64,000 nucleotides of DNA from contig JAKSNH010000002.1 of NCBI GenBank assembly GCA_024399955.1, positions 1-64,000 of the forward strand, written 5' to 3'. Origin of the DNA: Paludibacteraceae bacterium. Its GTDB lineage: Bacteria > Bacteroidota > Bacteroidia > Bacteroidales > Paludibacteraceae. A program made the position numbers and the translations under genes. Positions 1-64,000 of this stretch are shown piece by piece (position 1 is the stretch's first letter; every line of letters starts with the position of its first letter). The notes under the pieces are model-generated. The model ran no database searches. It was not told where the DNA came from and saw nothing but the letters and a program-made list of their open reading frames with translations.

Positions 1-80
1 GCTCGAGTGGTTTAAGAGGCACGCCTGGAAAGCGTGTAAACTCCAAAAGGGTTTCCGGGGTTCGAATCCCCGCCTCTCCG
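1..80 (+). tRNA. tRNA-Ser (GGA anticodon), 5' truncated by the window edge
   Basis: The anticodon loop CTGGAAA gives anticodon GGA. A variable arm, a T arm (GGGGTTCGAATCCCC) and the acceptor 3' strand CCTCTCC plus discriminator G are visible. About 8 bases of the 5' acceptor strand lie outside the window. CCA is not encoded. The 3' strand can also pair with GGCGGGG at about 91-97 followed by TTTTT, which would make a terminator that shares the T arm. Confidence 0.93.
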
Positions 81-382
81 CAAACGGATCGGCGGGGTTT
101 TTGGGATTGGATTAGAAAAAAACTTGTTTTTGGATAAGACAATACGAAAAAGACCGTGGAGGCTTTGCAAGGACGCTCTTGCAAAGAATCGGGATTACGC
201 AGAAATCCCCGCCTCCGCAAAGCACGCAGAAATCCCCGCCTCCGCAGATTACGAAGAAATCCCCGCCTCTCCGTAGCGACGTGAGAATCCCCGCCTCCGC
301 AAAGCACGAAGAAATCCCCGTTTCCTAATTTCTAAAATTATTTTTAATAATCATAATTAACTAACAACCAATTTTTATTACA
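81..382. other. Non-coding region between tRNA-Ser and the exbB-like gene
   Basis: No gene is supported here. It holds a perfect 9-bp hairpin (CTTTGCAAG at 163-171 with CTTGCAAAG at 178-186), the tRNA-derived repeat array at 204-320, and an AT-rich leader with no clear promoter before the first gene. Confidence 0.7.
204..320 (+). repeat. Array of about five 27-bp repeats derived from the tRNA-Ser 3' end
   Basis: The core AATCCCCGCCTCCGCA starts at 204, 231, 258 and 286, with a shortened copy at 313, so the spacing is 27-28 bp. The same core, as AATCCCCGCCTCTCCGCA, is the T-arm and acceptor 3' end of the tRNA-Ser at 65-82. Spacers share the pattern AAGCACGAAGA. The unit is too short and has no unique spacers, so it is not CRISPR. 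Origin from the tRNA end is inferred from identity. Confidence 0.85.
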
Positions 383-1213
383 ATGAAAAAAGTATTTGCA
401 ACCCTTACGGTGCTGGCAATGCTGACCTTTGGTAGTGTTGCTGTTATGGCTCAGGAAGAGGCTCAAGCTGCTCCTGAGGCTACTGAACAAGTTCAAGAAG
501 AAGCTGAGGCTGTTGAGGCCCCTGTAGCTGTTGAAGAAGCTGCTCCTGTAGAGGAAGATGGTGGACTCGTTGCTCTTCACAAAACGTTGAAAACTAAGTT
601 CATTGAAGGTGGTGCTGGCTTTATGGCTGCTACCCTTCTCTGCTTGGTATTTGGTTTGGCTCTTTGCATTGAGCGTATCATTTACTTAAGCTTGTCTAAA
701 ACGAATACCAAAGCCCTCTTGGCTGACATTGAGGAAGCTTTGAAGAATGGTGGTATTGAGGCTGCATTGGAAGTTTGCCGTAATACCCGTGGTCCTGTTG
801 CAAGTATTTTCTATCAGGGTCTTAGCCGTTACAACGAAGGTGTTGACGTAGTTGAGAAAACTGTTGCTTCCTATGGTGGCGTTCAACTCGGTCTCTTAGA
901 GAAGAACCTCAGCTGGATTTCCCTGTTCATCTCTATCGCTCCGTCTCTCGGTTTCTTGGGAACCATCATTGGTATGATTGATGCCTTCGATAAGATTCAA
1001 CAAGTTGGTGATATCTCGGCTACCGTTGTTGCCGGTGGTATTAAGGTCGCTCTGTTGACTACCCTTCTCGGTTTGATTATCGCTATCATCCTGCAATTGT
1101 TCTACAACTACATCCTGTCTGTTATCGAGGGTCTCGTTAACGAAATGGAAGATAGTTCTATCTCTCTGTTGGATATCGTTGTTGAGTACGACAAAACAAA
1201 TAAGAAAAAATAA
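383..1213 (+). CDS. exbB: ExbB/TolQ/MotA-family proton channel protein
   Basis: 276 aa. An N-terminal hydrophobic segment (about residues 1-23, ending in VMAQ) looks like a cleaved signal peptide and is followed by an Ala/Glu/Val-rich acidic linker to about residue 60. The MotA/TolQ/ExbB core follows with three predicted membrane segments (about 75-97, 175-200, 210-245), including the conserved region around SLGFLGTIIGMIDAF. ExbB forms the inner-membrane proton channel that energises TonB-dependent outer-membrane transport. It is the first gene of a four-gene operon with a small membrane protein and two ExbD genes, an order common in Bacteroidales. A TolQ-like role cannot be excluded because no TonB or TolA partner is adjacent. 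Confidence 0.9.
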   Translation: MKKVFATLTVLAMLTFGSVAVMAQEEAQAAPEATEQVQEEAEAVEAPVAVEEAAPVEEDGGLVALHKTLKTKFIEGGAGFMAATLLCLVFGLALCIERIIYLSLSKTNTKALLADIEEALKNGGIEAALEVCRNTRGPVASIFYQGLSRYNEGVDVVEKTVASYGGVQLGLLEKNLSWISLFISIAPSLGFLGTIIGMIDAFDKIQQVGDISATVVAGGIKVALLTTLLGLIIAIILQLFYNYILSVIEGLVNEMEDSSISLLDIVVEYDKTNKKK

Positions 1214-1259
1214 TCCATCATCTTGTAGATGAGTAACTAACTTTTAAAATTGGATTATT

Positions 1260-1739
1260 ATGAAAGATTATAAAATGATTCCTAAGTTGGCCTTATGGGT
1301 GCTGATGGGACTGGGTGTTCTCTTCTCGATCCTGTTCTTCGTTGGCGGTTCCGAAGGTTCGTTGGAGGTGGCAGGTGATTTCCTAGATATACCTTACTTC
1401 ACCAATCTATTCCTGACTTGGAACTACGTTCTGGTGTTCTTGGTTGTCCTTATTACGTTAGGCGTAGTTATTTGGGAATTCACCAAAACCTATAAAGTAG
1501 ATCGCACAAAAGCAATGCGTGGCTTATATGTTGTGCTGGGCTCTATTGTTCTTATTCTTATTTGCTGGTGCTTAGGTAGCACGGATGAACTTAAGATTAT
1601 TGGCTATGAGGGAACAGATAACGTAGGTGGCATGGCTAAATTGACTGATGCATGTATCTATCTGACCTATATCCTGGTTCTGGCTACTATCGTAACCATG
1701 ATTTGGGGTATCGTTCATACTAAAAAATTAAGTAAGTAA
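1260..1739 (+). CDS. Small membrane protein of the ExbB-ExbD operon, function unknown
   Basis: 159 aa with four hydrophobic segments (about residues 8-28, 50-70, 84-106, 130-150) and no recognisable catalytic motif. It sits between the ExbB-like gene (46-bp gap) and the first ExbD gene (2-bp gap). In Bacteroidales a membrane protein of this kind often occupies this place, so a structural or regulatory role in the proton channel complex is likely, but that is inferred from position only. Confidence 0.8.
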   Translation: MKDYKMIPKLALWVLMGLGVLFSILFFVGGSEGSLEVAGDFLDIPYFTNLFLTWNYVLVFLVVLITLGVVIWEFTKTYKVDRTKAMRGLYVVLGSIVLILICWCLGSTDELKIIGYEGTDNVGGMAKLTDACIYLTYILVLATIVTMIWGIVHTKKLSK

Positions 1740-1741
1740 TC

Positions 1742-2323
1742 ATGGCAAAGAAAATTCCACAGATTAATGCCAGCTCCATGGCGGATATCTCTTTCTTGCT
1801 GCTTATCTTCTTCCTTGTGACTACCTCCATGGATGTCAATCAGGGTTTGGCTCGCCGTCTGCCGGCACCTATTCCTCCTGATCAAAAGATTGAAGATACC
1901 GATATCAACAAACGTAACCTGATGGTCGTTAAGATCAATTCAATGAACCAATTGATGGTTCAAGGTCAGTTGATGGACATTAAGCAACTCAAAGAGGAAG
2001 CCAAGAAGTTCATTAAGAATGAGAATGACGATACATGGTATCCTAAATTGTTCGAAGAGGACTTCGGTGCTCCGTTCGGAACACTTAAATATACCAAGGA
2101 ACATGTCATTTCCGTTCAGAACGATGTGGATACGCAGTATCAAGCGTACCTGAATGTTCAGAATGAACTGGTAGCTGCCTATAACGAACTGCGTGACGAA
2201 TGTGCGCATAAGTATTTCCATTGTGGCTATAACGAATTGGATGAGGATACGCAAAAGCGAATCCAAAAGATTTATCCTCAAAAGATTTCGGAGGCTGAAC
2301 CTAAAAACTACGGAGGAAACTAA
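1742..2323 (+). CDS. exbD: ExbD/TolR-family biopolymer transport protein (first copy)
   Basis: 193 aa. The N-terminus has the ExbD pattern: a short basic start, then a single membrane segment with a conserved Asp (SSMADISFLLLIFFLVTTSM; D15 is the expected proton-carrying residue). The rest is a periplasmic domain longer than in a minimal ExbD. Residues ~80-190 carry a charged insertion with several Tyr and Asp/Glu. It starts 2 bp after the membrane protein gene and ends 2 bp before the second ExbD gene, so all are one operon. ExbD couples proton flow through ExbB to TonB. Confidence 0.9.
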   Translation: MAKKIPQINASSMADISFLLLIFFLVTTSMDVNQGLARRLPAPIPPDQKIEDTDINKRNLMVVKINSMNQLMVQGQLMDIKQLKEEAKKFIKNENDDTWYPKLFEEDFGAPFGTLKYTKEHVISVQNDVDTQYQAYLNVQNELVAAYNELRDECAHKYFHCGYNELDEDTQKRIQKIYPQKISEAEPKNYGGN

Positions 2324-2325
2324 TC

Positions 2326-2796
2326 ATGGCTAAGATACGTCGTAATGATAAACGTGAGATGCCCGCTTTGAACACCAGTTCACTGCCCGATATCATCTTT
2401 ATGCTCTTGTTCTTCTTCATGTCCGTTACCTCTATGAAGGAAGTCTCGCTTAAGGTGCAGTTCCAAAACCCTCAGGCTACTGAGCTCACCAAACTGGAGA
2501 AGAAATCGCTCGTTCGTTATATCTATGTTGGTACCCCTACCGCTGAGTTCCGTAAACAATATGGTGCTGAATCTCGTATCCAATTGGATGACGCCTTCGC
2601 GGATAAGAAGGAAATTGGTGACTATATCGTTAACGAACGTTCGGCTATGAAGGAACAAGATCAAGGTTTGATGACTGTTTCTATCAAGGCTGATAAAGAA
2701 ACCCGCATGGGTATCATCGCAGATATTAAGCAAGAACTGCGCCGCGCGTATGCACTTAAAATCAGTTATGCTGCTACGCAACGCACTAGCTATTAA
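2326..2796 (+). CDS. exbD: ExbD/TolR-family biopolymer transport protein (second copy)
   Basis: 156 aa. It has the same layout as the preceding gene: basic N-terminus, then SSLPDIIFMLLFFFMSVTSM with the conserved Asp, then a periplasmic domain with the ExbD C-terminal pattern (VSIKADKETRMGIIADIKQEL). The two copies are clearly different in sequence, so they probably form a heteromeric ExbD pair with one ExbB rather than being a recent duplication. Last gene of the operon. Confidence 0.9.
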   Translation: MAKIRRNDKREMPALNTSSLPDIIFMLLFFFMSVTSMKEVSLKVQFQNPQATELTKLEKKSLVRYIYVGTPTAEFRKQYGAESRIQLDDAFADKKEIGDYIVNERSAMKEQDQGLMTVSIKADKETRMGIIADIKQELRRAYALKISYAATQRTSY

Positions 2797-2832
2797 TACC
2801 CGATAGGCTAATGCCAATCAGTATCTATCTTT

Positions 2833-2864
2833 AATGCATCGTAGGGCTTCCCCCACGATGCATT
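2833..2864 (+). terminator. Perfect 10-bp hairpin after the exb operon
   Basis: AATGCATCGT (2833-2842) pairs with ACGATGCATT (2855-2864) around a 12-nt loop. There is no clear T run, so it may attenuate rather than fully terminate. It ends 10 bp before the next start codon. Confidence 0.5.
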
Positions 2865-2874
2865 ATGGTATAAA

Positions 2875-3597
2875 ATGAAAAAACTTATCCAACATATTTC
2901 CATTGAGGGCGAACGTCCTCTATATGAGAGCCAAGATGTGTGTTTAAAGCACGTTACTGTGCTTATGGGCGAGTCGGCACTCAAATGCAGCCGCCATGTC
3001 GAGGCTTCTCATTGTGACATGCAAGGCATGTATGTGTTTTGGGAGTGCGAAGATGTGCTATGCGAAGATAGTGTATTCGCTCCCTCGGCCCGAGCCTGCT
3101 CGTGGTATGGTCGGCATCACACCTACCGCCGATGCCAAATCGATTCGTCTAAGATGTTCCGCGAACTCACCCACCTAACCGTGGAGGATTGTCCTATCAG
3201 CAATGCTGCTGAGTTCTTTTGGAAATGTCGCGGAGGCGAACTCAATCGCCTGCAAATGACCAATGCCGAGTATGCCTTCCTGCATGCCGAGAAACTCAAA
3301 ATAAATCACTTGCAGTTGCAAGGCAAATATACCTTCCAGTATGCGCGTCATATAGAGATTCATCATGCTACGTTGGATACCAAGGATGCTTTTTGGGAAA
3401 GTGATGATTGTACCATCTATGACTCGGACCTTAAGGGCGAATACATCGGTTGGTATAGTCGAAACCTGCATTTAGTGCGTTGTCGCATTAGTGGTACGCA
3501 ACCCCTTTGCTATTGCCGGCACCTAATCTTAGAAGATTGTACTTTTGCTCCGGACGCCGACCGCGCCTTGGAGAAATCTGATTATACGATATTATGA
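2875..3597 (+). CDS. DUF3737-family protein, predicted right-handed beta-helix
   Basis: 240 aa, the usual length of DUF3737 proteins. It is rich in Cys, His and Tyr with a repeating rhythm of about 20 residues (for example LTVEDCPISNAAEFFWKC and IHHATLDTKDAFWESDDC), as expected for stacked rungs of a parallel beta-helix. No signal peptide is visible, so it is probably cytosolic. No biochemical function is established for the family to my knowledge. Its stop codon overlaps the next start (ATGA), so translation is coupled to the DUF4105-like gene. Confidence 0.75.
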   Translation: MKKLIQHISIEGERPLYESQDVCLKHVTVLMGESALKCSRHVEASHCDMQGMYVFWECEDVLCEDSVFAPSARACSWYGRHHTYRRCQIDSSKMFRELTHLTVEDCPISNAAEFFWKCRGGELNRLQMTNAEYAFLHAEKLKINHLQLQGKYTFQYARHIEIHHATLDTKDAFWESDDCTIYDSDLKGEYIGWYSRNLHLVRCRISGTQPLCYCRHLILEDCTFAPDADRALEKSDYTIL

Positions 3598-4349
3598 AAC
3601 GATTCGTTCTATCCTTATTATTTATCGCGTGCACGCTCGCGTCTTATGCGCGCGAAGTGGACCCACTCTTTGGCGATACTATTGATCGCACCGCCGATGA
3701 TTTTGTTATTGCCAGTCTCTGCATAGCCGATCCTACTAATTGGAAGGACGATTATCTTGGCACTAATGGTCATGCTTGGATTCGTCTGCAATGTCCTATC
3801 TTTAATTTGGATAACTGTTTCAGCTACGAAGGTGAACATGTGAATGATAAGCTGATAGATTATCTATTGGGCAGGACTAAAATGGGAATGTTCCGCTATT
3901 CAACGAAAGAGTACATAGAGGATTATCAAAAGTGGAATCGTGCTGTGCACGAGTATCGTCTCAACCTTCCTCCGGATGTGGAGCAACGTTTGTGGGAGAT
4001 TATGGATAACCATGTCACAAACCAACTTTCTTTGACTCAAGATATATCTAAATATGGTTGTGCTTCCACTGCAGCTGCTTTTGTGGTACGAGCATTGGTG
4101 CCCAAACATATTCACTATGATGTTCGTCCCGAACCAAGCACTTTATGTTGTCCTGCCTTATTGGTTGAATCCTGGCAGAATGCTACGGTGGATGGACAAC
4201 CCTTGTTGACGTACGAGGGAGATTTAGTTGTGGCTGATCCTGTTACGTGGTGGGATATATGGTATGATACAACTGCGGGGATAGTTATTATTGCTATATT
4301 GGCTTTTATAGGTATAACTGTTTGGCTGATACTTAAGTCTCGCAAATGA
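3594..4349 (+). CDS. DUF4105-like secreted or membrane protein, possible cysteine hydrolase or acyltransferase fold
   Basis: 251 aa. An N-terminal signal peptide (about residues 1-19) is followed by a periplasmic domain and a C-terminal membrane anchor (about 227-247) with a basic tail. GHAWIRL (His near residue 61) and YGCAST (Cys near 154) fit the His/Cys pair of DUF4105 and Lnb-type domains, which belong to the papain-like NlpC/P60 superfamily. Known Lnb proteins carry out lipoprotein N-acylation; whether this shorter protein does so is not shown. The gene overlaps its neighbours by 4 nt at both ends (ATGA), which suggests a joint role with the downstream fusion enzyme. The family call is moderate. 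Confidence 0.55.
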   Translation: MKRFVLSLLFIACTLASYAREVDPLFGDTIDRTADDFVIASLCIADPTNWKDDYLGTNGHAWIRLQCPIFNLDNCFSYEGEHVNDKLIDYLLGRTKMGMFRYSTKEYIEDYQKWNRAVHEYRLNLPPDVEQRLWEIMDNHVTNQLSLTQDISKYGCASTAAAFVVRALVPKHIHYDVRPEPSTLCCPALLVESWQNATVDGQPLLTYEGDLVVADPVTWWDIWYDTTAGIVIIAILAFIGITVWLILKSRK

Positions 4350-6463
4350 AATATCCGCTTCTTCCATATTCGCAATTGGTCTTTAAGCAGATGGAGGCAT
4401 ATACGTATGCCCCTTCTGTGTTTCGATTTGCCAAGAAAGATTTAGATGTGGATAAGGCACGTTGGATTTGTCAAAAGGCTATTCTTAACCATCCTGTCTT
4501 CCAAATGGATATAGATGCCAATGGGATGCAAGAATATAAGAAACCAGCAGACCCTTTAGTTGGCCCGTATCATACTATTCAAATATGGGAGGAAGGGGAT
4601 AGTGTATTAATCTCTTTTTACATACATCGTATTTTAGGCGATTCGTTTAGTTGGCTGATTCTTGCCGAGGATATGCTGCGGGCTTATCAGGGCTTGCCGT
4701 TGGAACCGGACCACTATTGGGATTATCTCCGGCAGTATACTGCTTTATCTACCGATGCTCATGCTTGTGCATCCCAAACAGCTCTTGTGGCTGAGTTTGG
4801 CGGTATCACTTGTCCTGTGCGTCCATGCACGGATATACCTTTGGATTCCGATGTGGTACCTATGGCTGGTGAGTATGTGGTGGACCTGTCTTCATACGCT
4901 GCTGCATTGGAACGCATATCGGCGCATGAACATGTGTCCTTAGATGGCCTAATGTGTCTTTGTAGCATGTTAGCCATCATGGATGATAATAATACCGATG
5001 ATGCAGCATTAACATGGGCGTATGTGGGACGCGATACGATAGAGGAACAGCGCATCTTTGGTTCGCTGCATAAGGATATACCCTTAAAACTCCATCGTGC
5101 ACCCATGCACGATATGCTCCGTTCTATCCGCAATGCGATGCGCTCAGGAATAGCTCATAGTGATTATCCGTTCACCCTTACACCACCATATTCGCAACTA
5201 TGGAACTATGCCGCTAATGTGTTGCATCAGCCGCTTTTGGAGGATGCGTTGGCTTCGTCGCCTATACCCTTTGAGATAGTGCCTGTTACGTCCGATCAAC
5301 CTGCGATTGCGTATAGTCTATTTGATATCGAGATAGAAGACCAGCCGCATCTGCAAGTGCGTTTCCGCTATTCGGCTACCCACTACACGGAGGAGCATAT
5401 CCGTCGCTTTGCGTCCCTATTGACGCATGCGTGCATCAGCCTTTCTCATTATGCTCTCGTCTATATTGACACACTACCTTTTGCGTCCCGTCTGGAGGCC
5501 CAGATTGCTGCTAATACATCCACCAACCCTGACCCCAAGACCAATCCCGTGCAGTCCTTGCAGGACTTCTATCACTATGCTACTCGTTACTTAACCGCCA
5601 TGCCGTGGCAGGGATTGGATATGAGTGAGGACGAAGGACTTTTCCATCGTATTGACCAGAGTATAGGTTATTTCTATTATATCTTTGGAGACCTTCAAAA
5701 CGATCCTGAAGTAGCTCGTTGGTTGAGTGCCTACGATACGGAGTGGGGCAGGTGGCTCAGTAGTGCCGATAGTTGGAACGATGAGTGCCTACGATTGGTG
5801 CAAGCCGACCCGTTGTTTGAACTATCTCGTTATGAGTCGCCCGACCATTGGCATTGTTGGAATGATTTTTTCTCTCGCCATCTTCTTCCCCATAGCACCA
5901 ACATGCGCTATCCTTTTATCTCTCCCTCTGATGGTGTTGTTCTTCGCTCTCCGGTCAAGACCGCTTCTATTGCTCATTGGATAGATATATTAGGAGATAG
6001 TCCCTATCGCAATTGTTTTGAGGGTGGTGAAACGTTCCATATCGTGCTGGATATGTACGATTACCATCGCTTCCATGCTCCCCTTGCCGGACGTGTTTTA
6101 GATGTGCGTCTTATAGATGGAGTACATAATGCCGGAGGACGTATCGTATGGGATGACCATCAGCATCGCTATCGGTATGACCAATTAGGGGACGAATCCT
6201 TCCAGATGATAGAAAAACGCGGTGTGTTGGTATTACAAACAGCCATGGGTAAAGTGGCTATTGTGCCGGTAGGTGTGGCACAAGTCAGTTCCGTTAATTG
6301 GCTTCCGTCTATCCAAGTGGGTGCTACGATAGAGCAAGGCGATGAATTAGGCTATTTCCTTTGTGGCGGCAGCGATATCGTCCTCTTCTTCGAACCCCAT
6401 GTTACCCTGCCTAATCTGTCCATTGGCGAGCATTTGAAAGCGGAAAAACCATTATTTTCTTAA
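4346..6463 (+). CDS. Fusion of a condensation-like domain and a phosphatidylserine-decarboxylase-like domain
   Basis: 705 aa. Residues ~1-385 resemble a non-ribosomal peptide synthetase condensation domain: LPYSQ at the start, HRILGDSFSW at 94-103 in place of HHxxxDG, and GRDTIEEQRIFGSLHKDIPL resembling the late GR...G...LPL motif. The usual second His of HHxxxDG is Arg95, so classical condensation catalysis is doubtful. Residues ~405-705 match phosphatidylserine decarboxylase: WNDFFSR, SPSDGVV, DYHRFHAPLAG and a C-terminal GGSD with Ser676 where self-cleavage would create the pyruvoyl cofactor. Known single-domain enzymes decarboxylate phosphatidylserine; relatives act on other amino acid derivatives. 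Position beside ketosynthase, carrier protein and ligase genes suggests an acyl-amine or lipoamino acid product, which is inference. Confidence 0.7.
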   Translation: MKYPLLPYSQLVFKQMEAYTYAPSVFRFAKKDLDVDKARWICQKAILNHPVFQMDIDANGMQEYKKPADPLVGPYHTIQIWEEGDSVLISFYIHRILGDSFSWLILAEDMLRAYQGLPLEPDHYWDYLRQYTALSTDAHACASQTALVAEFGGITCPVRPCTDIPLDSDVVPMAGEYVVDLSSYAAALERISAHEHVSLDGLMCLCSMLAIMDDNNTDDAALTWAYVGRDTIEEQRIFGSLHKDIPLKLHRAPMHDMLRSIRNAMRSGIAHSDYPFTLTPPYSQLWNYAANVLHQPLLEDALASSPIPFEIVPVTSDQPAIAYSLFDIEIEDQPHLQVRFRYSATHYTEEHIRRFASLLTHACISLSHYALVYIDTLPFASRLEAQIAANTSTNPDPKTNPVQSLQDFYHYATRYLTAMPWQGLDMSEDEGLFHRIDQSIGYFYYIFGDLQNDPEVARWLSAYDTEWGRWLSSADSWNDECLRLVQADPLFELSRYESPDHWHCWNDFFSRHLLPHSTNMRYPFISPSDGVVLRSPVKTASIAHWIDILGDSPYRNCFEGGETFHIVLDMYDYHRFHAPLAGRVLDVRLIDGVHNAGGRIVWDDHQHRYRYDQLGDESFQMIEKRGVLVLQTAMGKVAIVPVGVAQVSSVNWLPSIQVGATIEQGDELGYFLCGGSDIVLFFEPHVTLPNLSIGEHLKAEKPLFS

Positions 6464-6509
6464 AATTACACTAAAAAGTACTAAAATTTATCAAATTTTG
6501 TAATTTTAA

Positions 6510-6541
6510 TTTGCGTAATTCATTTATTTTCAGTAACTTTG
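6510..6541 (+). promoter_or_regulatory. Bacteroidetes-type promoter of the first ATPase gene
   Basis: TTTG at 6510-6513 and TAACTTTG at 6534-6541 with 20 bp between. A diverged copy of this promoter together with the preceding gene's 3' end recurs at 7790-7930. Confidence 0.75.
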
Positions 6542-6585
6542 CAGCCTGAAATGAAAATCTAAAATCTAATTTTTAATTTGCAGAT

Positions 6586-7743
6586 ATGATAAATCGCAGT
6601 GCTAAAAATAAGGTGGAAAGGCTGTTGCAGGTGTTTCCTGCGGTAGTTGTTTTAGGTAGTCGTCAGTGTGGAAAATCTACATTGGTAAAGATGATTTCTG
6701 CTGATAGGGACGATGTGCTCTATGTGGATTTACAGAGCAGATATCAGCGGATGCAATTGGCTGATCCTGTGCTCTTTTTTGAACATAATGCAGATAAATT
6801 GATTTGCTTGGATGAGATACAACTCCTTCCGGATTTGTTTAGTTATCTTCGTACAGAAATAGATAGAGAACGTCGTCCGGGGCGGTTTATTCTGCTTGGT
6901 TCTGCTTCGCGAGATTTATTGCAGCATACTACTGAATCATTGGCAGGAAGGGTAGGATTGATAGATCTAACACCTTTCTTACTGCCGGAAGTGGCTTCGT
7001 ATGATGATTTTGACTTATCGTCTTTTTGGCTGCGCGGAGGATATCCGGATAGTTATTTGGCGATGGACGATGAGGCAAGTGCTTTGTGGCGGGAGAACTA
7101 TATTCGAACTTATATTGAACGAGATATTCCTCAATTGGGATTTGCCATTGCTGCAACTAAAATGCTTCGTCTGCTGACGATGCTATGCCATGAGCATGGT
7201 AGTATGATTAATTATAGCAAGTTAGCATCCTCTATGGATTTGACGGCTCCTACTATTCGCCATTATGTAGATATCTTGGAAGAAACATATATTGTGCGTG
7301 TTTTGCAGCCATGGTATAAAAATATTAGAAAGCGTCTCGTTAAAACTCCTCGTGTATATATCCGTGATACTGGTCTGCTGCATCAGGTGTTAGGAATTAC
7401 TGATTATAATCACTTATTAGGGCATCCTATCATCGGTTTTTCTTGGGAGGGAATGGTTGTAGAGAATGTTTGTTCCATTGTACGTGGAGCTACTTGTTCG
7501 TTTTATCGTAGCTTGGATGGTATGGAGGAGATGGATTTGGTGGTAGAGTGGCTTAATAGACGAGTTGCTATTGAATGTAAGAGTAGTGTGGAACCCCAAC
7601 TTTCGGATGGCTTCTATAAAGCATTAAAGACTTTGGATATACATGAGACGTATGTTGTTTGCCCAATAGATGACATATTTCCACTTCGTGAAGATATTCA
7701 GGTTTGTGGATTAAAGCAATTATGTGAGTTGTTGCAAGACTAA
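6586..7743 (+). CDS. AAA+ ATPase with DUF4143 C-terminal domain (AAA_14 family)
   Basis: 385 aa. Walker A GSRQCGKST (residues 24-32), Walker B LICLDEIQ (near 72-79) and a GSAS sensor-type motif form the AAA_14 domain. The C-terminal half is DUF4143-like, with a winged-helix-like stretch (INYSKLASSMDLTAPTIRHY) and a late AIECKSS motif that resembles the PD-(D/E)xK nuclease core. The family is abundant in Bacteroidetes and its function is not known. It has its own promoter and interrupts the lipid gene cluster; a fragment of the acyl carrier protein start follows directly. Codon use looks more AT-rich than the flanking pathway genes, which fits acquisition. Confidence 0.85.
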   Translation: MINRSAKNKVERLLQVFPAVVVLGSRQCGKSTLVKMISADRDDVLYVDLQSRYQRMQLADPVLFFEHNADKLICLDEIQLLPDLFSYLRTEIDRERRPGRFILLGSASRDLLQHTTESLAGRVGLIDLTPFLLPEVASYDDFDLSSFWLRGGYPDSYLAMDDEASALWRENYIRTYIERDIPQLGFAIAATKMLRLLTMLCHEHGSMINYSKLASSMDLTAPTIRHYVDILEETYIVRVLQPWYKNIRKRLVKTPRVYIRDTGLLHQVLGITDYNHLLGHPIIGFSWEGMVVENVCSIVRGATCSFYRSLDGMEEMDLVVEWLNRRVAIECKSSVEPQLSDGFYKALKTLDIHETYVVCPIDDIFPLREDIQVCGLKQLCELLQD

Positions 7744-7799
7744 CTACTATGACAAGACCCGAAATAGAACAACAAGTAATCGCTTTTCTCCCTGCCTAA
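7744..7799 (+). pseudogene. Fragment of an acyl carrier protein 5' end joined to the tail of the decarboxylase gene
   Basis: 7744-7789 matches 11541-11586 (the true carrier gene start) and begins with an ATG at 7749. It reads MTRPEIEQQVIAFLPA then stop; the true gene reads MTRPEIEQRILAFLRD. From 7790 the sequence switches to a copy of the 3' end of the fusion gene. This is a recombination scar, not a gene. Confidence 0.85.
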
Positions 7800-7930
7800 T
7801 CTGCCTATCGGCGAACAATTGAAGGCAAAAAATCCATTATTTTTATAAATTTGTATTAAAATCGCTGAAATTTATCATATTTTTGTGATTTTTATTTGCG
7901 CAATTCATTTGTTTTTACTATCTTTGCATT
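7790..7930 (+). repeat. Diverged copy of the fusion gene 3' end and its downstream promoter
   Basis: The stretch aligns with 6405-6545. Both begin CCCTGCCTAATCTG, run through the stop region and continue into the AT-rich intergenic promoter (TTTGCG, AATTCATTT, then a -7 element). By eye identity is about three quarters. It indicates duplication of a segment that originally separated the fusion gene from what followed it. Confidence 0.85.
7895..7926 (+). promoter_or_regulatory. Promoter of the second ATPase gene, followed by repeated AATTTG-type motifs
   Basis: TTTG at 7895-7898 and TATCTTTG at 7919-7926. The leader (7927-8027) contains CAAATT twice (near 7930 and 7941) and then AATTTGTGTATTG and ATTTGGTGTATTG (7988-8021), giving direct and inverted half-sites between promoter and start codon. 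Confidence 0.7.
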
Positions 7931-8027
7931 CAAATTCGGTCAAATTGGTGTAGATTCCAGTTGTTTAAAAAACTTCTTTTGGTGCGAATTTGTGTATTGA
8001 AAAAATTAGATTTGGTGTATTGTGGCA

Positions 8028-9380
8028 ATGAAACGAAAGATATACAATCAGTTGCTGGAGTGGAAAGAGAAGCGCTCCTGCAAGGAAGCCCTACTGATAG
8101 AAGGGGCACGACGTATAGGTAAGAGCTATATAGTTGAAGAATTTGCTCGTCGAGAGTACCAATCTTACATGTTGATCGACTTCAGTAAGGTCTCAAAAGA
8201 GATAAAGGAAATTTTTGATAATTATCTTACAGATCAAAAGACGCTTTTCCGTTTGCTCAGCATTGCGACAGGCGTGAAACTTTATGAGCGAGAGTCGCTT
8301 ATTATCTTTGATGAAGTACAGAAGTACCCACGGGCACGAGAGGCGGTTAAGGAGTTGGTGGCTCAGCATACATATGACTATATCGAAACCGGCTCGCTGG
8401 TTAGTATCAAAAAAAACACTGAGGGCATACTAATTCCCAGTGAAGAACATCCTCTAACGATGCACCCGATGGATTTTGAGGAGTTTCTATGGGCGATAGG
8501 CGAAGATGAACTGATGGACTATGTTCGCGAGTGTTTTGAGGCACATCATGCACCGGCTACAGCTATTCATCGTAAACTGATGAACTATCTTAGAACCTAC
8601 ATCGTAGTTGGAGGAATGCCACAAGCTGTGCAAGAGTATGTGAACACACAGGATTTGGATGAGGTAGATCATATCAAACGCAGGATATTAGGGCTCTATC
8701 GTGCAGATATCTTCAATTACGCAGGAACGTATGCGGATAAGGTGGCGCGCATTTGGGATGTTATACCATCCGAACTCAAACGCGACAAGAAGCGTTTCCG
8801 CATAGGTCAGGTGAAGCATGGCGCTCGCACACGCGATTACGAGAGCGCATTGTTTTGGCTAAAAGAGGCGAAAGTGGTGAACGCATGCTACAATGCTACC
8901 GAGCCCAATATCGGACTGAAGATGAACGAGGATGAACAAAAATTCAAACTCTATTTAGCAGATACAGGTCTATTGCTCTCTCATGGTTTTGAGGAAGACC
9001 CTCGAATCATGCAAGAACTATATCGTAAATTGATATTGGGCAAATTGGAAATTAACAAAGGCATGATGATTGAAAACCTGGTGGCACAGATGCTATGTGC
9101 GACCGGTAAGTCACTCTTCTATTATGTCAATCCAGAGAAAGCAGACAAGGAAGAACATATGGAGATTGATTTTCTGATAGCAAAACCAGTTATTACCAAT
9201 CGACACAATATCTGTCCTATTGAGGTGAAGTCAACACAGCGCTACACATTGTCTTCAGTACGGAAGTTTTCAGATAAGTTTAACGAAAATATAGCCACAC
9301 GTTACGTTATTCATAGTGGCGTGTACAAAGAGGAAGATGGCATCACGTACCTTCCTCTTTATATGACACCATGTTTATAG
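8028..9380 (+). CDS. AAA+ ATPase with DUF4143-type C-terminal domain, second family member
   Basis: 450 aa from ATG at 8028; GTG at 8022 is an alternative start two codons upstream. Walker A GARRIGKS near residues 27-34 and Walker B LIIFDEVQ near 90 are clear. The C-terminal half has FKLYLADTGLLLSHGF and the late CPIEVKSTQRY motif typical of DUF4143 ATPases. It is not a close copy of the preceding ATPase, so the two were acquired separately or one was replaced. It has its own promoter and is followed by a second carrier-protein start fragment. Cellular role unknown. Confidence 0.85.
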   Translation: MKRKIYNQLLEWKEKRSCKEALLIEGARRIGKSYIVEEFARREYQSYMLIDFSKVSKEIKEIFDNYLTDQKTLFRLLSIATGVKLYERESLIIFDEVQKYPRAREAVKELVAQHTYDYIETGSLVSIKKNTEGILIPSEEHPLTMHPMDFEEFLWAIGEDELMDYVRECFEAHHAPATAIHRKLMNYLRTYIVVGGMPQAVQEYVNTQDLDEVDHIKRRILGLYRADIFNYAGTYADKVARIWDVIPSELKRDKKRFRIGQVKHGARTRDYESALFWLKEAKVVNACYNATEPNIGLKMNEDEQKFKLYLADTGLLLSHGFEEDPRIMQELYRKLILGKLEINKGMMIENLVAQMLCATGKSLFYYVNPEKADKEEHMEIDFLIAKPVITNRHNICPIEVKSTQRYTLSSVRKFSDKFNENIATRYVIHSGVYKEEDGITYLPLYMTPCL

Positions 9381-9437
9381 TATCTTTTCACGAAAAATCT
9401 ATTGCAAACCTCTTAAGACACCATCCTTTTTAGATTT

Positions 9438-9491
9438 ATGATGACAAAATTCGAAATAGAACAACAAATAATCTCTTTCTTTCGTGATGAT
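9438..9491 (+). pseudogene. Second fragment of an acyl carrier protein 5' end
   Basis: Starting ATGATG at 9438, the sequence reads MMTKFEIEQQIISFFRDD, which matches the carrier protein start MTRPEIEQRILAFLRDK. It stops matching before the promoter of the ketoreductase gene. Together with 7744-7789 it means each ATPase gene in this cluster is followed by a copy of the same carrier-protein start. Confidence 0.8.
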
Positions 9492-9494
9492 TTT

Positions 9495-9526
9495 TTTGCA
9501 GATATCAAAAAAAAATTGTATCTTTG
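9495..9526 (+). promoter_or_regulatory. Promoter of the ketoreductase-ketosynthase-carrier-ligase operon
   Basis: TTTG at 9495-9498 and TATCTTTG at 9519-9526, 20 bp apart. Predicted transcription start is about 9533, leaving a very short leader before ATG 9548 and ruling out the TTG at 9539 as the likely start. Confidence 0.8.
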
Positions 9527-9547
9527 CAGCCAAATTAGTTGAATAAT

Positions 9548-10309
9548 ATGAAATATGCATTAGTTACAGGAGGAAGTCGTGGTATAGGTCGCGCCATTTG
9601 TGTTCAATTAGCTAAGGATGGTTATTCTGTGATTATAAATTATAAATCCAACCATGCTGCAGCAGAGGAGACATTGCGTCTTATCCGTGAAGTTGGCGGT
9701 ACAGCAGAACTGCTTCCGTTTGATGTGTCTGATATGGATGCTGTTAATGCCGCTATGGATAAATGGGAGACAACGCATCAAGATGATTTTATTGATGTAT
9801 TGGTAAATAACGCAGGGATAATAAAAGACGATGTCTTGCTGGGAATTGAGCCGAATGATTGGCATGCTGTGGTTGATATTAATATAAATGGTTTTTACTA
9901 TGTAACCCGCAGAGTTCTATCCAATATGATTATTAACCATCATGGGCGAATCATTAATATGTCATCTATTGCTGCAACTCACCCTTTCAAAGGACAAGTG
10001 AATTATAGTGCAGCTAAGGCGGCAATAGAGGGAGCAACACGCTCTTTGGCAGTTGAAGTTGCTCCTAAACAGATAACAGTCAATGCAATTGCGCCGGGTT
10101 TAATAGCGACAGAGTTATTGTATAACTCGGCTGCGGAACATGATAATTTGGATATTGACATCAAGAAAATCGTTCCAATGAGAAGGTTGGGGCTACCGGA
10201 AGAGGTGGCTTATTTGGCATCATTCCTTGCAAGCGATAAAGCTGCATATATATCAGGGCAAGTCATTGGAATTAACGGCATGTATGGTACTTTTGTAGAG
10301 AAGTTATGA
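9548..10309 (+). CDS. fabG: 3-oxoacyl-ACP reductase-like short-chain dehydrogenase
   Basis: 253 aa from ATG 9548. Classical SDR features: the cofactor loop TGGSRGIGRA near residues 7-16, NNAG, a catalytic Ser in MSSIAATHPF, and the YSAAK catalytic pair. FabG-type enzymes reduce 3-oxoacyl-ACP to 3-hydroxyacyl-ACP with NADPH. It overlaps the ketosynthase start by 4 nt (ATGA). No dehydratase or enoyl reductase lies in the cluster, so the product chain may end at the 3-hydroxyacyl stage or borrow housekeeping enzymes. Probably a pathway-specific copy rather than the housekeeping FabG. Confidence 0.85.
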   Translation: MKYALVTGGSRGIGRAICVQLAKDGYSVIINYKSNHAAAEETLRLIREVGGTAELLPFDVSDMDAVNAAMDKWETTHQDDFIDVLVNNAGIIKDDVLLGIEPNDWHAVVDININGFYYVTRRVLSNMIINHHGRIINMSSIAATHPFKGQVNYSAAKAAIEGATRSLAVEVAPKQITVNAIAPGLIATELLYNSAAEHDNLDIDIKKIVPMRRLGLPEEVAYLASFLASDKAAYISGQVIGINGMYGTFVEKL

Positions 10310-11526
10310 GACGTGTGGTCGTTACAGGAATGGGAATTTGGTCTTGCATTGGTCAAAACTTGCATGACGTAACAGAAAGTTTGCAACATGGGCGTTCTGG
10401 AATCATTTTTGATTCTGCGCGGTTGGAGTTTGGTCTGCGCTGTGGCTTAGTAGGCGATGTGCCTAAACCGGACTTAAAACCATTATTACCTCGTAAATTC
10501 AGGGCAACGATGTCTGAAGATGCTCAGTATGCCTACATGGCGGCTTCGCAGGCTTTTGCTCAATCCGGTATAACGGATGATTATTTGCGGCAGAACGAAG
10601 TAGGTATCATCTTTGGCAATGATGGTATAGTTAGTCATATTGTTGAGAACTATACTATTATGCAGCAAGAGCATGATTCTATGATGATTACTCCCAATGC
10701 CTTGTTTCAGAGTGAGACTTCATCTGTTACAATGAACCTCAGTACTATCTTCCATCTTCGTGGTATCAGCATGATAGTGGGGGCAGCTTGTGCCAGTAGC
10801 AGCCATGCAATAGGTCTGGGACGTATGTATATTCAATCTGGCCTGCAAGATATGATTTTAGTAGGAGGAACGGTTGAAACATCTATGCTTGGCTCTCCTT
10901 CTACGGATGCTATTGATGCTCTTTCTTTACGTAATAATGACCCTACTCGTGCTTGCCGTCCTTTTGACAAGGATTGCGATGGTATGATACCAAGTGGCGG
11001 AGCAGCAGCGTTGGTTTTAGAGGACTATGACCATGCTGTAGCACGTGGTGCTACTATTCTTGCCGAAGTGGCAGGATATGGCTTTTCAACCAATGGTACG
11101 GAGGATATTTCTATGCCCAATAACGAAGGCGAATATATCGCTATGCAACGAGCATTGAAGGATGCCTGTGTTACAACAGACGAGATTGATTATGTCAATG
11201 CTCATGCCACTTCCACTCCTCTTGGAGACGCAGAAGAAGCCATCGCTTTAACTCGTCTCTTCAAAGGCAAGAAAGCTTGGATTAGTTCTACTAAATCCAT
11301 GACGGGCCATGAAAATTGGATGGCTGGAGCTAGCGAGGCAGTATATAGTATATTGATGATGCAGAATAATTTTATTGCACCCAATATCAATTTAGACCAA
11401 GTGATAGACGAAGCTAAAGACTTAAAAATCGCTCGCGAAACGATTTATCAACCAATCAATATTGTATTGAGTAATTCCTCCGGAATGGGGGGCACTAATA
11501 GTGCACTCATTTTCCGAACAATATAA
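10306..11526 (+). CDS. Beta-ketoacyl-ACP synthase (FabF/KAS II-like)
   Basis: 406 aa, usual KAS II length. The catalytic triad is visible: Cys162 in GAACASSSHA, His300 in NAHATSTPLGD and His335 in KSMTGHENWMAGA. It performs decarboxylative condensation of an acyl thioester with malonyl-ACP. TGHENWMAGASE departs slightly from the common GHxxGAAG pattern, as in specialised ketosynthases. It lies between the coupled ketoreductase and the dedicated carrier protein, which supports a secondary acyl pathway. Confidence 0.88.
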   Translation: MRRVVVTGMGIWSCIGQNLHDVTESLQHGRSGIIFDSARLEFGLRCGLVGDVPKPDLKPLLPRKFRATMSEDAQYAYMAASQAFAQSGITDDYLRQNEVGIIFGNDGIVSHIVENYTIMQQEHDSMMITPNALFQSETSSVTMNLSTIFHLRGISMIVGAACASSSHAIGLGRMYIQSGLQDMILVGGTVETSMLGSPSTDAIDALSLRNNDPTRACRPFDKDCDGMIPSGGAAALVLEDYDHAVARGATILAEVAGYGFSTNGTEDISMPNNEGEYIAMQRALKDACVTTDEIDYVNAHATSTPLGDAEEAIALTRLFKGKKAWISSTKSMTGHENWMAGASEAVYSILMMQNNFIAPNINLDQVIDEAKDLKIARETIYQPINIVLSNSSGMGGTNSALIFRTI

Positions 11527-11545
11527 TTATATAATAAATTCTACT

Positions 11546-11788
11546 ATGACAAGACCTGAAATAGAACAACGTATTCTCGCGTTTCTTCGCGATAAATTAG
11601 AAATTGACGAATCTATTCTTTTGCCTACCAATGAACTCAAACGAGACATAGGTATGTCGAGTTTAGACGCGATGGAATTGTCCATCTTTATTAAACGTAC
11701 TTTTGGTTTTCAACCGGAGCGCAAAGATATCCATACATTGGTAACCTTAGCTGATGTGTATGCGTACATTGAAGCACATCAATCATGA
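11546..11788 (+). CDS. Acyl carrier protein
   Basis: 80 aa from ATG 11546, the start also preserved in the two upstream fragments. IGMSSLDAMEL is the phosphopantetheine attachment motif, with Ser39 as the modified residue; the usual Asp before it is Ser38. The protein is acidic and helical as expected. It overlaps the ligase by 4 nt (ATGA), so it is probably charged by that ligase and used by the adjacent ketosynthase. A reading frame upstream to 11501 exists but lies inside the ketosynthase end and is unlikely to be used. Confidence 0.88.
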   Translation: MTRPEIEQRILAFLRDKLEIDESILLPTNELKRDIGMSSLDAMELSIFIKRTFGFQPERKDIHTLVTLADVYAYIEAHQS

Positions 11789-13245
11789 CGCGTCATTATT
11801 TAGACAGATTAGTTGAGGTTATTCGTACTAATTGGAATCAACCGGCATTAACGGACTACGCTACCTTAGATGGTGGAGAAGGTAATTCCTACACCTATGG
11901 TGAGATGTATGGTCAAATATGTGCATTATGTGACCGCTTCCACCAACTGGGTATTCAAAAAGGTGACCATATCGCTATATGTGGCGCTAATTCAGCCAAT
12001 TGGGTGGTGGCTTATTTAGCCATCGCAGCATACTCAGGGGTGAGTGTCACAATTCTTCATTCGCAGACTCCTGAAGAAATCACGCGACAACTTATTTTTT
12101 CGGAAACTAAAGTCTTGATTGTGGATAGTTCTATAGTAGAAGGGTTGCAAGCACAATGTCACTTCCCATCAATTAAGATGTTATTAATGGAGGATATTGT
12201 GGCTTTAGAATATCTCCCATGTACTAATGTGTCTTTTGCATATGGTCATTCTGAAGATTTGGCACAATTGTGTTTTACTTCTGGAAGCAATGGCGTCGCT
12301 AAGGCTGTTATGTTACCGATACGAAGTGTATCTAATAATGTCAAAAATATTATAGAAGGATTCCCTTCTTCCCAAAATTCGGCAATGCTTAGTATTTTGC
12401 CGTTGGCGCACGTATTTGGTTTGACAACTGAGGTATTGGGGCAGTTAGTGCGTGGAAAACATATTTTTTTATTAGGTGCAGATATTTCTTGGCAGACAAT
12501 ATGGCAGGCACTTAATCGTGTCAAACCATATGCGTTATCGGCTATCCCTTTTTATATTGAGACGCTTTCAAATAGGTATTCTCATTCTTTTTTTGAGTTG
12601 TTGCGAAATCAATGTCAGCAACTTCACATTGGAGGTGCTGCATTAAATCCTAATGTTGAGAAAGATTTGCTCAATCATCACATCCCTTTTTCAGTGGGGT
12701 ATGGTGCTACAGAAGCAGGCCCTTTGATTAGTGATTCACTTTGGCAGAACTACCATCCTTATTCTTGTGGTAAAGTAGTTTCAGGAATGCAAGCCTCTAT
12801 CTCTCCACAAGGCGAAATTCTTGTTCGTGGCGAGAATGTCATGTTAGGCTACTACAAAGATCCCGAAGCTACAGCGGCTAAGATAGACAAGGATGGTTGG
12901 CTGCATACCGGCGACCGTGGACATCTAGACGAAGAAGGTAATCTCTATGTGGAAGGCCGATTGGAGCAAGATATGGTTGTTCTCCCTTCTGGAGAGAACA
13001 TCAGCCTGCCTAATGTTGAATCCATCATCAATCAAGTGGATGGGATAGAGGAGTCCCTCGTTTTGGCGCGTAATGGCCATTTGGTAGCATTGGTTTATGC
13101 TTCTGCTAATCTCAATCGACAAGACCTATTGCGAACTATCAACCCCCAATTGCCGTCGTTTAGTCAATTATATGACCTTGAGTTCGTCTTTGCTCCCTTC
13201 CAACGCACTGAAAAACGAACCATCAAACGTTATTTATATACGTAA
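11785..13245 (+). CDS. AMP-dependent acyl-CoA/acyl-ACP synthetase
   Basis: 486 aa, ANL superfamily. Seen motifs: CFTSGSNGVAKAVM (A3 phosphate loop), GYGATEAGP (A5), GWLHTGDRGHLDEEGNLYVEGR (A7-A8, residues near 372-393) and a C-terminal RTEKRTIKR where the catalytic Lys is expected. It should activate a carboxylic acid as acyl-AMP and transfer it to the neighbouring carrier protein, giving the starter unit. Substrate cannot be read from the sequence. Last gene of the operon, followed by a terminator. Confidence 0.85.
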   Translation: MTRHYLDRLVEVIRTNWNQPALTDYATLDGGEGNSYTYGEMYGQICALCDRFHQLGIQKGDHIAICGANSANWVVAYLAIAAYSGVSVTILHSQTPEEITRQLIFSETKVLIVDSSIVEGLQAQCHFPSIKMLLMEDIVALEYLPCTNVSFAYGHSEDLAQLCFTSGSNGVAKAVMLPIRSVSNNVKNIIEGFPSSQNSAMLSILPLAHVFGLTTEVLGQLVRGKHIFLLGADISWQTIWQALNRVKPYALSAIPFYIETLSNRYSHSFFELLRNQCQQLHIGGAALNPNVEKDLLNHHIPFSVGYGATEAGPLISDSLWQNYHPYSCGKVVSGMQASISPQGEILVRGENVMLGYYKDPEATAAKIDKDGWLHTGDRGHLDEEGNLYVEGRLEQDMVVLPSGENISLPNVESIINQVDGIEESLVLARNGHLVALVYASANLNRQDLLRTINPQLPSFSQLYDLEFVFAPFQRTEKRTIKRYLYT

Positions 13246-13288
13246 TTATACACCTCCTTTCATCTAGCATTCGCGCGACATTCAAAAC

Positions 13289-13318
13289 CGGCAAATTGAC
13301 AAAATTTGCCGATTTTTT
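13289..13318 (+). terminator. Rho-independent terminator of the acyl pathway operon
   Basis: CGGCAAATT (13289-13297) pairs with AATTTGCCG (13303-13311), 5-nt loop, followed by TTTTTT. Confidence 0.85.
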
Positions 13319-13327
13319 GTGTTTTTT

Positions 13328-13406
13328 TTCGCCCCACCGAAAATGAATTTCGCCCCAACTTATACGTGTGCTCGTCCCTTTTTTTACGAGTGCTCGTCCC
13401 TTTTTT
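13328..13406 (+). repeat. Two pairs of direct repeats spaced 21-24 bp upstream of a promoter
   Basis: TTCGCCCCA occurs at about 13328 and 13349, and TGCTCGTCCCTTTTTT at about 13368 and 13391. The regular helical-turn spacing upstream of the promoter at 13416-13447 is reminiscent of operator arrays. No coding function is seen. Confidence 0.6.
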
Positions 13407-13415
13407 GCCAAAAAA

Positions 13416-13447
13416 TTTGGAAAAAGAGGATTTGTTGATTATCTTTG
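13416..13447 (+). promoter_or_regulatory. Promoter of the 122-aa unknown gene
   Basis: TTTG at 13416-13419 and TATCTTTG at 13440-13447. The leader to ATG 13609 is about 155 nt long and contains no gene I can support. Confidence 0.7.
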
Positions 13448-13608
13448 CACTCGGATTTGGTACAAATTCGCCTGTTTGGCTACTTCCTAATTGGCTAATT
13501 GCTCGCCGTTCCGACGACGGGTGTTTGTCGGGTGTTTATAAGCCCATACTAATCCCCGCCTAACAACCTATATGAACAAAAATATTAACAATCTAAATTA
13601 TTACAACT

Positions 13609-13977
13609 ATGCAATTTAAACCTATTTGTTTTTTCAAAACCATTCGAGGTAAACTTGATTCTCTCAGCGAGTGGGCTGCTGCTCATCGCGGCAACACCAA
13701 CTACTTCATCCATATTGGAAAACGCAATTTTGATTTGCACCCCAAGACGGATGAGGAACGCAAGACGCAACAGCGACTACGCCAAGCGTCTTTGGACTAC
13801 AAGAACTTAACCCCTGAGTCCGAAGAGTATAAATCGTATTTTGCTGATTTTCAGCAGCAACTCAAACCCGAAGGCAAATGCTTCTATACCTTCCGTACCT
13901 TCTTCATCTCTCACCGCATGGCTGAACTAAAAGCCTCCGGTCCCCTCGCTGCTGATCCCTCCAAGAACCTGCAATAA
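13609..13977 (+). CDS. Small basic protein of unknown function
   Basis: 122 aa, basic, no signal peptide or membrane segment. The pattern of a short N-terminal domain followed by HPKTDEERKTQQRLRQASLDYKNL loosely recalls small phage-like or DUF6266-type proteins of Bacteroidetes, but I do not recognise a family with confidence. It has its own promoter, a long leader and a terminator, so it is a single-gene unit. The N-terminus MQFKPICFFKTIRGKLDSL could be a strand-rich fold. Confidence 0.6.
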   Translation: MQFKPICFFKTIRGKLDSLSEWAAAHRGNTNYFIHIGKRNFDLHPKTDEERKTQQRLRQASLDYKNLTPESEEYKSYFADFQQQLKPEGKCFYTFRTFFISHRMAELKASGPLAADPSKNLQ

Positions 13978-13981
13978 AAAA

Positions 13982-14014
13982 AATGCGACTTTCGGCAAAA
14001 AAGTCGCATTTTTT
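13982..14014 (+). terminator. GCGACTT-type terminator hairpin
   Basis: AATGCGACTT (13982-13991) pairs with AAGTCGCATT (14001-14010), followed by TTTT. It is one of several nearly identical hairpins in the window (15492, 24143, 24505, 36185) that lie directly before or between promoters. Confidence 0.85.
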
Positions 14015-14015
14015 G

Positions 14016-14046
14016 TTGCACAATTCAAAAAAAAGCAGTACCTTTG
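14016..14046 (+). promoter_or_regulatory. Promoter of the DUF234-type ATPase gene
   Basis: TTGCAC at 14016-14021 and TACCTTTG at 14039-14046. The text TTGCACAATTC then A8 then GCAGTACCTTTGC recurs almost unchanged at 22663, 24178 and 24614. A palindrome TAAATATGTATTTA follows at 14059-14072. Confidence 0.8.
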
Positions 14047-14092
14047 CAGTCGGAAATGTAAATATGTATTTATATAAATCGCTATTAACATT

Positions 14093-15406
14093 ATGCAGTT
14101 TTACGATAGGAAAGAAGAGATTTCTGTTATAGACAATAATAGAATGCAAGCTGAAAATAGTGCTACGTTCACTGTGCTGATGGGCCGTAGAAGAGTTGGG
14201 AAAACGTCTTTGTTACTACATGCGTTGCAAAATCATCCCTTTGCGTACTTATTTGTATCAAAGGATAATGAAACCATGCTATGCTCAAAATTTCAGCGGG
14301 TATTGGAGCAAGAATTAGATTTCCATATTTATGGATCTCTAGTGCATTTTAGAGACCTTTTTGAAGCTATCATGCGTGAATCTCAGCAGCGACATTTTAC
14401 CATTATCATCGATGAATTCCAAAATTTGTATAGGGTGAATCCTGCTATTTTTAGTGAAATGCAAGACCTATGGGATAGATATCATGTGGGCTCCAAACTC
14501 AATCTAATTGTTTGTGGCAGCATTCAATCTCTAATGAAACGTATCTTTGAGGATAAGAACGAACCCTTGTATGGCCGTCCAACAGCCAAACTAATGCTTC
14601 AACCTTTTTCAATACAAGTCATTAAACAAATTCTGCATGATAACAACCCAACATTTACATCCGAAGACTTGCTTTGCTTGTACATGATAACGGGTGGGGT
14701 GGCTAAGTACGTTGAATTGCTGATGGACGCGCGTTGCTGTACTAAAGACAAGATGTTGCGTTATGTGTGTCGTTCTGATTCGTATTTTCTTACTGAAGGC
14801 CGTGATTTGCTAAATCAAGAGTTTAGTGATGATAGCACAACATATTTTTCATTATTACAATTGATTGCGCATGGTATAACACGACGTGGCGAACTGGATG
14901 GTATCTTACAAAAAGATATGGGTGTGTATTTGCAGAATTTAGAGCGAAATTATCAACTTATTCGTCGCGTTAAACCTGTTTTGTCACGTCCTAATAGCAA
15001 AGTAACTGCATATGAGATTATAGATCCATTCTTGCGCTTCTGGTTTCACTTTATTTATCCTTATCAATCGCTAATTGAAACACAACAATATAATCTGTTA
15101 TATAAGCATATCAAGGAAAATTATGAACAATTCTCAGGACGTACTTTAGAATGTTATTTTCAGCGGTTATGGATGGAGTCTGGACAATATACTGTGGTGG
15201 GGAATTGGTGGGATAGGAAAGGAGAAAACGAAATCGATATGATAGCCCTAAATGAATGGACGCATACTGGTGTCGTAGCGGAAATTAAACGTAATGCAAA
15301 GAAAATAGAGCTTTCTATCTTAGAGCAAAAGATGCAGAGTTTACCTGCGCCGGAGTTCGCCAAATATACGCTTACTCCACAGGCGTTATCCCTACAGGAC
15401 ATGTAG
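14093..15406 (+). CDS. AAA+ ATPase of the archaeal-ATPase/DUF234 type
   Basis: 437 aa. Walker A GRRRVGKTS near residues 31-39 and Walker B IIIDEFQ near 102-108. The C-terminal third has the DUF234 signature (YEIIDPFLRFWFHFIYPY) and a nuclease-like end (GENEIDMIALNE ... AEIKRN) similar to PD-(D/E)xK cores. Function is not known. Unlike the AAA_14/DUF4143 ATPases nearby it belongs to a different subfamily but shares the same terminator-promoter module upstream. Confidence 0.85.
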   Translation: MQFYDRKEEISVIDNNRMQAENSATFTVLMGRRRVGKTSLLLHALQNHPFAYLFVSKDNETMLCSKFQRVLEQELDFHIYGSLVHFRDLFEAIMRESQQRHFTIIIDEFQNLYRVNPAIFSEMQDLWDRYHVGSKLNLIVCGSIQSLMKRIFEDKNEPLYGRPTAKLMLQPFSIQVIKQILHDNNPTFTSEDLLCLYMITGGVAKYVELLMDARCCTKDKMLRYVCRSDSYFLTEGRDLLNQEFSDDSTTYFSLLQLIAHGITRRGELDGILQKDMGVYLQNLERNYQLIRRVKPVLSRPNSKVTAYEIIDPFLRFWFHFIYPYQSLIETQQYNLLYKHIKENYEQFSGRTLECYFQRLWMESGQYTVVGNWWDRKGENEIDMIALNEWTHTGVVAEIKRNAKKIELSILEQKMQSLPAPEFAKYTLTPQALSLQDM

Positions 15407-15491
15407 TCCTCGTCAATTTTTGTCTTCCGCGGTTTTCTTATTAACAATGCCTTCTGTGTAGTCTGTGGGAGATAAATAGTTTACGTCAAAA

Positions 15492-15523
15492 AATGCGACT
15501 TTCGTGAAAAAAGTCGCATTTTT
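15492..15523. terminator. Bidirectional GCGACTT-type hairpin
   Basis: AATGCGACTT (15492-15501) pairs with AAGTCGCATT (15511-15520), flanked by A and T runs. It serves the ATPase gene on + and the microprotein and giant gene on -. Confidence 0.8.
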
Positions 15524-16197
15524 ATTGCTATTAGGCAATATGCCTATTAGATGTAGAGCGAGCCTGCAATCTTGCCGGATTGGCGAGCAGGAGCAGAAAC
15601 TCCCGGTTGGGGCATTCCTCCGGATTCAGGGAACATAATGCTATCCAACTCAAACTGTACGGTTGCCGTTTGCGGCATAATATATGTTTTTTTCATAATC
15701 GTAATAATAATTATCAATTAACAATTAGCAATTATCAGTTATACCTTATTTAATTGCGTGCCCGTGTGCGCTATAGACTTTACCATCGCGGATGATGTAT
15801 AGGTGGTCATTAAGGATGACTTTCTGTACATTGCCATTAAGGACAGCCTCGTCAAAGCCGGTCACTACGTTATTGATTTTGTGAACGAGACGCAGACCGT
15901 AACTGTTCTCGGTGCCCTTACTGAGTGAGATAGGAGCCGGAGCGATGTTGAGGTTCCAGATAGCGCTGCCGTTCTCGGTGAGATAGATAGTAGCATCGGT
16001 TGGCACTTCATTCAGAGCAATGGTATATTCACCATTAGCAGGAGCACTCATGCCAAGTGAGAAAGTAGCTTGGTCATTGGTCATCAGCGCCTCATTTGCC
16101 ACAAGTTGCAGGTCATAATCATTCACCCATAAACGAGCCACCTTAGGAGTACCCATCGTAGCCTTGCTCAGGTCGATACCTGCCACATATTGCTCTG
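15504..16197. repeat. Outer inverted repeat, left arm (about 694 bp)
   Basis: Position x here matches 51705 minus x on the opposite strand, i.e. 35508-36201. In the segments I compared base by base there was no difference: the gene end, the microprotein gene and the flank into the hairpin. It covers the last ~150 codons of the giant gene and the whole microprotein gene. Divergence starts at the codon Ser/Ala before EQYVAGIDLSK. Confidence 0.88.
15547..15696 (-). CDS. 49-aa microprotein downstream of the giant surface protein (copy 1)
   Basis: It reads MKKTYIMPQTATVQFELDSI then MFPESGGMPQPGVSAPARQS and ends GKIAGSLYI. It starts 49 nt after the stop of the giant gene and is identical to the copy at 36009-36158. 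The MKKTYIxP start resembles many short, poorly studied Bacteroidales proteins. There is no signal peptide or membrane segment. It is probably cotranscribed with the giant gene and may be a chaperone, regulator or peptide precursor; none of these is shown. Confidence 0.65.
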   Translation of the reverse strand: MKKTYIMPQTATVQFELDSIMFPESGGMPQPGVSAPARQSGKIAGSLYI

Positions 16198-19100
16198 AAG
16201 CATCTTCGGACGCGCGGATGAATATTTGGTCCACATATTTATCTTGGTTCTGTTTGTAGAGACGCACATTGATGAACTCGGTAGAAGCAGTTTCGCCCAT
16301 GCGACGAGCAGCCACAGCGCTTGGCGTTTCGCCCACTACTACGCTGCCTTCTTTAGAAACCTGTACCATAGCGGCATTACCGATAGCCAAAGGATTGGAA
16401 CTTGCATCAACTGCATTGAAGCAATTTTCGACACTATTGAGCGTTTGAATGTAGGTAAAGTCACCACTGAGTTGGTTATCGGTCAAGCCATTGTTAGCCA
16501 CACCATTCCAACCGCCGTTCTCATTTTCGGAAGATCTGGTTACTTCGATATTTCCTTTATTATTCAAGGACGCACCTTTTGCAGCATAGAAGCGGTAGCG
16601 GTTATAGTTGGAGTTATCAAACTCGCAGAGGTAGAACACACCCGGAACGAATTGAGGACCATTGAACGGAGTCCAGTTATTATCACTTCGGCCATTGGTT
16701 GCACGATCTGCCTCGTTGTAGGTATAAACGAGGTAGTTCTTATTCAACACAGCGGACTCCCAATTACCATTAGTCTCATTAAGACGTTTTACTCCATCGT
16801 CCACATTTACATTAAACGGAACGGAGAAACAATAGTAGAGTTTATCGTTCATTTTGCCGGATTTGTTCATCACAATTTCGATGCAAACATCACCAAGAAT
16901 CTCCAATTTTTCGGTTGTAGCCAAATTGGCTCCTGTGTTGTCACCCGGAACAGATTGTAGCACTAAGTTCTGAGCCGTAACCGAACCTGCGCCGGTGATA
17001 TTCAATGTTTTACCAGGTTCCAAAACAACGGTATATGCTTCAGTTGGTTCATTGATGGTTTTTGTATCATCTTCAACCTCCAGTGTATTGGTCTTGGAGA
17101 TTTGGTAATAATACTTCACCACAGTTGAGCCATCTCCTGCCACAGTAACGGGTTGTGGTTCAGGAGTGACATAACCTTCTATCACTATTGGTTCTGGTGT
17201 AACGACATCTCCGGTTTGGGCATGATACTCCATGCAAGAATATCGTTTCTCGAATGGAGCACCATCCTTAATATGCAACTTATAATATTCTACCAAATAA
17301 GTTGTATTACCAGGAGTCCAAGTTGCGGTATAAGTAACATCTTTCTCCGGCATAGTTGCATCCACAGCAGGAGTCCATGCTACGAAGTCATAACCTGCTT
17401 TTTCCACAACTGGAGCCACGATATGTGTACCCACTACTGTTTCTCCCTCTGTATAGGAAGACGATGTAATTGTACCACCATCTAAGATCCACGTAACAGA
17501 GAACTTATTAGACCAAACAGCCGTGAATGGAGTAGAAGAAGTTACTTGTACCGTACGCGGATTGGTAGTAACACCATCGCTCCAGCGAACGAAGTGGTAT
17601 CCTGTAGCAGGATTAACGGCCTCAATAATTGCCTCGGTGAGATAGTCATACTGCTTAGAGAAACGATCTTGGTTAGTGAAGGTTTCACCGCCAACGGTTA
17701 CATTCACTTGTCCGTACGTACCACCATCTACGATGAGACGCATCGTGTTGGGTTTCTCAACGAAGGTAGCCCTATAGTCTTGAGCCTTGGTTACGGCACT
17801 TACCAACGGATTCCATACTAACTCATAATAGTAATGTTCAGGATCGGCATGTTCCTTAGTTGGGAGTGTAGCTGTGTAAGTTGGCACGACGTTGTATGCC
17901 ACTTGGCTGGTTTGCAAGACAGTAACACCATCTTCTGCTAAGAAACGAATTTGGAATTTCTTAGCGACATCACGGTATTTAGCCACATAAACGACATTCT
18001 CGGTAACAGGAGCGATGTCGGGTGTCCAACCGTCAAATTCAAAGTCCTTATCAGCAATACCCGGTTTGGTAGGAGTTGTACCATTATACTCAGGCATAGC
18101 GTTATAAGCCACATTGTTATCCGTTTCGAGTGTGGTGCCTTCGTAATTCTTCCATGTCACGGTATAAGTGAGTGTAGTAGGATCATCCGGCAAATCGGTA
18201 TAAATACCCGTATAGGTAGTGATACCTGTAACAGCACTAATAGTTGGTGTCCAAGTCAGTTTCTTACCTGGCTGGTCATCTAAGAAACGTTCGCTATAAG
18301 GAACTTCGCCCCACTTGAAGTAGTTGATTTCGCTTGTTCCACCCACCGTGAAGGTTATTTTGTATAGTTTATCTTTTTGCTCATATTGGGCAACAAAGAC
18401 GGTATTCTCAGTCACTTTAAGATCATCCGTGAGGGCAGGAGACCAACCGATGAAGTCGTAAGTATAGTATGAACTTGCGGCACGCGCAGGAAGTGAACCG
18501 AGATATTTAGGAGTAGAGTTATACTTCACTTGATAGTCGGCAATCTTAGTACCATCCCAATTCTGCCAGGTAACGGTCACTTCTTTCTCTTTCCACGCGC
18601 TCGCGCCTGCGTCGTAATAATAATAGGTGTCATTATCGGCGCAGTAGTAGATGTCATCGTATGGAGCCACTTCCCACCATTGGCAGTTGTCAGACATGAG
18701 GATAAACATACGTGTCTCGTCGGCAGAATAGTAAAGGTGGGTAGTAGCATCTTCGGTGCCAGACTTCAAAGCCACATAGTCTCCCGGTTTAGCATAATAT
18801 GTACCATAGTTATCATATACGAAACACCCGTCATCCGTCAAAAGTGTCCATTTGTCATTCATATAGCAGTAAGATTTACCGGCAGATGTACCAAGTGTCG
18901 TCGCGAATTGAGGATCGTTTGTTCCATTCTTGAGACGAGCAGGATCGCTTGAGGCAGAGATTGCTGTATATTCTTTAGCTGCTGTAAATTTCAACATATA
19001 CACAGTCCCATTGCTACTTGGCGCATTTGTAGAGAACTTCACTGTACCCGCATCACTATTGGACGAGTATATATTCGCGCCACCAGCTGTAGTGTAGACT

Positions 19101-22100
19101 TTTCCTTGTATGTCAAATGTTCCGTGTACATTAATAGAAGCATCCGTCAAACTTGCTAAAGTAGTTGCGCGAGGGCAGGTACTCCAAGACGGAGAATAAA
19201 CAACAGGTCTCACGTATTTACCTTGATATACATAGCCATCCCATTCATCAACATCATACAGGTAAAGTGATTGTCCGCTTTCTACAGTAACCGTAGATTC
19301 CTTGTCAACTTCAATCTCAGCACCAGGAAGTAACACCGTATTTTGAGAAATACCCATATTACCCGACAAAAGGTGTATGGACATGTTACTAGTTACGGGA
19401 AGAACATAGTCTGCCGAATTCATAGTTACACTCAACTTAATTGTCATTGATCCTAAACGAGCACTACTACTGATAGTATACAATTGACGATCATGTTGAG
19501 CATCATACTCTTTTCTCACCCAAGTGTCTTCGCTATCATCTTTATCTTCCATCAGAAACATACAACCACTTGTACCAATAATACCAATATCATCCGCCTT
19601 TTGCGTGCCCCCAACAGTTAGATTAACAGAACAAGAACCAATACACTTTGATCCGGGATGATAAGTTGATGGTACCTCAATGTTTTGAATATAATATTGG
19701 TTCATCGGAAACACCTTATATGTACTTTTATTCTTTCCAGAAATTAAGCCCGATGTATTGTCACCACCCTTATAATCCGTTGTTTGGAAATCCTCGTACA
19801 CCGTCGAACCTCGACGTAAATCAACCTCACCAGTACCGGTAATATACCCCCATGCAATGAGTTTTGATCCATCTTGCATCGTAAGAAAACTCTCCGTGCC
19901 CATTTCAAGTTGTCCGTACTTACCCGCAACCGCGCCATTCTGCCCCATTGTATAACTCTGACGACCACTAACCTCCAATGTGCCATAAACATTCATGTGC
20001 ACTCCAGATGCAAAAGTCAATTTGCGAAACGAAGAAGCCTGCGTATATGCTATGCGAGTCGCCGTTTTTCCTATTGCCTCTGTTTGGTCTGCGCTCCATG
20101 GCACTAACAATGTAGCATTGGAAGGCAGTGTATAATTACCGGCAGGTAAGATATAGTCGCAAAGCATCACAATGGTCAAAGTGTTGGTTGTGTTGTTGGC
20201 ATACAACAATGCCGTTTCTAAATCGTAGAAAGGAGTCTCCTGTGTCTTTTTATTCACAGTTTCTCTCACTTTACATGTAGCCTGCCCAAGAGGGCGCTCA
20301 TTAGCTACCACGTATCGATAACCGGCATCGTATTCTGCACCATAATTTAGAGCATATGCATTATATTCTTCCGTTAGAAACTTCGACAAATCTGTATTTG
20401 TTTTGTAAAAGCCTCCTTTTAAATTAACCTTACCCACTGTACCATAAATAGGAGCAGTTGAGCCATTCATTTTTCCTCCGTTAACATTAAATGTTGCTCC
20501 TTTTTGATACAATGCGTACGCGGTAGTGGGAGTTGCCTCTATTATTGCACCATCTTCAACAGTTACAGTCCCCGCTTCTGCATAAACGCCATAGGCGGTA
20601 TTGGTTCCTGCGGTGGCATTGATAGTACCTCCATTTACTAAGATAGTACCAGCACCTTTCCCAAAAATTCCATATGCAGTAGCAGTCTTAGGCTGAGCTT
20701 TTATGGTTCCACCAGAGAATGTTATTGCCCCCGTAGAAGCATTATATATACCACACGCAGTAGTGGTTTGTGCTTGAGCTAAAATGTTAGCAACTCCTGA
20801 AATATTTACCGTTCCTGCTGCATTATTGTAAATGCCATAAGCAGACGTTGTTCCAGAACTACTTATTTTGGCTGTAATTGAACCTCCAGAAATATCTACA
20901 CTATTAGAGGCGGTATTCATCCATACACCATAGGACTTAGTTGTTTGAGCTTGAGTAGTAATCGTACCGCCCTCCATAGTTAGTTGAGCATTGTAATTTC
21001 CGTCCAAGTAAACACCCACAGCTTCTGTGGTGCTGATTGTAGTAGATTGAATATCAATATTACCAGAGAGATTAACCTGACCATAACCCAAAATACCTCG
21101 TGATTTTGTTTTGGTCTCCACCAAAATTGTTCCACCGCTAAAATTGCCCACAGCAGGAGTCGTTGCTCCTGCTCCAATTTGAGCGCCATAACCATATTGG
21201 TCTGAATAAGCCTCAATTTTTCCTCCTGTCATATTAAACGTAAATCCATCTGTAACATATACTCCGTACGTACGAGCACTAGTTGAAGTGGTTACATCTG
21301 CCGTATTTTGTGCATAAATAGAGCCACTTTGAAGGTTCAGAGTACCTTTTGTTACATAAACGGCATACATCTTACCATTTACTTCACCAATCATTGAAAT
21401 CACACCTTTGCCCAAATCACTATTATCAACAATATTGACAATAGCATTCGCATTGTTAATGTTTAACAACTTTGAGACCGAACCAGCCAAACTACTCCCA
21501 TTCAGATCCAAAGTCATTGATTTTGTAATGGATTGCGACGTAGAAATATCCAACACATTATCCAAGAGCTGTAAGGTCGGATTAGTAGTCAACGTGTTCG
21601 CATAAGCCAAAGCCTCTGCAAAAGTTTTATAATTCGTGGAACTGCCAGCATCTATTACGCATGCTTGATATTCACTTGGAGCTTTGAACTTGGCCTTAAT
21701 AGTGCGATTGCTATTAATCTTAGTATTCGTACCATCAGCCAACACATAATCTTCTTCTTCGGAAAGAATCGTTTCTACATCCCCATTCACTTCATACCAC
21801 CCCAAGAAGGTACCAGAAGAAACAGTCAATTCAATTTTATCTGTTTCATAAGATGAGACCTGTTCGTCCGCATCCTTGGGAACATAACTCTTATTATATG
21901 CCACAAGTCCGGTTTTACCACTATTGTCCGTAATATTACTATATGCGACAGAATAAGAGCCATTTTCTGGAGCAAGGAAGGTGATAGTATAAGTCGGCAA
22001 TTCCGTCCACAAAGCCTCAGCGCTGAATGATGAAGGGTTTTTACTATCTGTACTCGAAGCCGATACCGTTAAACTATGGTATCCACTTTTTGAACTGGCG

Positions 22101-22429
22101 GTCACTCCCGTCCCCGTCCAACTATTAAATTTATAGCCACGAGCAGCCTTTGCCCAAGCATAGTAGGTTTGACTTTTACTGCTACCGCTATTCGATACTG
22201 CCGACGAAGCTGTATAACCCATATCCGACGAAGGCCCGGTGGTCGCTGTCGCAAGATACACATACCCTTTACCTGAGCCACCATTAGAGACAGTTAATTT
22301 GGAATAATACGTACTTGCCCATCCCTGAACTGGGAAGGCGAAATTAAGTAAAAGAATGGCTAATAAGCCTAAAAAAACTTTACAAAACTTTTTCTTTGCC
22401 ACAAGGGCACGATTAACATTTTTTTTCAT
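15746..22429 (-). CDS. Giant secreted repeat protein with type IX-like C-terminal tail (2227 aa)
   Basis: The signal peptide ends near residue 39 (FPVQGWAS). Approximate layout: bacterial-repeat region to 250; pectin-lyase-like beta-helix with GGxI...AYGIY repeats at ~256-715; an uncharacterised domain at ~740-1070 with YYIQNIEVPS; Tyr-rich linker; Listeria-Bacteroides (Flg_new/InlB B-like) repeats at ~1285-1720; MucBP-like segment (VEYYKLHIKDG); conserved C-terminal region from ~1785, ending VILNDHLYIIRDGKVYS, similar to type IX secretion sorting tails. Predicted to be an outer-surface or released adhesin. Compared with its partner at 24833 it has 11 extra residues after MKK (NVNRALVAKKK). 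No promoter is visible on its strand between the start and 22700, so it may be silent in this orientation. Confidence 0.85.
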   Translation of the reverse strand: MKKNVNRALVAKKKFCKVFLGLLAILLLNFAFPVQGWASTYYSKLTVSNGGSGKGYVYLATATTGPSSDMGYTASSAVSNSGSSKSQTYYAWAKAARGYKFNSWTGTGVTASSKSGYHSLTVSASSTDSKNPSSFSAEALWTELPTYTITFLAPENGSYSVAYSNITDNSGKTGLVAYNKSYVPKDADEQVSSYETDKIELTVSSGTFLGWYEVNGDVETILSEEEDYVLADGTNTKINSNRTIKAKFKAPSEYQACVIDAGSSTNYKTFAEALAYANTLTTNPTLQLLDNVLDISTSQSITKSMTLDLNGSSLAGSVSKLLNINNANAIVNIVDNSDLGKGVISMIGEVNGKMYAVYVTKGTLNLQSGSIYAQNTADVTTSTSARTYGVYVTDGFTFNMTGGKIEAYSDQYGYGAQIGAGATTPAVGNFSGGTILVETKTKSRGILGYGQVNLSGNIDIQSTTISTTEAVGVYLDGNYNAQLTMEGGTITTQAQTTKSYGVWMNTASNSVDISGGSITAKISSSGTTSAYGIYNNAAGTVNISGVANILAQAQTTTACGIYNASTGAITFSGGTIKAQPKTATAYGIFGKGAGTILVNGGTINATAGTNTAYGVYAEAGTVTVEDGAIIEATPTTAYALYQKGATFNVNGGKMNGSTAPIYGTVGKVNLKGGFYKTNTDLSKFLTEEYNAYALNYGAEYDAGYRYVVANERPLGQATCKVRETVNKKTQETPFYDLETALLYANNTTNTLTIVMLCDYILPAGNYTLPSNATLLVPWSADQTEAIGKTATRIAYTQASSFRKLTFASGVHMNVYGTLEVSGRQSYTMGQNGAVAGKYGQLEMGTESFLTMQDGSKLIAWGYITGTGEVDLRRGSTVYEDFQTTDYKGGDNTSGLISGKNKSTYKVFPMNQYYIQNIEVPSTYHPGSKCIGSCSVNLTVGGTQKADDIGIIGTSGCMFLMEDKDDSEDTWVRKEYDAQHDRQLYTISSSARLGSMTIKLSVTMNSADYVLPVTSNMSIHLLSGNMGISQNTVLLPGAEIEVDKESTVTVESGQSLYLYDVDEWDGYVYQGKYVRPVVYSPSWSTCPRATTLASLTDASINVHGTFDIQGKVYTTAGGANIYSSNSDAGTVKFSTNAPSSNGTVYMLKFTAAKEYTAISASSDPARLKNGTNDPQFATTLGTSAGKSYCYMNDKWTLLTDDGCFVYDNYGTYYAKPGDYVALKSGTEDATTHLYYSADETRMFILMSDNCQWWEVAPYDDIYYCADNDTYYYYDAGASAWKEKEVTVTWQNWDGTKIADYQVKYNSTPKYLGSLPARAASSYYTYDFIGWSPALTDDLKVTENTVFVAQYEQKDKLYKITFTVGGTSEINYFKWGEVPYSERFLDDQPGKKLTWTPTISAVTGITTYTGIYTDLPDDPTTLTYTVTWKNYEGTTLETDNNVAYNAMPEYNGTTPTKPGIADKDFEFDGWTPDIAPVTENVVYVAKYRDVAKKFQIRFLAEDGVTVLQTSQVAYNVVPTYTATLPTKEHADPEHYYYELVWNPLVSAVTKAQDYRATFVEKPNTMRLIVDGGTYGQVNVTVGGETFTNQDRFSKQYDYLTEAIIEAVNPATGYHFVRWSDGVTTNPRTVQVTSSTPFTAVWSNKFSVTWILDGGTITSSSYTEGETVVGTHIVAPVVEKAGYDFVAWTPAVDATMPEKDVTYTATWTPGNTTYLVEYYKLHIKDGAPFEKRYSCMEYHAQTGDVVTPEPIVIEGYVTPEPQPVTVAGDGSTVVKYYYQISKTNTLEVEDDTKTINEPTEAYTVVLEPGKTLNITGAGSVTAQNLVLQSVPGDNTGANLATTEKLEILGDVCIEIVMNKSGKMNDKLYYCFSVPFNVNVDDGVKRLNETNGNWESAVLNKNYLVYTYNEADRATNGRSDNNWTPFNGPQFVPGVFYLCEFDNSNYNRYRFYAAKGASLNNKGNIEVTRSSENENGGWNGVANNGLTDNQLSGDFTYIQTLNSVENCFNAVDASSNPLAIGNAAMVQVSKEGSVVVGETPSAVAARRMGETASTEFINVRLYKQNQDKYVDQIFIRASEDASEQYVAGIDLSKATMGTPKVARLWVNDYDLQLVANEALMTNDQATFSLGMSAPANGEYTIALNEVPTDATIYLTENGSAIWNLNIAPAPISLSKGTENSYGLRLVHKINNVVTGFDEAVLNGNVQKVILNDHLYIIRDGKVYSAHGHAIK

Positions 22430-22536
22430 ACTTTAAATAATTTAAATTAATATTTGGGTTATAGATTGTATATATATATTCTCTAATGATTCCAACATCC
22501 CAATCTATCCATATAATTGGGCGTTTTTGTGAACAT
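22422..22536. repeat. Inner inverted repeat, left arm (115 bp, perfect)
   Basis: The reverse complement of 22422-22536 equals 24726-24840. It begins ATGTTCACAAAAACG and ends at the start codon and ATGAAAAA of each giant gene. The arms enclose 22537-24725. It contains no -7 element on the leader strand. Confidence 0.93.
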
Positions 22537-22587
22537 AATAAAAATGCTGCCTAATTCAATATATCTTACCAAGTTATATCATTTATC

Positions 22588-22619
22588 TTGTATGTCTGCG
22601 ATTTTCTTTCGTACCTTTG
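22588..22619 (+). promoter_or_regulatory. Promoter without a gene, followed by a palindrome
   Basis: A weak TTG at 22588-22590 and a good TACCTTTG at 22612-22619. It is followed by the perfect 14-bp palindrome GGTGAATATTCACC (22631-22644) and then half of a GCATTTTTT hairpin. It looks like the promoter and operator of a lost ATPase gene. Confidence 0.55.
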
Positions 22620-22662
22620 CAGCCAAAAATGGTGAATATTCACCGAAAAGTTGCATTTTTTC

Positions 22663-22693
22663 TTGCACAATTCAGAAAAAAGCAGTACCTTTG
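22663..22693 (+). promoter_or_regulatory. Promoter of the central ATPase gene
   Basis: TTGCAC at 22663-22668 and TACCTTTG at 22686-22693, the same module as at 14016, 24178 and 24614. Confidence 0.8.
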
Positions 22694-22704
22694 CGGTCGG
22701 ATTC

Positions 22705-22753
22705 ATTCATAAAATGTGTAAACACACTTTATTTTTTATTCATAAAATGTGTA
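22705..22753 (+). promoter_or_regulatory. Three half-sites (direct, inverted, direct) in the ATPase leader
   Basis: ATTCATAAAATGTGTA at 22705-22720 and again at 22738-22753. Between them lies ACACACTTTAT (about 22722-22732), the inverted half-site with one mismatch. The arrangement just after the -7 element suggests binding of a dimeric or oligomeric repressor, possibly the ATPase product itself. Confidence 0.65.
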
Positions 22754-22799
22754 GAAGATGGATGACATTTCTTAATATTTCGTGTAATATCTGTGATGT

Positions 22800-24089
22800 A
22801 TGGAAAGATTAATACTTAAACAACTGCTTACGTGGAAGGAGAGTAAACGCCGCAAGCCACTTGTGATAGAAGGTGCAAGGCAAGTTGGAAAGACATGGGC
22901 TGTAAAAGAATTTGGTAAGCGTTATTACGAATACATTGCATACATCAATTTTGAAGAAGTTAAACATCTTCAACAAATGTTTGTGCAAGATTATGACGTA
23001 GAGAGGATTCTGCGTGTTATCCGTACACAATGTGCTGTCCCATGTGTTCCAGGCAAAACACTAATTTTTTTAGACGAGATACAAGAAGCTATTGGAGGTT
23101 TAACTGCATTAAAATATTTTCAGGAAAATTGTCCGGAGCAGCATATTGTCGTGGCTGGATCTCTTCTTGGGATAGCACTGCATAGTGGTATCTCATTTCC
23201 TGTGGGAAAAGTCAACTTCTTGCAGTTGCATCCCATGAACTTCTGTGAGTTCTTAATGGCCGTTGGCAATGAAACATTAGCGGAAGCCATTGCGAACCAT
23301 GATACGAATACATTGACTCTGTTCCATGATAAATTAATCAACCGTTTGAAAGAATATTACTGCGTGGGTGGTATGCCGGAAGTGGTCTTTGCTTATAAAG
23401 AGAATGCCGAATGGAGTGAGATTCGTGCCATTCAACAAGAAATTCTTCGTGGTTATGAGGACGATTTTTCCAAGCACGCAGGTGGTGCTTTGGTGGAACG
23501 TCTGAGACAAATTTGGCATTCTGTGCCAAGCCAGTTAAGTCGTGAAAATAAGAAATTTATATTTGGGTTAGTACGCGATGGCGCTCGCGCAAGAGAATAT
23601 GAAACGGCTTTGCAATGGCTTTTTGATGCAGGCATCTTACACTCTGTGCACGGAGTCATCAAACCGGGGCTTCCTTTGTCTGCTTATTATGACAAAAAAA
23701 GTTTCAAAGTATTTTTAAACGATGTGGGTTTATTATCTGCCATGAGTGGATTACAACCGACTATTATTTTAGAAGGTGCTACTATCTTTACTGAATTTAA
23801 GGGGGCTCTGACAGAGCAATATGTTTTCCAGCAGATTCATGAGAGAATGGATTTGTATTATTGGTCAAAAGATAACTCTCAACAAGAAGTGGATTTCTTG
23901 GTTCAACATGCTGATAATATTCTTCCTATTGAATGCAAGGCAGAGAAGAATCTCAAGGCAAAAAGTTTAAAAAGTTTCATTACAGAGCACCATATCAAAC
24001 ATGCTATTAAAGTGTCAATGAATCCCTATCAAGACAATGGCGATATTGTGGAGAATCTACCGTTGTATTTGATAGGTAATGTATTTTAA
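22800..24089 (+). CDS. AAA+ ATPase with DUF4143 domain, in the centre of the inverted repeat
   Basis: 429 aa. Walker A GARQVGKT (residues 25-32), Walker B TLIFLDEIQ near 86-94, then a GSLLG sensor-type motif. The DUF4143 half contains FKVFLNDVGLLSAMSG, LTEQYVFQQI and EVDFLVQ...LPIECKAEKN, the nuclease-like end. It is divided from the giant genes by the inner inverted repeats and would be carried along by any inversion between them. There is no sequence sign that it is a site-specific recombinase: no tyrosine or serine recombinase motifs. Confidence 0.87.
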   Translation: MERLILKQLLTWKESKRRKPLVIEGARQVGKTWAVKEFGKRYYEYIAYINFEEVKHLQQMFVQDYDVERILRVIRTQCAVPCVPGKTLIFLDEIQEAIGGLTALKYFQENCPEQHIVVAGSLLGIALHSGISFPVGKVNFLQLHPMNFCEFLMAVGNETLAEAIANHDTNTLTLFHDKLINRLKEYYCVGGMPEVVFAYKENAEWSEIRAIQQEILRGYEDDFSKHAGGALVERLRQIWHSVPSQLSRENKKFIFGLVRDGARAREYETALQWLFDAGILHSVHGVIKPGLPLSAYYDKKSFKVFLNDVGLLSAMSGLQPTIILEGATIFTEFKGALTEQYVFQQIHERMDLYYWSKDNSQQEVDFLVQHADNILPIECKAEKNLKAKSLKSFITEHHIKHAIKVSMNPYQDNGDIVENLPLYLIGNVF

Positions 24090-24142
24090 TTAATAATCTC
24101 GCAAAGATTGTGATAACTATCAACGTCCTCGTCCTCGTCAAA

Positions 24143-24178
24143 AATGCGGCTTTCGGCAAAAAAAGTCGCATTTTTTCT
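24143..24178 (+). terminator. GCGACTT-type terminator after the central ATPase gene
   Basis: AATGCGGCTT (24143-24152) pairs with AAGTCGCATT (24163-24172) with one G-T pair, followed by TTTT. Confidence 0.82.
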
Positions 24179-24208
24179 TGCATAATTCAAAAAAAAGCAG
24201 TACCTTTG
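24178..24208 (+). promoter_or_regulatory. Promoter of the ATPase remnant
   Basis: TTGC at 24178-24181 and TACCTTTG at 24201-24208, again the shared module. Confidence 0.75.
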
Positions 24209-24219
24209 CGGTCGGATTT

Positions 24220-24272
24220 ACTCGATAAAAATGTTATTTATTGTGATTTTGTCGAGTATAAACGATAAAAAT
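24220..24272 (+). promoter_or_regulatory. Three half-sites (direct, inverted, direct) before the ATPase remnant
   Basis: ACTCGATAAAAAT (24220-24232), inverted ATTTTGTCGAGT (24246-24257), and direct ACGATAAAAAT ending at 24272 next to the ATG. The layout equals that at 22705-22753 but the half-site sequence is different, so each ATPase appears to have its own operator. Confidence 0.65.
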
Positions 24273-24480
24273 ATGAATATTATTTCACGTCAACATTACA
24301 CGCAACTCATTGAAAATTGCTAATGATGAAACTCGTGAGCGCGAATTTGGTAGACTGATGTCTATTAAGGACAATTATCCCAAATATGTCATATCAATGA
24401 CCCCCCTGGTTCGGCGAACAGAAGATAATGGAATTATTCATTTGGGGCTAAGGGAATTTTTAACGGCCGGATTACTATAA
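24273..24480 (+). pseudogene. Remnant of an AAA_14/DUF4143 ATPase gene with a large internal deletion
   Basis: An intact start reads MNIISRQHYTQLIENC then stop at 24321-24323. From 24319 another frame reads ANDETRERE, then FGRLMSIKDNYPKYVISM, and ends IIHLGLREFLTAGLL then stop (24478-24480). The first part resembles the N-terminus and the second the C-terminus of DUF4143 ATPases (family C-termini commonly read ERE...IKDNYPKYVISMD...IIHxxxxEFL). About 1 kb of the middle is missing, which points to deletion of a former gene. Confidence 0.8.
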
Positions 24481-24504
24481 CTTCTCGTTAACGTTAACGT
24501 CAAA

Positions 24505-24538
24505 AATGCAACTTTCTCACCGAAAAGTTGCATTTTTA
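24505..24538 (+). terminator. GCAACTT-type terminator hairpin
   Basis: AATGCAACTT (24505-24514) pairs with AAGTTGCATT (24525-24534), followed by TTT. Confidence 0.8.
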
Positions 24539-24613
24539 TTTGCTAATTTTTGTAAACTCTACATTACAAAATATTATTTTTTGTTAAAAAATGTTATTTT
24601 TCTGCATTTTTTC

Positions 24614-24644
24614 TTGCACAATTCAAAAAAAAGCAGTACCTTTG
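24614..24644 (+). promoter_or_regulatory. Outward promoter of the + strand giant gene, inside the invertible centre
   Basis: TTGC at 24614-24617 and TACCTTTG at 24637-24644. It lies about 80 bp inside the right inner repeat and drives rightwards through it. The leader is about 180 nt. No equivalent leftward promoter exists at the other end (22537-22700), where no CAAAnnTA is found. Confidence 0.8.
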
Positions 24645-24725
24645 CGCCACTTTTTGTGTTGAATACGAATACGCACGCAACGTACGTAGGTGTGAGAGTG
24701 CGCGAATAAATTAACGTCGCTCGTA

Positions 24726-24840
24726 ATGTTCACAAAAACGCCCAATTATATGGATAGATTGGGATGTTGGAATCATTAGAGAATATATATATACAATCTA
24801 TAACCCAAATATTAATTTAAATTATTTAAAGTATGAAAAA
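24726..24840. repeat. Inner inverted repeat, right arm (115 bp, perfect)
   Basis: Perfect inverted copy of 22422-22536; it includes the leader and first codons of the giant gene that starts at 24833. Confidence 0.93.
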
Positions 24841-27800
24841 GTTTTGTAAAGTTTTTTTAGGCTTATTAGCCATTCTTTTACTTAATTTCGCCTTCCCAAG
24901 TCAAGGGTGGGGTAGTACTACTTATTATGCCAAGGCAAAGGCTGAGGCAAAGCCATCATCTGCCGCCGGTACGGTTTATATTGGTAAGGCCAACAATTCT
25001 ATCACCAGCACTGGAACTGTGTCTAATAATGCCAGTAGTACAGGAAAAAGCGCAAATGTGAATTTCTATCTGAGGGCTGTGGCTAACTCCGGCTATAAGT
25101 TTAAAGGATGGAGTACGAGTGCCAGTTGGCCAGGATCGTTTACGCAAACGACAGAAAATGGACAGCAGGTATCGGTAAGTTCTAGTCAAACCGCAGAAAA
25201 TAGTGCCAGCACCACTACTTACTATGGCTATTTTGTCAAAGTTTTCCAATTCAAGGCAATGGCGGATTTCGCAACAGGTTCTGCCGGATTGGGTGATGTG
25301 ACTGTAAGTTTTACCTCGGGTAGCCCTGCATATCAGAGTACTGCAAAGACGGATAAAACTACGCAAGAGGGTACAAACGACACCGATAATGAGGAAACCA
25401 AGACTGCATACTTCTACGCACAACGTCATACAGGTGCTGAGTTTAGAGGTTGGTACTCGGATGCCGCTGGTACTGTCTTGGTTAGTAGCAATGAGGCTTG
25501 TTCCCAAAGTATCACTTCTTCGGCGATTGCAGAACCCGCTTCTCCTCAGCTGACTCTCTATGCAAAGTTCGAGAAGGTGGCTGTAGAGCCGACTTGGACG
25601 CTTGAGGGCGTGGCCGGTACTTCTAAGACCTTGGAGATTGGTGAAACAATCAAATTGGTAACAGAGACCGATGGTAACTCCTATTCATGGGGTACTCCGT
25701 CGTATGTGGATGCCGGTGAGACGAATCCGGTGATGACTTATAATCCTGCTACCAAGACCTTTACTGCCAATCGTGCCGGTACGGTGACTGTTTGTTTCAC
25801 TCAGACCGCCGGTACAGACGCTAATGGCGTGCTCTGGAAGGCTGGCGAGCAGACCTTCACCTTCACGGTAGAGAAGCTTACTCCCGAATTTGCATGGGCA
25901 GATCCGCTGCCGCACTTCACGGTAGGTACAACGCTGCCTACGAGCCAGCTCTTCTCGTTCACTCCTGCAGAGGCAGAGCAGAACTGGACGCTGACCTCCA
26001 GCGACCCGACCAATGTGCCGAGCATCGCCAGCGGCGCTGCGGGTCTCTTCATGCCTAAGGAGGTGGATGGTGTTACGCTTACCTTCCATCAGGCTGCTAC
26101 GTGGAAGTGGAATGAGATTGAGAATACCAGTATCAAGATCAACGTTACCAAGGAGCCGGTAGTCTTCAACTGGAAGAATCCTTCTCTGGTTGCTGGAAAT
26201 AACTATAGTTGGACAGATTTTGTAGAGACCAACTCTTTGGGTGCATGGAACCTTGTGTCGGATGATGAGAGTGTTATCCCGACGATGCGTTCTATCGCAA
26301 AAACTTCCGTGAAGGTTGCTGCCGGTTCAGTAACTCTTAGTTTTACTCAGGGTCAAGACCTCGGTCACGATGCTGTATCTATCCAGACCAAGACCTTTAC
26401 GGTATATCCGAGCAATGGTATTGCAACGTACTTAGCTAACAGCAAATCCTTTACGGAACTAAATGCTGCTATTTCGGAAGCAAGCAAGATGTCTAAGAAT
26501 AAATATGTCTTTGTTGCGTCTGATGGCGTAGTGCTTCCCGGCACCTACGATATTCCAAGTGGTGTAACTCTGGTTGTGCCTTACGAGAGTACGAATCAGA
26601 CATCTTATATCACTAAACCGAAAGAACTTGCAAACTCTACGCTTCCGATTGAGGCGTATCGTACGTTGAAATTGGTAGATGGTGTAACAATCAATGTTAG
26701 TGGCGCTATCGCTGTATGCGCACAAGTTCAGTCCGGTGATGCCAGTCATAATCCGAGTGGATTCCCTGTGGGACCTGTTGGCGTGATTGATATGAGCATG
26801 GGCGGCGCAATTAATGTTAAGAGTGGTGGTACTCTCTATGCTTGGGGATTCATCAAAGGTGAAGGTTATCTGGATGGTAACAATACCACGCACGTGGGTT
26901 CTATTACTGCTGAAAATAACTCCACTATTTGGGAGTGCTTTGGTATGGGAGACTGGAATGGCGGTAGTTTTACGTATGCCGCTGGCAAAAATAGTAGCTC
27001 CTATAAGATATTCCCATTCCAGAGTTATTATGTCCAGAACATTGAAGTACCTCTTCATATGAAGTATGGTGCTCAGGAAAAACTATTTGCAAGTTTCTAT
27101 GCTAATAGTTCAACAAACAATACGAACATCACTTTTATTTCGTACGGAAGTAACACGGCTCTCTTCTTGGTGACTGAAAACACCAGTACTTCAGAAGTGG
27201 TGAAACGATATGATCCTACGACAGACCACATGGTTGTTGATTTGGTTGGTAAGTCTACATTGGGATCGTTGGATATTAAGATTAGTTATTCGATAATCAG
27301 TGTTACAGCAAGTTCAAAGAGTTTTGATTTGCCAATTGTCAATAACATGCATATACGTTTGATTGATTGTGACTTGTCGTTGACTTCTCCTGTAAAAATG
27401 TTCCCAGGCTCTGTTTTTGAAGTAACAAAGGGATCAAAACTGAGTGTCTCGACCAAAGTATATGTCTTTGACCATGATGATTGGGGCAAAGTGGTGAACA
27501 AACACTACTTTGGTGTTACACCGAAAACTCTCTCTCCGCATGTAAATCTGGGTGACAACATAGATGTCAACACCCTGGAGGATGCTAAGATTATTGTTGA
27601 TGGTAGTGTAGTAATAACAAGTGGTGGTATCTTTACCAGTCCTGCTGGTGCAAACATAATGGGCAATGGCGGCGGAACCTTTAAGTGGTCAGGTGCTTTG
27701 CCAGCTAATGCTACTACAAATGGTTATACACTGGGAAGCTCTGTGGATGGTTCTAATACTTCATCCAAACTGAAGACTGATGGTATTTTAGCAACTACTT

Positions 27801-30800
27801 GTATACCGGCCAAACTACACAACGATGCGGAAACGGCAAATGACAGCTATACCGCAGCTGTTGGCAGCAAGACTTTCTACAACGTAAATGGTCGTTGGTT
27901 CGTACAGGATGATAAAGATGAAAAGAGTGATCATACCTATAACTTTAAGTACCTGAACGATGGCAACACCGTTACTACTCCGGCGGTCTACGCATCCGAC
28001 AAGACCGGCCTGATGGCTGGCTACAAGTGGGTGAATGTAGCGCTGGATAACGACTTCTGTGGTGGTAAGACTTTCCGTGGTGAGGATGGCAACTACTACT
28101 ATTACGATAACGCCTCTAAGGATGCTGTATCAAAGTGGATTCAGCTCGTCAAACTGAGCGATGCGCTCTATAGCGGTTCGGATAATAACCTCTATACTTT
28201 CAGCGGTTGCACATGGGCATCGGTAGGTGAAATTGGCGATGACTGTATGTACACCGTTGACGAGGTGAAGATGGCACTTGTAGGTACCGAGTTCATTTCT
28301 CTGGAGAAGGACGAGTATGACGAGGTTTATGTCAAGACTACCGACCACAGCGACTACTACATGCTCTTCGACGGTTGTGTATGGCAGCATGCTACAAAGA
28401 TTCCGGATACCTACAAAGCTTACGAGGTCTTGGATAATCCGTACATCTGGCTGAACAATGAGTGGACAAAGGTTGCAGCAGAAGGTGCATACTTCTATAC
28501 TACGGACGATCAAGGTTTGAAACAGTACTATGAGTTTGACGATGTAACCTTTGCATGGGTACCCGCACGAAATAAAGTCCGCATAACTACGCCAACGGGC
28601 GATAAGCGTGACTTCCTCTCCTTTGATGACGCTATCTCTTACCTTTCGCAGTACAACGATCCGACGATAACCCTCCTTGAGGATGTGACGGCTACCAAGG
28701 CTCAGACCTTTGCTCCTGGCTCGAAATCAACTACCGCTACGATTGACCTAAATGGTCACACGGTAACGGCAGAGTTGGGCGCTGCGGAGTATCTGCTTAA
28801 TATGAACACTTCTGCAACACTGGAGATTACGGATAATAGCGATAAGGAGAATGGTGAGATCCGTGTTTATACCAGTGTAGCAAAGCGTGCTGACGTGATT
28901 CGCATCACGAAGGGTGCTGTCAAGATGACCAAGGGTAAGTTGTTTATTCACAACGCCAACAATACCAACTCCGGTAACGCTTCCGCTATCTATGCAAACG
29001 CAGGTCAGTCGGTTACTATGGACGGTGGTGAACTGGAGGCTATCAGTACCCGTTATGCATATGGTATTTATAGTGCTTCGTCGGGTGCATTGATGTCGTC
29101 ATCTATTGTCACCGTAAATGGTGGCACAATTAGTGCTACAGCCAAGGATTATGCGTATGGTATCTTGGGAGGTGGTATCATCAATATGAATGGTGGTACT
29201 ATCAATTCTACGACCACGACGGTAAATGGCGTAGCCGGTGCAAACTATGCATACGGTATTTATGCGAATGCATCGTCTAATGCTACGGCATCCAGCTGCT
29301 ATTATGCGACCGTGAATATGACCGGTGGTGTTGTCAATGCTACTTCTCAGACGACATACGCCGAGGGTATATATGCCCATTATGGACAGACAGTTGCTGG
29401 TGCGACCAGCTATAAGGCATATACCAACAAGGCTTCTGGTAAGTTAAACATTACCGGTGGTGAAATCAATGCCAAGTGTTTGACCAGTACCAATGCATAC
29501 GGTGTGTATGCAATTGGTACTGAGAATAGCAATGGTTCTTCTGCTAAGCATATCATCAAAGATTGTAAGATTACCGCTTCGGCAACCGGAACTGCGTATG
29601 GCGTAATCTTTAGTGCATCGCTCCATGACCTGAGTGGTATTGCGGTGACCGCTGATGCGGAGATTGAGAATGCAGATATCTATGCCGAGACCACTTCGGC
29701 TAATACTGCAGCAGCTGTCTATGCTAATGCAACCAGCAACTTCATGAGTCGTGCCAAGTACAATAATGGTACTACTGGTGTATCGGCAGCTAATAAGAAG
29801 TTGTGGTTTATTGATGCAGACAACAACGATGGCGACTTGACCCATGAGGCAATCGCGGTATCGGGTGATGGCGCGAAGAAGACCTACAAATGCTACATTG
29901 GTGGTGAAGGTGCAGGCGCGCATGTTACCATCAAGAGTGGTAACTTCCGAGCTAAGTCGGCTTATCAGTATGCATACGGCGCATACGCCAACCGTTCTCT
30001 CTGTCTGTATGATGGTACAGAAGGTCGCGGTGAGATTACCATTTTGGGAGGTACATTTACTGCGGAGACTGCCGCTGAGTATGCATACGTACTGCGCAAT
30101 GCAGGTATCATGAATATCAAGGGTGGTACCTTCAATTCGATTGCCGGTACATCTACATCGTACGGTGTGTATGCTGAGGCAGGTCTGACCACTATTGATG
30201 GTGGTACGTTCAATATTGATGCTACTACTACCACTGCGTATGGCGTTATGGCAACCGGTGTGAAGGAAGATAATACCGGTTGGGAGCATCGTGGTGAGGT
30301 TGTCATTAACGATGGTGTCTTCAATGCTCATGCGCTGGGTACTAAAACTGTGGCTGGTGTATATGCTGTTGGAACCTACGTAGAACTCAACCAAACCAAG
30401 TACGATGCTCGTACTGACGCCAATAAACAATATTACTATCCTGTTGACGAGAATGGCGTGAAGTTGGCAAATGCTACCATAGCCAACTATTATCCGTATA
30501 AGTATGGTGTACATACACCGAGCGGAAAGATTACCGTGAATGGTGGTACATTCAACGCGAAAGCATTTACTTCCGAGGCTTTTGGAGCATACGCTAATAT
30601 GAGTAGTGCCGTCCGTACTGATATGATTGGTCGTCAAGGTGTGGCTCGTGGTGAGATTATTATTCACGGTGGTGAATTTAACTCCGAAACCGAGACTTCA
30701 AGCACGGCCGAGGGTATTCGCTCCTATGGTACGGTATATGTAGATGGTGGTACGTTCAATGTTAAATCTAAGACGACTACTGCCTACGGTCTCTACGTGA

Positions 30801-33800
30801 TGGATGGTACTACAACTATTGATGGTGGTACATTCAATATCGCAGCCGGTACAAACACCGCAGTAGGTTTGCGTTCGCACGTATATGCAAATACGGAATA
30901 TGGTTACTTTGAGGAAGGTAATGCAATCATCAATGGTGGTACTTTCAATGTCAATACATGGGGTGGCAATACCGCATATGGTGTGTATGTAACAGGTGCA
31001 GCCGCTGCATTTGCAGCAACGAAGTCCACTGCCTATACCGGTACTAAGCCTGCCAGCTATGCGGCTGCCGGTCGCGCAACTATCAATGGTGGTACATTCA
31101 TAATGAATCCTTCTACAGGCGTAGATGCTTACGGCTTTGTTCTCGAGGGTAATAAGGTAAATGGGGATTCGATCGCTTATCCGAAGTGTGAAGTTAACGG
31201 TGGTTTCTTCCAGATGAAGGGTACCGGCGTATATGCAGCAAACACCAGCGCAGTAGAGGATGGCGAAGGCAATCAAAACCTCGCTATCAAGGGCGGTCAC
31301 TTCAGTACCAATAATAATTTGGCTGTTGCTAAACCGAAGGATTATGTTCGTGCTCCTTATGCCGTTATCAATTGCATAGATCCAGAGTACAAAGCGACCT
31401 ATCCATACGAGGTAGGTGAGCCGGTTGAGATAACGTTTGTGACGGACAATGGCGCAGAACTCTGGAGAGGTAACCAACCGAAGGGTAAGACTGCGATCTA
31501 TCCGCTTACGAATGGAACTCCGGAACGTGCATCGGATGACGCACACAGCTATGAGTTTACCAGTTGGGATAAAGAACTTGCAGAAGTATCGGAACCGACA
31601 ACTTATACTGCGAACTTCAATACCGTAGGTAAGAAGTTTATGATCACTTGGGTGGACGATAAGGGCAATGAGATTGATCATAAGGAATATACGGCAGACG
31701 AAATGCCTGTGCATGCAGATCCTATTAAGGAAGGATATAACTTCGATGGTTGGACACCTGCGATGTATGTTGTAGATAAGGATCAGACTTATAAGGCTGC
31801 ATTCAGTATCAAGCAGTACACTATTCGTTGGGTAGATGAAAACGGTACGCTGATTCGTGAGGATCGTGTAAACCATGGTGCTACTCCTACCAAACCTGCT
31901 AATCCGACGAAGGAAGGTTATTCGTTCCAGGCATGGAATCCGGGTGTGGTAAAAGCTACCGAGGATGTTACCTATACAGCCACTTACTTGCTGAACCTTG
32001 TTACGCTGACGAAGGCTGGTGGTTCGCCCGTTCCATATACAACCTTTGCTGCAGCTCTTACTGAGGCCAACAAGGCTGATGGCGGTACGCTGACCTTGCT
32101 GCAGGATGTCAAGGTGGCCGGTTCTGCACAGTCATTCACAACTTCTACTACGCTCGATCTGAATGGTCACTCGTTGCGTGGTGCCGTCAATAAACTCATT
32201 ACAGTGAATGGAACCGGCAAGACGGTTACTGTGAAGGACTCGAAGGGTGGAGGTATGATTGACAATACCTATGCGACCAACGCACAGTTGACAGCAGTAT
32301 ATGTCACTAAGGGTACTTTCGTCCTGGAGAACGGTACGATTCGTGTAGAAAACCCGACAACATCTTCAAGCGCAAGTTACTATGCTGCGGCGGTATTGGT
32401 TCCTGCAAGTCAGAGTTTTGTGATGAATGGTGGTACGCTTACTTCGATTGCTAATAACGACTATGCTTATGGTGTTTACAACCTCGGTACCGCTACCATC
32501 AATGGTGGTACTATCAATACGCAGGCGTTGACTCGTTCGTATGGTGTTCGCGCTGACAATACAACGACCATCCATGACGTAACCATCAATGCCAATGCTA
32601 TTCGTACTACGTATGGTGTGGCTGTATGGAGCAGTGTTGCCGGCAAGACGATTACCATCAATGGCGGTACATTCAATGGTAATGCCACTACCACAACCGG
32701 CTATGCTATTGATGCTACGGCTGCTTCGACTATCAATGTCAATGGTGGTAAATTCAAGGCTACTACCAAGCCTATTTCGAATACGGGTGGAGCTACTATT
32801 AAGGTTGCAGGTGGTTTCTACGACAAGGATACCGAACTTGCAGGCATGGCCTCGCCGAAGAAGGTAGTCGCTCTGGTTAGCGAGCCGGAGAAGGCTGAGG
32901 GCTACAACTACAAGATTGTAGATGCTGCATACAATGTTACCTTCAAGGCTGAGAATGGAACCGTTCTTCAGCAGACCAACGTTGAGAAGGACTTGCAGCC
33001 GATATATGTTGGCGAGGCACAGACCAAGCCTTCTACTCCTAAGTATGCTTACGACTTTGATGGTTGGATGGATGCTTCGAATAGCCAAGTTTACACTGAG
33101 GCAGAACTGCCGGTAGTAAGCAAGGATGTGGTTTATACTGCTCACTTTGTTCAGCGTGCAGTAGAGTACCCGATTACTTTCACTAATATTGATGGTAAGG
33201 GTACCGACTACGTACAGATGGTGGCATATGGTGAAGTGCCTGTATATAATGGTCCTACACCTTATATGTCGGGTGCCGTATCTAACTACGCATATACCTT
33301 TATTGGTTGGAATCCTGAACTGATAGCAGTAGATGGTCCTGCATCTTATAGCCCGCGCTACGACCTCGTTATCTCGCACAATGTATCATTTGTCATCAAC
33401 AATGCTTCGGCTACAACTCCGACTATGCTCGTTGTCGCAGAAGGTGCTGCTGTAGAGCATCCTGCTGATCAACTTGTAGATTGCCAGCATATCGTGGGTT
33501 GGTACAAGGATGCCGACCTCAATGAGGAGTGGAACTTCGCTAGCGACAAGCTGGGCGAGGAGGATCTTATTCTCTACGCTAAGTGGGGTACTAAGACTTA
33601 CACCATTACTTGGCTGGATGAGTTTGGTGATGAAATAGACCAAACCGTAGTCAATTGTGGTACAACGCCGACGCATGCAAATCTCTATAAGCCATCTACT
33701 GCTACATATAGTTATGAGTGGTTAGGATGGAATAAAACTATAGTCGCCGCTACTGCAGATGCGACCTACAAGTCGCTTGGCTTCAATCAGGTTGCTAAAC

Positions 33801-35959
33801 GTTATGCAATTATCTTTAACACTAATGGTGGTTCGGTTATTGATCCGATTGAGCAAGAAGTTGGTACACCAGTTGTTGCTCCTGCAGATCCTACGCGTGA
33901 AGGCTATACATTCGCTGGTTGGGATAAGGAGATTCCTACTATTATGCCTGCTGAAGATGTAACGATTACTGCAAGTTGGACTATCAATAAGTATGCGATT
34001 ACCTTCCAAAATGAGGATGGAACTGAGTTGCAGAAGTCTGACGTAGAATATGGTGCAACACCAACATACAACGGTGCAACTCCGACTAAGGCATCCGATG
34101 CCCAATATACTTATACCTTTAAAGGTTGGGATAAGGAAATTGTGGCTGTTTCTACTGATGCTACTTATACCGCTACTTATACAGCCACCAAGAATAAGTA
34201 CACTCTTACGTGGAATCTGGATGGCGGCGAGATTAAAACTGCTGGAACAACTGTCGGTAGCGTAGAGTGGGGTACGTCCTTAACTGCACCGATAGTAGAA
34301 AAGACCGGATACACTTTCGCTGGTTGGACTCCTGAGGTGCCTGCTACCATGCCGACCGAGGATGTAACTTGTGTGGCACAATGGACAGAAGTACCAACTA
34401 CAGCTAAGTACCGTGTCATGCATTATAAGTTGCATATTAAGGACGGAGAGAAATTTGCTGAACCATTCAAGAAAGACGAGTCTGAAGTGGAAATAGGCTC
34501 TGAGGTTACTCCAGAATTTGAAGAAATTGAGGGCTATGACAATCCTGTTTCAACGAAAACCATTACTATCTCTGCTAATCCTGAAGAAAATGTGGTTATT
34601 TATGAGTATCCTATTTCCAAGGACAATACTCTTAATGCTGATGGTAACATTGACGCCGAAACAGAGGCATATACCGTCATTCTTGCTCCGGGTAAGACAA
34701 TGAATATAACCGGCACAGGTTCGGTTACTGCTCAGAACTTAGTGCTGCAATCTGTACCTGGTGACAACACAGGAGCCAATTTGGCTACCACATCCAATTT
34801 GGAGATTCTTGGTGACGTCTGCATCGAAATTGAGATGAATAGCACTCGCACAATGGATGATAAACTCTACTATTGCTTCTCCGTTCCGTTTAATGTAAAT
34901 GTGGCCGATGGAGTAAAACGTCTTAACGTAACGAATAACACATGGTCAAAAGCCGTTTTGAATACCAACTACCGCGTTTATACCTACAACGAGGCAGATC
35001 GTGCAGCCAAAGGACCACAGGATAGTAACTGGACTCCGTTCAGTGATACACAATTCGTTCCCGGTGTGTTCTACCTCTGCGCATTTGACAACTCCAACTA
35101 CAACAGCTACCGCTTCTATGCTGCAGATAAAACTAATCTGAATAATAAAGGCAATATTGCAGTAACTCATACCGGTGATGCTACTAATGGCGGTTGGAAC
35201 GGCGTAGCCAATAATGGCCTAACCGATAATAAACTAAGTGGTAGCTTTTACTTCATTCAAACGCTCAATAGTGTAAAAAATAGTTTTGAGTCAGCCAAGG
35301 CCGATGAAAAGCCTTTGGCTATTGGTAATGCTGCGATGGTACAGGTTTCTAAAGAAGGCAGCGTAGTAGTGGGCGCAACACCAAGTGCTGTGGCTGCTCG
35401 TCGCATGGGCGAAACTGCTTCCACCGAGTTTATCAATGTGCGTCTCTACAAGGAGAATCAAGATAAACACGTGGATCAAATCTTCATCCGCGCCTCTGAA
35501 GATGCTGCAGAGCAATATGTGGCAGGTATCGACCTGAGCAAGGCTACGATGGGTACTCCTAAGGTGGCTCGTTTATGGGTGAATGATTATGACCTGCAAC
35601 TTGTGGCAAATGAGGCGCTGATGACCAATGACCAAGCTACTTTCTCACTTGGCATGAGTGCTCCTGCTAATGGTGAATATACCATTGCTCTGAATGAAGT
35701 GCCAACCGATGCTACTATCTATCTCACCGAGAACGGCAGCGCTATCTGGAACCTCAACATCGCTCCGGCTCCTATCTCACTCAGTAAGGGCACCGAGAAC
35801 AGTTACGGTCTGCGTCTCGTTCACAAAATCAATAACGTAGTGACCGGCTTTGACGAGGCTGTCCTTAATGGCAATGTACAGAAAGTCATCCTTAATGACC
35901 ACCTATACATCATCCGCGATGGTAAAGTCTATAGCGCACACGGGCACGCAATTAAATAA
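24833..35959 (+). CDS. Giant secreted repeat protein with type IX-like C-terminal tail (3708 aa)
   Basis: Signal peptide to about residue 31 (FPSQGWGS). Approximate layout: bacterial-repeat and Ig-like regions to ~530; the uncharacterised domain shared with its partner at ~535-890 (YYVQNIEVPL near 733); a linker of Tyr/Trp-rich repeats; a long beta-helix at ~1246-2180 built from many GGTFN...AYGVY units; Flg_new/InlB B-like repeats ~2190-2390; a second beta-helix ~2390-2683; more Flg_new repeats ~2700-3190; a MucBP-like segment (VMHYKLHIKDG); a C-terminal region that becomes identical to the partner over the last ~150 residues. Predicted surface adhesin exported by a type IX-like route. It has a promoter (24614-24644), unlike its partner. 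Large antisense reading frames here come from its repetitive composition. Confidence 0.87.
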   Translation: MKKFCKVFLGLLAILLLNFAFPSQGWGSTTYYAKAKAEAKPSSAAGTVYIGKANNSITSTGTVSNNASSTGKSANVNFYLRAVANSGYKFKGWSTSASWPGSFTQTTENGQQVSVSSSQTAENSASTTTYYGYFVKVFQFKAMADFATGSAGLGDVTVSFTSGSPAYQSTAKTDKTTQEGTNDTDNEETKTAYFYAQRHTGAEFRGWYSDAAGTVLVSSNEACSQSITSSAIAEPASPQLTLYAKFEKVAVEPTWTLEGVAGTSKTLEIGETIKLVTETDGNSYSWGTPSYVDAGETNPVMTYNPATKTFTANRAGTVTVCFTQTAGTDANGVLWKAGEQTFTFTVEKLTPEFAWADPLPHFTVGTTLPTSQLFSFTPAEAEQNWTLTSSDPTNVPSIASGAAGLFMPKEVDGVTLTFHQAATWKWNEIENTSIKINVTKEPVVFNWKNPSLVAGNNYSWTDFVETNSLGAWNLVSDDESVIPTMRSIAKTSVKVAAGSVTLSFTQGQDLGHDAVSIQTKTFTVYPSNGIATYLANSKSFTELNAAISEASKMSKNKYVFVASDGVVLPGTYDIPSGVTLVVPYESTNQTSYITKPKELANSTLPIEAYRTLKLVDGVTINVSGAIAVCAQVQSGDASHNPSGFPVGPVGVIDMSMGGAINVKSGGTLYAWGFIKGEGYLDGNNTTHVGSITAENNSTIWECFGMGDWNGGSFTYAAGKNSSSYKIFPFQSYYVQNIEVPLHMKYGAQEKLFASFYANSSTNNTNITFISYGSNTALFLVTENTSTSEVVKRYDPTTDHMVVDLVGKSTLGSLDIKISYSIISVTASSKSFDLPIVNNMHIRLIDCDLSLTSPVKMFPGSVFEVTKGSKLSVSTKVYVFDHDDWGKVVNKHYFGVTPKTLSPHVNLGDNIDVNTLEDAKIIVDGSVVITSGGIFTSPAGANIMGNGGGTFKWSGALPANATTNGYTLGSSVDGSNTSSKLKTDGILATTCIPAKLHNDAETANDSYTAAVGSKTFYNVNGRWFVQDDKDEKSDHTYNFKYLNDGNTVTTPAVYASDKTGLMAGYKWVNVALDNDFCGGKTFRGEDGNYYYYDNASKDAVSKWIQLVKLSDALYSGSDNNLYTFSGCTWASVGEIGDDCMYTVDEVKMALVGTEFISLEKDEYDEVYVKTTDHSDYYMLFDGCVWQHATKIPDTYKAYEVLDNPYIWLNNEWTKVAAEGAYFYTTDDQGLKQYYEFDDVTFAWVPARNKVRITTPTGDKRDFLSFDDAISYLSQYNDPTITLLEDVTATKAQTFAPGSKSTTATIDLNGHTVTAELGAAEYLLNMNTSATLEITDNSDKENGEIRVYTSVAKRADVIRITKGAVKMTKGKLFIHNANNTNSGNASAIYANAGQSVTMDGGELEAISTRYAYGIYSASSGALMSSSIVTVNGGTISATAKDYAYGILGGGIINMNGGTINSTTTTVNGVAGANYAYGIYANASSNATASSCYYATVNMTGGVVNATSQTTYAEGIYAHYGQTVAGATSYKAYTNKASGKLNITGGEINAKCLTSTNAYGVYAIGTENSNGSSAKHIIKDCKITASATGTAYGVIFSASLHDLSGIAVTADAEIENADIYAETTSANTAAAVYANATSNFMSRAKYNNGTTGVSAANKKLWFIDADNNDGDLTHEAIAVSGDGAKKTYKCYIGGEGAGAHVTIKSGNFRAKSAYQYAYGAYANRSLCLYDGTEGRGEITILGGTFTAETAAEYAYVLRNAGIMNIKGGTFNSIAGTSTSYGVYAEAGLTTIDGGTFNIDATTTTAYGVMATGVKEDNTGWEHRGEVVINDGVFNAHALGTKTVAGVYAVGTYVELNQTKYDARTDANKQYYYPVDENGVKLANATIANYYPYKYGVHTPSGKITVNGGTFNAKAFTSEAFGAYANMSSAVRTDMIGRQGVARGEIIIHGGEFNSETETSSTAEGIRSYGTVYVDGGTFNVKSKTTTAYGLYVMDGTTTIDGGTFNIAAGTNTAVGLRSHVYANTEYGYFEEGNAIINGGTFNVNTWGGNTAYGVYVTGAAAAFAATKSTAYTGTKPASYAAAGRATINGGTFIMNPSTGVDAYGFVLEGNKVNGDSIAYPKCEVNGGFFQMKGTGVYAANTSAVEDGEGNQNLAIKGGHFSTNNNLAVAKPKDYVRAPYAVINCIDPEYKATYPYEVGEPVEITFVTDNGAELWRGNQPKGKTAIYPLTNGTPERASDDAHSYEFTSWDKELAEVSEPTTYTANFNTVGKKFMITWVDDKGNEIDHKEYTADEMPVHADPIKEGYNFDGWTPAMYVVDKDQTYKAAFSIKQYTIRWVDENGTLIREDRVNHGATPTKPANPTKEGYSFQAWNPGVVKATEDVTYTATYLLNLVTLTKAGGSPVPYTTFAAALTEANKADGGTLTLLQDVKVAGSAQSFTTSTTLDLNGHSLRGAVNKLITVNGTGKTVTVKDSKGGGMIDNTYATNAQLTAVYVTKGTFVLENGTIRVENPTTSSSASYYAAAVLVPASQSFVMNGGTLTSIANNDYAYGVYNLGTATINGGTINTQALTRSYGVRADNTTTIHDVTINANAIRTTYGVAVWSSVAGKTITINGGTFNGNATTTTGYAIDATAASTINVNGGKFKATTKPISNTGGATIKVAGGFYDKDTELAGMASPKKVVALVSEPEKAEGYNYKIVDAAYNVTFKAENGTVLQQTNVEKDLQPIYVGEAQTKPSTPKYAYDFDGWMDASNSQVYTEAELPVVSKDVVYTAHFVQRAVEYPITFTNIDGKGTDYVQMVAYGEVPVYNGPTPYMSGAVSNYAYTFIGWNPELIAVDGPASYSPRYDLVISHNVSFVINNASATTPTMLVVAEGAAVEHPADQLVDCQHIVGWYKDADLNEEWNFASDKLGEEDLILYAKWGTKTYTITWLDEFGDEIDQTVVNCGTTPTHANLYKPSTATYSYEWLGWNKTIVAATADATYKSLGFNQVAKRYAIIFNTNGGSVIDPIEQEVGTPVVAPADPTREGYTFAGWDKEIPTIMPAEDVTITASWTINKYAITFQNEDGTELQKSDVEYGATPTYNGATPTKASDAQYTYTFKGWDKEIVAVSTDATYTATYTATKNKYTLTWNLDGGEIKTAGTTVGSVEWGTSLTAPIVEKTGYTFAGWTPEVPATMPTEDVTCVAQWTEVPTTAKYRVMHYKLHIKDGEKFAEPFKKDESEVEIGSEVTPEFEEIEGYDNPVSTKTITISANPEENVVIYEYPISKDNTLNADGNIDAETEAYTVILAPGKTMNITGTGSVTAQNLVLQSVPGDNTGANLATTSNLEILGDVCIEIEMNSTRTMDDKLYYCFSVPFNVNVADGVKRLNVTNNTWSKAVLNTNYRVYTYNEADRAAKGPQDSNWTPFSDTQFVPGVFYLCAFDNSNYNSYRFYAADKTNLNNKGNIAVTHTGDATNGGWNGVANNGLTDNKLSGSFYFIQTLNSVKNSFESAKADEKPLAIGNAAMVQVSKEGSVVVGATPSAVAARRMGETASTEFINVRLYKENQDKHVDQIFIRASEDAAEQYVAGIDLSKATMGTPKVARLWVNDYDLQLVANEALMTNDQATFSLGMSAPANGEYTIALNEVPTDATIYLTENGSAIWNLNIAPAPISLSKGTENSYGLRLVHKINNVVTGFDEAVLNGNVQKVILNDHLYIIRDGKVYSAHGHAIK

Positions 35960-36201
35960 GGTATAACTGATAATTGCTAATTGTTAATTGATAATTATTA
36001 TTACGATTATGAAAAAAACATATATTATGCCGCAAACGGCAACCGTACAGTTTGAGTTGGATAGCATTATGTTCCCTGAATCCGGAGGAATGCCCCAACC
36101 GGGAGTTTCTGCTCCTGCTCGCCAATCCGGCAAGATTGCAGGCTCGCTCTACATCTAATAGGCATATTGCCTAATAGCAATAAAAATGCGACTTTTTTCA
36201 C
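35508..36201. repeat. Outer inverted repeat, right arm (about 694 bp)
   Basis: Inverted match of 15504-16197, covering the end of the giant gene, the microprotein gene and part of the following hairpin. The match ends inside the hairpin (after CTTTTTTCAC). Confidence 0.88.
36009..36158 (+). CDS. 49-aa microprotein downstream of the giant surface protein (copy 2)
   Basis: Identical in sequence and position (49 nt after the stop) to the copy at 15547-15696. Preservation of an open frame in both copies could reflect function, but it could also be the by-product of gene conversion across the inverted repeat. Confidence 0.65.
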   Translation: MKKTYIMPQTATVQFELDSIMFPESGGMPQPGVSAPARQSGKIAGSLYI

Positions 36202-36217
36202 CGAAAGTTGCATTTTT
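36185..36217 (+). terminator. GCGACTT/GTTGC terminator hairpin
   Basis: AATGCGACTT (36185-36194) pairs with AAGTTGCATT (36205-36214) with one G-T pair, followed by TTT. Confidence 0.8.
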
Positions 36218-36218
36218 A

Positions 36219-36250
36219 TTTGCACATATCAGAAATTATTCGTATCTTTG
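36219..36250 (+). promoter_or_regulatory. Promoter of the ATPase gene before rpsA; near-copy of the rpsA promoter
   Basis: TTTGCAC near 36219-36225 and TATCTTTG at 36243-36250. The stretch TTTGCACATxTCxxAAATTATTCGTA is shared with the rpsA promoter at 37471-37502. Confidence 0.8.
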
Positions 36251-36254
36251 CACG

Positions 36255-36283
36255 CCAAATTTAAAGTGGCACTTTAAAATTGG
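36255..36283 (+). promoter_or_regulatory. Palindromic operator-like site in the ATPase leader
   Basis: CCAAATTTAAAGT (36255-36267) and ACTTTAAAATTGG (36271-36283) form a 13-bp inverted repeat with one mismatch and a 3-bp centre, starting 5 bp after the -7 element. Confidence 0.7.
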
Positions 36284-36302
36284 ACAAAACGGCACTATCA
36301 TT

Positions 36303-37457
36303 ATGTATAACAGAGACTTACAAAACGAATTAATTAGACTTGGACAGATTTTTCCGGTAGTTAGTATTCAAGGACCACGCCAATCCGGCAAAACAACTTT
36401 GTGCAAAATGACATATCCCAATTATCGGTATGTTAACTTAGAAGATACCGAAACCTTGGCACAAGCAATGACGGATATGCGCGTCTTTTTATTACAATCC
36501 GAAACAGGAATGATTATAGATGAAGCACAAGTGCTACCGGAGTTGTTTTCTATGATTCAAGTGTTGGTGGACGAAGATAAATCTCGCAAATATATACTTA
36601 CCGGCAGCAGTAATTTCGCATTAATGCCCAAGATTAAACAATCATTAGCCGGACGTACTGCCGTTTTAACTCTATTGCCATTCAGTTTGCACGAAGTAGA
36701 TACATCTAACTATTCCATTGATTCAATATTATATAAGGGGATGTATCCTGCTGTATGGGGCGACGGAATGGCTCCCCGGGATGTTTATAGAGCCTATTAC
36801 AATACCTATTTGCTACGTGATGTCCAAAATATTGTTAATGTTCGTAATATCAAACAGTTCCAGCGATTCTTAATACTCTTAGCCGCAAGAGTAGGTAGTG
36901 AATTTAATGCGTTAAGTCTGAGTAATGATATCGGTGTGTCCGTTCCAACTATTCAAGAATGGATGAGCATATTAGAAACATCCTATGTCGCGTTCCGTAA
37001 ATATCCCTATTATCGCAATATTGGTAAACGCTTGGCTAAAATGCCAAAAATATATTTCTATGATACCGGATTAGTCTGCTATTTATTAGGCATCCAAAAT
37101 GAACAACAACTTAATATACATCCTTGCAGAGGTGGGATATTCGAAAATATGGTGATGACCGAATTGATGAAACAAGCCTTTAATCACGGACTGGATGATA
37201 CAATCTATTTCTATCGCGACAAAAATAAAGAGGTGGATATCGTGATTGAGCAAGGACTCAATTTATATGCTTACGAAGTGAAAATAAGTGACTCGGATAA
37301 TACATCCTTCTATCAATCGTTGCAATATTTCAAAAAACTATACAGAGATGATGTCCGCATGACCGCCGTCGTATATACCGGCTCACAGGAACGAAAAACA
37401 GCAGAAAATGGACTAATCAATTATCAAAATCTAATATTATTCAATGAGAATGAATAA
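36303..37457 (+). CDS. AAA+ ATPase with DUF4143 domain
   Basis: 384 aa from ATG 36303; an upstream in-frame extension would begin inside the terminator hairpin and is rejected. Walker A GPRQSGKTT near residues 24-32, Walker B MIIDEAQ near 72-78, GSSN sensor motif, then the DUF4143 half (FYDTGLVCYLLGI, GGIFENMVMTEL) and the nuclease-like end (KEVDIVIEQ ... YEVKISD). It lies between two copies of the same promoter, directly before rpsA. Cellular role unknown. Confidence 0.87.
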   Translation: MYNRDLQNELIRLGQIFPVVSIQGPRQSGKTTLCKMTYPNYRYVNLEDTETLAQAMTDMRVFLLQSETGMIIDEAQVLPELFSMIQVLVDEDKSRKYILTGSSNFALMPKIKQSLAGRTAVLTLLPFSLHEVDTSNYSIDSILYKGMYPAVWGDGMAPRDVYRAYYNTYLLRDVQNIVNVRNIKQFQRFLILLAARVGSEFNALSLSNDIGVSVPTIQEWMSILETSYVAFRKYPYYRNIGKRLAKMPKIYFYDTGLVCYLLGIQNEQQLNIHPCRGGIFENMVMTELMKQAFNHGLDDTIYFYRDKNKEVDIVIEQGLNLYAYEVKISDSDNTSFYQSLQYFKKLYRDDVRMTAVVYTGSQERKTAENGLINYQNLILFNENE

Positions 37458-37470
37458 TTTTGCAGAAAAA

Positions 37471-37502
37471 TTTGCACATCTCAAAAATTATTCGTACCTT
37501 TG
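37471..37502 (+). promoter_or_regulatory. rpsA promoter
   Basis: TTTGCAC at 37471-37477 and TACCTTTG at 37495-37502, followed by a 110-nt leader. Confidence 0.82.
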
Positions 37503-37513
37503 CACGCTTTTTC

Positions 37514-37609
37514 GTGAGATAAAATCTCACAATAGGAAAAAGACAACATGTTTAACCCTTTAAACTATGGGTACCGCGGCTGCCTAATCGCATGAGGCGG
37601 AGACCATAG
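37514..37609 (+). promoter_or_regulatory. Structured 5' leader of rpsA
   Basis: Hairpin 1: GTGAGAT (37514-37520) with ATCTCAC (37524-37530). A second domain is closed by CTATGG (37565-37570) with CCATAG (37604-37609) and contains GCCT (37582-37585) with AGGC (37595-37598). Ribosomal protein S1 regulates its own translation in other bacteria, so this may be the autoregulatory site; that is inference. Confidence 0.55.
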
Positions 37610-37619
37610 ACAAGCTGTT

Positions 37620-39461
37620 ATGGCAGAAAATTTATCTCTCCAGAACTTCGACTGGGATGCCTATGAAAATGAGAAAAAAGGCACATTAAACGAAGAAACT
37701 CTCAAAAAGTATGATGCTACACTGAATGCTATCAAGGACCACGAGGTCGTTGAAGGTACTGTTACATCTATCAACAAACGCGAAGTAGTGGTTAACGTTG
37801 GCTTCAAATCCGACGGTATCGTTCCTGCTACTGAGTTCCGCTACAATCCCGACCTCAAGGTTGGTGATAAAGTTGAGGTGTATATCGAGAGCCAAGAGGA
37901 CACTAAAGGTCAACTCGTATTGTCGCACAAAGAAGCTCGTGCTTCCCGCAGCTGGGACCGCGTTAACGAGGCTTGCAACAGCGGCGAAATCGTTAATGGT
38001 TACATCAAATGCCGCACTAAAGGCGGTATGATCGTGGATGTACTTGGTATGGAAGCTTTCTTACCGGGTAGCCAAATCGATGTTAAACCTATCCGTGACT
38101 ACGACCAATTCGTAGGCAAAACGATGGAGTTCAAGATCGTGAAGGTGAACGACGAGTTCCGTAATGTAGTTGTTTCTCATAAAGCTCTTATCGAGGCTGA
38201 GATTGAGGCTCAAAAGGCTGAAATCGTGGCTAAACTCGAAAAGGGACAAGTGCTCGAAGGTGTGGTTAAAAATATCACCAACTATGGTGTATTCATCGAC
38301 CTCGGTGGCGTAGATGGTCTCATCCATATTACCGACCTCAGCTGGGGACGCGTTACCGATCCGAAGGAGTTCGTTCAACTCGACCAGAAAATCAACGTCG
38401 TTATCCTTGACTTCGATGACGAGAAAAAACGTATCGCTCTCGGCTTGAAACAACTCACTCCTCACCCATGGGATGCTCTGGACGCTAACCTCAAAGTGGG
38501 TGACAAAGTAAGCGGTAAAGTAGTTGTTATGGCCGACTACGGAGCATTCGTAGAAGTAGCTTCCGGTATCGAAGGACTGATTCACGTTAGCGAAATGAGC
38601 TGGAGCCAACACCTCCGCAGCGCTAATGACTTCCTCAAAGTTGGTCAAGAAGTGGAAGCTGTCATCCTGACCCTCGACCGCGAGGAGCGCAAGATGAGCC
38701 TCGGTATCAAACAACTCAAGGCTGATCCTTGGGAGAACGTAGATAGTAAGTACGCTGTTGGTACACGCCACTTCGCTCGCGTTCGTAACTTCACTAACTT
38801 TGGTGTATTCGTTGAAATCGAAGACGGCGTGGATGGCCTCATCCATATCAGCGACCTCAGCTGGACCAAGAAAATCAAACACCCCAATGAGTTCACTCAA
38901 ATCGGTGCTGAAATCGAAGTTGTTGTGCTCGAAATCGATAAGGAAAACCGCCGCTTAAGCTTAGGCCACAAACAACTCGAGGAGAATCCTTGGGAAGAAC
39001 TGGCTGCTAAGTTCGGTGTAGATACCGTTGTTGAAGGCAAGATTGTTGAACTCAGCGACAAGGGTGCCGTTGTATCTCTCGAAGATGGCGTAGAAGCCTT
39101 CTGCACCGCTCGTCACCTCCAGAAAGAAGACAAAGAGGCTGCCGCTGCTAAACAAGGCGATGTACTGGATTTCAAGGTAATCGAATTCAACAAGGACGCT
39201 AAACGTATCCTCGTTAGCCACCTCCGCACGTGGGAGGCTCGTCCCGAAGCTCCTGCAAAGGAAACAAAAGCCGCTAAGAAAGAGGCTGCTCCTGAAATGC
39301 CTAAGGTAGAAAAAACTACCCTCGGTGACTTGGACGTATTGGCTAACTTGAAGGCTGCTATGACGGAAGAGGCTCCTGCCGAGAAAACCGCCAAGAAAGC
39401 TCCTGCTAAAAAAGCCGCTGCTAAAAAAGCTACCAAAAAAGCAGAAGAAGCTGCTGAATAA
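37620..39461 (+). CDS. rpsA: 30S ribosomal protein S1
   Basis: 613 aa. About six S1/OB-fold repeats lie between residues ~40 and ~545, seen from the repeating pattern DKVxGxVxxxxxYGAFVEV...GLIHxSxxSW. The first two are more divergent, as usual. The tail (~548-613) is Ala/Lys/Glu-rich and of low complexity (KKAPAKKAAAKKATKKAEEAAE). S1 binds mRNA on the small subunit; in Bacteroidetes, where Shine-Dalgarno use is weak, it is thought to be important for initiation. Single-gene unit with its own promoter, structured leader and terminator. Codons are of a highly expressed gene. Confidence 0.95.
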   Translation: MAENLSLQNFDWDAYENEKKGTLNEETLKKYDATLNAIKDHEVVEGTVTSINKREVVVNVGFKSDGIVPATEFRYNPDLKVGDKVEVYIESQEDTKGQLVLSHKEARASRSWDRVNEACNSGEIVNGYIKCRTKGGMIVDVLGMEAFLPGSQIDVKPIRDYDQFVGKTMEFKIVKVNDEFRNVVVSHKALIEAEIEAQKAEIVAKLEKGQVLEGVVKNITNYGVFIDLGGVDGLIHITDLSWGRVTDPKEFVQLDQKINVVILDFDDEKKRIALGLKQLTPHPWDALDANLKVGDKVSGKVVVMADYGAFVEVASGIEGLIHVSEMSWSQHLRSANDFLKVGQEVEAVILTLDREERKMSLGIKQLKADPWENVDSKYAVGTRHFARVRNFTNFGVFVEIEDGVDGLIHISDLSWTKKIKHPNEFTQIGAEIEVVVLEIDKENRRLSLGHKQLEENPWEELAAKFGVDTVVEGKIVELSDKGAVVSLEDGVEAFCTARHLQKEDKEAAAAKQGDVLDFKVIEFNKDAKRILVSHLRTWEARPEAPAKETKAAKKEAAPEMPKVEKTTLGDLDVLANLKAAMTEEAPAEKTAKKAPAKKAAAKKATKKAEEAAE

Positions 39462-39482
39462 GTAGCTCGCTACATAAAAGGA

Positions 39483-39516
39483 ACGGCAATCTAAACACGG
39501 GTTGCCGTTTTTTTTT
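39483..39516 (+). terminator. Terminator of rpsA
   Basis: ACGGCAA (39483-39489) pairs with TTGCCGT (39502-39508), followed by a run of T. Confidence 0.85.
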
Positions 39517-39525
39517 ACAATTAAA

Positions 39526-39557
39526 TTTGCATATATGCGAATTTTTTTGTACTTTTG
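39526..39557 (+). promoter_or_regulatory. Promoter of the MBL-fold hydrolase gene
   Basis: TTTG at 39526-39529 and TACTTTTG at 39550-39557. This places the start at ATG 39586 rather than at upstream in-frame ATGs. Confidence 0.78.
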
Positions 39558-39585
39558 CACGCTGATTGTGTATTTTGCCTCAATA

Positions 39586-40434
39586 ATGGATAATCAAGAA
39601 CTCATATTTCGGGCCTTTGCCAGTGGTAGCAGCGGAAACTGCTATTACTTAGGTACGCATGAACGCGGCATCCTAATTGACGCCGGAATAAGTGCTCGTG
39701 CCATCCAGCATAACCTGCGCGATATGGGACTGGATTTCCCAAACATAATGGGCGTGTTGGTCACCCATGACCATGCCGACCATATACGCGCCGTGGGTAC
39801 TTTGGGTGAAAAACTACATATACCTATTTATTCTACACGCGCGATACACGAGGGCATAGATCGCAACTATGGCGTGCATGAGAAACTGCGCACCGCCCGC
39901 AGGTACTTCGATAAAGGTATGCCTTTTGAACTGTTTGGCATGCAAATAACTACCTTCGGCGTCAGCCATGACTCTACCGACTGCGTGGGGTATATGATTG
40001 ATTATATGGACCAACGATTCATGATTGTGACCGACTGCGGTGAACCTAATCATAACATCGAGGCCTTTCTGCAGACTGCCAACCATATCATCATCGAGGC
40101 CAACCATGATGAGCACATGCTGCTTAATGGTCCATATCCTACCTACCTCAAACAACGTATCCTGTCCCCTATAGGCCACCAAAGCAATGCAACCTGCGCC
40201 GAACTTATCGCACGTAACTTCCACGATGGTATGCGGAACATATTTCTATGCCACCTCAGTAAGGAAAATAATGATCCCGCTCTGGCTTTGGAAACAGTGT
40301 CCAACCGTATGTTACAAATGGGACTCGTTCCCGGTCAGGATATTTTTATTAAACCCTTAGACCGACTTACTCCCAGCCCCGTCTATGTACTCAATGATGA
40401 TATCATTACGGAGCCAATGAATATTCAAGATTAA
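39586..40434 (+). CDS. MBL-fold metallo-hydrolase, YycJ/WalJ-like
   Basis: 282 aa. The metallo-beta-lactamase metal motif HDHADH (near residues 63-68) is present with the other metal-binding positions (GVSHDS, TDCG, EANHD). The start FRAFASGSSGNCYYLG is typical of YycJ/WalJ proteins, which are implicated in coordinating DNA replication or repair and cell wall metabolism; substrate is unproven. It ends 4 bp before the GT2 gene and forms an operon with it and the M23 peptidase. Confidence 0.85.
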   Translation: MDNQELIFRAFASGSSGNCYYLGTHERGILIDAGISARAIQHNLRDMGLDFPNIMGVLVTHDHADHIRAVGTLGEKLHIPIYSTRAIHEGIDRNYGVHEKLRTARRYFDKGMPFELFGMQITTFGVSHDSTDCVGYMIDYMDQRFMIVTDCGEPNHNIEAFLQTANHIIIEANHDEHMLLNGPYPTYLKQRILSPIGHQSNATCAELIARNFHDGMRNIFLCHLSKENNDPALALETVSNRMLQMGLVPGQDIFIKPLDRLTPSPVYVLNDDIITEPMNIQD

Positions 40435-40438
40435 TACT

Positions 40439-41185
40439 ATGGATAGCAAACTTGTTATTATTCCTACTTACAACGAGAAGGAGAATATTGAGGCCATCAT
40501 AACGGCTGTTATCAATCTCCCTCAGGGTTTTCACGTGCTCGTTATTGATGACGGTTCGCCCGATGGAACGGCCGCTATCGTAAAAAAACTAATGAAAAAA
40601 CCATTTGCGGATAAACTCTTTATCGTGGAGCGTTCCGGCAAACTGGGATTGGGCACCGCTTACATAGCCGGATTTAAATGGGCAATTGAGCATCAATACG
40701 ACTATATCTTTGAGATGGATGCGGACTTTAGTCATAATCCCAATGACCTGCCTCGATTGTATGATAAACTATCTGTGGACGGTGCAGATGTGGCGATTGG
40801 TAGCCGCTACTTAACGGGTGTTAATGTGGTGAACTGGCCCATGGGACGCGTACTGATGTCCTACTTCGCCAGCAAGTACGTGCGACTCGTATTAGGCGTT
40901 AAGATATGCGATACAACAGCAGGCTTCGTCGGTTATCGCCGCCAAGTATTAGAGACCATCGAATTAGATAAAATACGCTTCAAGGGATATGCCTTCCAAA
41001 TCGAAATGAAGTTCACCGCTTCGCAAATAGGTTACTGCGTAGAAGAAGTGCCTATCGTCTTTGTGAATCGACAATTAGGTACCAGCAAAATGTCCGGAGG
41101 TATATTCTCCGAAGCACTGCTCGGTGTCATACGATTGAAGGTCAATTCATGGTTCCGCAAATATCCTAAAAAGCATAATCAGTAG
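40439..41185 (+). CDS. GT2 glycosyltransferase, polyprenol-phosphate mannose synthase-like
   Basis: 248 aa. It begins VIIPTYNEKENI and has the DXD-type metal site in FEMDADFSHNP (near 97) and AIGSRYLTG, all typical of Dpm1-like enzymes that move mannose (or another hexose) from a nucleotide sugar to polyprenyl phosphate. No C-terminal membrane domain, so this is the short form. Located between the MBL hydrolase (4-bp gap) and an M23 peptidase (6-bp gap), which fits a role at the envelope. Confidence 0.88.
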   Translation: MDSKLVIIPTYNEKENIEAIITAVINLPQGFHVLVIDDGSPDGTAAIVKKLMKKPFADKLFIVERSGKLGLGTAYIAGFKWAIEHQYDYIFEMDADFSHNPNDLPRLYDKLSVDGADVAIGSRYLTGVNVVNWPMGRVLMSYFASKYVRLVLGVKICDTTAGFVGYRRQVLETIELDKIRFKGYAFQIEMKFTASQIGYCVEEVPIVFVNRQLGTSKMSGGIFSEALLGVIRLKVNSWFRKYPKKHNQ

Positions 41186-41191
41186 TTGTAG

Positions 41192-42370
41192 ATGAAAAAA
41201 ATACCAGTCATATTGGCCATCATGATGGCGGTTATCTCCTGCGGGAAAAAAACAGAAGAGGCACAAACAGAACAAGAACCTCCGCGTATGGAGTTTGGTA
41301 TAGCAATTGATGCCTATCGTATTGATACCAATACCGTGAATAACGACGAAACATTAGGAGGTATATTTAATCGCCTGGGGGCTACACAACAACAAATGGC
41401 AGGTATTATTCGTCTGCCACTTAGCGAATTTGACTATCGTAAGATTAAACCCGGTAAAACATACTATGCGTTCTTTCAAACTGATTCATGCGGATTGGAA
41501 CAACTATGCTACTGGGTGTATGTGGATAATATACGCGAAACAGTTGTGCTGCACCTGCAAGACTCGTTGCATGTGGAGCGCATCGTCAAACCGGTTGTGA
41601 CTACCCAACGCTCCGCACAAGCCGTCATACAATCCAGTCTATGGAATGCCATGGTGGATAATGACCTGCCTATCCAATTGGCGCTTGACCTGAGTGATAT
41701 ATATGCATGGACCATTGACTTCTTCGGACTGCAAAAAGGCGATTCTATTCGCGTGGTCTTTGATGAACAAAGCGTAGATGACCAATGCATCGGAATAGGT
41801 CGCATTTATGCTGCTAATTTCTACCATGCTAATAAATGGCAGGAGGCATTCTATTTCAATAATACCTATTTTGATGCTGAAGGTAAATCGCTCAAAAAAG
41901 CTTTCTTAAAAGCACCGCTTAACTATAAACGCATATCTTCCCGCTTCACGTATGCTCGTAAACATCCTATTTTCAAAACCGTTCGTCCGCATACCGGTGT
42001 GGATTATGCTGCTCCGATGGGTACACCGGTTGTTTCTGTCGGCGATGGTACGGTCGTTGAAAAAGGATATAAAGGCGGCGGCGGAAATACCGTTAAAATC
42101 AAACATAATAGCACCTATACCACGGCTTATCTGCATCTAAGTAAGTATGGTCCCGGTATATCTGTCGGTTCGCATGTCAGCCAGGGACAAGTAATCGGGT
42201 ATGTAGGTTCAACAGGTAACTCCACCGGACCTCACCTTGATTTCCGTATTTGGAAGAATGGTTCGCCTGTAGATCCTCTTAAATTGGTCAGCCCTCCGAG
42301 CGAACCTGTACCATCTAAAATGCGTCCGGAATTTGATAGCATCGTTAATGTCTATCGCACAAAATTATAG
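41192..42370 (+). CDS. M23-family peptidase lipoprotein
   Basis: 392 aa. The N-terminus MKKIPVILAIMMAVISCG has a lipobox, so the mature protein starts at Cys17. Residues ~35-260 are an OapA/peptide-binding-like region; the LytM/M23 domain is at ~265-375, with HTGVDY and HLDFRIW supplying zinc ligands and HLS between them. These enzymes cut peptidoglycan cross-links. All metal-binding residues appear to be kept, so it is probably active. End of the three-gene operon. Confidence 0.88.
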   Translation: MKKIPVILAIMMAVISCGKKTEEAQTEQEPPRMEFGIAIDAYRIDTNTVNNDETLGGIFNRLGATQQQMAGIIRLPLSEFDYRKIKPGKTYYAFFQTDSCGLEQLCYWVYVDNIRETVVLHLQDSLHVERIVKPVVTTQRSAQAVIQSSLWNAMVDNDLPIQLALDLSDIYAWTIDFFGLQKGDSIRVVFDEQSVDDQCIGIGRIYAANFYHANKWQEAFYFNNTYFDAEGKSLKKAFLKAPLNYKRISSRFTYARKHPIFKTVRPHTGVDYAAPMGTPVVSVGDGTVVEKGYKGGGGNTVKIKHNSTYTTAYLHLSKYGPGISVGSHVSQGQVIGYVGSTGNSTGPHLDFRIWKNGSPVDPLKLVSPPSEPVPSKMRPEFDSIVNVYRTKL

Positions 42371-42380
42371 GATTTAAATT

Positions 42381-42401
42381 GCGACCTTCGGGTCGCTTTT
42401 T
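42381..42401 (+). terminator. Terminator after the M23 peptidase gene
   Basis: GCGACC (42381-42386), TTCG loop, GGTCGC (42391-42396), then TTTTT. Confidence 0.9.
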
Positions 42402-42546
42402 GTGTATGTAAGCATCCAATAAGCCCATGTTTTTGTGATTTTAGATAGAAAACTATCATTTTTTTGCATTTTTTTGCGAAAATATTTGGTGATGTCAAAA
42501 AAATGTTGTACCTTTGCACTCGCTTTCGGAAAAATGACTACCGAAA

Positions 42547-42621
42547 GGGCGTTTAGCTCAGCTGGTTTAGAGCATCTGCCCTACAAGCAGAGGGTCGGCG
42601 GTTCGAATCCGTCAACGCCCA
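42547..42621 (+). tRNA. tRNA-Val (TAC anticodon)
   Basis: 75 nt. Acceptor GGGCGTT pairs with AACGCCC; D arm GCTC/GAGC; anticodon stem TCTGC/GCAGA with loop CCTACAA giving anticodon TAC; T arm GGCGG TTCGAAT CCGTC; discriminator A; CCA not encoded. A -7 element TACCTTTG lies near 42509. Confidence 0.95.
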
Positions 42622-42625
42622 CACA

Positions 42626-42660
42626 GACTGATAATCAATAGGTTATCAGTCTTTCCTTTT
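42626..42660 (+). terminator. Terminator of tRNA-Val
   Basis: GACTGATAA (42626-42634) pairs with TTATCAGTC (42643-42651), followed by TTTCCTTTT. Confidence 0.85.
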
Positions 42661-42990
42661 AATAAGACATAAAATTGTGTCAAAGGTTGGTTAGATGCTA
42701 TTTCTTGATTACATCATTATTCAATTTAAGATTATAATATATTGCTGTCCGGTAAAAACGATTAAGCCCACAAAACATGCTCAAGATATTAGTAAAACTG
42801 GAAAAGTCAAAGAGAGGGTAAAATAACCCTCGAGAGAGTGTCGACCGACCCTCGACCCCAAAAATAGAGAGTAAATTAGACGCGCCCCAATCACCCACTT
42901 GATCTTGTGATGCGAAAAATGAGTAAAAAATGCAAAAAAATTTGCACATGTCAAAAAAAAGCAGTATCTTTGCAGCCGATTTTGCGCTTT
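42661..42990. other. Intergenic region with the promoter of the DUF177-rpmF operon
   Basis: No gene is supported. It holds a small hairpin (AGGGT near 42817 with ACCCT near 42828) and two GACCCTCGACC-like words, then a promoter with TTTGCAC at 42941-42947 and TATCTTTG at 42965-42972. A reverse reading frame of 83 codons (42698-42949) has no recognisable features and overlaps this promoter. Confidence 0.65.
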
Positions 42991-43410
42991 ATGGAAAACA
43001 TTATCGAATTAGATAAGTTGGAACTGGGCCGCCATTCCTATGAATTTGCATTGGATAACGCGTACTTCAATAACATTGAAAAGACCGAGTTATTAGGCGG
43101 TAAAGTGGCTGTAAAGGCAGAATTAGACTTGCGCGAAACTACTCTCTCTCTCCATGTTTGGGTAGATGGCGTGGTGCAAGTAACATGTGATCGCTGCTTG
43201 GATAGCATGGATATTACAATATGCGAGGACGATGACATGGAAATAGAGCCGGAGGCTCGGTCCCTGGACCTCAACTGGCTCGCATACGAACTGATAGTAG
43301 TAAATCTTCCCTTGGTGCACTGTCACCAACCGGGTGGCTGCAATCCTGAAATGGATGCACTTCTCCAAAGCCACCTCTGCTGCCCTCCGGAAGACCCCGA
43401 AATACTATAA
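42991..43410 (+). CDS. yceD: DUF177/YceD-family protein
   Basis: 139 aa from ATG 42991, 19 nt after the -7 element; upstream in-frame ATGs lie before the promoter. The conserved core VQVTCDRCLD (near residues 68-77) and the late region with NLPLVHC and LLCCPP-like cysteines mark DUF177. The family is nearly always beside rpmF, as here, and has been linked to 23S rRNA metabolism and ribosome large-subunit assembly. Confidence 0.88.
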   Translation: MENIIELDKLELGRHSYEFALDNAYFNNIEKTELLGGKVAVKAELDLRETTLSLHVWVDGVVQVTCDRCLDSMDITICEDDDMEIEPEARSLDLNWLAYELIVVNLPLVHCHQPGGCNPEMDALLQSHLCCPPEDPEIL

Positions 43411-43495
43411 TAACGTTGACGAAGACGGTGCCTTCGGGCACTCCGATGACATTAACAACAACTAAATTAAAAACAACATCTAAAACAAATAAGTT

Positions 43496-43681
43496 ATGGC
43501 ACATCCAAAACGAAGACAATCGCACACCAGACAAGCTAAACGTCGTACCCATGACGTTGCCGTTATGCCGGCATTGGCTATTTGCCCCAACTGTGGTGCG
43601 CATTACATTTACCACACTGTTTGCCCAAGTTGCGGTTACTACCGTGGTAAACTCGCTATCGAGAAAGCTGCTGAAGCTTAA
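43496..43681 (+). CDS. rpmF: 50S ribosomal protein L32
   Basis: 61 aa. Basic N-terminus MAHPKRRQSHTRQAKRRTH and a zinc ribbon with CPNC (near 31-34) and CPSC (near 44-47). Cotranscribed with the DUF177 gene, followed by a strong hairpin. The usual plsX-fabH neighbours are absent. Confidence 0.96.
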   Translation: MAHPKRRQSHTRQAKRRTHDVAVMPALAICPNCGAHYIYHTVCPSCGYYRGKLAIEKAAEA

Positions 43682-43695
43682 TCTTAGTGAAACTA

Positions 43696-43726
43696 ATATA
43701 GGCTCCGGAAGCACCGGAGCCTATAT
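43696..43726 (+). terminator. Strong 13-bp hairpin after rpmF
   Basis: ATATAGGCTCCGG (43696-43708) pairs with CCGGAGCCTATAT (43714-43726), 5-nt loop; only a weak T tract follows. Confidence 0.75.
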
Positions 43727-43767
43727 CTTCCATTATTCCTAACCTACAACCTTAAAATTAGTTGATC

Positions 43768-44766
43768 ATGTACAATAAAGATCAAAACCCAAACCATTCT
43801 AATCGTCCCCGTTTTAGTCAATTCACCCCTGCACGTGACGGACAACGTCGTCCTCGTGCACGCTTTTCACGTCCCAGTGAAGGACAAGCAGAACGGGTAG
43901 AACCGCGTCACGAGAATCGTGGCGAACGCGGAGGTTTCAACCGCGATAATAACGAACAAAGACATTCCTTCAGACCTCGTTTTCAGCGTAATGCAAGCAC
44001 CTATACTCAGAAAAAACGCTTTGAGTATAAAGAGAAATTTGAGGACCCAACACAGCCGATTCGACTCAATAAATACCTCGCTAATGCCGGTATATGCTCC
44101 CGCCGCGAAGCAGATGACTTTATCTTGGCAGGCGTAGTAACCGTTAATGGACAAACCGTGGATAACTTAGGCGCTAAGGTATTGCCTACCGATCACGTCA
44201 TGTTCCACGACCAGCCCGTACGCCGTGAACGCAAAGTATATATTCTTCTCAATAAACCCAAGAACACCGTTACCACTACCGATGACCCGCAGGAACGCAA
44301 TACCGTATTAGATATCGTGCGTAACGCGTGCGCGGAACGTATCTATCCTGTTGGACGTTTAGACCGTAATACCACCGGTGTGCTGCTGCTTACTAATGAT
44401 GGCGACTTGGCCGAAAAACTTACACACCCCAAGTTCGGTAAAAAGAAAATATATGCCGCCACCTTAGACCGCGACCTGGACGAGGTGGATGAAGAAATAC
44501 TGCGCAAAGGTATCACCTTGGATGACGAAAAAATCATTCCCGATGCATTGGAGTTCCCCAAAGGAGATCGCATCCATATAGGACTGGAGATTCATAGTGG
44601 TCAGAACCGCGTCGTTAGACGTCTGTTCGAGAAAGTGGGATACCGCGTTATGCAACTCGACCGCGTCAGCTTTGCCGGATTAACCAAGAAAAACGTGCCT
44701 CGTGGTAAGTACCGTTTCCTCACTCCTAAAGAGGTTGGTATGTTACAAATGGGGGCTTTTGAATAA
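43768..44766 (+). CDS. rRNA pseudouridine synthase of the RsuA/RluB family
   Basis: 332 aa from ATG 43768. An Arg/Gly/Asn-rich basic extension covers residues ~1-85, often seen in Bacteroidetes members. An S4 RNA-binding domain follows (IRLNKYLANAGICSRREADDFI) and then the catalytic domain with VGRLDRNTTGVLLLTNDG, where the Asp in RLD is the catalytic residue. It converts a uridine in 16S or 23S rRNA to pseudouridine; target not determinable. The stop overlaps the next start by one base (TAATG). Confidence 0.9.
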   Translation: MYNKDQNPNHSNRPRFSQFTPARDGQRRPRARFSRPSEGQAERVEPRHENRGERGGFNRDNNEQRHSFRPRFQRNASTYTQKKRFEYKEKFEDPTQPIRLNKYLANAGICSRREADDFILAGVVTVNGQTVDNLGAKVLPTDHVMFHDQPVRRERKVYILLNKPKNTVTTTDDPQERNTVLDIVRNACAERIYPVGRLDRNTTGVLLLTNDGDLAEKLTHPKFGKKKIYAATLDRDLDEVDEEILRKGITLDDEKIIPDALEFPKGDRIHIGLEIHSGQNRVVRRLFEKVGYRVMQLDRVSFAGLTKKNVPRGKYRFLTPKEVGMLQMGAFE

Positions 44767-45875
44767 TGCTCAAACGTTTATTCATAGGATGTTTACTGAC
44801 GTGCGTAGGCGTATGCGCCTGCGCACAACAGTACATGCAGGCGTGTTCCGATAGTATAACATACGTGGGACGCACGCTCGTGCGCGATACCGCGGTATGT
44901 ATGGACTGGACCGCCTCCTACCTGCGGGTAAGCTTCTATGGCACACAATTAGATATATGCGTAAGCGACACCGGACGAAATTACTATAATCTCTATATCG
45001 ACCGAGACATAGCCGCTACGCCCGATAGTGTACTCACCATCACCGGCGATACCATCATCTTGTTGCATGTATCTGCTACCGATACCACCCATACCCTGAC
45101 GCTGTATAAACGCACCGAAGGCGAACATGGATGCACCGTCTTTAGGCATTTCGTAACGGACGGTCATTTCATGCAGGCACCTAAACTCAAACCGCGTCAG
45201 ATCGAGTTCATTGGCGATAGTTACACTTGCGGCTATGGAGCCGAAAATACCACGCATGAGGACCATTTTACTCTGGAAACAGAAACGCCCGCCAAGTCCT
45301 TCGCCGGCATTGTGGCACGCTACTTCGATGCCGACTATGTCGTCATCGCCCATTCGGGAATGGGAGTGGCACGGAACTTCAATAGCAAGTTCGCAGGATA
45401 CTATATGCCGGAACGATATACACAAATATTCGACATGGACCGTTCCGACGATATGCGTTGGGATACAGCCATGTCGGACTTTCGTCCGCAGATAACAGTC
45501 ATCCTATTAGGAGGAAACGATTTCTCTAAAAACAAAAAACCTTCTTACTCGGACTTTGAGCATAACTACATCCGGATGCTCAAACAAATCAAAGCCAATT
45601 ACGGTGAGGACCATCCTATCCTGTGTTGCACCAAGAAAAATAGGGACGAAATCTTTGCTTACGTACAAAAAGTAGTACGCAATAGCGGCATGAAGAACGT
45701 CAGCTACTGCCCACTATTCGCCAATCTCTTCCATGATGATGAACGAAACCTCGGAGCGGACTTCCACCCCAACTATGAAGCACACCGCAAGATAGCACAT
45801 GTGCTCATTCCTTACGTGGCTACTATGACTGAATGGGAACTACAGGATACTTCCGCGCTCGTAGGCATCCAATAA
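44766..45875 (+). CDS. Secreted SGNH-type esterase, CE2-like
   Basis: 369 aa. Signal peptide to about residue 20 (VCACAQ). An N-terminal beta-sandwich (~25-140) precedes an SGNH hydrolase domain with FIGDSYTCGYG (nucleophile Ser near 153), GGND (near 250) and ADFHPNYEAH carrying the Asp/His. This two-domain layout is that of carbohydrate esterase family 2, acetyl esterases acting on xylan or glucomannan. The last 36 bp overlap the end of fbp on the other strand, so the two genes converge. Confidence 0.82.
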   Translation: MLKRLFIGCLLTCVGVCACAQQYMQACSDSITYVGRTLVRDTAVCMDWTASYLRVSFYGTQLDICVSDTGRNYYNLYIDRDIAATPDSVLTITGDTIILLHVSATDTTHTLTLYKRTEGEHGCTVFRHFVTDGHFMQAPKLKPRQIEFIGDSYTCGYGAENTTHEDHFTLETETPAKSFAGIVARYFDADYVVIAHSGMGVARNFNSKFAGYYMPERYTQIFDMDRSDDMRWDTAMSDFRPQITVILLGGNDFSKNKKPSYSDFEHNYIRMLKQIKANYGEDHPILCCTKKNRDEIFAYVQKVVRNSGMKNVSYCPLFANLFHDDERNLGADFHPNYEAHRKIAHVLIPYVATMTEWELQDTSALVGIQ

Positions 45876-47795
45876 CTTTTCCAAATCACGCACTTGCTCT
45901 TTGAGTACGGCACCTTGGTCGGTGTCGCCTACTAACATACGATGATCCGTAAAGTCTTGCAATAAAGTACGACTATGGATGTCATCACCGTGGATAATGG
46001 CCTGCTGACGACTCTCAAACGATTCGTGCTCCACCAACTGAATGCCGTGACTATTATAAATCAACGTGTATCCGGCTATGCCCGTCTTCTCTTGATATGG
46101 CTTAGAAAAACCTCCATCAATCACAAAACGCTTGCCTTCGGCACGCATTGGACTCTCGCCCTTTAAGGTACGAACAGGTATATGTCCATTTACAATACGA
46201 CCTGACTCAGGATTCAAGCCAAACTCAACCAATATCATTTCGCATATATCCTTGCGATTGGCCAACTCATAATACGCCCCCCTTTTCTCTTCCCATGTGG
46301 ACTTATCTGCAATCAGATAACGCTCTAAAGTGGTCATCTTATCCTTGTTATACAACGGCGAATTAGGTCCTTGCCATAAGTACAACATAAAGTCTAACGC
46401 ATTGTTTTTGGCCTTGCCGTGACCGAAATAAGCGGCACGAATAACTTCATCAATACGCTCCATTAATTGACGACCCTTCACGCGCTTGCCGCATACATCC
46501 ACCTCGGTAAACGTACCATCTTCATTCAGCGGAATAGCTGCGTGATACAACAGGAAACCGTTGCGTACCAGGAAGAGCGAACCGTGATCGTATAACTGAC
46601 GCAAATGGCGTTGTAATTTCTCGGACTTGCGGAAACTGCGCTCTAACTGCACCATCAACTCCTCCTCTTCCGTAGTTAATTCATACGGCGATTCAGGACG
46701 AATAGTAGGCAGGTTGGTGTCTAATAACGGATAAGTCTGCTTACCTATCGTAATCGTTCCTTGCTGCAAATCCATCTTGTCCAACAAAAGTCGGTCGTTC
46801 ATCTTCCATTCCGGATGACGCTGGATAATCTGACCTTCTAACTTAAACTGTATAATCGAAATGGCCTTGTGCATCTTAGCCATCAATCCTGCCGAACGGG
46901 TCAGCCGTGGGTTATTCTCAAAGTCACGAGTCTGGAATATAGTGCAGGGGTCTTCGCCGTACGTCTCCATCGCAAAGTTAGCCAAAGGCAGCAAGTTGAT
47001 GCCATAACCTTCCTCCAAGGTCTCAATATTAGCATAACGAATACTGATGCGCAGTACTGTTGCAATCAATGCACGGTTACCCGCTGCTGCTCCCATCCAC
47101 TCAATATCGTGATTACCATACTGCACATCGTAATCGCGAATAGTAGAGAGCACATCCATAATCTTTTCGGCCTTGGGACCTCGGTCAAAAATATCTCCTA
47201 CGATATGGAAAGTATCTATCGTCAAAGCATGAATAAGATACGAAATCTCAATCAACATCTTCTCCGCCATCCCGGTATCAATAATGGCATCAATAACGGC
47301 ATTATAGTAATTGGAACGGTCCTTCTCTATACTGCTCTCATGCAGTAATTCCTCAATCACATAAGCGAACTGCTTAGGCAGCATCTTACGCACTTTAGAA
47401 CGGGTGTACTTAACCGTTACGGCACGAGCCACATCTACTACTTGATGTAATCGAGTGCGATACCAACTATTCAAGTCCTTAACGTCCTCTATCTCACCCT
47501 TACGAACCAACTCAATGCGCTCGTCTGGATAGTAAATAAGGGCACACAAAGCACGCTTCTCTTCCTCCGACAAGGTGTCCGCATAGATGTCATCCACCTT
47601 GCGACGAACTACACCGCTGGCATTCTTAACCATGTGGATAAAGGCACTGGATGCTCCGTGTAAATCACTTACAAAATGCTCCGTTCCCTTGGGCAAAGAC
47701 AAAATAGCCTTCAGGTTGATGAGCTCACTCACCACCGCGTTCTTGTTAGGAAACTTCTCGCTGAGCAGATGCAAATACTTGTCTTCTTGTGTCAT
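45840..47795 (-). CDS. fbp: Fructose-1,6-bisphosphatase class III
   Basis: 651 aa, the normal length of the Firmicutes/Bacteroidetes class III enzyme. The calcineurin-like phosphatase core has HFVSDLHG (near 41-48), GDIFDRGP and YGNHDIEWMG, providing metal ligands. It hydrolyses fructose-1,6-bisphosphate in gluconeogenesis. A GGAGGG-like sequence lies just upstream of the start (GAGGGTAC). Its 3' end overlaps the esterase gene by 36 bp on the opposite strand. Confidence 0.94.
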   Translation of the reverse strand: MTQEDKYLHLLSEKFPNKNAVVSELINLKAILSLPKGTEHFVSDLHGASSAFIHMVKNASGVVRRKVDDIYADTLSEEEKRALCALIYYPDERIELVRKGEIEDVKDLNSWYRTRLHQVVDVARAVTVKYTRSKVRKMLPKQFAYVIEELLHESSIEKDRSNYYNAVIDAIIDTGMAEKMLIEISYLIHALTIDTFHIVGDIFDRGPKAEKIMDVLSTIRDYDVQYGNHDIEWMGAAAGNRALIATVLRISIRYANIETLEEGYGINLLPLANFAMETYGEDPCTIFQTRDFENNPRLTRSAGLMAKMHKAISIIQFKLEGQIIQRHPEWKMNDRLLLDKMDLQQGTITIGKQTYPLLDTNLPTIRPESPYELTTEEEELMVQLERSFRKSEKLQRHLRQLYDHGSLFLVRNGFLLYHAAIPLNEDGTFTEVDVCGKRVKGRQLMERIDEVIRAAYFGHGKAKNNALDFMLYLWQGPNSPLYNKDKMTTLERYLIADKSTWEEKRGAYYELANRKDICEMILVEFGLNPESGRIVNGHIPVRTLKGESPMRAEGKRFVIDGGFSKPYQEKTGIAGYTLIYNSHGIQLVEHESFESRQQAIIHGDDIHSRTLLQDFTDHRMLVGDTDQGAVLKEQVRDLEKLLDAYERGSIL

Positions 47796-47813
47796 AGTTG
47801 TACCCTCCTTTGA

Positions 47814-47847
47814 TAAAACAAAAAGGGAGACTTTAACAGACTCCCTT
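47814..47847 (-). terminator. Terminator of tRNA-Glu, between it and fbp
   Basis: On the minus strand AAAGGGAG pairs with CTCCCTTT (plus positions 47840-47847 and 47821-47828), followed by T-rich 47814-47820. Confidence 0.75.
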
Positions 47848-47853
47848 TCTCCA

Positions 47854-47927
47854 GTAGTGCTACCCGGAGTCGAACCGGGGTTTACGGCGTGAGAGGCCGT
47901 TGTCCTAGGCCACTAGACGATAGCACC
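47854..47927 (-). tRNA. tRNA-Glu (CTC anticodon)
   Basis: 74 nt. Acceptor GGTGCTA/TAGCACT, anticodon stem ACGGC/GCCGT with loop CTCTCAC (anticodon CTC), T arm with GGTTCGACTCC, discriminator A. Promoter on the minus strand: TTTG at 47985-47982 and TACTTTTG at 47961-47954. Confidence 0.93.
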
Positions 47928-47953
47928 ATGACCCTTTCTCTCGAAAGCGACTG

Positions 47954-48033
47954 CAAAAGTACAACAAATTTTTGGAATACGCAAATAAATTTAAAAAAAA
48001 ATTTGTTTATTTGGCATTTTTTTAGTAATTTTG
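47954..48033. promoter_or_regulatory. Divergent promoters for tRNA-Glu (-) and nadE (+)
   Basis: Minus: TTTG 47985-47982 and TACTTTTG 47961-47954. Plus: TTTG 48002-48005 and TAATTTTG 48026-48033. The predicted nadE transcript starts about 12 nt before its ATG. Confidence 0.75.
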
Positions 48034-48050
48034 CGAAAAATTAACTCATT

Positions 48051-49976
48051 ATGCAGAATAATTTCGGTTTTGTACGCGTAGCGGCAGCGGTTCCTAAGTG
48101 CCACGTCGCTGATGTTGAAGCCAATGTGGCTGAGGTTAAATCACAAATTACAGAGGCCATCGAGGAGGGGGTTGAAGTGCTCTGCTTCCCCGAACTAACC
48201 GTCACAGGATACACTTGTGCCGACTTGTTCTTCACGCAACAGCTCCAGCAAAATGCCCTGAAGTGTGTGCAGGAGATTTGTGAATTCACTCGTGGCAAGT
48301 CCATCATCGTCTTGGTCGGCGCCCCGCTCAAAGTCGATAATAACCTGTTCAACTGCGCATTCGTACTAACTGACGGCGAAGTAGTGGGCGTTGTCCCCAA
48401 AATCAACCTGCCTAACACCGGTGAGTTCTACGAGAAACGTTGGTTCACCAGCGGCCGTGCTGTTCGCGAGGCTAATGGACACCCACGCATCCCAACCGTG
48501 GAACTATGGGGGGGAGATGTGCCATTTGGTATTGACCTCCTCTTCATGACGCGCGCGTATTGCTTTGGCATCGAGGTGTGCGAGGACTTATGGAGCCCCC
48601 TGCCTCCTTCTACTCAATTAGCCATCCAGGGGGCTGAACTCATCTTCAACCTCAGTAGTAGCAACTGTGTAACCGGCAAACATGCCTTCCGCCGAGATAT
48701 GATTACCCAACAGTCGGCACGCGTCCATTGCGGATATATATACACTTCCTCCGGCGTGGGTGAATCCACTACCGACGTCGTCTTCTCCGGCTCTACCTAC
48801 ATAGCCGAGAACGGCGAACTGCTTGAGATGGGCGACCGATTCATGCGGGATAGCAGTATGGTCATAACCGAAATCGATATAGAGCGTTTACGCACTGACC
48901 GCCAGCGGAATACCAACTTCACCAAGGACCAACACGGACATTATCGCAAGATCAATGTGGCACCTATCGAATCCGAGTTAGGCGATACCGAACCTATTCA
49001 TCGTCGTTTCTCTATGACACCTTTCCTGCCGTGTAAAGGCACCGAAGATGCCTACTGCGGCGATGTGCTCTCTATCCAAATAAGCGGCTTGGCGCGGCGT
49101 TGGGAACATACACATGCACAGACCCTTGTAATTGGTATTTCAGGAGGATTAGACTCTACATTAGCCCTGCTCGTTGCTGCACAAACAGCCGATGTGTTGG
49201 GCTATGAAAGGCAACGTATATTAGGCGTTACAATGCCCGGTTTCGGCACTTCCGACCGCACCTATAACAATGCCATCCGACTGATGGAAGAGTTAGGCGT
49301 TTCGATTCACGAGATTCCTATTCGTGATGTCGCTACGCAGCATCTGCAGGATATCGACCACGATATCAACCGCCATGACGTCACCTACGAAAACGCACAA
49401 GCGCGTATTCGCACACTCATCCTCATGGACTTAGCAAATAAATATAACGGACTGGTTGTCGGCACAGGCGACCTAAGCGAATTGGCATTAGGTTGGGCTA
49501 CCTACTGCGGCGACCATATGTCTATGTACGGACTCAACGCCGGAGTACCCAAGACCCTTGTGCGCTATATGGTGCGATACATAGCCGAGAACCTCTTTGC
49601 CGAAGAAACACGTGAGACACTGCTCGATATAGTGGATACACCCGTTTCGCCCGAATTGCTGCCGTTGGATGAACAAGGTGACATAGCCCAAAAAACCGAG
49701 GAACAAGTCGGACCGTACGAATTGCATGACTTCTTCATCTACTACTTCCTGCGCTATGGCTTCTCCCGCGACAAGATTGCGTACATGGCTTCGGTGGCGT
49801 TTGAAGATCAATACACCCAGGAACAAATATCTCATTGGTTGGGCATCTTTATGCATCGATTCTATTGCCAGCAATTCAAGCGCTCGTGCCTGCCCGACGG
49901 ACCCAAAGTCTGCTGCGTGAGCCTCTCCCCCCGTGGCGACTGGCGCATGCCATCCGATATATGCGAGATGGAATAA
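48051..49976 (+). CDS. nadE: Glutamine-dependent NAD+ synthase
   Basis: 641 aa, the two-domain form. The N-terminal nitrilase-like glutaminase domain (to ~290) contains FPELTVTGYT (Glu), NLPN..EFYEKRWF (Lys) and the catalytic Cys in GIEVCEDLW (near 176). The C-terminal synthetase has the PP-loop GISGGLDSTLAL (near 362-373). It forms NAD+ from deamido-NAD, ATP and glutamine-derived ammonia. Single gene with its own promoter. Confidence 0.95.
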   Translation: MQNNFGFVRVAAAVPKCHVADVEANVAEVKSQITEAIEEGVEVLCFPELTVTGYTCADLFFTQQLQQNALKCVQEICEFTRGKSIIVLVGAPLKVDNNLFNCAFVLTDGEVVGVVPKINLPNTGEFYEKRWFTSGRAVREANGHPRIPTVELWGGDVPFGIDLLFMTRAYCFGIEVCEDLWSPLPPSTQLAIQGAELIFNLSSSNCVTGKHAFRRDMITQQSARVHCGYIYTSSGVGESTTDVVFSGSTYIAENGELLEMGDRFMRDSSMVITEIDIERLRTDRQRNTNFTKDQHGHYRKINVAPIESELGDTEPIHRRFSMTPFLPCKGTEDAYCGDVLSIQISGLARRWEHTHAQTLVIGISGGLDSTLALLVAAQTADVLGYERQRILGVTMPGFGTSDRTYNNAIRLMEELGVSIHEIPIRDVATQHLQDIDHDINRHDVTYENAQARIRTLILMDLANKYNGLVVGTGDLSELALGWATYCGDHMSMYGLNAGVPKTLVRYMVRYIAENLFAEETRETLLDIVDTPVSPELLPLDEQGDIAQKTEEQVGPYELHDFFIYYFLRYGFSRDKIAYMASVAFEDQYTQEQISHWLGIFMHRFYCQQFKRSCLPDGPKVCCVSLSPRGDWRMPSDICEME

Positions 49977-49988
49977 AAAGTCTAATTA

Positions 49989-50069
49989 TTCGGAGTAAAA
50001 CAACAGAAAAGTTCGGAGTGAAAAAATAGAATAATTCGGAGTAAAAGTTAAAAATTATTCGGAAAAGAT
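49989..50069 (+). repeat. Four iterons with an exact 23-bp period upstream of an ATPase promoter
   Basis: TTCGGAGTAAAA-type words start at 49989, 50012, 50035 and 50058 (the last is TTCGGAAAAG). The array ends at the -33 element of the next promoter. Confidence 0.8.
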
Positions 50070-50100
50070 TTGTGTATGTCAATTATTTTCTGTATCTTTG
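50069..50100 (+). promoter_or_regulatory. Promoter of the broken ATPase gene
   Basis: TTTG at 50069-50072 and TATCTTTG at 50093-50100. Confidence 0.78.
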
Positions 50101-50128
50101 CAGCCAAAATATGTAAAACAATCCGATT

Positions 50129-51403
50129 ATGAACTACCTTTCTCGAGTTACAGATGAACTATTAATGCGTAAACTCCGCAGTAGTGCTGCCGTTTTGGTT
50201 GAGGGTACTAAATGGTGTGGAAAAACATCCAGTTGTGTGCAATTAGCCAAAAGCATTATATACATTCAAGATCCGGATAAACGCAATATGTACCGCAAAA
50301 TAGCGGATACACAACCTTCTTGACTCCTTCAGGGCGAAACTCCTCGTTTGATTGATGAGTGGCAGACCATACCTGTACTTTGGGATGCTGTTCGTTTTGC
50401 AGCTGACCAACGTCAACAGATGCAACAATTTCTACTGACAGGTTCTGCCACGCCGCTCAATGACGATGAAAACGAAGACATTGAACATACTGGTATGGGG
50501 CGAATTGCTCGAGTCAAAATGCGTCCAATGGCACTTTGGGAATCCAAAGAATCTGCTGGTCAAGTATCCCTTAAAGCTCTTTTTGATGGAACGCAAGAAA
50601 TGGGGCTTTTTGAGAATCCATTAACCCTACAAGATATAGCATTTGTAATGTGTCGTGGCGGTTGGCCTGGCGCTTTGGGGTTGGAGAAAGACGATGCTTT
50701 GGAAGTTGCATTTAACCTTGTTGAGGAACTTGTCAATGTGGATATTCATAAGGTGGATAACACTGAAAAAAATCCGGATAGAGTGCGCAGTATTCTCCGT
50801 AGTTATGCACGAAACATCTCCACTATGGCAACAGCCACAACAATTATGACTGATGTGAGAGCAAATGATATTTCCATTACGGACAAAACATTATCTAACT
50901 ATTTAACCGCCTTAAAACGGTTGTTCATAGTTGAAGACCTAAAAGCATGGCAACCTTCACTAAGAAGTAAGGCAGGAATACGCACTTCTCATAAACGACA
51001 TTTTGTAGATACCAGTATCGCAACAGCAGTTCTTGAATTAACGCCTCAAAGTGTATTGGAAGATTTTAATTTATTTGGTTTCCTTTTTGAGGATTTATGT
51101 TTGCGTGATATGCGCATTTATACACAAACATTGCGAGGGGATGTCTATCATTACCACGACAATACCGAACTTGAATCAGACATGATTCTGCGTTTGTACG
51201 ATGGTAGATGGGCCGCTGTTGAAGTAAAAACTGGATCTAAGGAGATTGATGAAGCAGCAAAAAATCTCATCAAACTGAGTGAATTGGTTGATACTTCTAA
51301 GGTTGGCAAACCATCTTTCTTGATGGTTCTGACCGGAGGTCAATATGCTTACCAACGTGAAGACGGAATATTTGTCGTCCCGATTGGCTGCTTGAAACCA
51401 TAA
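50129..51403 (+). pseudogene. AAA+ ATPase (AAA_14/DUF4143) gene with one in-frame nonsense codon
   Basis: One continuous frame of 424 codons is interrupted only by TGA at 50321-50323 (…TQPS stop LLQGETPRLIDEWQ…). Family members read straight through here, usually with Leu, so a single change such as TTA to TGA explains it. Walker A GTKWCGKTS lies near residues 26-34, Walker B LIDEWQ after the stop, and the DUF4143 half ends with LRLYDGRWAAVEVKTGS. An internal ATG at 50348 could start a 351-aa product lacking Walker A, which would not hydrolyse ATP. Probably recently inactivated, or a sequencing error. Confidence 0.82.
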
Positions 51404-51456
51404 TTCCTTCGTCCGTGCCGTCATACTAAGAGATCTGCAAAAAGGGGAATAAACAA

Positions 51457-51486
51457 ACAATGGCACACCATCAGGCGTGCCATTGT
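51457..51486. terminator. Bidirectional terminator between convergent genes
   Basis: ACAATGGCAC (51457-51466) pairs with GTGCCATTGT (51477-51486). Confidence 0.8.
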
Positions 51487-51504
51487 GCTTTTAATGATGT
51501 ATTA

Positions 51505-52164
51505 TTACATAGAACTTCCTGTTACAGCATACTTAACACCATCAAGAATGATATACATTTGCCCATTCTCAACTACTTTGCGAGCATTGGTAGTGCGAGC
51601 AGGAGCAGTAGGAGAATCTATATCGGTAGGTTGACCATTACCCGGAAGAGAATAAATTTTCGTAACTCTATTTTCAAGGATATAATCCCAACTTCCTTCT
51701 TTATATACCACATCATAATTAGTTGTATAAAATTTATATTCTCCTCCTTTGTTAAAAATTCCGAACCATTGATTTGCACCGAAATCAAACAACATAGAAC
51801 CATCTTCATTATATAATTTTACAGAATTAAAAGGCAGATGGTAGTCGTATTCTCCTTTACGAGCTTCAATATAAGTTATTTTTCCATCTGTAGTAAAAAT
51901 ATTAGTGGATAGCAGGTATATGCTATCTTTAGAAAAAAAAGTCGCCAAGGTAAAATCATTATAATAAAAAGAATACTTATTGTTTTCATGTATGCAATAA
52001 TATTGATTGACAATGTTGTACTGCTCTGGAATTTCAGATATGTGAACCTCCGCTGTTTCAGGACTTAAAATAAAGATACCATCCAAAGTGTGCTCTAATT
52101 GAATTTGTGCGCTCATCGTCATTGCTACTAAAGCAAGAACGGAAAATAAAAATAATTTTTTCAT
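51505..52164 (-). CDS. Secreted protein of unknown function with a type IX-like C-terminal tail
   Basis: 219 aa. Signal peptide to about residue 19 (MTMSAQ). The middle is beta-rich and I do not recognise a family. After a Pro/Thr/Ala linker (near 180-190) the end RKVVENGQMYIILDGVKYAV resembles the short tails (KVxxNGxxYIxxDGxKYxxxG) that direct Bacteroidales proteins to type IX secretion. Single-gene unit. Confidence 0.75.
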   Translation of the reverse strand: MKKLFLFSVLALVAMTMSAQIQLEHTLDGIFILSPETAEVHISEIPEQYNIVNQYYCIHENNKYSFYYNDFTLATFFSKDSIYLLSTNIFTTDGKITYIEARKGEYDYHLPFNSVKLYNEDGSMLFDFGANQWFGIFNKGGEYKFYTTNYDVVYKEGSWDYILENRVTKIYSLPGNGQPTDIDSPTAPARTTNARKVVENGQMYIILDGVKYAVTGSSM

Positions 52165-52252
52165 TGTTTTAATAAATTTATATCTTGCCTACTCTTTGTC
52201 GGATTTTCGGCATATTCCGTAGTTATTTGTTATCTGTTACTTAATATGGTAT

Positions 52253-52404
52253 AAAAAAGTGGACTAAACTTTTTAATCCACTCTCTTCGGTATCGGCAAA
52301 CACCTTGCAACTGGATAAAGTAAAGCCCACTCTATGTGAGTGAGCGTTGAACTTTACTTCACAGTTGACTATCTTATAAATTTTGCCGATTTTAAAGAGA
52401 GTGC
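52253..52404 (-). ncRNA. Candidate 6S-like regulatory RNA
   Basis: A minus-strand unit with promoter TTTTGC (52441-52436) and TATCTTTA (52416-52409), 19 bp apart, and a terminator GTGGATT...AGTCCAC then T6 (52281-52253). The ~150-nt product folds as one rod: CACTCTCTT with AAGAGAGTG, CGGCAAA with TTTGCCG, a large central bubble, AACTG with CAGTT, AAGTAAAG with CTTTACTT, and GCTCACT with AGTGGGC around a 7-nt loop. A rod with a central bubble is the hallmark of 6S RNA, which mimics an open promoter and binds RNA polymerase. No coding frame explains it. Confidence 0.6.
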
Positions 52405-52515
52405 GAACTAAAGATAACGCTATATTATCTATTGTGCAAAATAAATTGCTTGTTTTACATCATAGGCTTTTATGAAGTTTTTAGTTAATATGTTCTAAAC
52501 AGGTAGTTGAGAGTA

Positions 52516-52974
52516 TTACATGTCACCTGACCAACCATGTCCTAAATCCCAATGTTCATCGTATAGAAATTCAAAGTATGGCAGAGCAAATTCTTGATTA
52601 ATGAGGTCCGTTAACTCCGGCTCAATATCTTTGGCCCATTGCCCGACAAATACAACGAATTTGTTGATATTCCACGCCACACGTCCACGAGGAATTTGCG
52701 TATAATCCCCATTGAATTTAGTAGGCTCGTTCTTCGCAAGTGCGCGATAGTGCTCTTCCTTCCATATTTGTCGGTGCAGTCGCTGATAGTTAATGAAGGG
52801 AAGCCCTTTCTCCGCGGCCTCTTCTTCCATTTTAGGAGTCATCTCCTTTTTATGAACTCCAAACAATGTGTGTTCTTCCGAATCATACCAAAAAATACCA
52901 ACTGACGGCATCGGCTCATCAAACGAGCGCATGTCATCCATCAGTGCTTTACGATCCGCAGTAGACATTGTCAT
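52516..52974 (-). CDS. Conserved-looking protein of unknown function
   Basis: 152 aa from ATG 52974 (ATG 52968 is possible). A start further upstream at 53004 would overlap the -7 element TACCTTTG (53010-53003) and is rejected. Soluble, no signal peptide, with several Trp and acidic residues (PSVGIFWYDSEEHTLFGVHK; NINKFVVFVGQWAKDIEPEL). I do not recognise a named family; the pattern recalls uncharacterised Bacteroidales cytosolic proteins. Single gene divergent from the DsbD-like gene. Confidence 0.7.
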   Translation of the reverse strand: MTMSTADRKALMDDMRSFDEPMPSVGIFWYDSEEHTLFGVHKKEMTPKMEEEAAEKGLPFINYQRLHRQIWKEEHYRALAKNEPTKFNGDYTQIPRGRVAWNINKFVVFVGQWAKDIEPELTDLINQEFALPYFEFLYDEHWDLGHGWSGDM

Positions 52975-53002
52975 AATAGTATAGTTTTCAATTTTCACTC
53001 GC

Positions 53003-53111
53003 AAAGGTACAACAATTTTTTGGAAGTTGCAAATAAAGTTTGCTTTTTTCCATAAAAAAGCTATTTTTCAAACGCTAAATTTGGGTTATTCAAAGATTTT
53101 TTGTAATTTTG
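53003..53111. promoter_or_regulatory. Divergent promoters for the unknown gene (-) and the DsbD-like gene (+)
   Basis: Minus -7 TACCTTTG at 53010-53003. Plus TTTG at 53080-53083 and TAATTTTG at 53104-53111, giving a leader of about 8-17 nt. Confidence 0.72.
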
Positions 53112-53125
53112 CGACAAAATCGCAA

Positions 53126-54667
53126 ATGGAATCAATGAAATTACTACTCATCATATTGACCATTTTGTCTCCCGTCACATGGTCCTCTCTGCAGGTGGGT
53201 GATAGCGTCGTACTAACTGCCTCCATTGATTCGGGATGGCACATGACCCTTATCTCCATTGGCGATTCGATGATAGGGGAGGACTACGCAGGAACGTATC
53301 AATTCACGATGCACCAAGACAGCATCCTGCCTATTCGCTTTACCGCCTGCGATGACCAACAATGCCTCGCTCCGGAGACCTTTGAGTACTCGCAAGGACC
53401 TACACGTGACCTTATCGGTAGTATATCGGTAGTAGAGCCTACCGTCATCCTATTCTTATGGGGGCTTTTAGCCGGCTTATTAGCCATCTTTACACCCTGT
53501 GTTTGGCCAATCATTCCAATGACCGTCTCTTTCTTCCTTAAGAAAGGCGGAGGCGTACGCGATGCGTTGCTGTATGGACTCAGTATAGTTCTTATCTACG
53601 TTGGTTTAGGGTTGCTCATCACCATCATCTTTGGTGCCTCAGCCCTCAATGCACTCTCCACGAATGCCATTGTCAACCTTTTCTTCTTCGCTATCTTAGT
53701 GGTCTTTGCCTTGTCTTTCTTTGGTTTATTCGAAATAACCCTGCCTGCCTCTTGGTCCACCTCGCTGGACAATAAAGCACGGCTCTCCAAAGGGTGGTGG
53801 AGTATCCTGCTCATGGCCACAACCCTCGTCGTTGTCTCTTTCTCTTGCACCGGACCTATTATCGGCACTCTGCTCGTGGAAGCAGCTTCGCACTCGTTGC
53901 TTGCACCTACCATCGGTATGTTAGGTTTTGCCATCGCACTGGCCTTGCCCTTTACCCTCTTTGCGCTCTTCCCGCAATGGATGCAACAACTGCCTAAGTC
54001 CGGAGAATGGATGCAAGGCTTTAAAGTCACACTCGCTTGCCTTGAATTGGCTCTCTCTCTCAAGTTCCTCAGCGTAGCAGATATGGCGTATGGATGGGGT
54101 ATATTGCCGCGCTGGCTCTTTATCTCCCTATGGATAATATGCTTTGCCGGCTTGGGCATCTATCTGATTCGTCGCAGTAGGGTAGGTAAGGTAGTCGCCA
54201 TCATATCTTGGTTATTCACTATCTACCTCATTCCTGGCTTATGGGGTGCTCCCGTCAAGATGATTGCGGCCTTCGCTCCTCCTGCACCCACATCCGATCA
54301 GATGGTCTTCTATAACTACGAGGAAGGACTGGAATATGCCCGACAAACCGCTCGCCCTGTCTTGGTTAATTTCACCGGATATGGTTGCGTTAATTGTCGC
54401 AAGATGGAGGAATTTGTGCTATCCAATGATTCGGTGCAAAAACGGATACAGAACTACGTTTATATCATGCTCTATGTGGATTCACGAATGGATGCGGATG
54501 CTAACGAGATTGAAGATGGTATCGAGAATAGTCGCCTTCAACAGGAACGTTTCGGCAGCAATGCCCAGCCGTTCTTCATCCAATTAGATGCTAATGGCAC
54601 ACCCATCTCCGACCCCTGTGCCTTCATCATCGATCCCGATAAGTTCCTCCGTTGGTTAGTCTATTAA
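53126..54667 (+). CDS. dsbD: Thiol:disulfide interchange protein, DsbD-like
   Basis: 513 aa from ATG 53126 (ATG 53135 also possible). Signal peptide, then a short periplasmic DsbC-like domain (to ~105), shorter than in E. coli DsbD. An eight-helix membrane domain follows with the paired Cys motifs FTPCVWPIIPM and SFSCTGPIIG. A C-terminal thioredoxin-like domain has CVNC near residue 420. It moves reducing equivalents from cytosolic thioredoxin to periplasmic partners. Confidence 0.9.
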   Translation: MESMKLLLIILTILSPVTWSSLQVGDSVVLTASIDSGWHMTLISIGDSMIGEDYAGTYQFTMHQDSILPIRFTACDDQQCLAPETFEYSQGPTRDLIGSISVVEPTVILFLWGLLAGLLAIFTPCVWPIIPMTVSFFLKKGGGVRDALLYGLSIVLIYVGLGLLITIIFGASALNALSTNAIVNLFFFAILVVFALSFFGLFEITLPASWSTSLDNKARLSKGWWSILLMATTLVVVSFSCTGPIIGTLLVEAASHSLLAPTIGMLGFAIALALPFTLFALFPQWMQQLPKSGEWMQGFKVTLACLELALSLKFLSVADMAYGWGILPRWLFISLWIICFAGLGIYLIRRSRVGKVVAIISWLFTIYLIPGLWGAPVKMIAAFAPPAPTSDQMVFYNYEEGLEYARQTARPVLVNFTGYGCVNCRKMEEFVLSNDSVQKRIQNYVYIMLYVDSRMDADANEIEDGIENSRLQQERFGSNAQPFFIQLDANGTPISDPCAFIIDPDKFLRWLVY

Positions 54668-54699
54668 CCACACACCATACACCACACACCATACACCAA

Positions 54700-54727
54700 A
54701 AAGCCCGACTGTTTCCAGCTGGGCTTT
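54700..54727. terminator. Bidirectional terminator between dsbD-like gene and dnaK
   Basis: AAAGCCC (54700-54706) pairs with GGGCTTT (54721-54727). Just before it lie two copies of a CACACACCATACACCA-like 16-mer (54669-54699). Confidence 0.75.
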
Positions 54728-54754
54728 CGTCTTATTGGAGTGCTCTAAGCACCG

Positions 54755-56662
54755 TTATTTTACTTCTTCAAAATCTACATCCTCAGCGGCATTGCCTTTG
54801 TCGTTGCCGTTATTGGTTGGACCTTGAGGACCGGCTTGTGCACCTGCGTTCTGAGCATTAGCGGCGTTGTACATTTCTTGGCTGGCAGCTTGGAAAGCGG
54901 TCATCAGTTCGTTGTTGTACTTCTCGCACAAGTCAGCATCTTTCTTCTCGTAGGCCTCTTTCAGGTTCTTCAGAGCAGCCTCAATAGGAGCTTTCTTGTC
55001 GGCAGGAATCTTATCACCCAGTTCAGCTAACTGCTTTTCGGTTTGGAAGATAGTAGCATCGGCTTTGTTGAGTTTCTCAACTTGCTCTTTGGCTTTCTTA
55101 TCTGCCTCTGCATTAGCCTCTGCTTCAGCCTTCATGCGTTTGATCTCTTCATCGCTCAATCCGCTGGATGCCTCGATACGAATCTTCTGCTCCTTACCGG
55201 TAGCCTTATCCTTGGCCGTTACATTCAGAATACCGTTAGCGTCAATATCAAAGGTCACTTCAATCTGTGGCTCACCGCGACGAGCAGGCATGATACCATC
55301 TAAGTGGAAAATACCAATCTGCTTGTTTTGAGCAGCCATTGGGCGCTCACCTTGCAGCACCTTGATCTCTACGCTCGGTTGGTTATCTACAGCCGTTGTG
55401 AACACTTCCTGTTTCTTGGTAGGAATAGTGGTGTTGGCCTCAATCATGCGAGTCATCACGCCACCCATCGTCTCGATACCAAGACTCAACGGAGTAACAT
55501 CCAGCAGCAATACATCCTTTACCTCACCGGTCAATACACCACCTTGAATGGCAGCACCTACGGCTACTACTTCGTCCGGGTTAACGCTCTTATTGGGCTC
55601 CTTGCCGAAGAAATTCTTAACGGCCTCTTGGATGGCAGGAATACGGGTTGAACCACCTACCAAGATGACCTCATCTATATCGCTCTTGCTCAGGTGAGCG
55701 TTGGTTAAGCAAGTCTCACATGGAGCAATCGTGCGCTTAATCAAATCATCCACCAACATCTCGAACTTCTGACGACTCAGGGTCTTAACCAAGTGTGCAG
55801 GCACACCATTCACCGGCATGATGTACGGCAGGTTAATCTCCGTGGAAGTGGTGTTACTCAACTCAATCTTAGCCTTCTCAGCTGCTTCTTTCAGACGTTG
55901 CATTGCCATTGGGTCTTTGCTCAGGTCTGCACCGCCGTTCTCGTTCTTGAACTCTTGAACGAGCCACTCAATAATGCGTTGGTCAAAGTCATCACCGCCC
56001 AGGTGTGTGTCACCGGCTGTAGCCTTTACCTCAAATACACCGTCACCTAACTCCAGGATAGATACATCGTGCGTACCACCACCGCAGTCAAACACCACAA
56101 TCTTCAAATCCTTATTGGCTTTGTCCAAACCGTATGCCAAAGCAGCAGCCGTGGGCTCGTTCACAATACGACGTACATTCAATCCGGCAATCTCACCGGC
56201 CTCTTTGGTAGCTTGACGCTGACTGTCGTTAAAGTATGCAGGCACCGTAATAACGGCTTCCGTCACTTCCTGACCCAGATAGTCCTCTGCGGTTTTCTTC
56301 ATCTTCTGCAAGATGATAGCACTAATCTCCTGTGGTGTGTATAAACGACCATCAATATCTACGCGAGGCGTGTTATTGTCGCCTTTTACTACTTTATAAG
56401 GAACGCGTGCGATCTCCTGACTGAGACGGTCGTAACTCTCACCCATGAAACGTTTGATACTATTCACCGTCTTAGTGGGGTTCGTGATAGCCTGACGCTT
56501 AGCAGGGTCACCTACTTTGCGCTCGCCGCCTTCTACAAAACCAATCACGGATGGAGTGGTACGTTTACCTTCACTGTTGGTAATTACCATCGGCTCATTA
56601 CCTTCCATTACAGCAACACAAGAGTTTGTTGTTCCTAAGTCAATTCCAATAATCTTACTCAT
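54755..56662 (-). CDS. dnaK: Chaperone DnaK (Hsp70)
   Basis: 635 aa. It starts [21 protein letters not shown] and has the Hsp70 signatures [15 protein letters not shown] and [13 protein letters not shown], followed by the substrate-binding domain and a C-terminal Gly/Ala/Asn-rich tail ending in DVDFEEVK. The signature GGGTHD carries His where most DnaK proteins have Phe (GGGTFD). No dnaJ or grpE is adjacent. Possible heat-shock elements lie upstream at 56706-56795. Confidence 0.96.
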
Positions 56663-56705
56663 AATTGTATATTTTTAAAATGTTAATAATTTCTAATTCT
56701 TACTA

Positions 56706-56795
56706 CAACAAACGCCGTGCCAAAGCACAGCGTCTGCCATTTTAGGGATTTATTTGGCAAAATCTATGTCATATCTGCCAAAATGTCATATTTTT
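56706..56795 (-). promoter_or_regulatory. Candidate control region of dnaK
   Basis: On the minus strand it contains TGGCACG-N4-TTGT (56722-56707), close to a sigma-54 -24/-12 element but with GT instead of GC. Upstream is a repeated pair of TGACAT and TTTTGGCA/TTTTGCCA words (56795-56753). No standard -7 TAnnTTTG is seen. Evidence is suggestive only. Confidence 0.35.
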
Positions 56796-58085
56796 TCACT
56801 TTATTCTGTCACACAGCAGCATGATGGGTTTGCCATTATGGCGGGCTCCGATGATGAACCGGCTACCGCCATCGCGCACTTTGAGCTTCTTTTTCAGTTC
56901 CTCTGCCCCCATCACGTAATTACGTGTCAGAACATTATATTGTCCTCCGCGCACATCGTGCGAAATGTCTTTTTGGGCAATCTTAAATATCCTGCCCGGA
57001 AAATCCTGCACTAACTGTTCGCTATGGTATAAATGCGTGTTGGCATCCAGTTTATGTAGTCCATATCGTGCCCCCACTAACTTATACGCTCCGGCCTTCA
57101 AAATAGCCGCATTGGGTTCGTAGATATACCCTTGGTTAATTGGATAATAGGCTATTTGACTAAAGGCTTGCTCCTCTTCCTCTTGTGTAAACTCAAATCG
57201 CCACCCTTCCTCCACATCCACCGCACAGATTGAATGATGAGTTATGAATTTTGAATTAAAAGAGGATAAAAGCAACACCTCCTTTACCTCATTCTTGACG
57301 GCGACTACATGCACTTGCCACGATCCGTCTAAACAACGTAAGGCGGCACTGATGTCCAGCATAGGGGAGAACTTAATCAAAATCGTATCAGCTACCTCGC
57401 GCATTCGTGGCAGCAATTCCACTACGTTAGGTGTGCAGTCCTCAATCCTAAACACCTTACCGCCGTTCTTATCCCTCCTCGCCGGGTCAATGTAGATAGT
57501 TGAAAGATAGAGTTTAGACCGTTCGCTACGCTCACTGATGGAGTATGGAGTATGGACTGTCCTTGTTCCATCAGCGTCAGCGGTCCTTATTCCATCAGCC
57601 GAAGGCGGTCTGTTGAGAAATTCTTCTGCCGTCATGTTATGAACGGTCACTTTGGATGGCAGGTTATGCTGAGCCAATCGACATAGTTCGGCATCGCGTT
57701 CCACATAGTCCACGGTCTCCATCTGTTCGCCCATAAAGAACGTATCCACTCCCGCTCCTCCGGTCAGGTCAATCAAGTGGCGTTTGCCTGCCACTAATCG
57801 TGCTTTGTACCGAGCAGTCGCTTCAGACGAACATTGTTCGCAACTCAATCTAACCGGATACCACCAGGGGGAGTTTAGAGTTGAGAGTTTAGAGTTGAGC
57901 GTTGAAAGTTGAGCGTTGAGAGAGGCAAACGTTGGCAGTTTATCTTTGGTGCGTTGATAGCCTTCTATCTGCTGCAAGAAGAAAATCCACTCCTCGTCCG
58001 TCAACTCCGCAAAACGATTACGATGCAGGGCCAAGTCGGCAACCTGGTCCTGCAAATGCGCTAATATGAGTTCGTGACTTACCAA
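56796..58085 (-). CDS. Class I SAM-dependent methyltransferase with THUMP-like C-terminal domain
   Basis: 429 aa. The SAM-binding motif is LIDLTGGAGVDTFFMGE (near 133-149) with VERDAELC; IYIDPARRD matches the family's catalytic-type motif. The C-terminal part (LVGARYGLHKLDANTHLYHS) is the THUMP-like domain. Target unknown. Two low-complexity segments are inserted in frame: LNAQLSTLNSKLSTLNSPWW (near 59-78, DNA 57861-57915) and ADGIRTADADGTRT with SISERSERSK (near 163-195, DNA 57505-57606). Both match intergenic-type repeat DNA and lie in probable loops. It overlaps the upstream lipoprotein gene by 7 nt. Confidence 0.82.
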   Translation of the reverse strand: MVSHELILAHLQDQVADLALHRNRFAELTDEEWIFFLQQIEGYQRTKDKLPTFASLNAQLSTLNSKLSTLNSPWWYPVRLSCEQCSSEATARYKARLVAGKRHLIDLTGGAGVDTFFMGEQMETVDYVERDAELCRLAQHNLPSKVTVHNMTAEEFLNRPPSADGIRTADADGTRTVHTPYSISERSERSKLYLSTIYIDPARRDKNGGKVFRIEDCTPNVVELLPRMREVADTILIKFSPMLDISAALRCLDGSWQVHVVAVKNEVKEVLLLSSFNSKFITHHSICAVDVEEGWRFEFTQEEEEQAFSQIAYYPINQGYIYEPNAAILKAGAYKLVGARYGLHKLDANTHLYHSEQLVQDFPGRIFKIAQKDISHDVRGGQYNVLTRNYVMGAEELKKKLKVRDGGSRFIIGARHNGKPIMLLCDRIK

Positions 58086-58585
58086 TTCAGTACCAAACGG
58101 AATTTCATAGGTGTAGGTCTCATCGCAGGGTTCATCGGAATATCATCTTCGTACGCGAAGTCCGATGCGCGGTAATTGAATTCAACCCATCCTACGCCGT
58201 ACGCATAATCATACGTCTCGGTAAAGAAATAGGGTTGCTCATTACCTTCTTCATCGGTTACAAACGCCTCTCTGTGGGTCACATAAGGTAGGGGACGTTG
58301 GATGTCTTCGGCACCGTTGCTGTATATAACGTAAGCATGAACGGAGCCCTCCGTGAAGATAAAATCATCTAAGGCAGGCACGTTGTACGAGGCATAGAAA
58401 TAGTTGTTATCCCACTGTGCACGGTATTCGTCCGTGTCGTAGGTGTATATCCAATCTGCAGAATGAACAGGGATGTTGATTATCTTCCAGTTCATTCCGA
58501 GTCCGGGGTCACCTTTATCCCCTTTACAACTGCTTAAACTCATGGCAGCCACTATTGCCACCAACATCATTACGTACTTTCTCAT
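58079..58585 (-). CDS. Putative lipoprotein of unknown function
   Basis: 168 aa from ATG 58585 (ATG 58591 adds two residues). MRKYVMMLVAIVAAMSLSSC is a lipoprotein signal with Cys20. The following GDKGDPGLG resembles a single collagen-like repeat. The rest is aromatic and acidic (Tyr/Trp/Asp) and beta-rich. No known family recognised. It precedes the methyltransferase gene with a small overlap. Confidence 0.72.
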   Translation of the reverse strand: MRKYVMMLVAIVAAMSLSSCKGDKGDPGLGMNWKIINIPVHSADWIYTYDTDEYRAQWDNNYFYASYNVPALDDFIFTEGSVHAYVIYSNGAEDIQRPLPYVTHREAFVTDEEGNEQPYFFTETYDYAYGVGWVEFNYRASDFAYEDDIPMNPAMRPTPMKFRLVLNW

Positions 58586-58625
58586 AATCATATATTATTT
58601 TTCGTTATTTGTTTCTCCCGCTCCG

Positions 58626-60911
58626 CTATACCTCCACTATTGTGAATCCGGCTCCACCGCGGTCGACATCTCCATCGTGATAATCGCGGATGCGGTTCTG
58701 TTTTTTGAGTCGCTGCAAGTAGTCACGAGTCAGTTGTTTGAGTGCCCCTGTACCCGTGCCGTGCAAGATACTCACTTCCCCAGCATTCACCATCACGGCT
58801 GAATCCATATAGGCTATCAACTGCTCCTCTGCCTCGTCTATCCGCAGCCCCCTCAGATCCAATTCGCGTTGGAAAGTGAGTTTGGCTTTGCGAATGGTAT
58901 TCACTATATTCGGTTGAGAGGAAGGCAATGACCGACTCATTCCTTTCAGGTCTCTAAAGTCATGCAGCACCTCTTTCTTTGCCTTTCTGTCCCCTGCAAC
59001 CTGCAACCTGCCACCTGTCACCTGCTCCCTGCTCCCTGCAACCTGCTTCATGTGTTCTACTCTCTGCCGTGCCTTTTGCGTCCGTTCCTTGTCGGCTTTG
59101 CTTTCTTTGATTTCGCGGATAGTGCGTTCGATAGTGGCGTTACTTTCCTGCAACAAAATCTGTGCCTCTTCCTTCGCTTCTGCCAAAATTTCTTTCTTTT
59201 TGGCCTTTAGTCCGGCTATCTCTTGTTCATAAAAAGCAATCTTCTCCTCCAAGTGCTTCTCTCGCTGACGTATGTTCTGCCGTTTATTCTCCCAGTACCG
59301 TTTGTCTCGTGCGATGTCTTGCAGTTGCTTATCGTAGTCGATATGTTCATTCCCGACGATATCAATCGCTTGCTGTATGATAGCCTCGTCCAATCCGGTT
59401 TGACGCGCTATCTCGATGGCGAAACTGGAGCCCGCCTGACCGACACTCAGTTGGAACAAGGGTTTGAGTGCCCCTCTGTCGTATAGCATAGCTCCGTTGA
59501 TGATGCCTTCGGTGCGCTCCGCCAAGTGCTTGAGGTTGGTATAGTGGGTGGTGATAACGCCTAATGCTTGTTGTTGATTGATGGATGTCAGAATAGCCTC
59601 TGCGATGGCTCCACCTATAGCAGGCTCGGTGCCGGAACCGAACTCATCAATCAGGAAGAGCGTGTGGCTATCTGCTTGACGCACAAAAGACTTCATGTTG
59701 CGCAGGTGCGACGAGTAGGTACTTAGGTCGTCCGATATGCTCTGTTCATCTCCTATGTCTATCATCAACTGCCTAAAGATACCTGCTTTGCTGCTCTCCT
59801 CTACCGGCACCAATAAGCCGCATTGCAGCATATACTGAATCAGACCGACGGTCTTTAGGCAAACCGACTTACCTCCGGCGTTCGGACCGGAAATAACTAA
59901 TATACGATGCTGCCGATCCAGCCGCAAATCCAACGGCACTACTTCACGTCCTTCTGCCATAAACCGCATATACAGCACCGGATGTTTGGCTTCGTGCCAG
60001 TCTAACTGAGGACTATCTATCAACTCCGGTGCAATAGCATGCAGTATTTGTGCCAGTTGGGCTTTGGCATTCAGGAAGTCGATATGTGCTAAATAAACCT
60101 CTGTTTGTATGATAGTTGGCACGTATGGACGAAGTTCATTGGTGATCTCAATCAGTATGCGTGCCCGTTCGCGTCGCTCTTCGCCTTCTAAGGTGCGGAT
60201 GTGGTTATTAGCCTCCACAACTTCGGCAGGCTCTATATAAATGGTCTTGCCGGTGGCACTCTCATCATGCACGATGCCGCCGATTTTTTTCTTTATCCCC
60301 GGAGGAATAGGCAGTACCAATCGTCCTTCACGCATCGTGGGTGTGGCATCTTTCTCTATCAACCCCTCGGCTTGCGCTTTGCGCAATATACCATTGATGG
60401 CGCGACTGACTGAACCTTGTGCCTGACTTAACTCGCGTCGTATGCGGGCCAACTCCGGCGAGGCGTTGTCTCTAAGTTGACCATACGGATCTAATGCCTT
60501 ATCGATGCGTGTTCTTAACGGGAGTAGAACGGGAGTAGAAGCAAGGGTGAGGGTACTTAGAATAGGGAATCGGGCAGTGTCCAAGTGGCTGAAGAACTGC
60601 TCTAATTCAATGGCATAACATAGTACTTGCCGCAACTGATGCAACTCCTGCTCATCCAGGAATAACCCTTCTATTCGCACTCGTGCTAAGTTCTCCCGTA
60701 TATCATGGATGTCGCCTTGAGGAAAGTGCAAGGATGCATCTTCATGGATATGCACCATCTCTTGGGTTTCGAGTAGCAGATGTTGAATAGTGGTGTAATC
60801 GGTCAAAAAGGTCATAGCATCCACTTGCTCGCGTCCCAGGGACGACGAACATAGCTGCTTCAACCTCTCCCGAATCACCCCAAAATCTAATTTCTTCTCC
60901 ACTCGCTCCAT
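58626..60911 (-). CDS. mutS2: DNA mismatch repair-type ATPase/endonuclease MutS2
   Basis: 761 aa. The MutS core domain and ATPase are clear: GPNAGGKSVCLKTVG (Walker A near 341-355), LIDEFGSGTEP (Walker B), then a coiled coil (~520-600) and a C-terminal Smr domain (LDLRGLRIDEAEE ... LHGTGTGAL, ~680-761). MutS2 acts on recombination intermediates or collided ribosomes rather than mismatches. The linker near 640 contains QVAGSREQVTGGRLQVAGDR, encoded by tandem CCTGCAACCTG-like repeats at 58994-59052. Confidence 0.94.
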   Translation of the reverse strand: MERVEKKLDFGVIRERLKQLCSSSLGREQVDAMTFLTDYTTIQHLLLETQEMVHIHEDASLHFPQGDIHDIRENLARVRIEGLFLDEQELHQLRQVLCYAIELEQFFSHLDTARFPILSTLTLASTPVLLPLRTRIDKALDPYGQLRDNASPELARIRRELSQAQGSVSRAINGILRKAQAEGLIEKDATPTMREGRLVLPIPPGIKKKIGGIVHDESATGKTIYIEPAEVVEANNHIRTLEGEERRERARILIEITNELRPYVPTIIQTEVYLAHIDFLNAKAQLAQILHAIAPELIDSPQLDWHEAKHPVLYMRFMAEGREVVPLDLRLDRQHRILVISGPNAGGKSVCLKTVGLIQYMLQCGLLVPVEESSKAGIFRQLMIDIGDEQSISDDLSTYSSHLRNMKSFVRQADSHTLFLIDEFGSGTEPAIGGAIAEAILTSINQQQALGVITTHYTNLKHLAERTEGIINGAMLYDRGALKPLFQLSVGQAGSSFAIEIARQTGLDEAIIQQAIDIVGNEHIDYDKQLQDIARDKRYWENKRQNIRQREKHLEEKIAFYEQEIAGLKAKKKEILAEAKEEAQILLQESNATIERTIREIKESKADKERTQKARQRVEHMKQVAGSREQVTGGRLQVAGDRKAKKEVLHDFRDLKGMSRSLPSSQPNIVNTIRKAKLTFQRELDLRGLRIDEAEEQLIAYMDSAVMVNAGEVSILHGTGTGALKQLTRDYLQRLKKQNRIRDYHDGDVDRGGAGFTIVEV

Positions 60912-60937
60912 TTCTTTTTGGCTAATTGGCTAATTGG

Positions 60938-61222
60938 TTATCGTAGTCTTATATCCTTAATCGCCTCTCCTCCTACGGCTTCATTTAGTTTTTTTATCAA
61001 GGCTCGTTTGCATTCAAATAACTGTTGTTTGAGGGCGGCACTACGAATCTGAATCATCAGCACCTGGTTCTTAATCTCTATCGTTCCGGTCAAATCGGCC
61101 ACTTGCTTGCCCATAATATCCGGCCATAAACGAATCAACTGCTCGCCTAAGATGCTCTGCTCCAAGCCTTGCTCGCGCAGATAATCATTTATCAAATTAC
61201 TGATGGCAGTCGGTTTGCTCAT
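60938..61222 (-). CDS. DUF721 protein, DciA-like
   Basis: 94 aa. It fits the DUF721 pattern: SNLINDYLREQGLEQSILGEQLIRLWPDIMGKQVADLT then MIQIRSAALKQQL. DciA relatives load the replicative helicase; short forms of this type are common in Bacteroidetes. The start overlaps the stop of the upstream glucosaminidase gene by 4 nt (ATGA). Confidence 0.83.
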   Translation of the reverse strand: MSKPTAISNLINDYLREQGLEQSILGEQLIRLWPDIMGKQVADLTGTIEIKNQVLMIQIRSAALKQQLFECKRALIKKLNEAVGGEAIKDIRLR

Positions 61223-61716
61223 AGTAAGTCCAGTTTATATAACTCAATCAGTCGTATCAGTTTCTCCGGGTACTTAGGGTCGGTCGCGTACCCGCATCTG
61301 CGCAACTCGTGCGCCCAGCCGCGATAGTTCTTAATAGGAATAGTGTATAACGACTGGTAGCGAGCGCGACGCAGGAATAACGAGTGATCCTCGTAGGATT
61401 GAGGCACCGAATCATACACGCGGAACTCCTCCTGTGCGCGGTCATCATCGTGCTTGTAACACTTACCTTCCCAGTTGCTGGTGCATTTGATACCAAAGTG
61501 ATTGCGTGCATTCACCGCCAATTCGCTCAGTCCGGCACTGGACTCCAATAACGCCTGCGCCATCGTGATGGAGGCAGGAATGCCGTAGGCGGTCTGCTGT
61601 GCCCGAGCGATATCCTTGTATCGCCAGATATAATTCAAATAGGCCTGACTCACTTCCTCTGCTGCCACCGTCCACCAGGCACCAATACATAATATGACTA
61701 TAATTATCTTTCTCAT
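61219..61716 (-). CDS. Secreted glucosaminidase-domain protein (GH73-like)
   Basis: 165 aa. Signal peptide to about residue 19, then the glucosaminidase domain: IPASITMAQALLESSAGLSELAVNARNHFGIKC contains the catalytic Glu (near 58), and FRVYDSVPQSYEDHSLFL and YRGWAHELRRCGYATDPKYPEKL are the later conserved blocks. It cuts glycan strands of peptidoglycan. It forms an operon with the DUF721 gene. Small tandem words AATTGGTTAATTGG lie just upstream (61718-61738). Confidence 0.88.
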   Translation of the reverse strand: MRKIIIVILCIGAWWTVAAEEVSQAYLNYIWRYKDIARAQQTAYGIPASITMAQALLESSAGLSELAVNARNHFGIKCTSNWEGKCYKHDDDRAQEEFRVYDSVPQSYEDHSLFLRRARYQSLYTIPIKNYRGWAHELRRCGYATDPKYPEKLIRLIELYKLDLL

Positions 61717-61803
61717 AATTGGTTAATTGGTTAATTGATTTTGGGCACAAAAGTACAAAAAAATTTGTATATATGCAAGATTTTCTGTAATTTTGCACTC
61801 GTT

Positions 61804-62238
61804 ATGCGTATTTATTTGTCTTTAGGCAGCAATATCAGCCCTCGTCATCACTACATCAACGAGGCTTGTCGCCTCTTATCGGAGCGTTGTGGCACGCTTG
61901 TGTCTCGTTCGTCGGATTACTATTCGGCACCGATGGGGTATGCTAGTACGCATGAGTATCTCAATATATGTGTGTGCTTGCTGACGTCTCTTTCTCCGAT
62001 GGAATTATTAGAGGCTACTCAGACTATTGAGCGCGAACTGGGACGAACGCATAAATCGTCCTTTGACCCTGCTACTCAAACCTTTGACTACAAAGACCGT
62101 ACCATCGATATTGATTTGATTCAGGCTTTTGACGATTCGGGTTGTGAGATTATCCTGCAAACTCCCCCTCTCACGCTCCCTCATCCTCGCATGACCGACC
62201 GTCCCTTTGTCCTCCAGCCCCTTCAGCAAATGATTTGA
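61804..62238 (+). CDS. folK: 2-amino-4-hydroxy-6-hydroxymethyldihydropteridine pyrophosphokinase
   Basis: 144 aa from ATG 61804, close after TAATTTTG at 61790-61797. Motifs: YLSLGSNISPR at the start, the pterin-binding E(R/L)ELGR region, and RTIDIDLIQ with TLPHPRMTDRPFVLQPL. It transfers pyrophosphate from ATP to the pterin in folate synthesis. Confidence 0.93.
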   Translation: MRIYLSLGSNISPRHHYINEACRLLSERCGTLVSRSSDYYSAPMGYASTHEYLNICVCLLTSLSPMELLEATQTIERELGRTHKSSFDPATQTFDYKDRTIDIDLIQAFDDSGCEIILQTPPLTLPHPRMTDRPFVLQPLQQMI

Positions 62239-62263
62239 TTCATTGACGAGAACGTTGACTAAA

Positions 62264-62298
62264 ATGGCAATTTCTACCCGAAGTTGCCATTTTTTTTA
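62264..62298 (+). terminator. Terminator of folK
   Basis: ATGGCAA (62264-62270) pairs with TTGCCAT (62284-62290), then TTTTTTT. Confidence 0.85.
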
Positions 62299-62347
62299 GA
62301 TGAAAATGCAGAAAAATGCAGAAAAAATGAATTTTTCTATAGAAATA

Positions 62348-62523
62348 TTTGCACAATCCAAAAAAAAGTTGTAATTTTGCACGCTTTTTCCGGCGTGTGT
62401 GTACGCACATACGTATATATGCGAGGATGTGGACACGCGAAAGAGCGCATAAATAAAAGGAAAGAAAGTCTAAGGGACTTCAAAAATAACAAACATTAAT
62501 TATTAACAAACAATCAAGTTACA
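62348..62523 (+). promoter_or_regulatory. str operon promoter and leader
   Basis: TTTGCAC at 62348-62354 and TAATTTTG at 62372-62379. The ~140-nt leader is rich in TACG/CGTA words (62396-62450), similar in style to the leader at 24650-24720. Confidence 0.75.
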
Positions 62524-62904
62524 ATGCCTACAATTCAACAATTAGTTAGAAAAGGAAGAGCAGAACTGATCGACAAGAGCAAAAGCCCTGCACTGGACAA
62601 CTGCCCACAACGTCGTGGCGTATGTGTACGCGTTTACACAACAACTCCTAAAAAGCCTAATTCCGCAATGCGTAAGGTGGCACGTGTTCGTTTGACGAAC
62701 CAAAAGGAAGTGAATGCTTACATTCCGGGTGAAGGTCACAATTTACAAGAGCACAGTATCGTTATGGTACGTGGTGGTCGTGTAAAAGACCTGCCAGGTG
62801 TACGTTACCACATCGTTCGTGGTACTTTGGATACCGCCGGTGTAGCTAACCGCTTACAACGTCGTAGTAAATACGGCGCTAAACGCCCAAAGGTGAAAAA
62901 GTAA
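62524..62904 (+). CDS. rpsL: 30S ribosomal protein S12
   Basis: 126 aa, standard length. Typical start [12 protein letters not shown], the conserved [15 protein letters not shown], and [11 protein letters not shown] and [15 protein letters not shown]. Streptomycin-related lysines lie in KKPNS (Lys near 43) and in the GRVKDLPG loop, where wild-type Lys is present. First gene of the str operon. Confidence 0.97.
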
Positions 62905-63037
62905 AACACACCAATCAGTAATTTCTGCAAACAAACAACTAACTAAAAGTCCCATATTGGGAACAGATTAACTGGGTTGATCGGTTGAGTAAGGTGCAAA
63001 CCTGAAGCGATTACAACCACAAAACAAGTAAACAACA
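62905..63037 (+). other. rpsL-rpsG intergenic region
   Basis: 133 bp without a gene. It holds short inverted words (TCCCATATTGGGA, 62951-62963) and no promoter. It may carry an operon-internal regulatory fold. Confidence 0.4.
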
Positions 63038-63514
63038 ATGAGAAAAGCAAAACCGAAAAAACGTGTCATCCTGCCGGATCCCGTTTATGGAGAGGTAATG
63101 GTTGCTAAATTTGTGAACCACCTCATGCTCGATGGTAAGAAGAATACCTCCTATGGTGTTTTCTATACCGCTCTGGACCTCGTTGGCCAGAAGATGAAGG
63201 ACAGCGAAAAAGCTGCCTTGGATATCTGGAAAGAGGCTCTGGATAACATTACTCCTTTGGTCGAGGTTAAGTCTAAACGTATCGGCGGTGCTACATTCCA
63301 AGTACCTACCGAGATTCGCGCTGACCGCAAGGAGTCAATTGCAATGAAGAATATGATCGCCTTCGCTCGTAAACGTGGTGGTCACTCAATGGCCGAGAAG
63401 TTGGCAGCCGAAATCATGGATGCCCTCAATAGCCAAGGTGGCGCCTTCAAGCGTAAGGAAGATATGCATCGTATGGCTGAGGCCAACCGTGCATTCGCAC
63501 ATTTCCGCTTCTAA
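63038..63514 (+). CDS. rpsG: 30S ribosomal protein S7
   Basis: 158 aa. It begins [18 protein letters not shown] and has [16 protein letters not shown] and [16 protein letters not shown], all S7 signatures. S7 nucleates the 30S head. In many bacteria it regulates the str operon through the rpsL-rpsG spacer. Confidence 0.97.
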
Positions 63515-63545
63515 AGGTATTTAAGGTATTAGTCTATATTTAGGA

Positions 63546-64000
63546 AATGGCAAAGCACGACTTGACATATAATAGAAATATCGGTATCATGGCTCACATT
63601 GATGCCGGTAAGACTACAACCTCAGAGCGCATCCTGTTCTATACCGGTCTGACTCATAAGATTGGTGAAGTGCACGATGGCGCTGCTACGATGGACTGGA
63701 TGGAGCAGGAGCAAGAGCGTGGTATAACTATCACCTCTGCTGCTACTACCACCTACTGGCCTTATCTGGGACAGAAATACAAAATCAACCTTATTGACAC
63801 TCCGGGTCACGTAGATTTTACGGTAGAGGTAGAGCGTTCGCTTCGTATCTTGGATGGTGCCGTTATGGCATTATGTTCGGTAGGTGGCGTACAACCTCAA
63901 TCAGAGACCGTTTGGCGTCAGGCTGATAAGTATAATGTTCCTCGCATCTGCTATGTCAATAAGATGGACCGCAGCGGTGCTAACTTCTACGACGTAGTTC
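63546..64000 (+). CDS. fusA: Elongation factor G (3' part outside the window)
   Basis: The first 151 codons are present. GTPase motifs: [15 protein letters not shown] (G1), GITITSAA (G2), DTPGHVDF (G3) and NKMD (G4). It begins 31 bp after rpsG, in the usual str operon order. Confidence 0.96.

Follow-up and report, generated by a model that had tools for sequence, protein, structure and literature searches.

Condensation (C) domains of nonribosomal peptide synthetases (NRPSs) are domains of 410-450 residues with an HHxxxDG motif whose second His is the catalytic residue. According to a review, C domains in some cases stay active when the second His is mutated, and ORF18, a C domain whose HQxxxDM motif lacks His at the catalytic position, uses a soluble amine as acceptor (PMC11546977). 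The X-domain of glycopeptide synthesis, with the motif HRxxxDD, is a natural C-like domain with Arg that has a recruitment role (PMC11546977).

Decarboxylases work next to carrier-protein pathways in two described systems. For bacillamide, the tryptamine used by the terminal C domain of an NRPS comes from a decarboxylase (PMC8795117). This BmdA-BmdB system pairs an amino-acid decarboxylase with an amine-accepting C domain, where the decarboxylase is a PLP enzyme and a separate protein, and the C domain is canonical and part of a large NRPS. In vicenistatin synthesis, VinO, also a PLP enzyme, decarboxylates 3-methylaspartate only after the ligase VinN has loaded the acyl carrier protein (ACP) VinL, and no C-like domain is present (PMC11284099). 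Flexirubin and aryl-polyene type II PKS clusters contain a beta-ketoacyl synthase (KS), an ACP, an AMP-ligase, and FabZ-like and CrtI-like proteins.

The window analyzed here is a 64,000-nucleotide stretch from a Paludibacteraceae bacterium. It encodes a protein in which a C-like domain is joined to a pyruvoyl decarboxylase domain related to phosphatidylserine decarboxylase (PSD) and to PsiD. Both domains are of known kinds. The reading frame is intact, begins with ATG, and overlaps the stop codon of the upstream gene by 4 bp (ATGA). A frameshift or assembly artefact as the source of the fusion is excluded, because three species have such a fused frame. The features of the locus are listed in Table 1.

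Table 1. Features of the fused gene and its neighbors in the window.
Feature	Position	Strand	Evidence or remark
705-aa fusion, C-like domain + pyruvoyl decarboxylase	4346..6463	+	same fusion type in L055, L056
C-like half, aa 1-379	4346..5482	+	PF00668; predicted fold
HRILGDS motif, aa 94-100, Arg95 on catalytic His position	4625..4645	+	aligned to TycC HHxxxDG
PsiD/PSD-like decarboxylase half, aa 380-705, with PsiD-like N-terminal helical region	5483..6463	+	PF02666; profiles; structural alignment
Asp529, aligned with PSD conserved Asp (SPxDG)	5930..5932	+	Asp in 35/39 relatives
His574-R-F-His577 (YHRFH), PSD catalytic His region	6065..6076	+	both His in 39/39
GGSD, aa 674-677, predicted self-cleavage Gly675/Ser676	6365..6376	+	Gly675, Ser676, Asp677 in 39/39
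DUF3737 protein	2875..3597	+	PF12541 E 5e-83
Lnb-like (lipoprotein N-acyltransferase-like) membrane protein	3594..4349	+	weak PF13387; 46/46 loci
AAA_14/DUF4143 ATPase	6586..7743	+	between fused gene and remaining cluster
Second AAA_14/DUF4143 ATPase	8022..9380	+	
FabG-type reductase, flexirubin FlxB-like	9539..10309	+	322.6 bits, below FlxB cut-off 340
Beta-ketoacyl synthase	10306..11526	+	
Acyl carrier protein, 80 aa, attachment motif GMSSLD	11546..11788	+	
AMP-forming acid ligase	11785..13245	+	PF00501 E 7e-56; 4-bp overlap with ACP gene

The N-terminal half matches the Pfam Condensation family at residues 73-362 (E 1.6e-10, 40.7 bits against a cut-off of 30.6). The initial annotation had described a C domain with HRxxxDS in place of HHxxxDG and Arg95 at the usual catalytic His, and profile alignment to TycC, in which the second His of HHxxxDG falls at this position, bears this out. 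Structure prediction, which had been proposed as the check on this half, returned the double CAT fold of C domains. The AlphaFold model, built on an alignment of 41 sequences, has a pLDDT of 92.9 and a pTM of 0.90. It matches NRPS C domains over its whole length (Foldseek E 5e-22) and aligns with the LgrA C domain at a VIA-align Z of 31.3 (352 residues, rmsd 3.3). The fold and the motif Asp99 are thus shared with canonical C domains, but the motif here is xRxLxD, the domain has about 370 residues, and there is no carrier domain in this polypeptide.

R95, L97, and D99 are identical in all 41 relatives. The first residue of the motif is N, S, D, or H across these relatives, and position 100, directly after Asp99, is G, A, S, N, E, M, or T. 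His49, His242, and Asn291 are also invariant in the family. Decay of a C domain is excluded, as about 25 positions beyond R95, L97, and D99 are invariant over the 41 sequences, which have identities down to 36%. NRPS C domains of the same genus and order served as a control and retain HHxxxDG. Because Arg is invariant in the relatives while these control domains keep the canonical motif, Arg at the catalytic His position is, as judged from the alignments, a conserved trait of the C-like family and not decay.

Two outliers of the family, L096 (8739-12800) and L099 (9749-11362), have a C-like domain with a carrier-like remnant at the N-terminus. It resembles a carrier-domain C-terminal half, that of the neighboring A-PCP protein of L096, but is without its Ser. 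The local scores of 64 and 59 exceed the highest values from shuffled sequences, 51 and 48 (0 of 2000 shuffles). The remnant suggests that the C-like family may have descended from a PCP-C unit. Separately, approximately 30 of 178 genomes of the genus encode an NRPS-like frame of ~2,400 aa with C-domain matches, and most of these genomes are without the Arg-type C domain.

The C-terminal half matches PS_Dcarbxylase at residues 505-699 (E 1.4e-26, 93.9 bits against a curated cut-off of 22). It had been read as a decarboxylase with all expected residues and GGSD at the self-cleavage site (Ser676), and the alignment with E. coli PSD agrees, placing D529, H574, and H577 on the conserved residues. 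Against solved structures, the family profile matches PsiD with an E of 3e-17, a PsiD-like enzyme of A. oryzae with 1e-12, and E. coli PSD with 2e-9. The same order of amino-acid decarboxylases before PSD is found with the predicted structure, where VIA-align gives Z 14.0 for the A. oryzae arginine decarboxylase 9jer, 13.3 for PsiD, and 9.5 for E. coli PSD, with unrelated folds at 7.8 and below. The predicted structure thus agrees with a PSD/PsiD fold, but the model is only moderate (mean pLDDT 73), and Foldseek alone gave no match to it with an E below 1e-3. By profile and model comparison, the decarboxylase half is nearer to amino-acid decarboxylases of the fungal PsiD-like kind than to PSD. 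PsiD-like enzymes (9jer and the tryptophan decarboxylase PsiD, 8x4q/8zia) share with it PF02666, the N-terminal region, the Asp and His residues, and the Gly-Ser site. They differ in that identity is 15-20% in the structural alignment and in that the decarboxylase here is fused to or located beside a C-like domain. E. coli PSD (6l06/7cnw) has the superfamily and catalytic residues in common, whereas the decarboxylase half here has a longer N-terminal region.

A main role as housekeeping Psd is excluded for two reasons. Scores to the NCBIfam PSD equivalog are far below the cut-off (best 56.4 against 371 bits), and this genome has, on another contig, a further and shorter PF02666 gene (230-aa frame), which is likely the normal housekeeping Psd. 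In a tree, the cluster decarboxylases form one group beside stand-alone homologues from many Bacteroidota. Among the stand-alone PsiD-like decarboxylases (L160-L169, L175), several have signal- or lipoprotein-like N-termini, and L175 has a tandem pair.

The initial annotation knew of no characterized enzyme with this fusion and proposed to look for it in other genomes, where it was indeed found. Fused frames of 707 aa occur in MAGs of Candidatus Colicola equi (L055) and C. caccequi (L056). L099, labelled Prevotellaceae UBA1726, is a separate fused case whose frame runs off the contig. Among 200 genomes of the family, the fused form is found only in G000 and G050, and a C-like gene directly followed by a decarboxylase gene is found in eleven other genomes of the genus and in G008 of a second genus. 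Of the 45 loci obtained from species genomes, nearly all are from Paludibacteraceae or unplaced Bacteroidales MAGs, and many come from rumen or horse gut. Within the genus, a full-length C-like domain (E < 1e-100) is present in 45 of the 178 genomes, and in three of these carriers it lies in a frame of over 700 aa, the rest being 325-486 aa. Overlaps of stop and start between the C-like and decarboxylase genes are common among relatives. The fusion is the exception and is lineage-specific, and the adjacent, often overlapping gene pair is the usual form. The gene pair and its cluster are therefore the relevant unit of biology. As to gain of the fusion versus an ancestral fusion, the basal forks are weak in both trees.

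The gene pair belongs to a conserved cluster. Across 46 loci, many of which are cut by contig ends, the Lnb-like gene and the C-like gene are present in 46, the decarboxylase in 44, the ACP in 36, DUF3737 in 28, the AMP-ligase in 27, KS in 21, FabG in 20, and a CrtI-like flavoenzyme in nine. One of the two loci missing the decarboxylase is itself cut by a contig end. The Lnb-like protein has an invariant His60 and Cys156 (44 of 44), and the DUF3737 gene usually marks the cluster end in other genomes. Minimal clusters consist of Lnb-like, C-like, decarboxylase, ACP, ligase, and DUF3737 genes; larger clusters add FabD, FabG, KS, FabZ-like, and CrtI-like proteins. In C. equi, the ACP and ligase genes directly follow the fused gene. 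Clusters of this kind resemble flexirubin/aryl-polyene type II PKS clusters in KS, ACP, AMP-ligase, FabZ-like, and CrtI-like proteins, and the FabG of L070 passes the FlxB cut-off (370.6 against 340 bits). They differ from them in the C-like/decarboxylase pair and the Lnb-like protein, and the FabG of the window falls below that cut-off.

In the window, the two AAA_14/DUF4143 ATPase genes are probably accessory inserts, because the kind of gene and its place vary between genomes (HipBA, other ATPases). As pathway parts they were set aside on the same grounds. Accessory genes vary around the cluster in general, often just after the decarboxylase gene, and include DUF4143 AAA ATPases, ATPase_2/DUF234, HipBA, and 23S-IVP four-helix proteins (window 6586-9380 and 14093-15406; L037:10891-12274; L034, L036, L039). 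In some clusters, a homologue of Pyr4-like transmembrane terpene cyclases and a second Lnb-like gene lie between the ACP and ligase genes (L097:9039-10873, L060:14405-16236). On the minus strand at 15746-22429, the window also encodes a very large, apparently secreted protein of 2,227 aa with an InlB-like repeat match below the cut-off, and relatives of this protein adjoin the cluster in L034, L037, L038, and L039.

An acylated amine or aminolipid is a plausible product of the cluster, because an ACP and a ligase are encoded next door. The reading that we favor, tentatively and at somewhat under an even chance, is that the decarboxylase makes an amine and the C-like half couples it to acyl-ACP, releasing an N-acyl amine. 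The fused protein would then serve biosynthesis in a small pathway built on a carrier protein. The decarboxylase half would self-cleave at Gly675-Ser676 to form the pyruvoyl group and would convert a free amino acid to a primary amine. The AMP-ligase would place a carboxylic acid onto the ACP, and KS and FabG would extend it where they are present. The C-like half would join the acyl group of this donor to the amine made nearby, which is the acceptor, and would release the N-acyl amine; a possible role of the Lnb-like protein is to act on the product after export. The fusion would hold the amine source beside the coupling site. Each part has a use in such a scheme, since the ligase, the ACP, the C-like protein, and the decarboxylase occur once each in minimal clusters.

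Several findings are consistent with this coupling of a local amine. The fold and alignment of both halves agree with it; the Asp, both His, and the Gly-Ser site of the decarboxylase are retained in nearly all relatives; and the closest solved structures of this half are amino-acid decarboxylases, ahead of PSD. The genes are conserved across 46 loci with frequent stop/start overlaps. Precedents are found in bacillamide (PMC8795117) and in ORF18 and the second-His mutants (PMC11546977). Against it, Arg replaces the catalytic His in all 41 relatives, and the X-domain that shares this Arg is a recruitment domain (PMC11546977). Bacillamide synthesis also shows that a decarboxylase need not touch the NRPS, so a fusion is not required by such chemistry (PMC8795117). 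The moderate quality of the decarboxylase model weighs on the same side, as do the two ATPase genes that part the fused gene from FabG, KS, ACP, and ligase in the window. In addition, L096 has a C-like protein and an A-PCP protein without a decarboxylase.

The strongest alternative is a close rival, in our view only slightly less probable than amine coupling. The C-like half would be a non-catalytic platform, like the X-domain, that binds the ACP for the decarboxylase half. An amino acid tethered to the ACP by its side-chain carboxyl would lose its free alpha-carboxyl, giving an amino-acyl-ACP for further use. The invariant Arg is as in the X-domain motif (PMC11546977), and the X-domain structure 4tx2 is among the structural matches of the C-like half (Z 29.6). 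Canonical C domains differ little in Z and fit the model just as well, and the fold therefore gives no preference for X over C. The second Asp of HRxxxDD is absent, the family having one Asp only with a variable position 100. The C-like domain is free-standing or fused to a decarboxylase, and no P450 was seen in the cluster. The vicenistatin VinN, VinL, and VinO have the same set of parts, a ligase, an ACP, and a decarboxylase, with decarboxylation on the carrier (PMC11284099). Docking also gives the fusion an obvious purpose, but in minimal clusters neither a KS nor a thioesterase is present that could take up or free the intermediate. Fold and sequence do not separate docking from amine coupling.

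The initial annotation had suggested the reverse order, with condensation first and decarboxylation of the product to an acyl-amine. The acyl-amine product remains plausible, but an acyl group on the alpha-amine would disfavor this order of steps. In pyruvoyl decarboxylases, the substrate is bound through its free alpha-amine as a Schiff base, which N-acyl amino acids are unable to form by the established mechanism; since a free amine is needed, decarboxylation after N-acylation is chemically disfavored. The C-like half could join an acyl group and an amino acid ahead of the decarboxylase half only by side-chain acylation, such as O-acyl-serine to O-acyl-ethanolamine. PSD itself acts on a side-chain-substituted serine, phosphatidylserine, and the decarboxylase half is a member of PF02666, both of which agree with this order. 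That half is, however, nearer to decarboxylases of free amino acids than to PSD. To our knowledge there is no example of such an order, and we regard it as unlikely.

About as unlikely is that the halves have unrelated jobs and were joined merely by loss of a stop codon between neighboring, co-transcribed genes, which would be easy where relatives mostly have separate proteins with short overlaps and which fits a fused form confined to three genomes of one clade, but the C/decarboxylase pairing is nearly universal (44 of 46 loci) and L099 has a second or ancestral fusion.

In the open-access literature searched, no description was found of the fusion, of a PSD in NRPS or aryl-polyene clusters, or of DUF3737/DUF4105, and the Arg-type C-like family, its PsiD-like partner, the fusion, and the cluster are apparently undescribed there. 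The family bears on what can replace the catalytic His of a C domain and on when a C fold turns into a dock, and its at least 41 natural sequences, in which Arg is invariant and a dedicated enzyme is the partner, make direct testing possible. The wider proposal, to which we give a chance approaching even, is that Arg-based or docking-only C-like domains and a dedicated self-cleaving amino-acid decarboxylase form one unit that makes an undescribed class of aminolipids or acyl amines in Paludibacteraceae of the rumen and horse gut. Amines and acyl amines of gut bacteria often act on their hosts, and roughly one in four of the genomes sampled from a rumen/gut genus carries the cluster.

The start of the fused gene may differ in its history from its surroundings. 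Positions 3700-4650 of the window, which take in the larger part of the Lnb-like gene and some 100 N-terminal residues of the C-like half with HRILGDS included, are mostly only 50-75% identical to the two other Colicola genomes, and the flanks are mostly 80-100% identical to them. The sharp edge in identity near 4650 suggests allele replacement by recombination.
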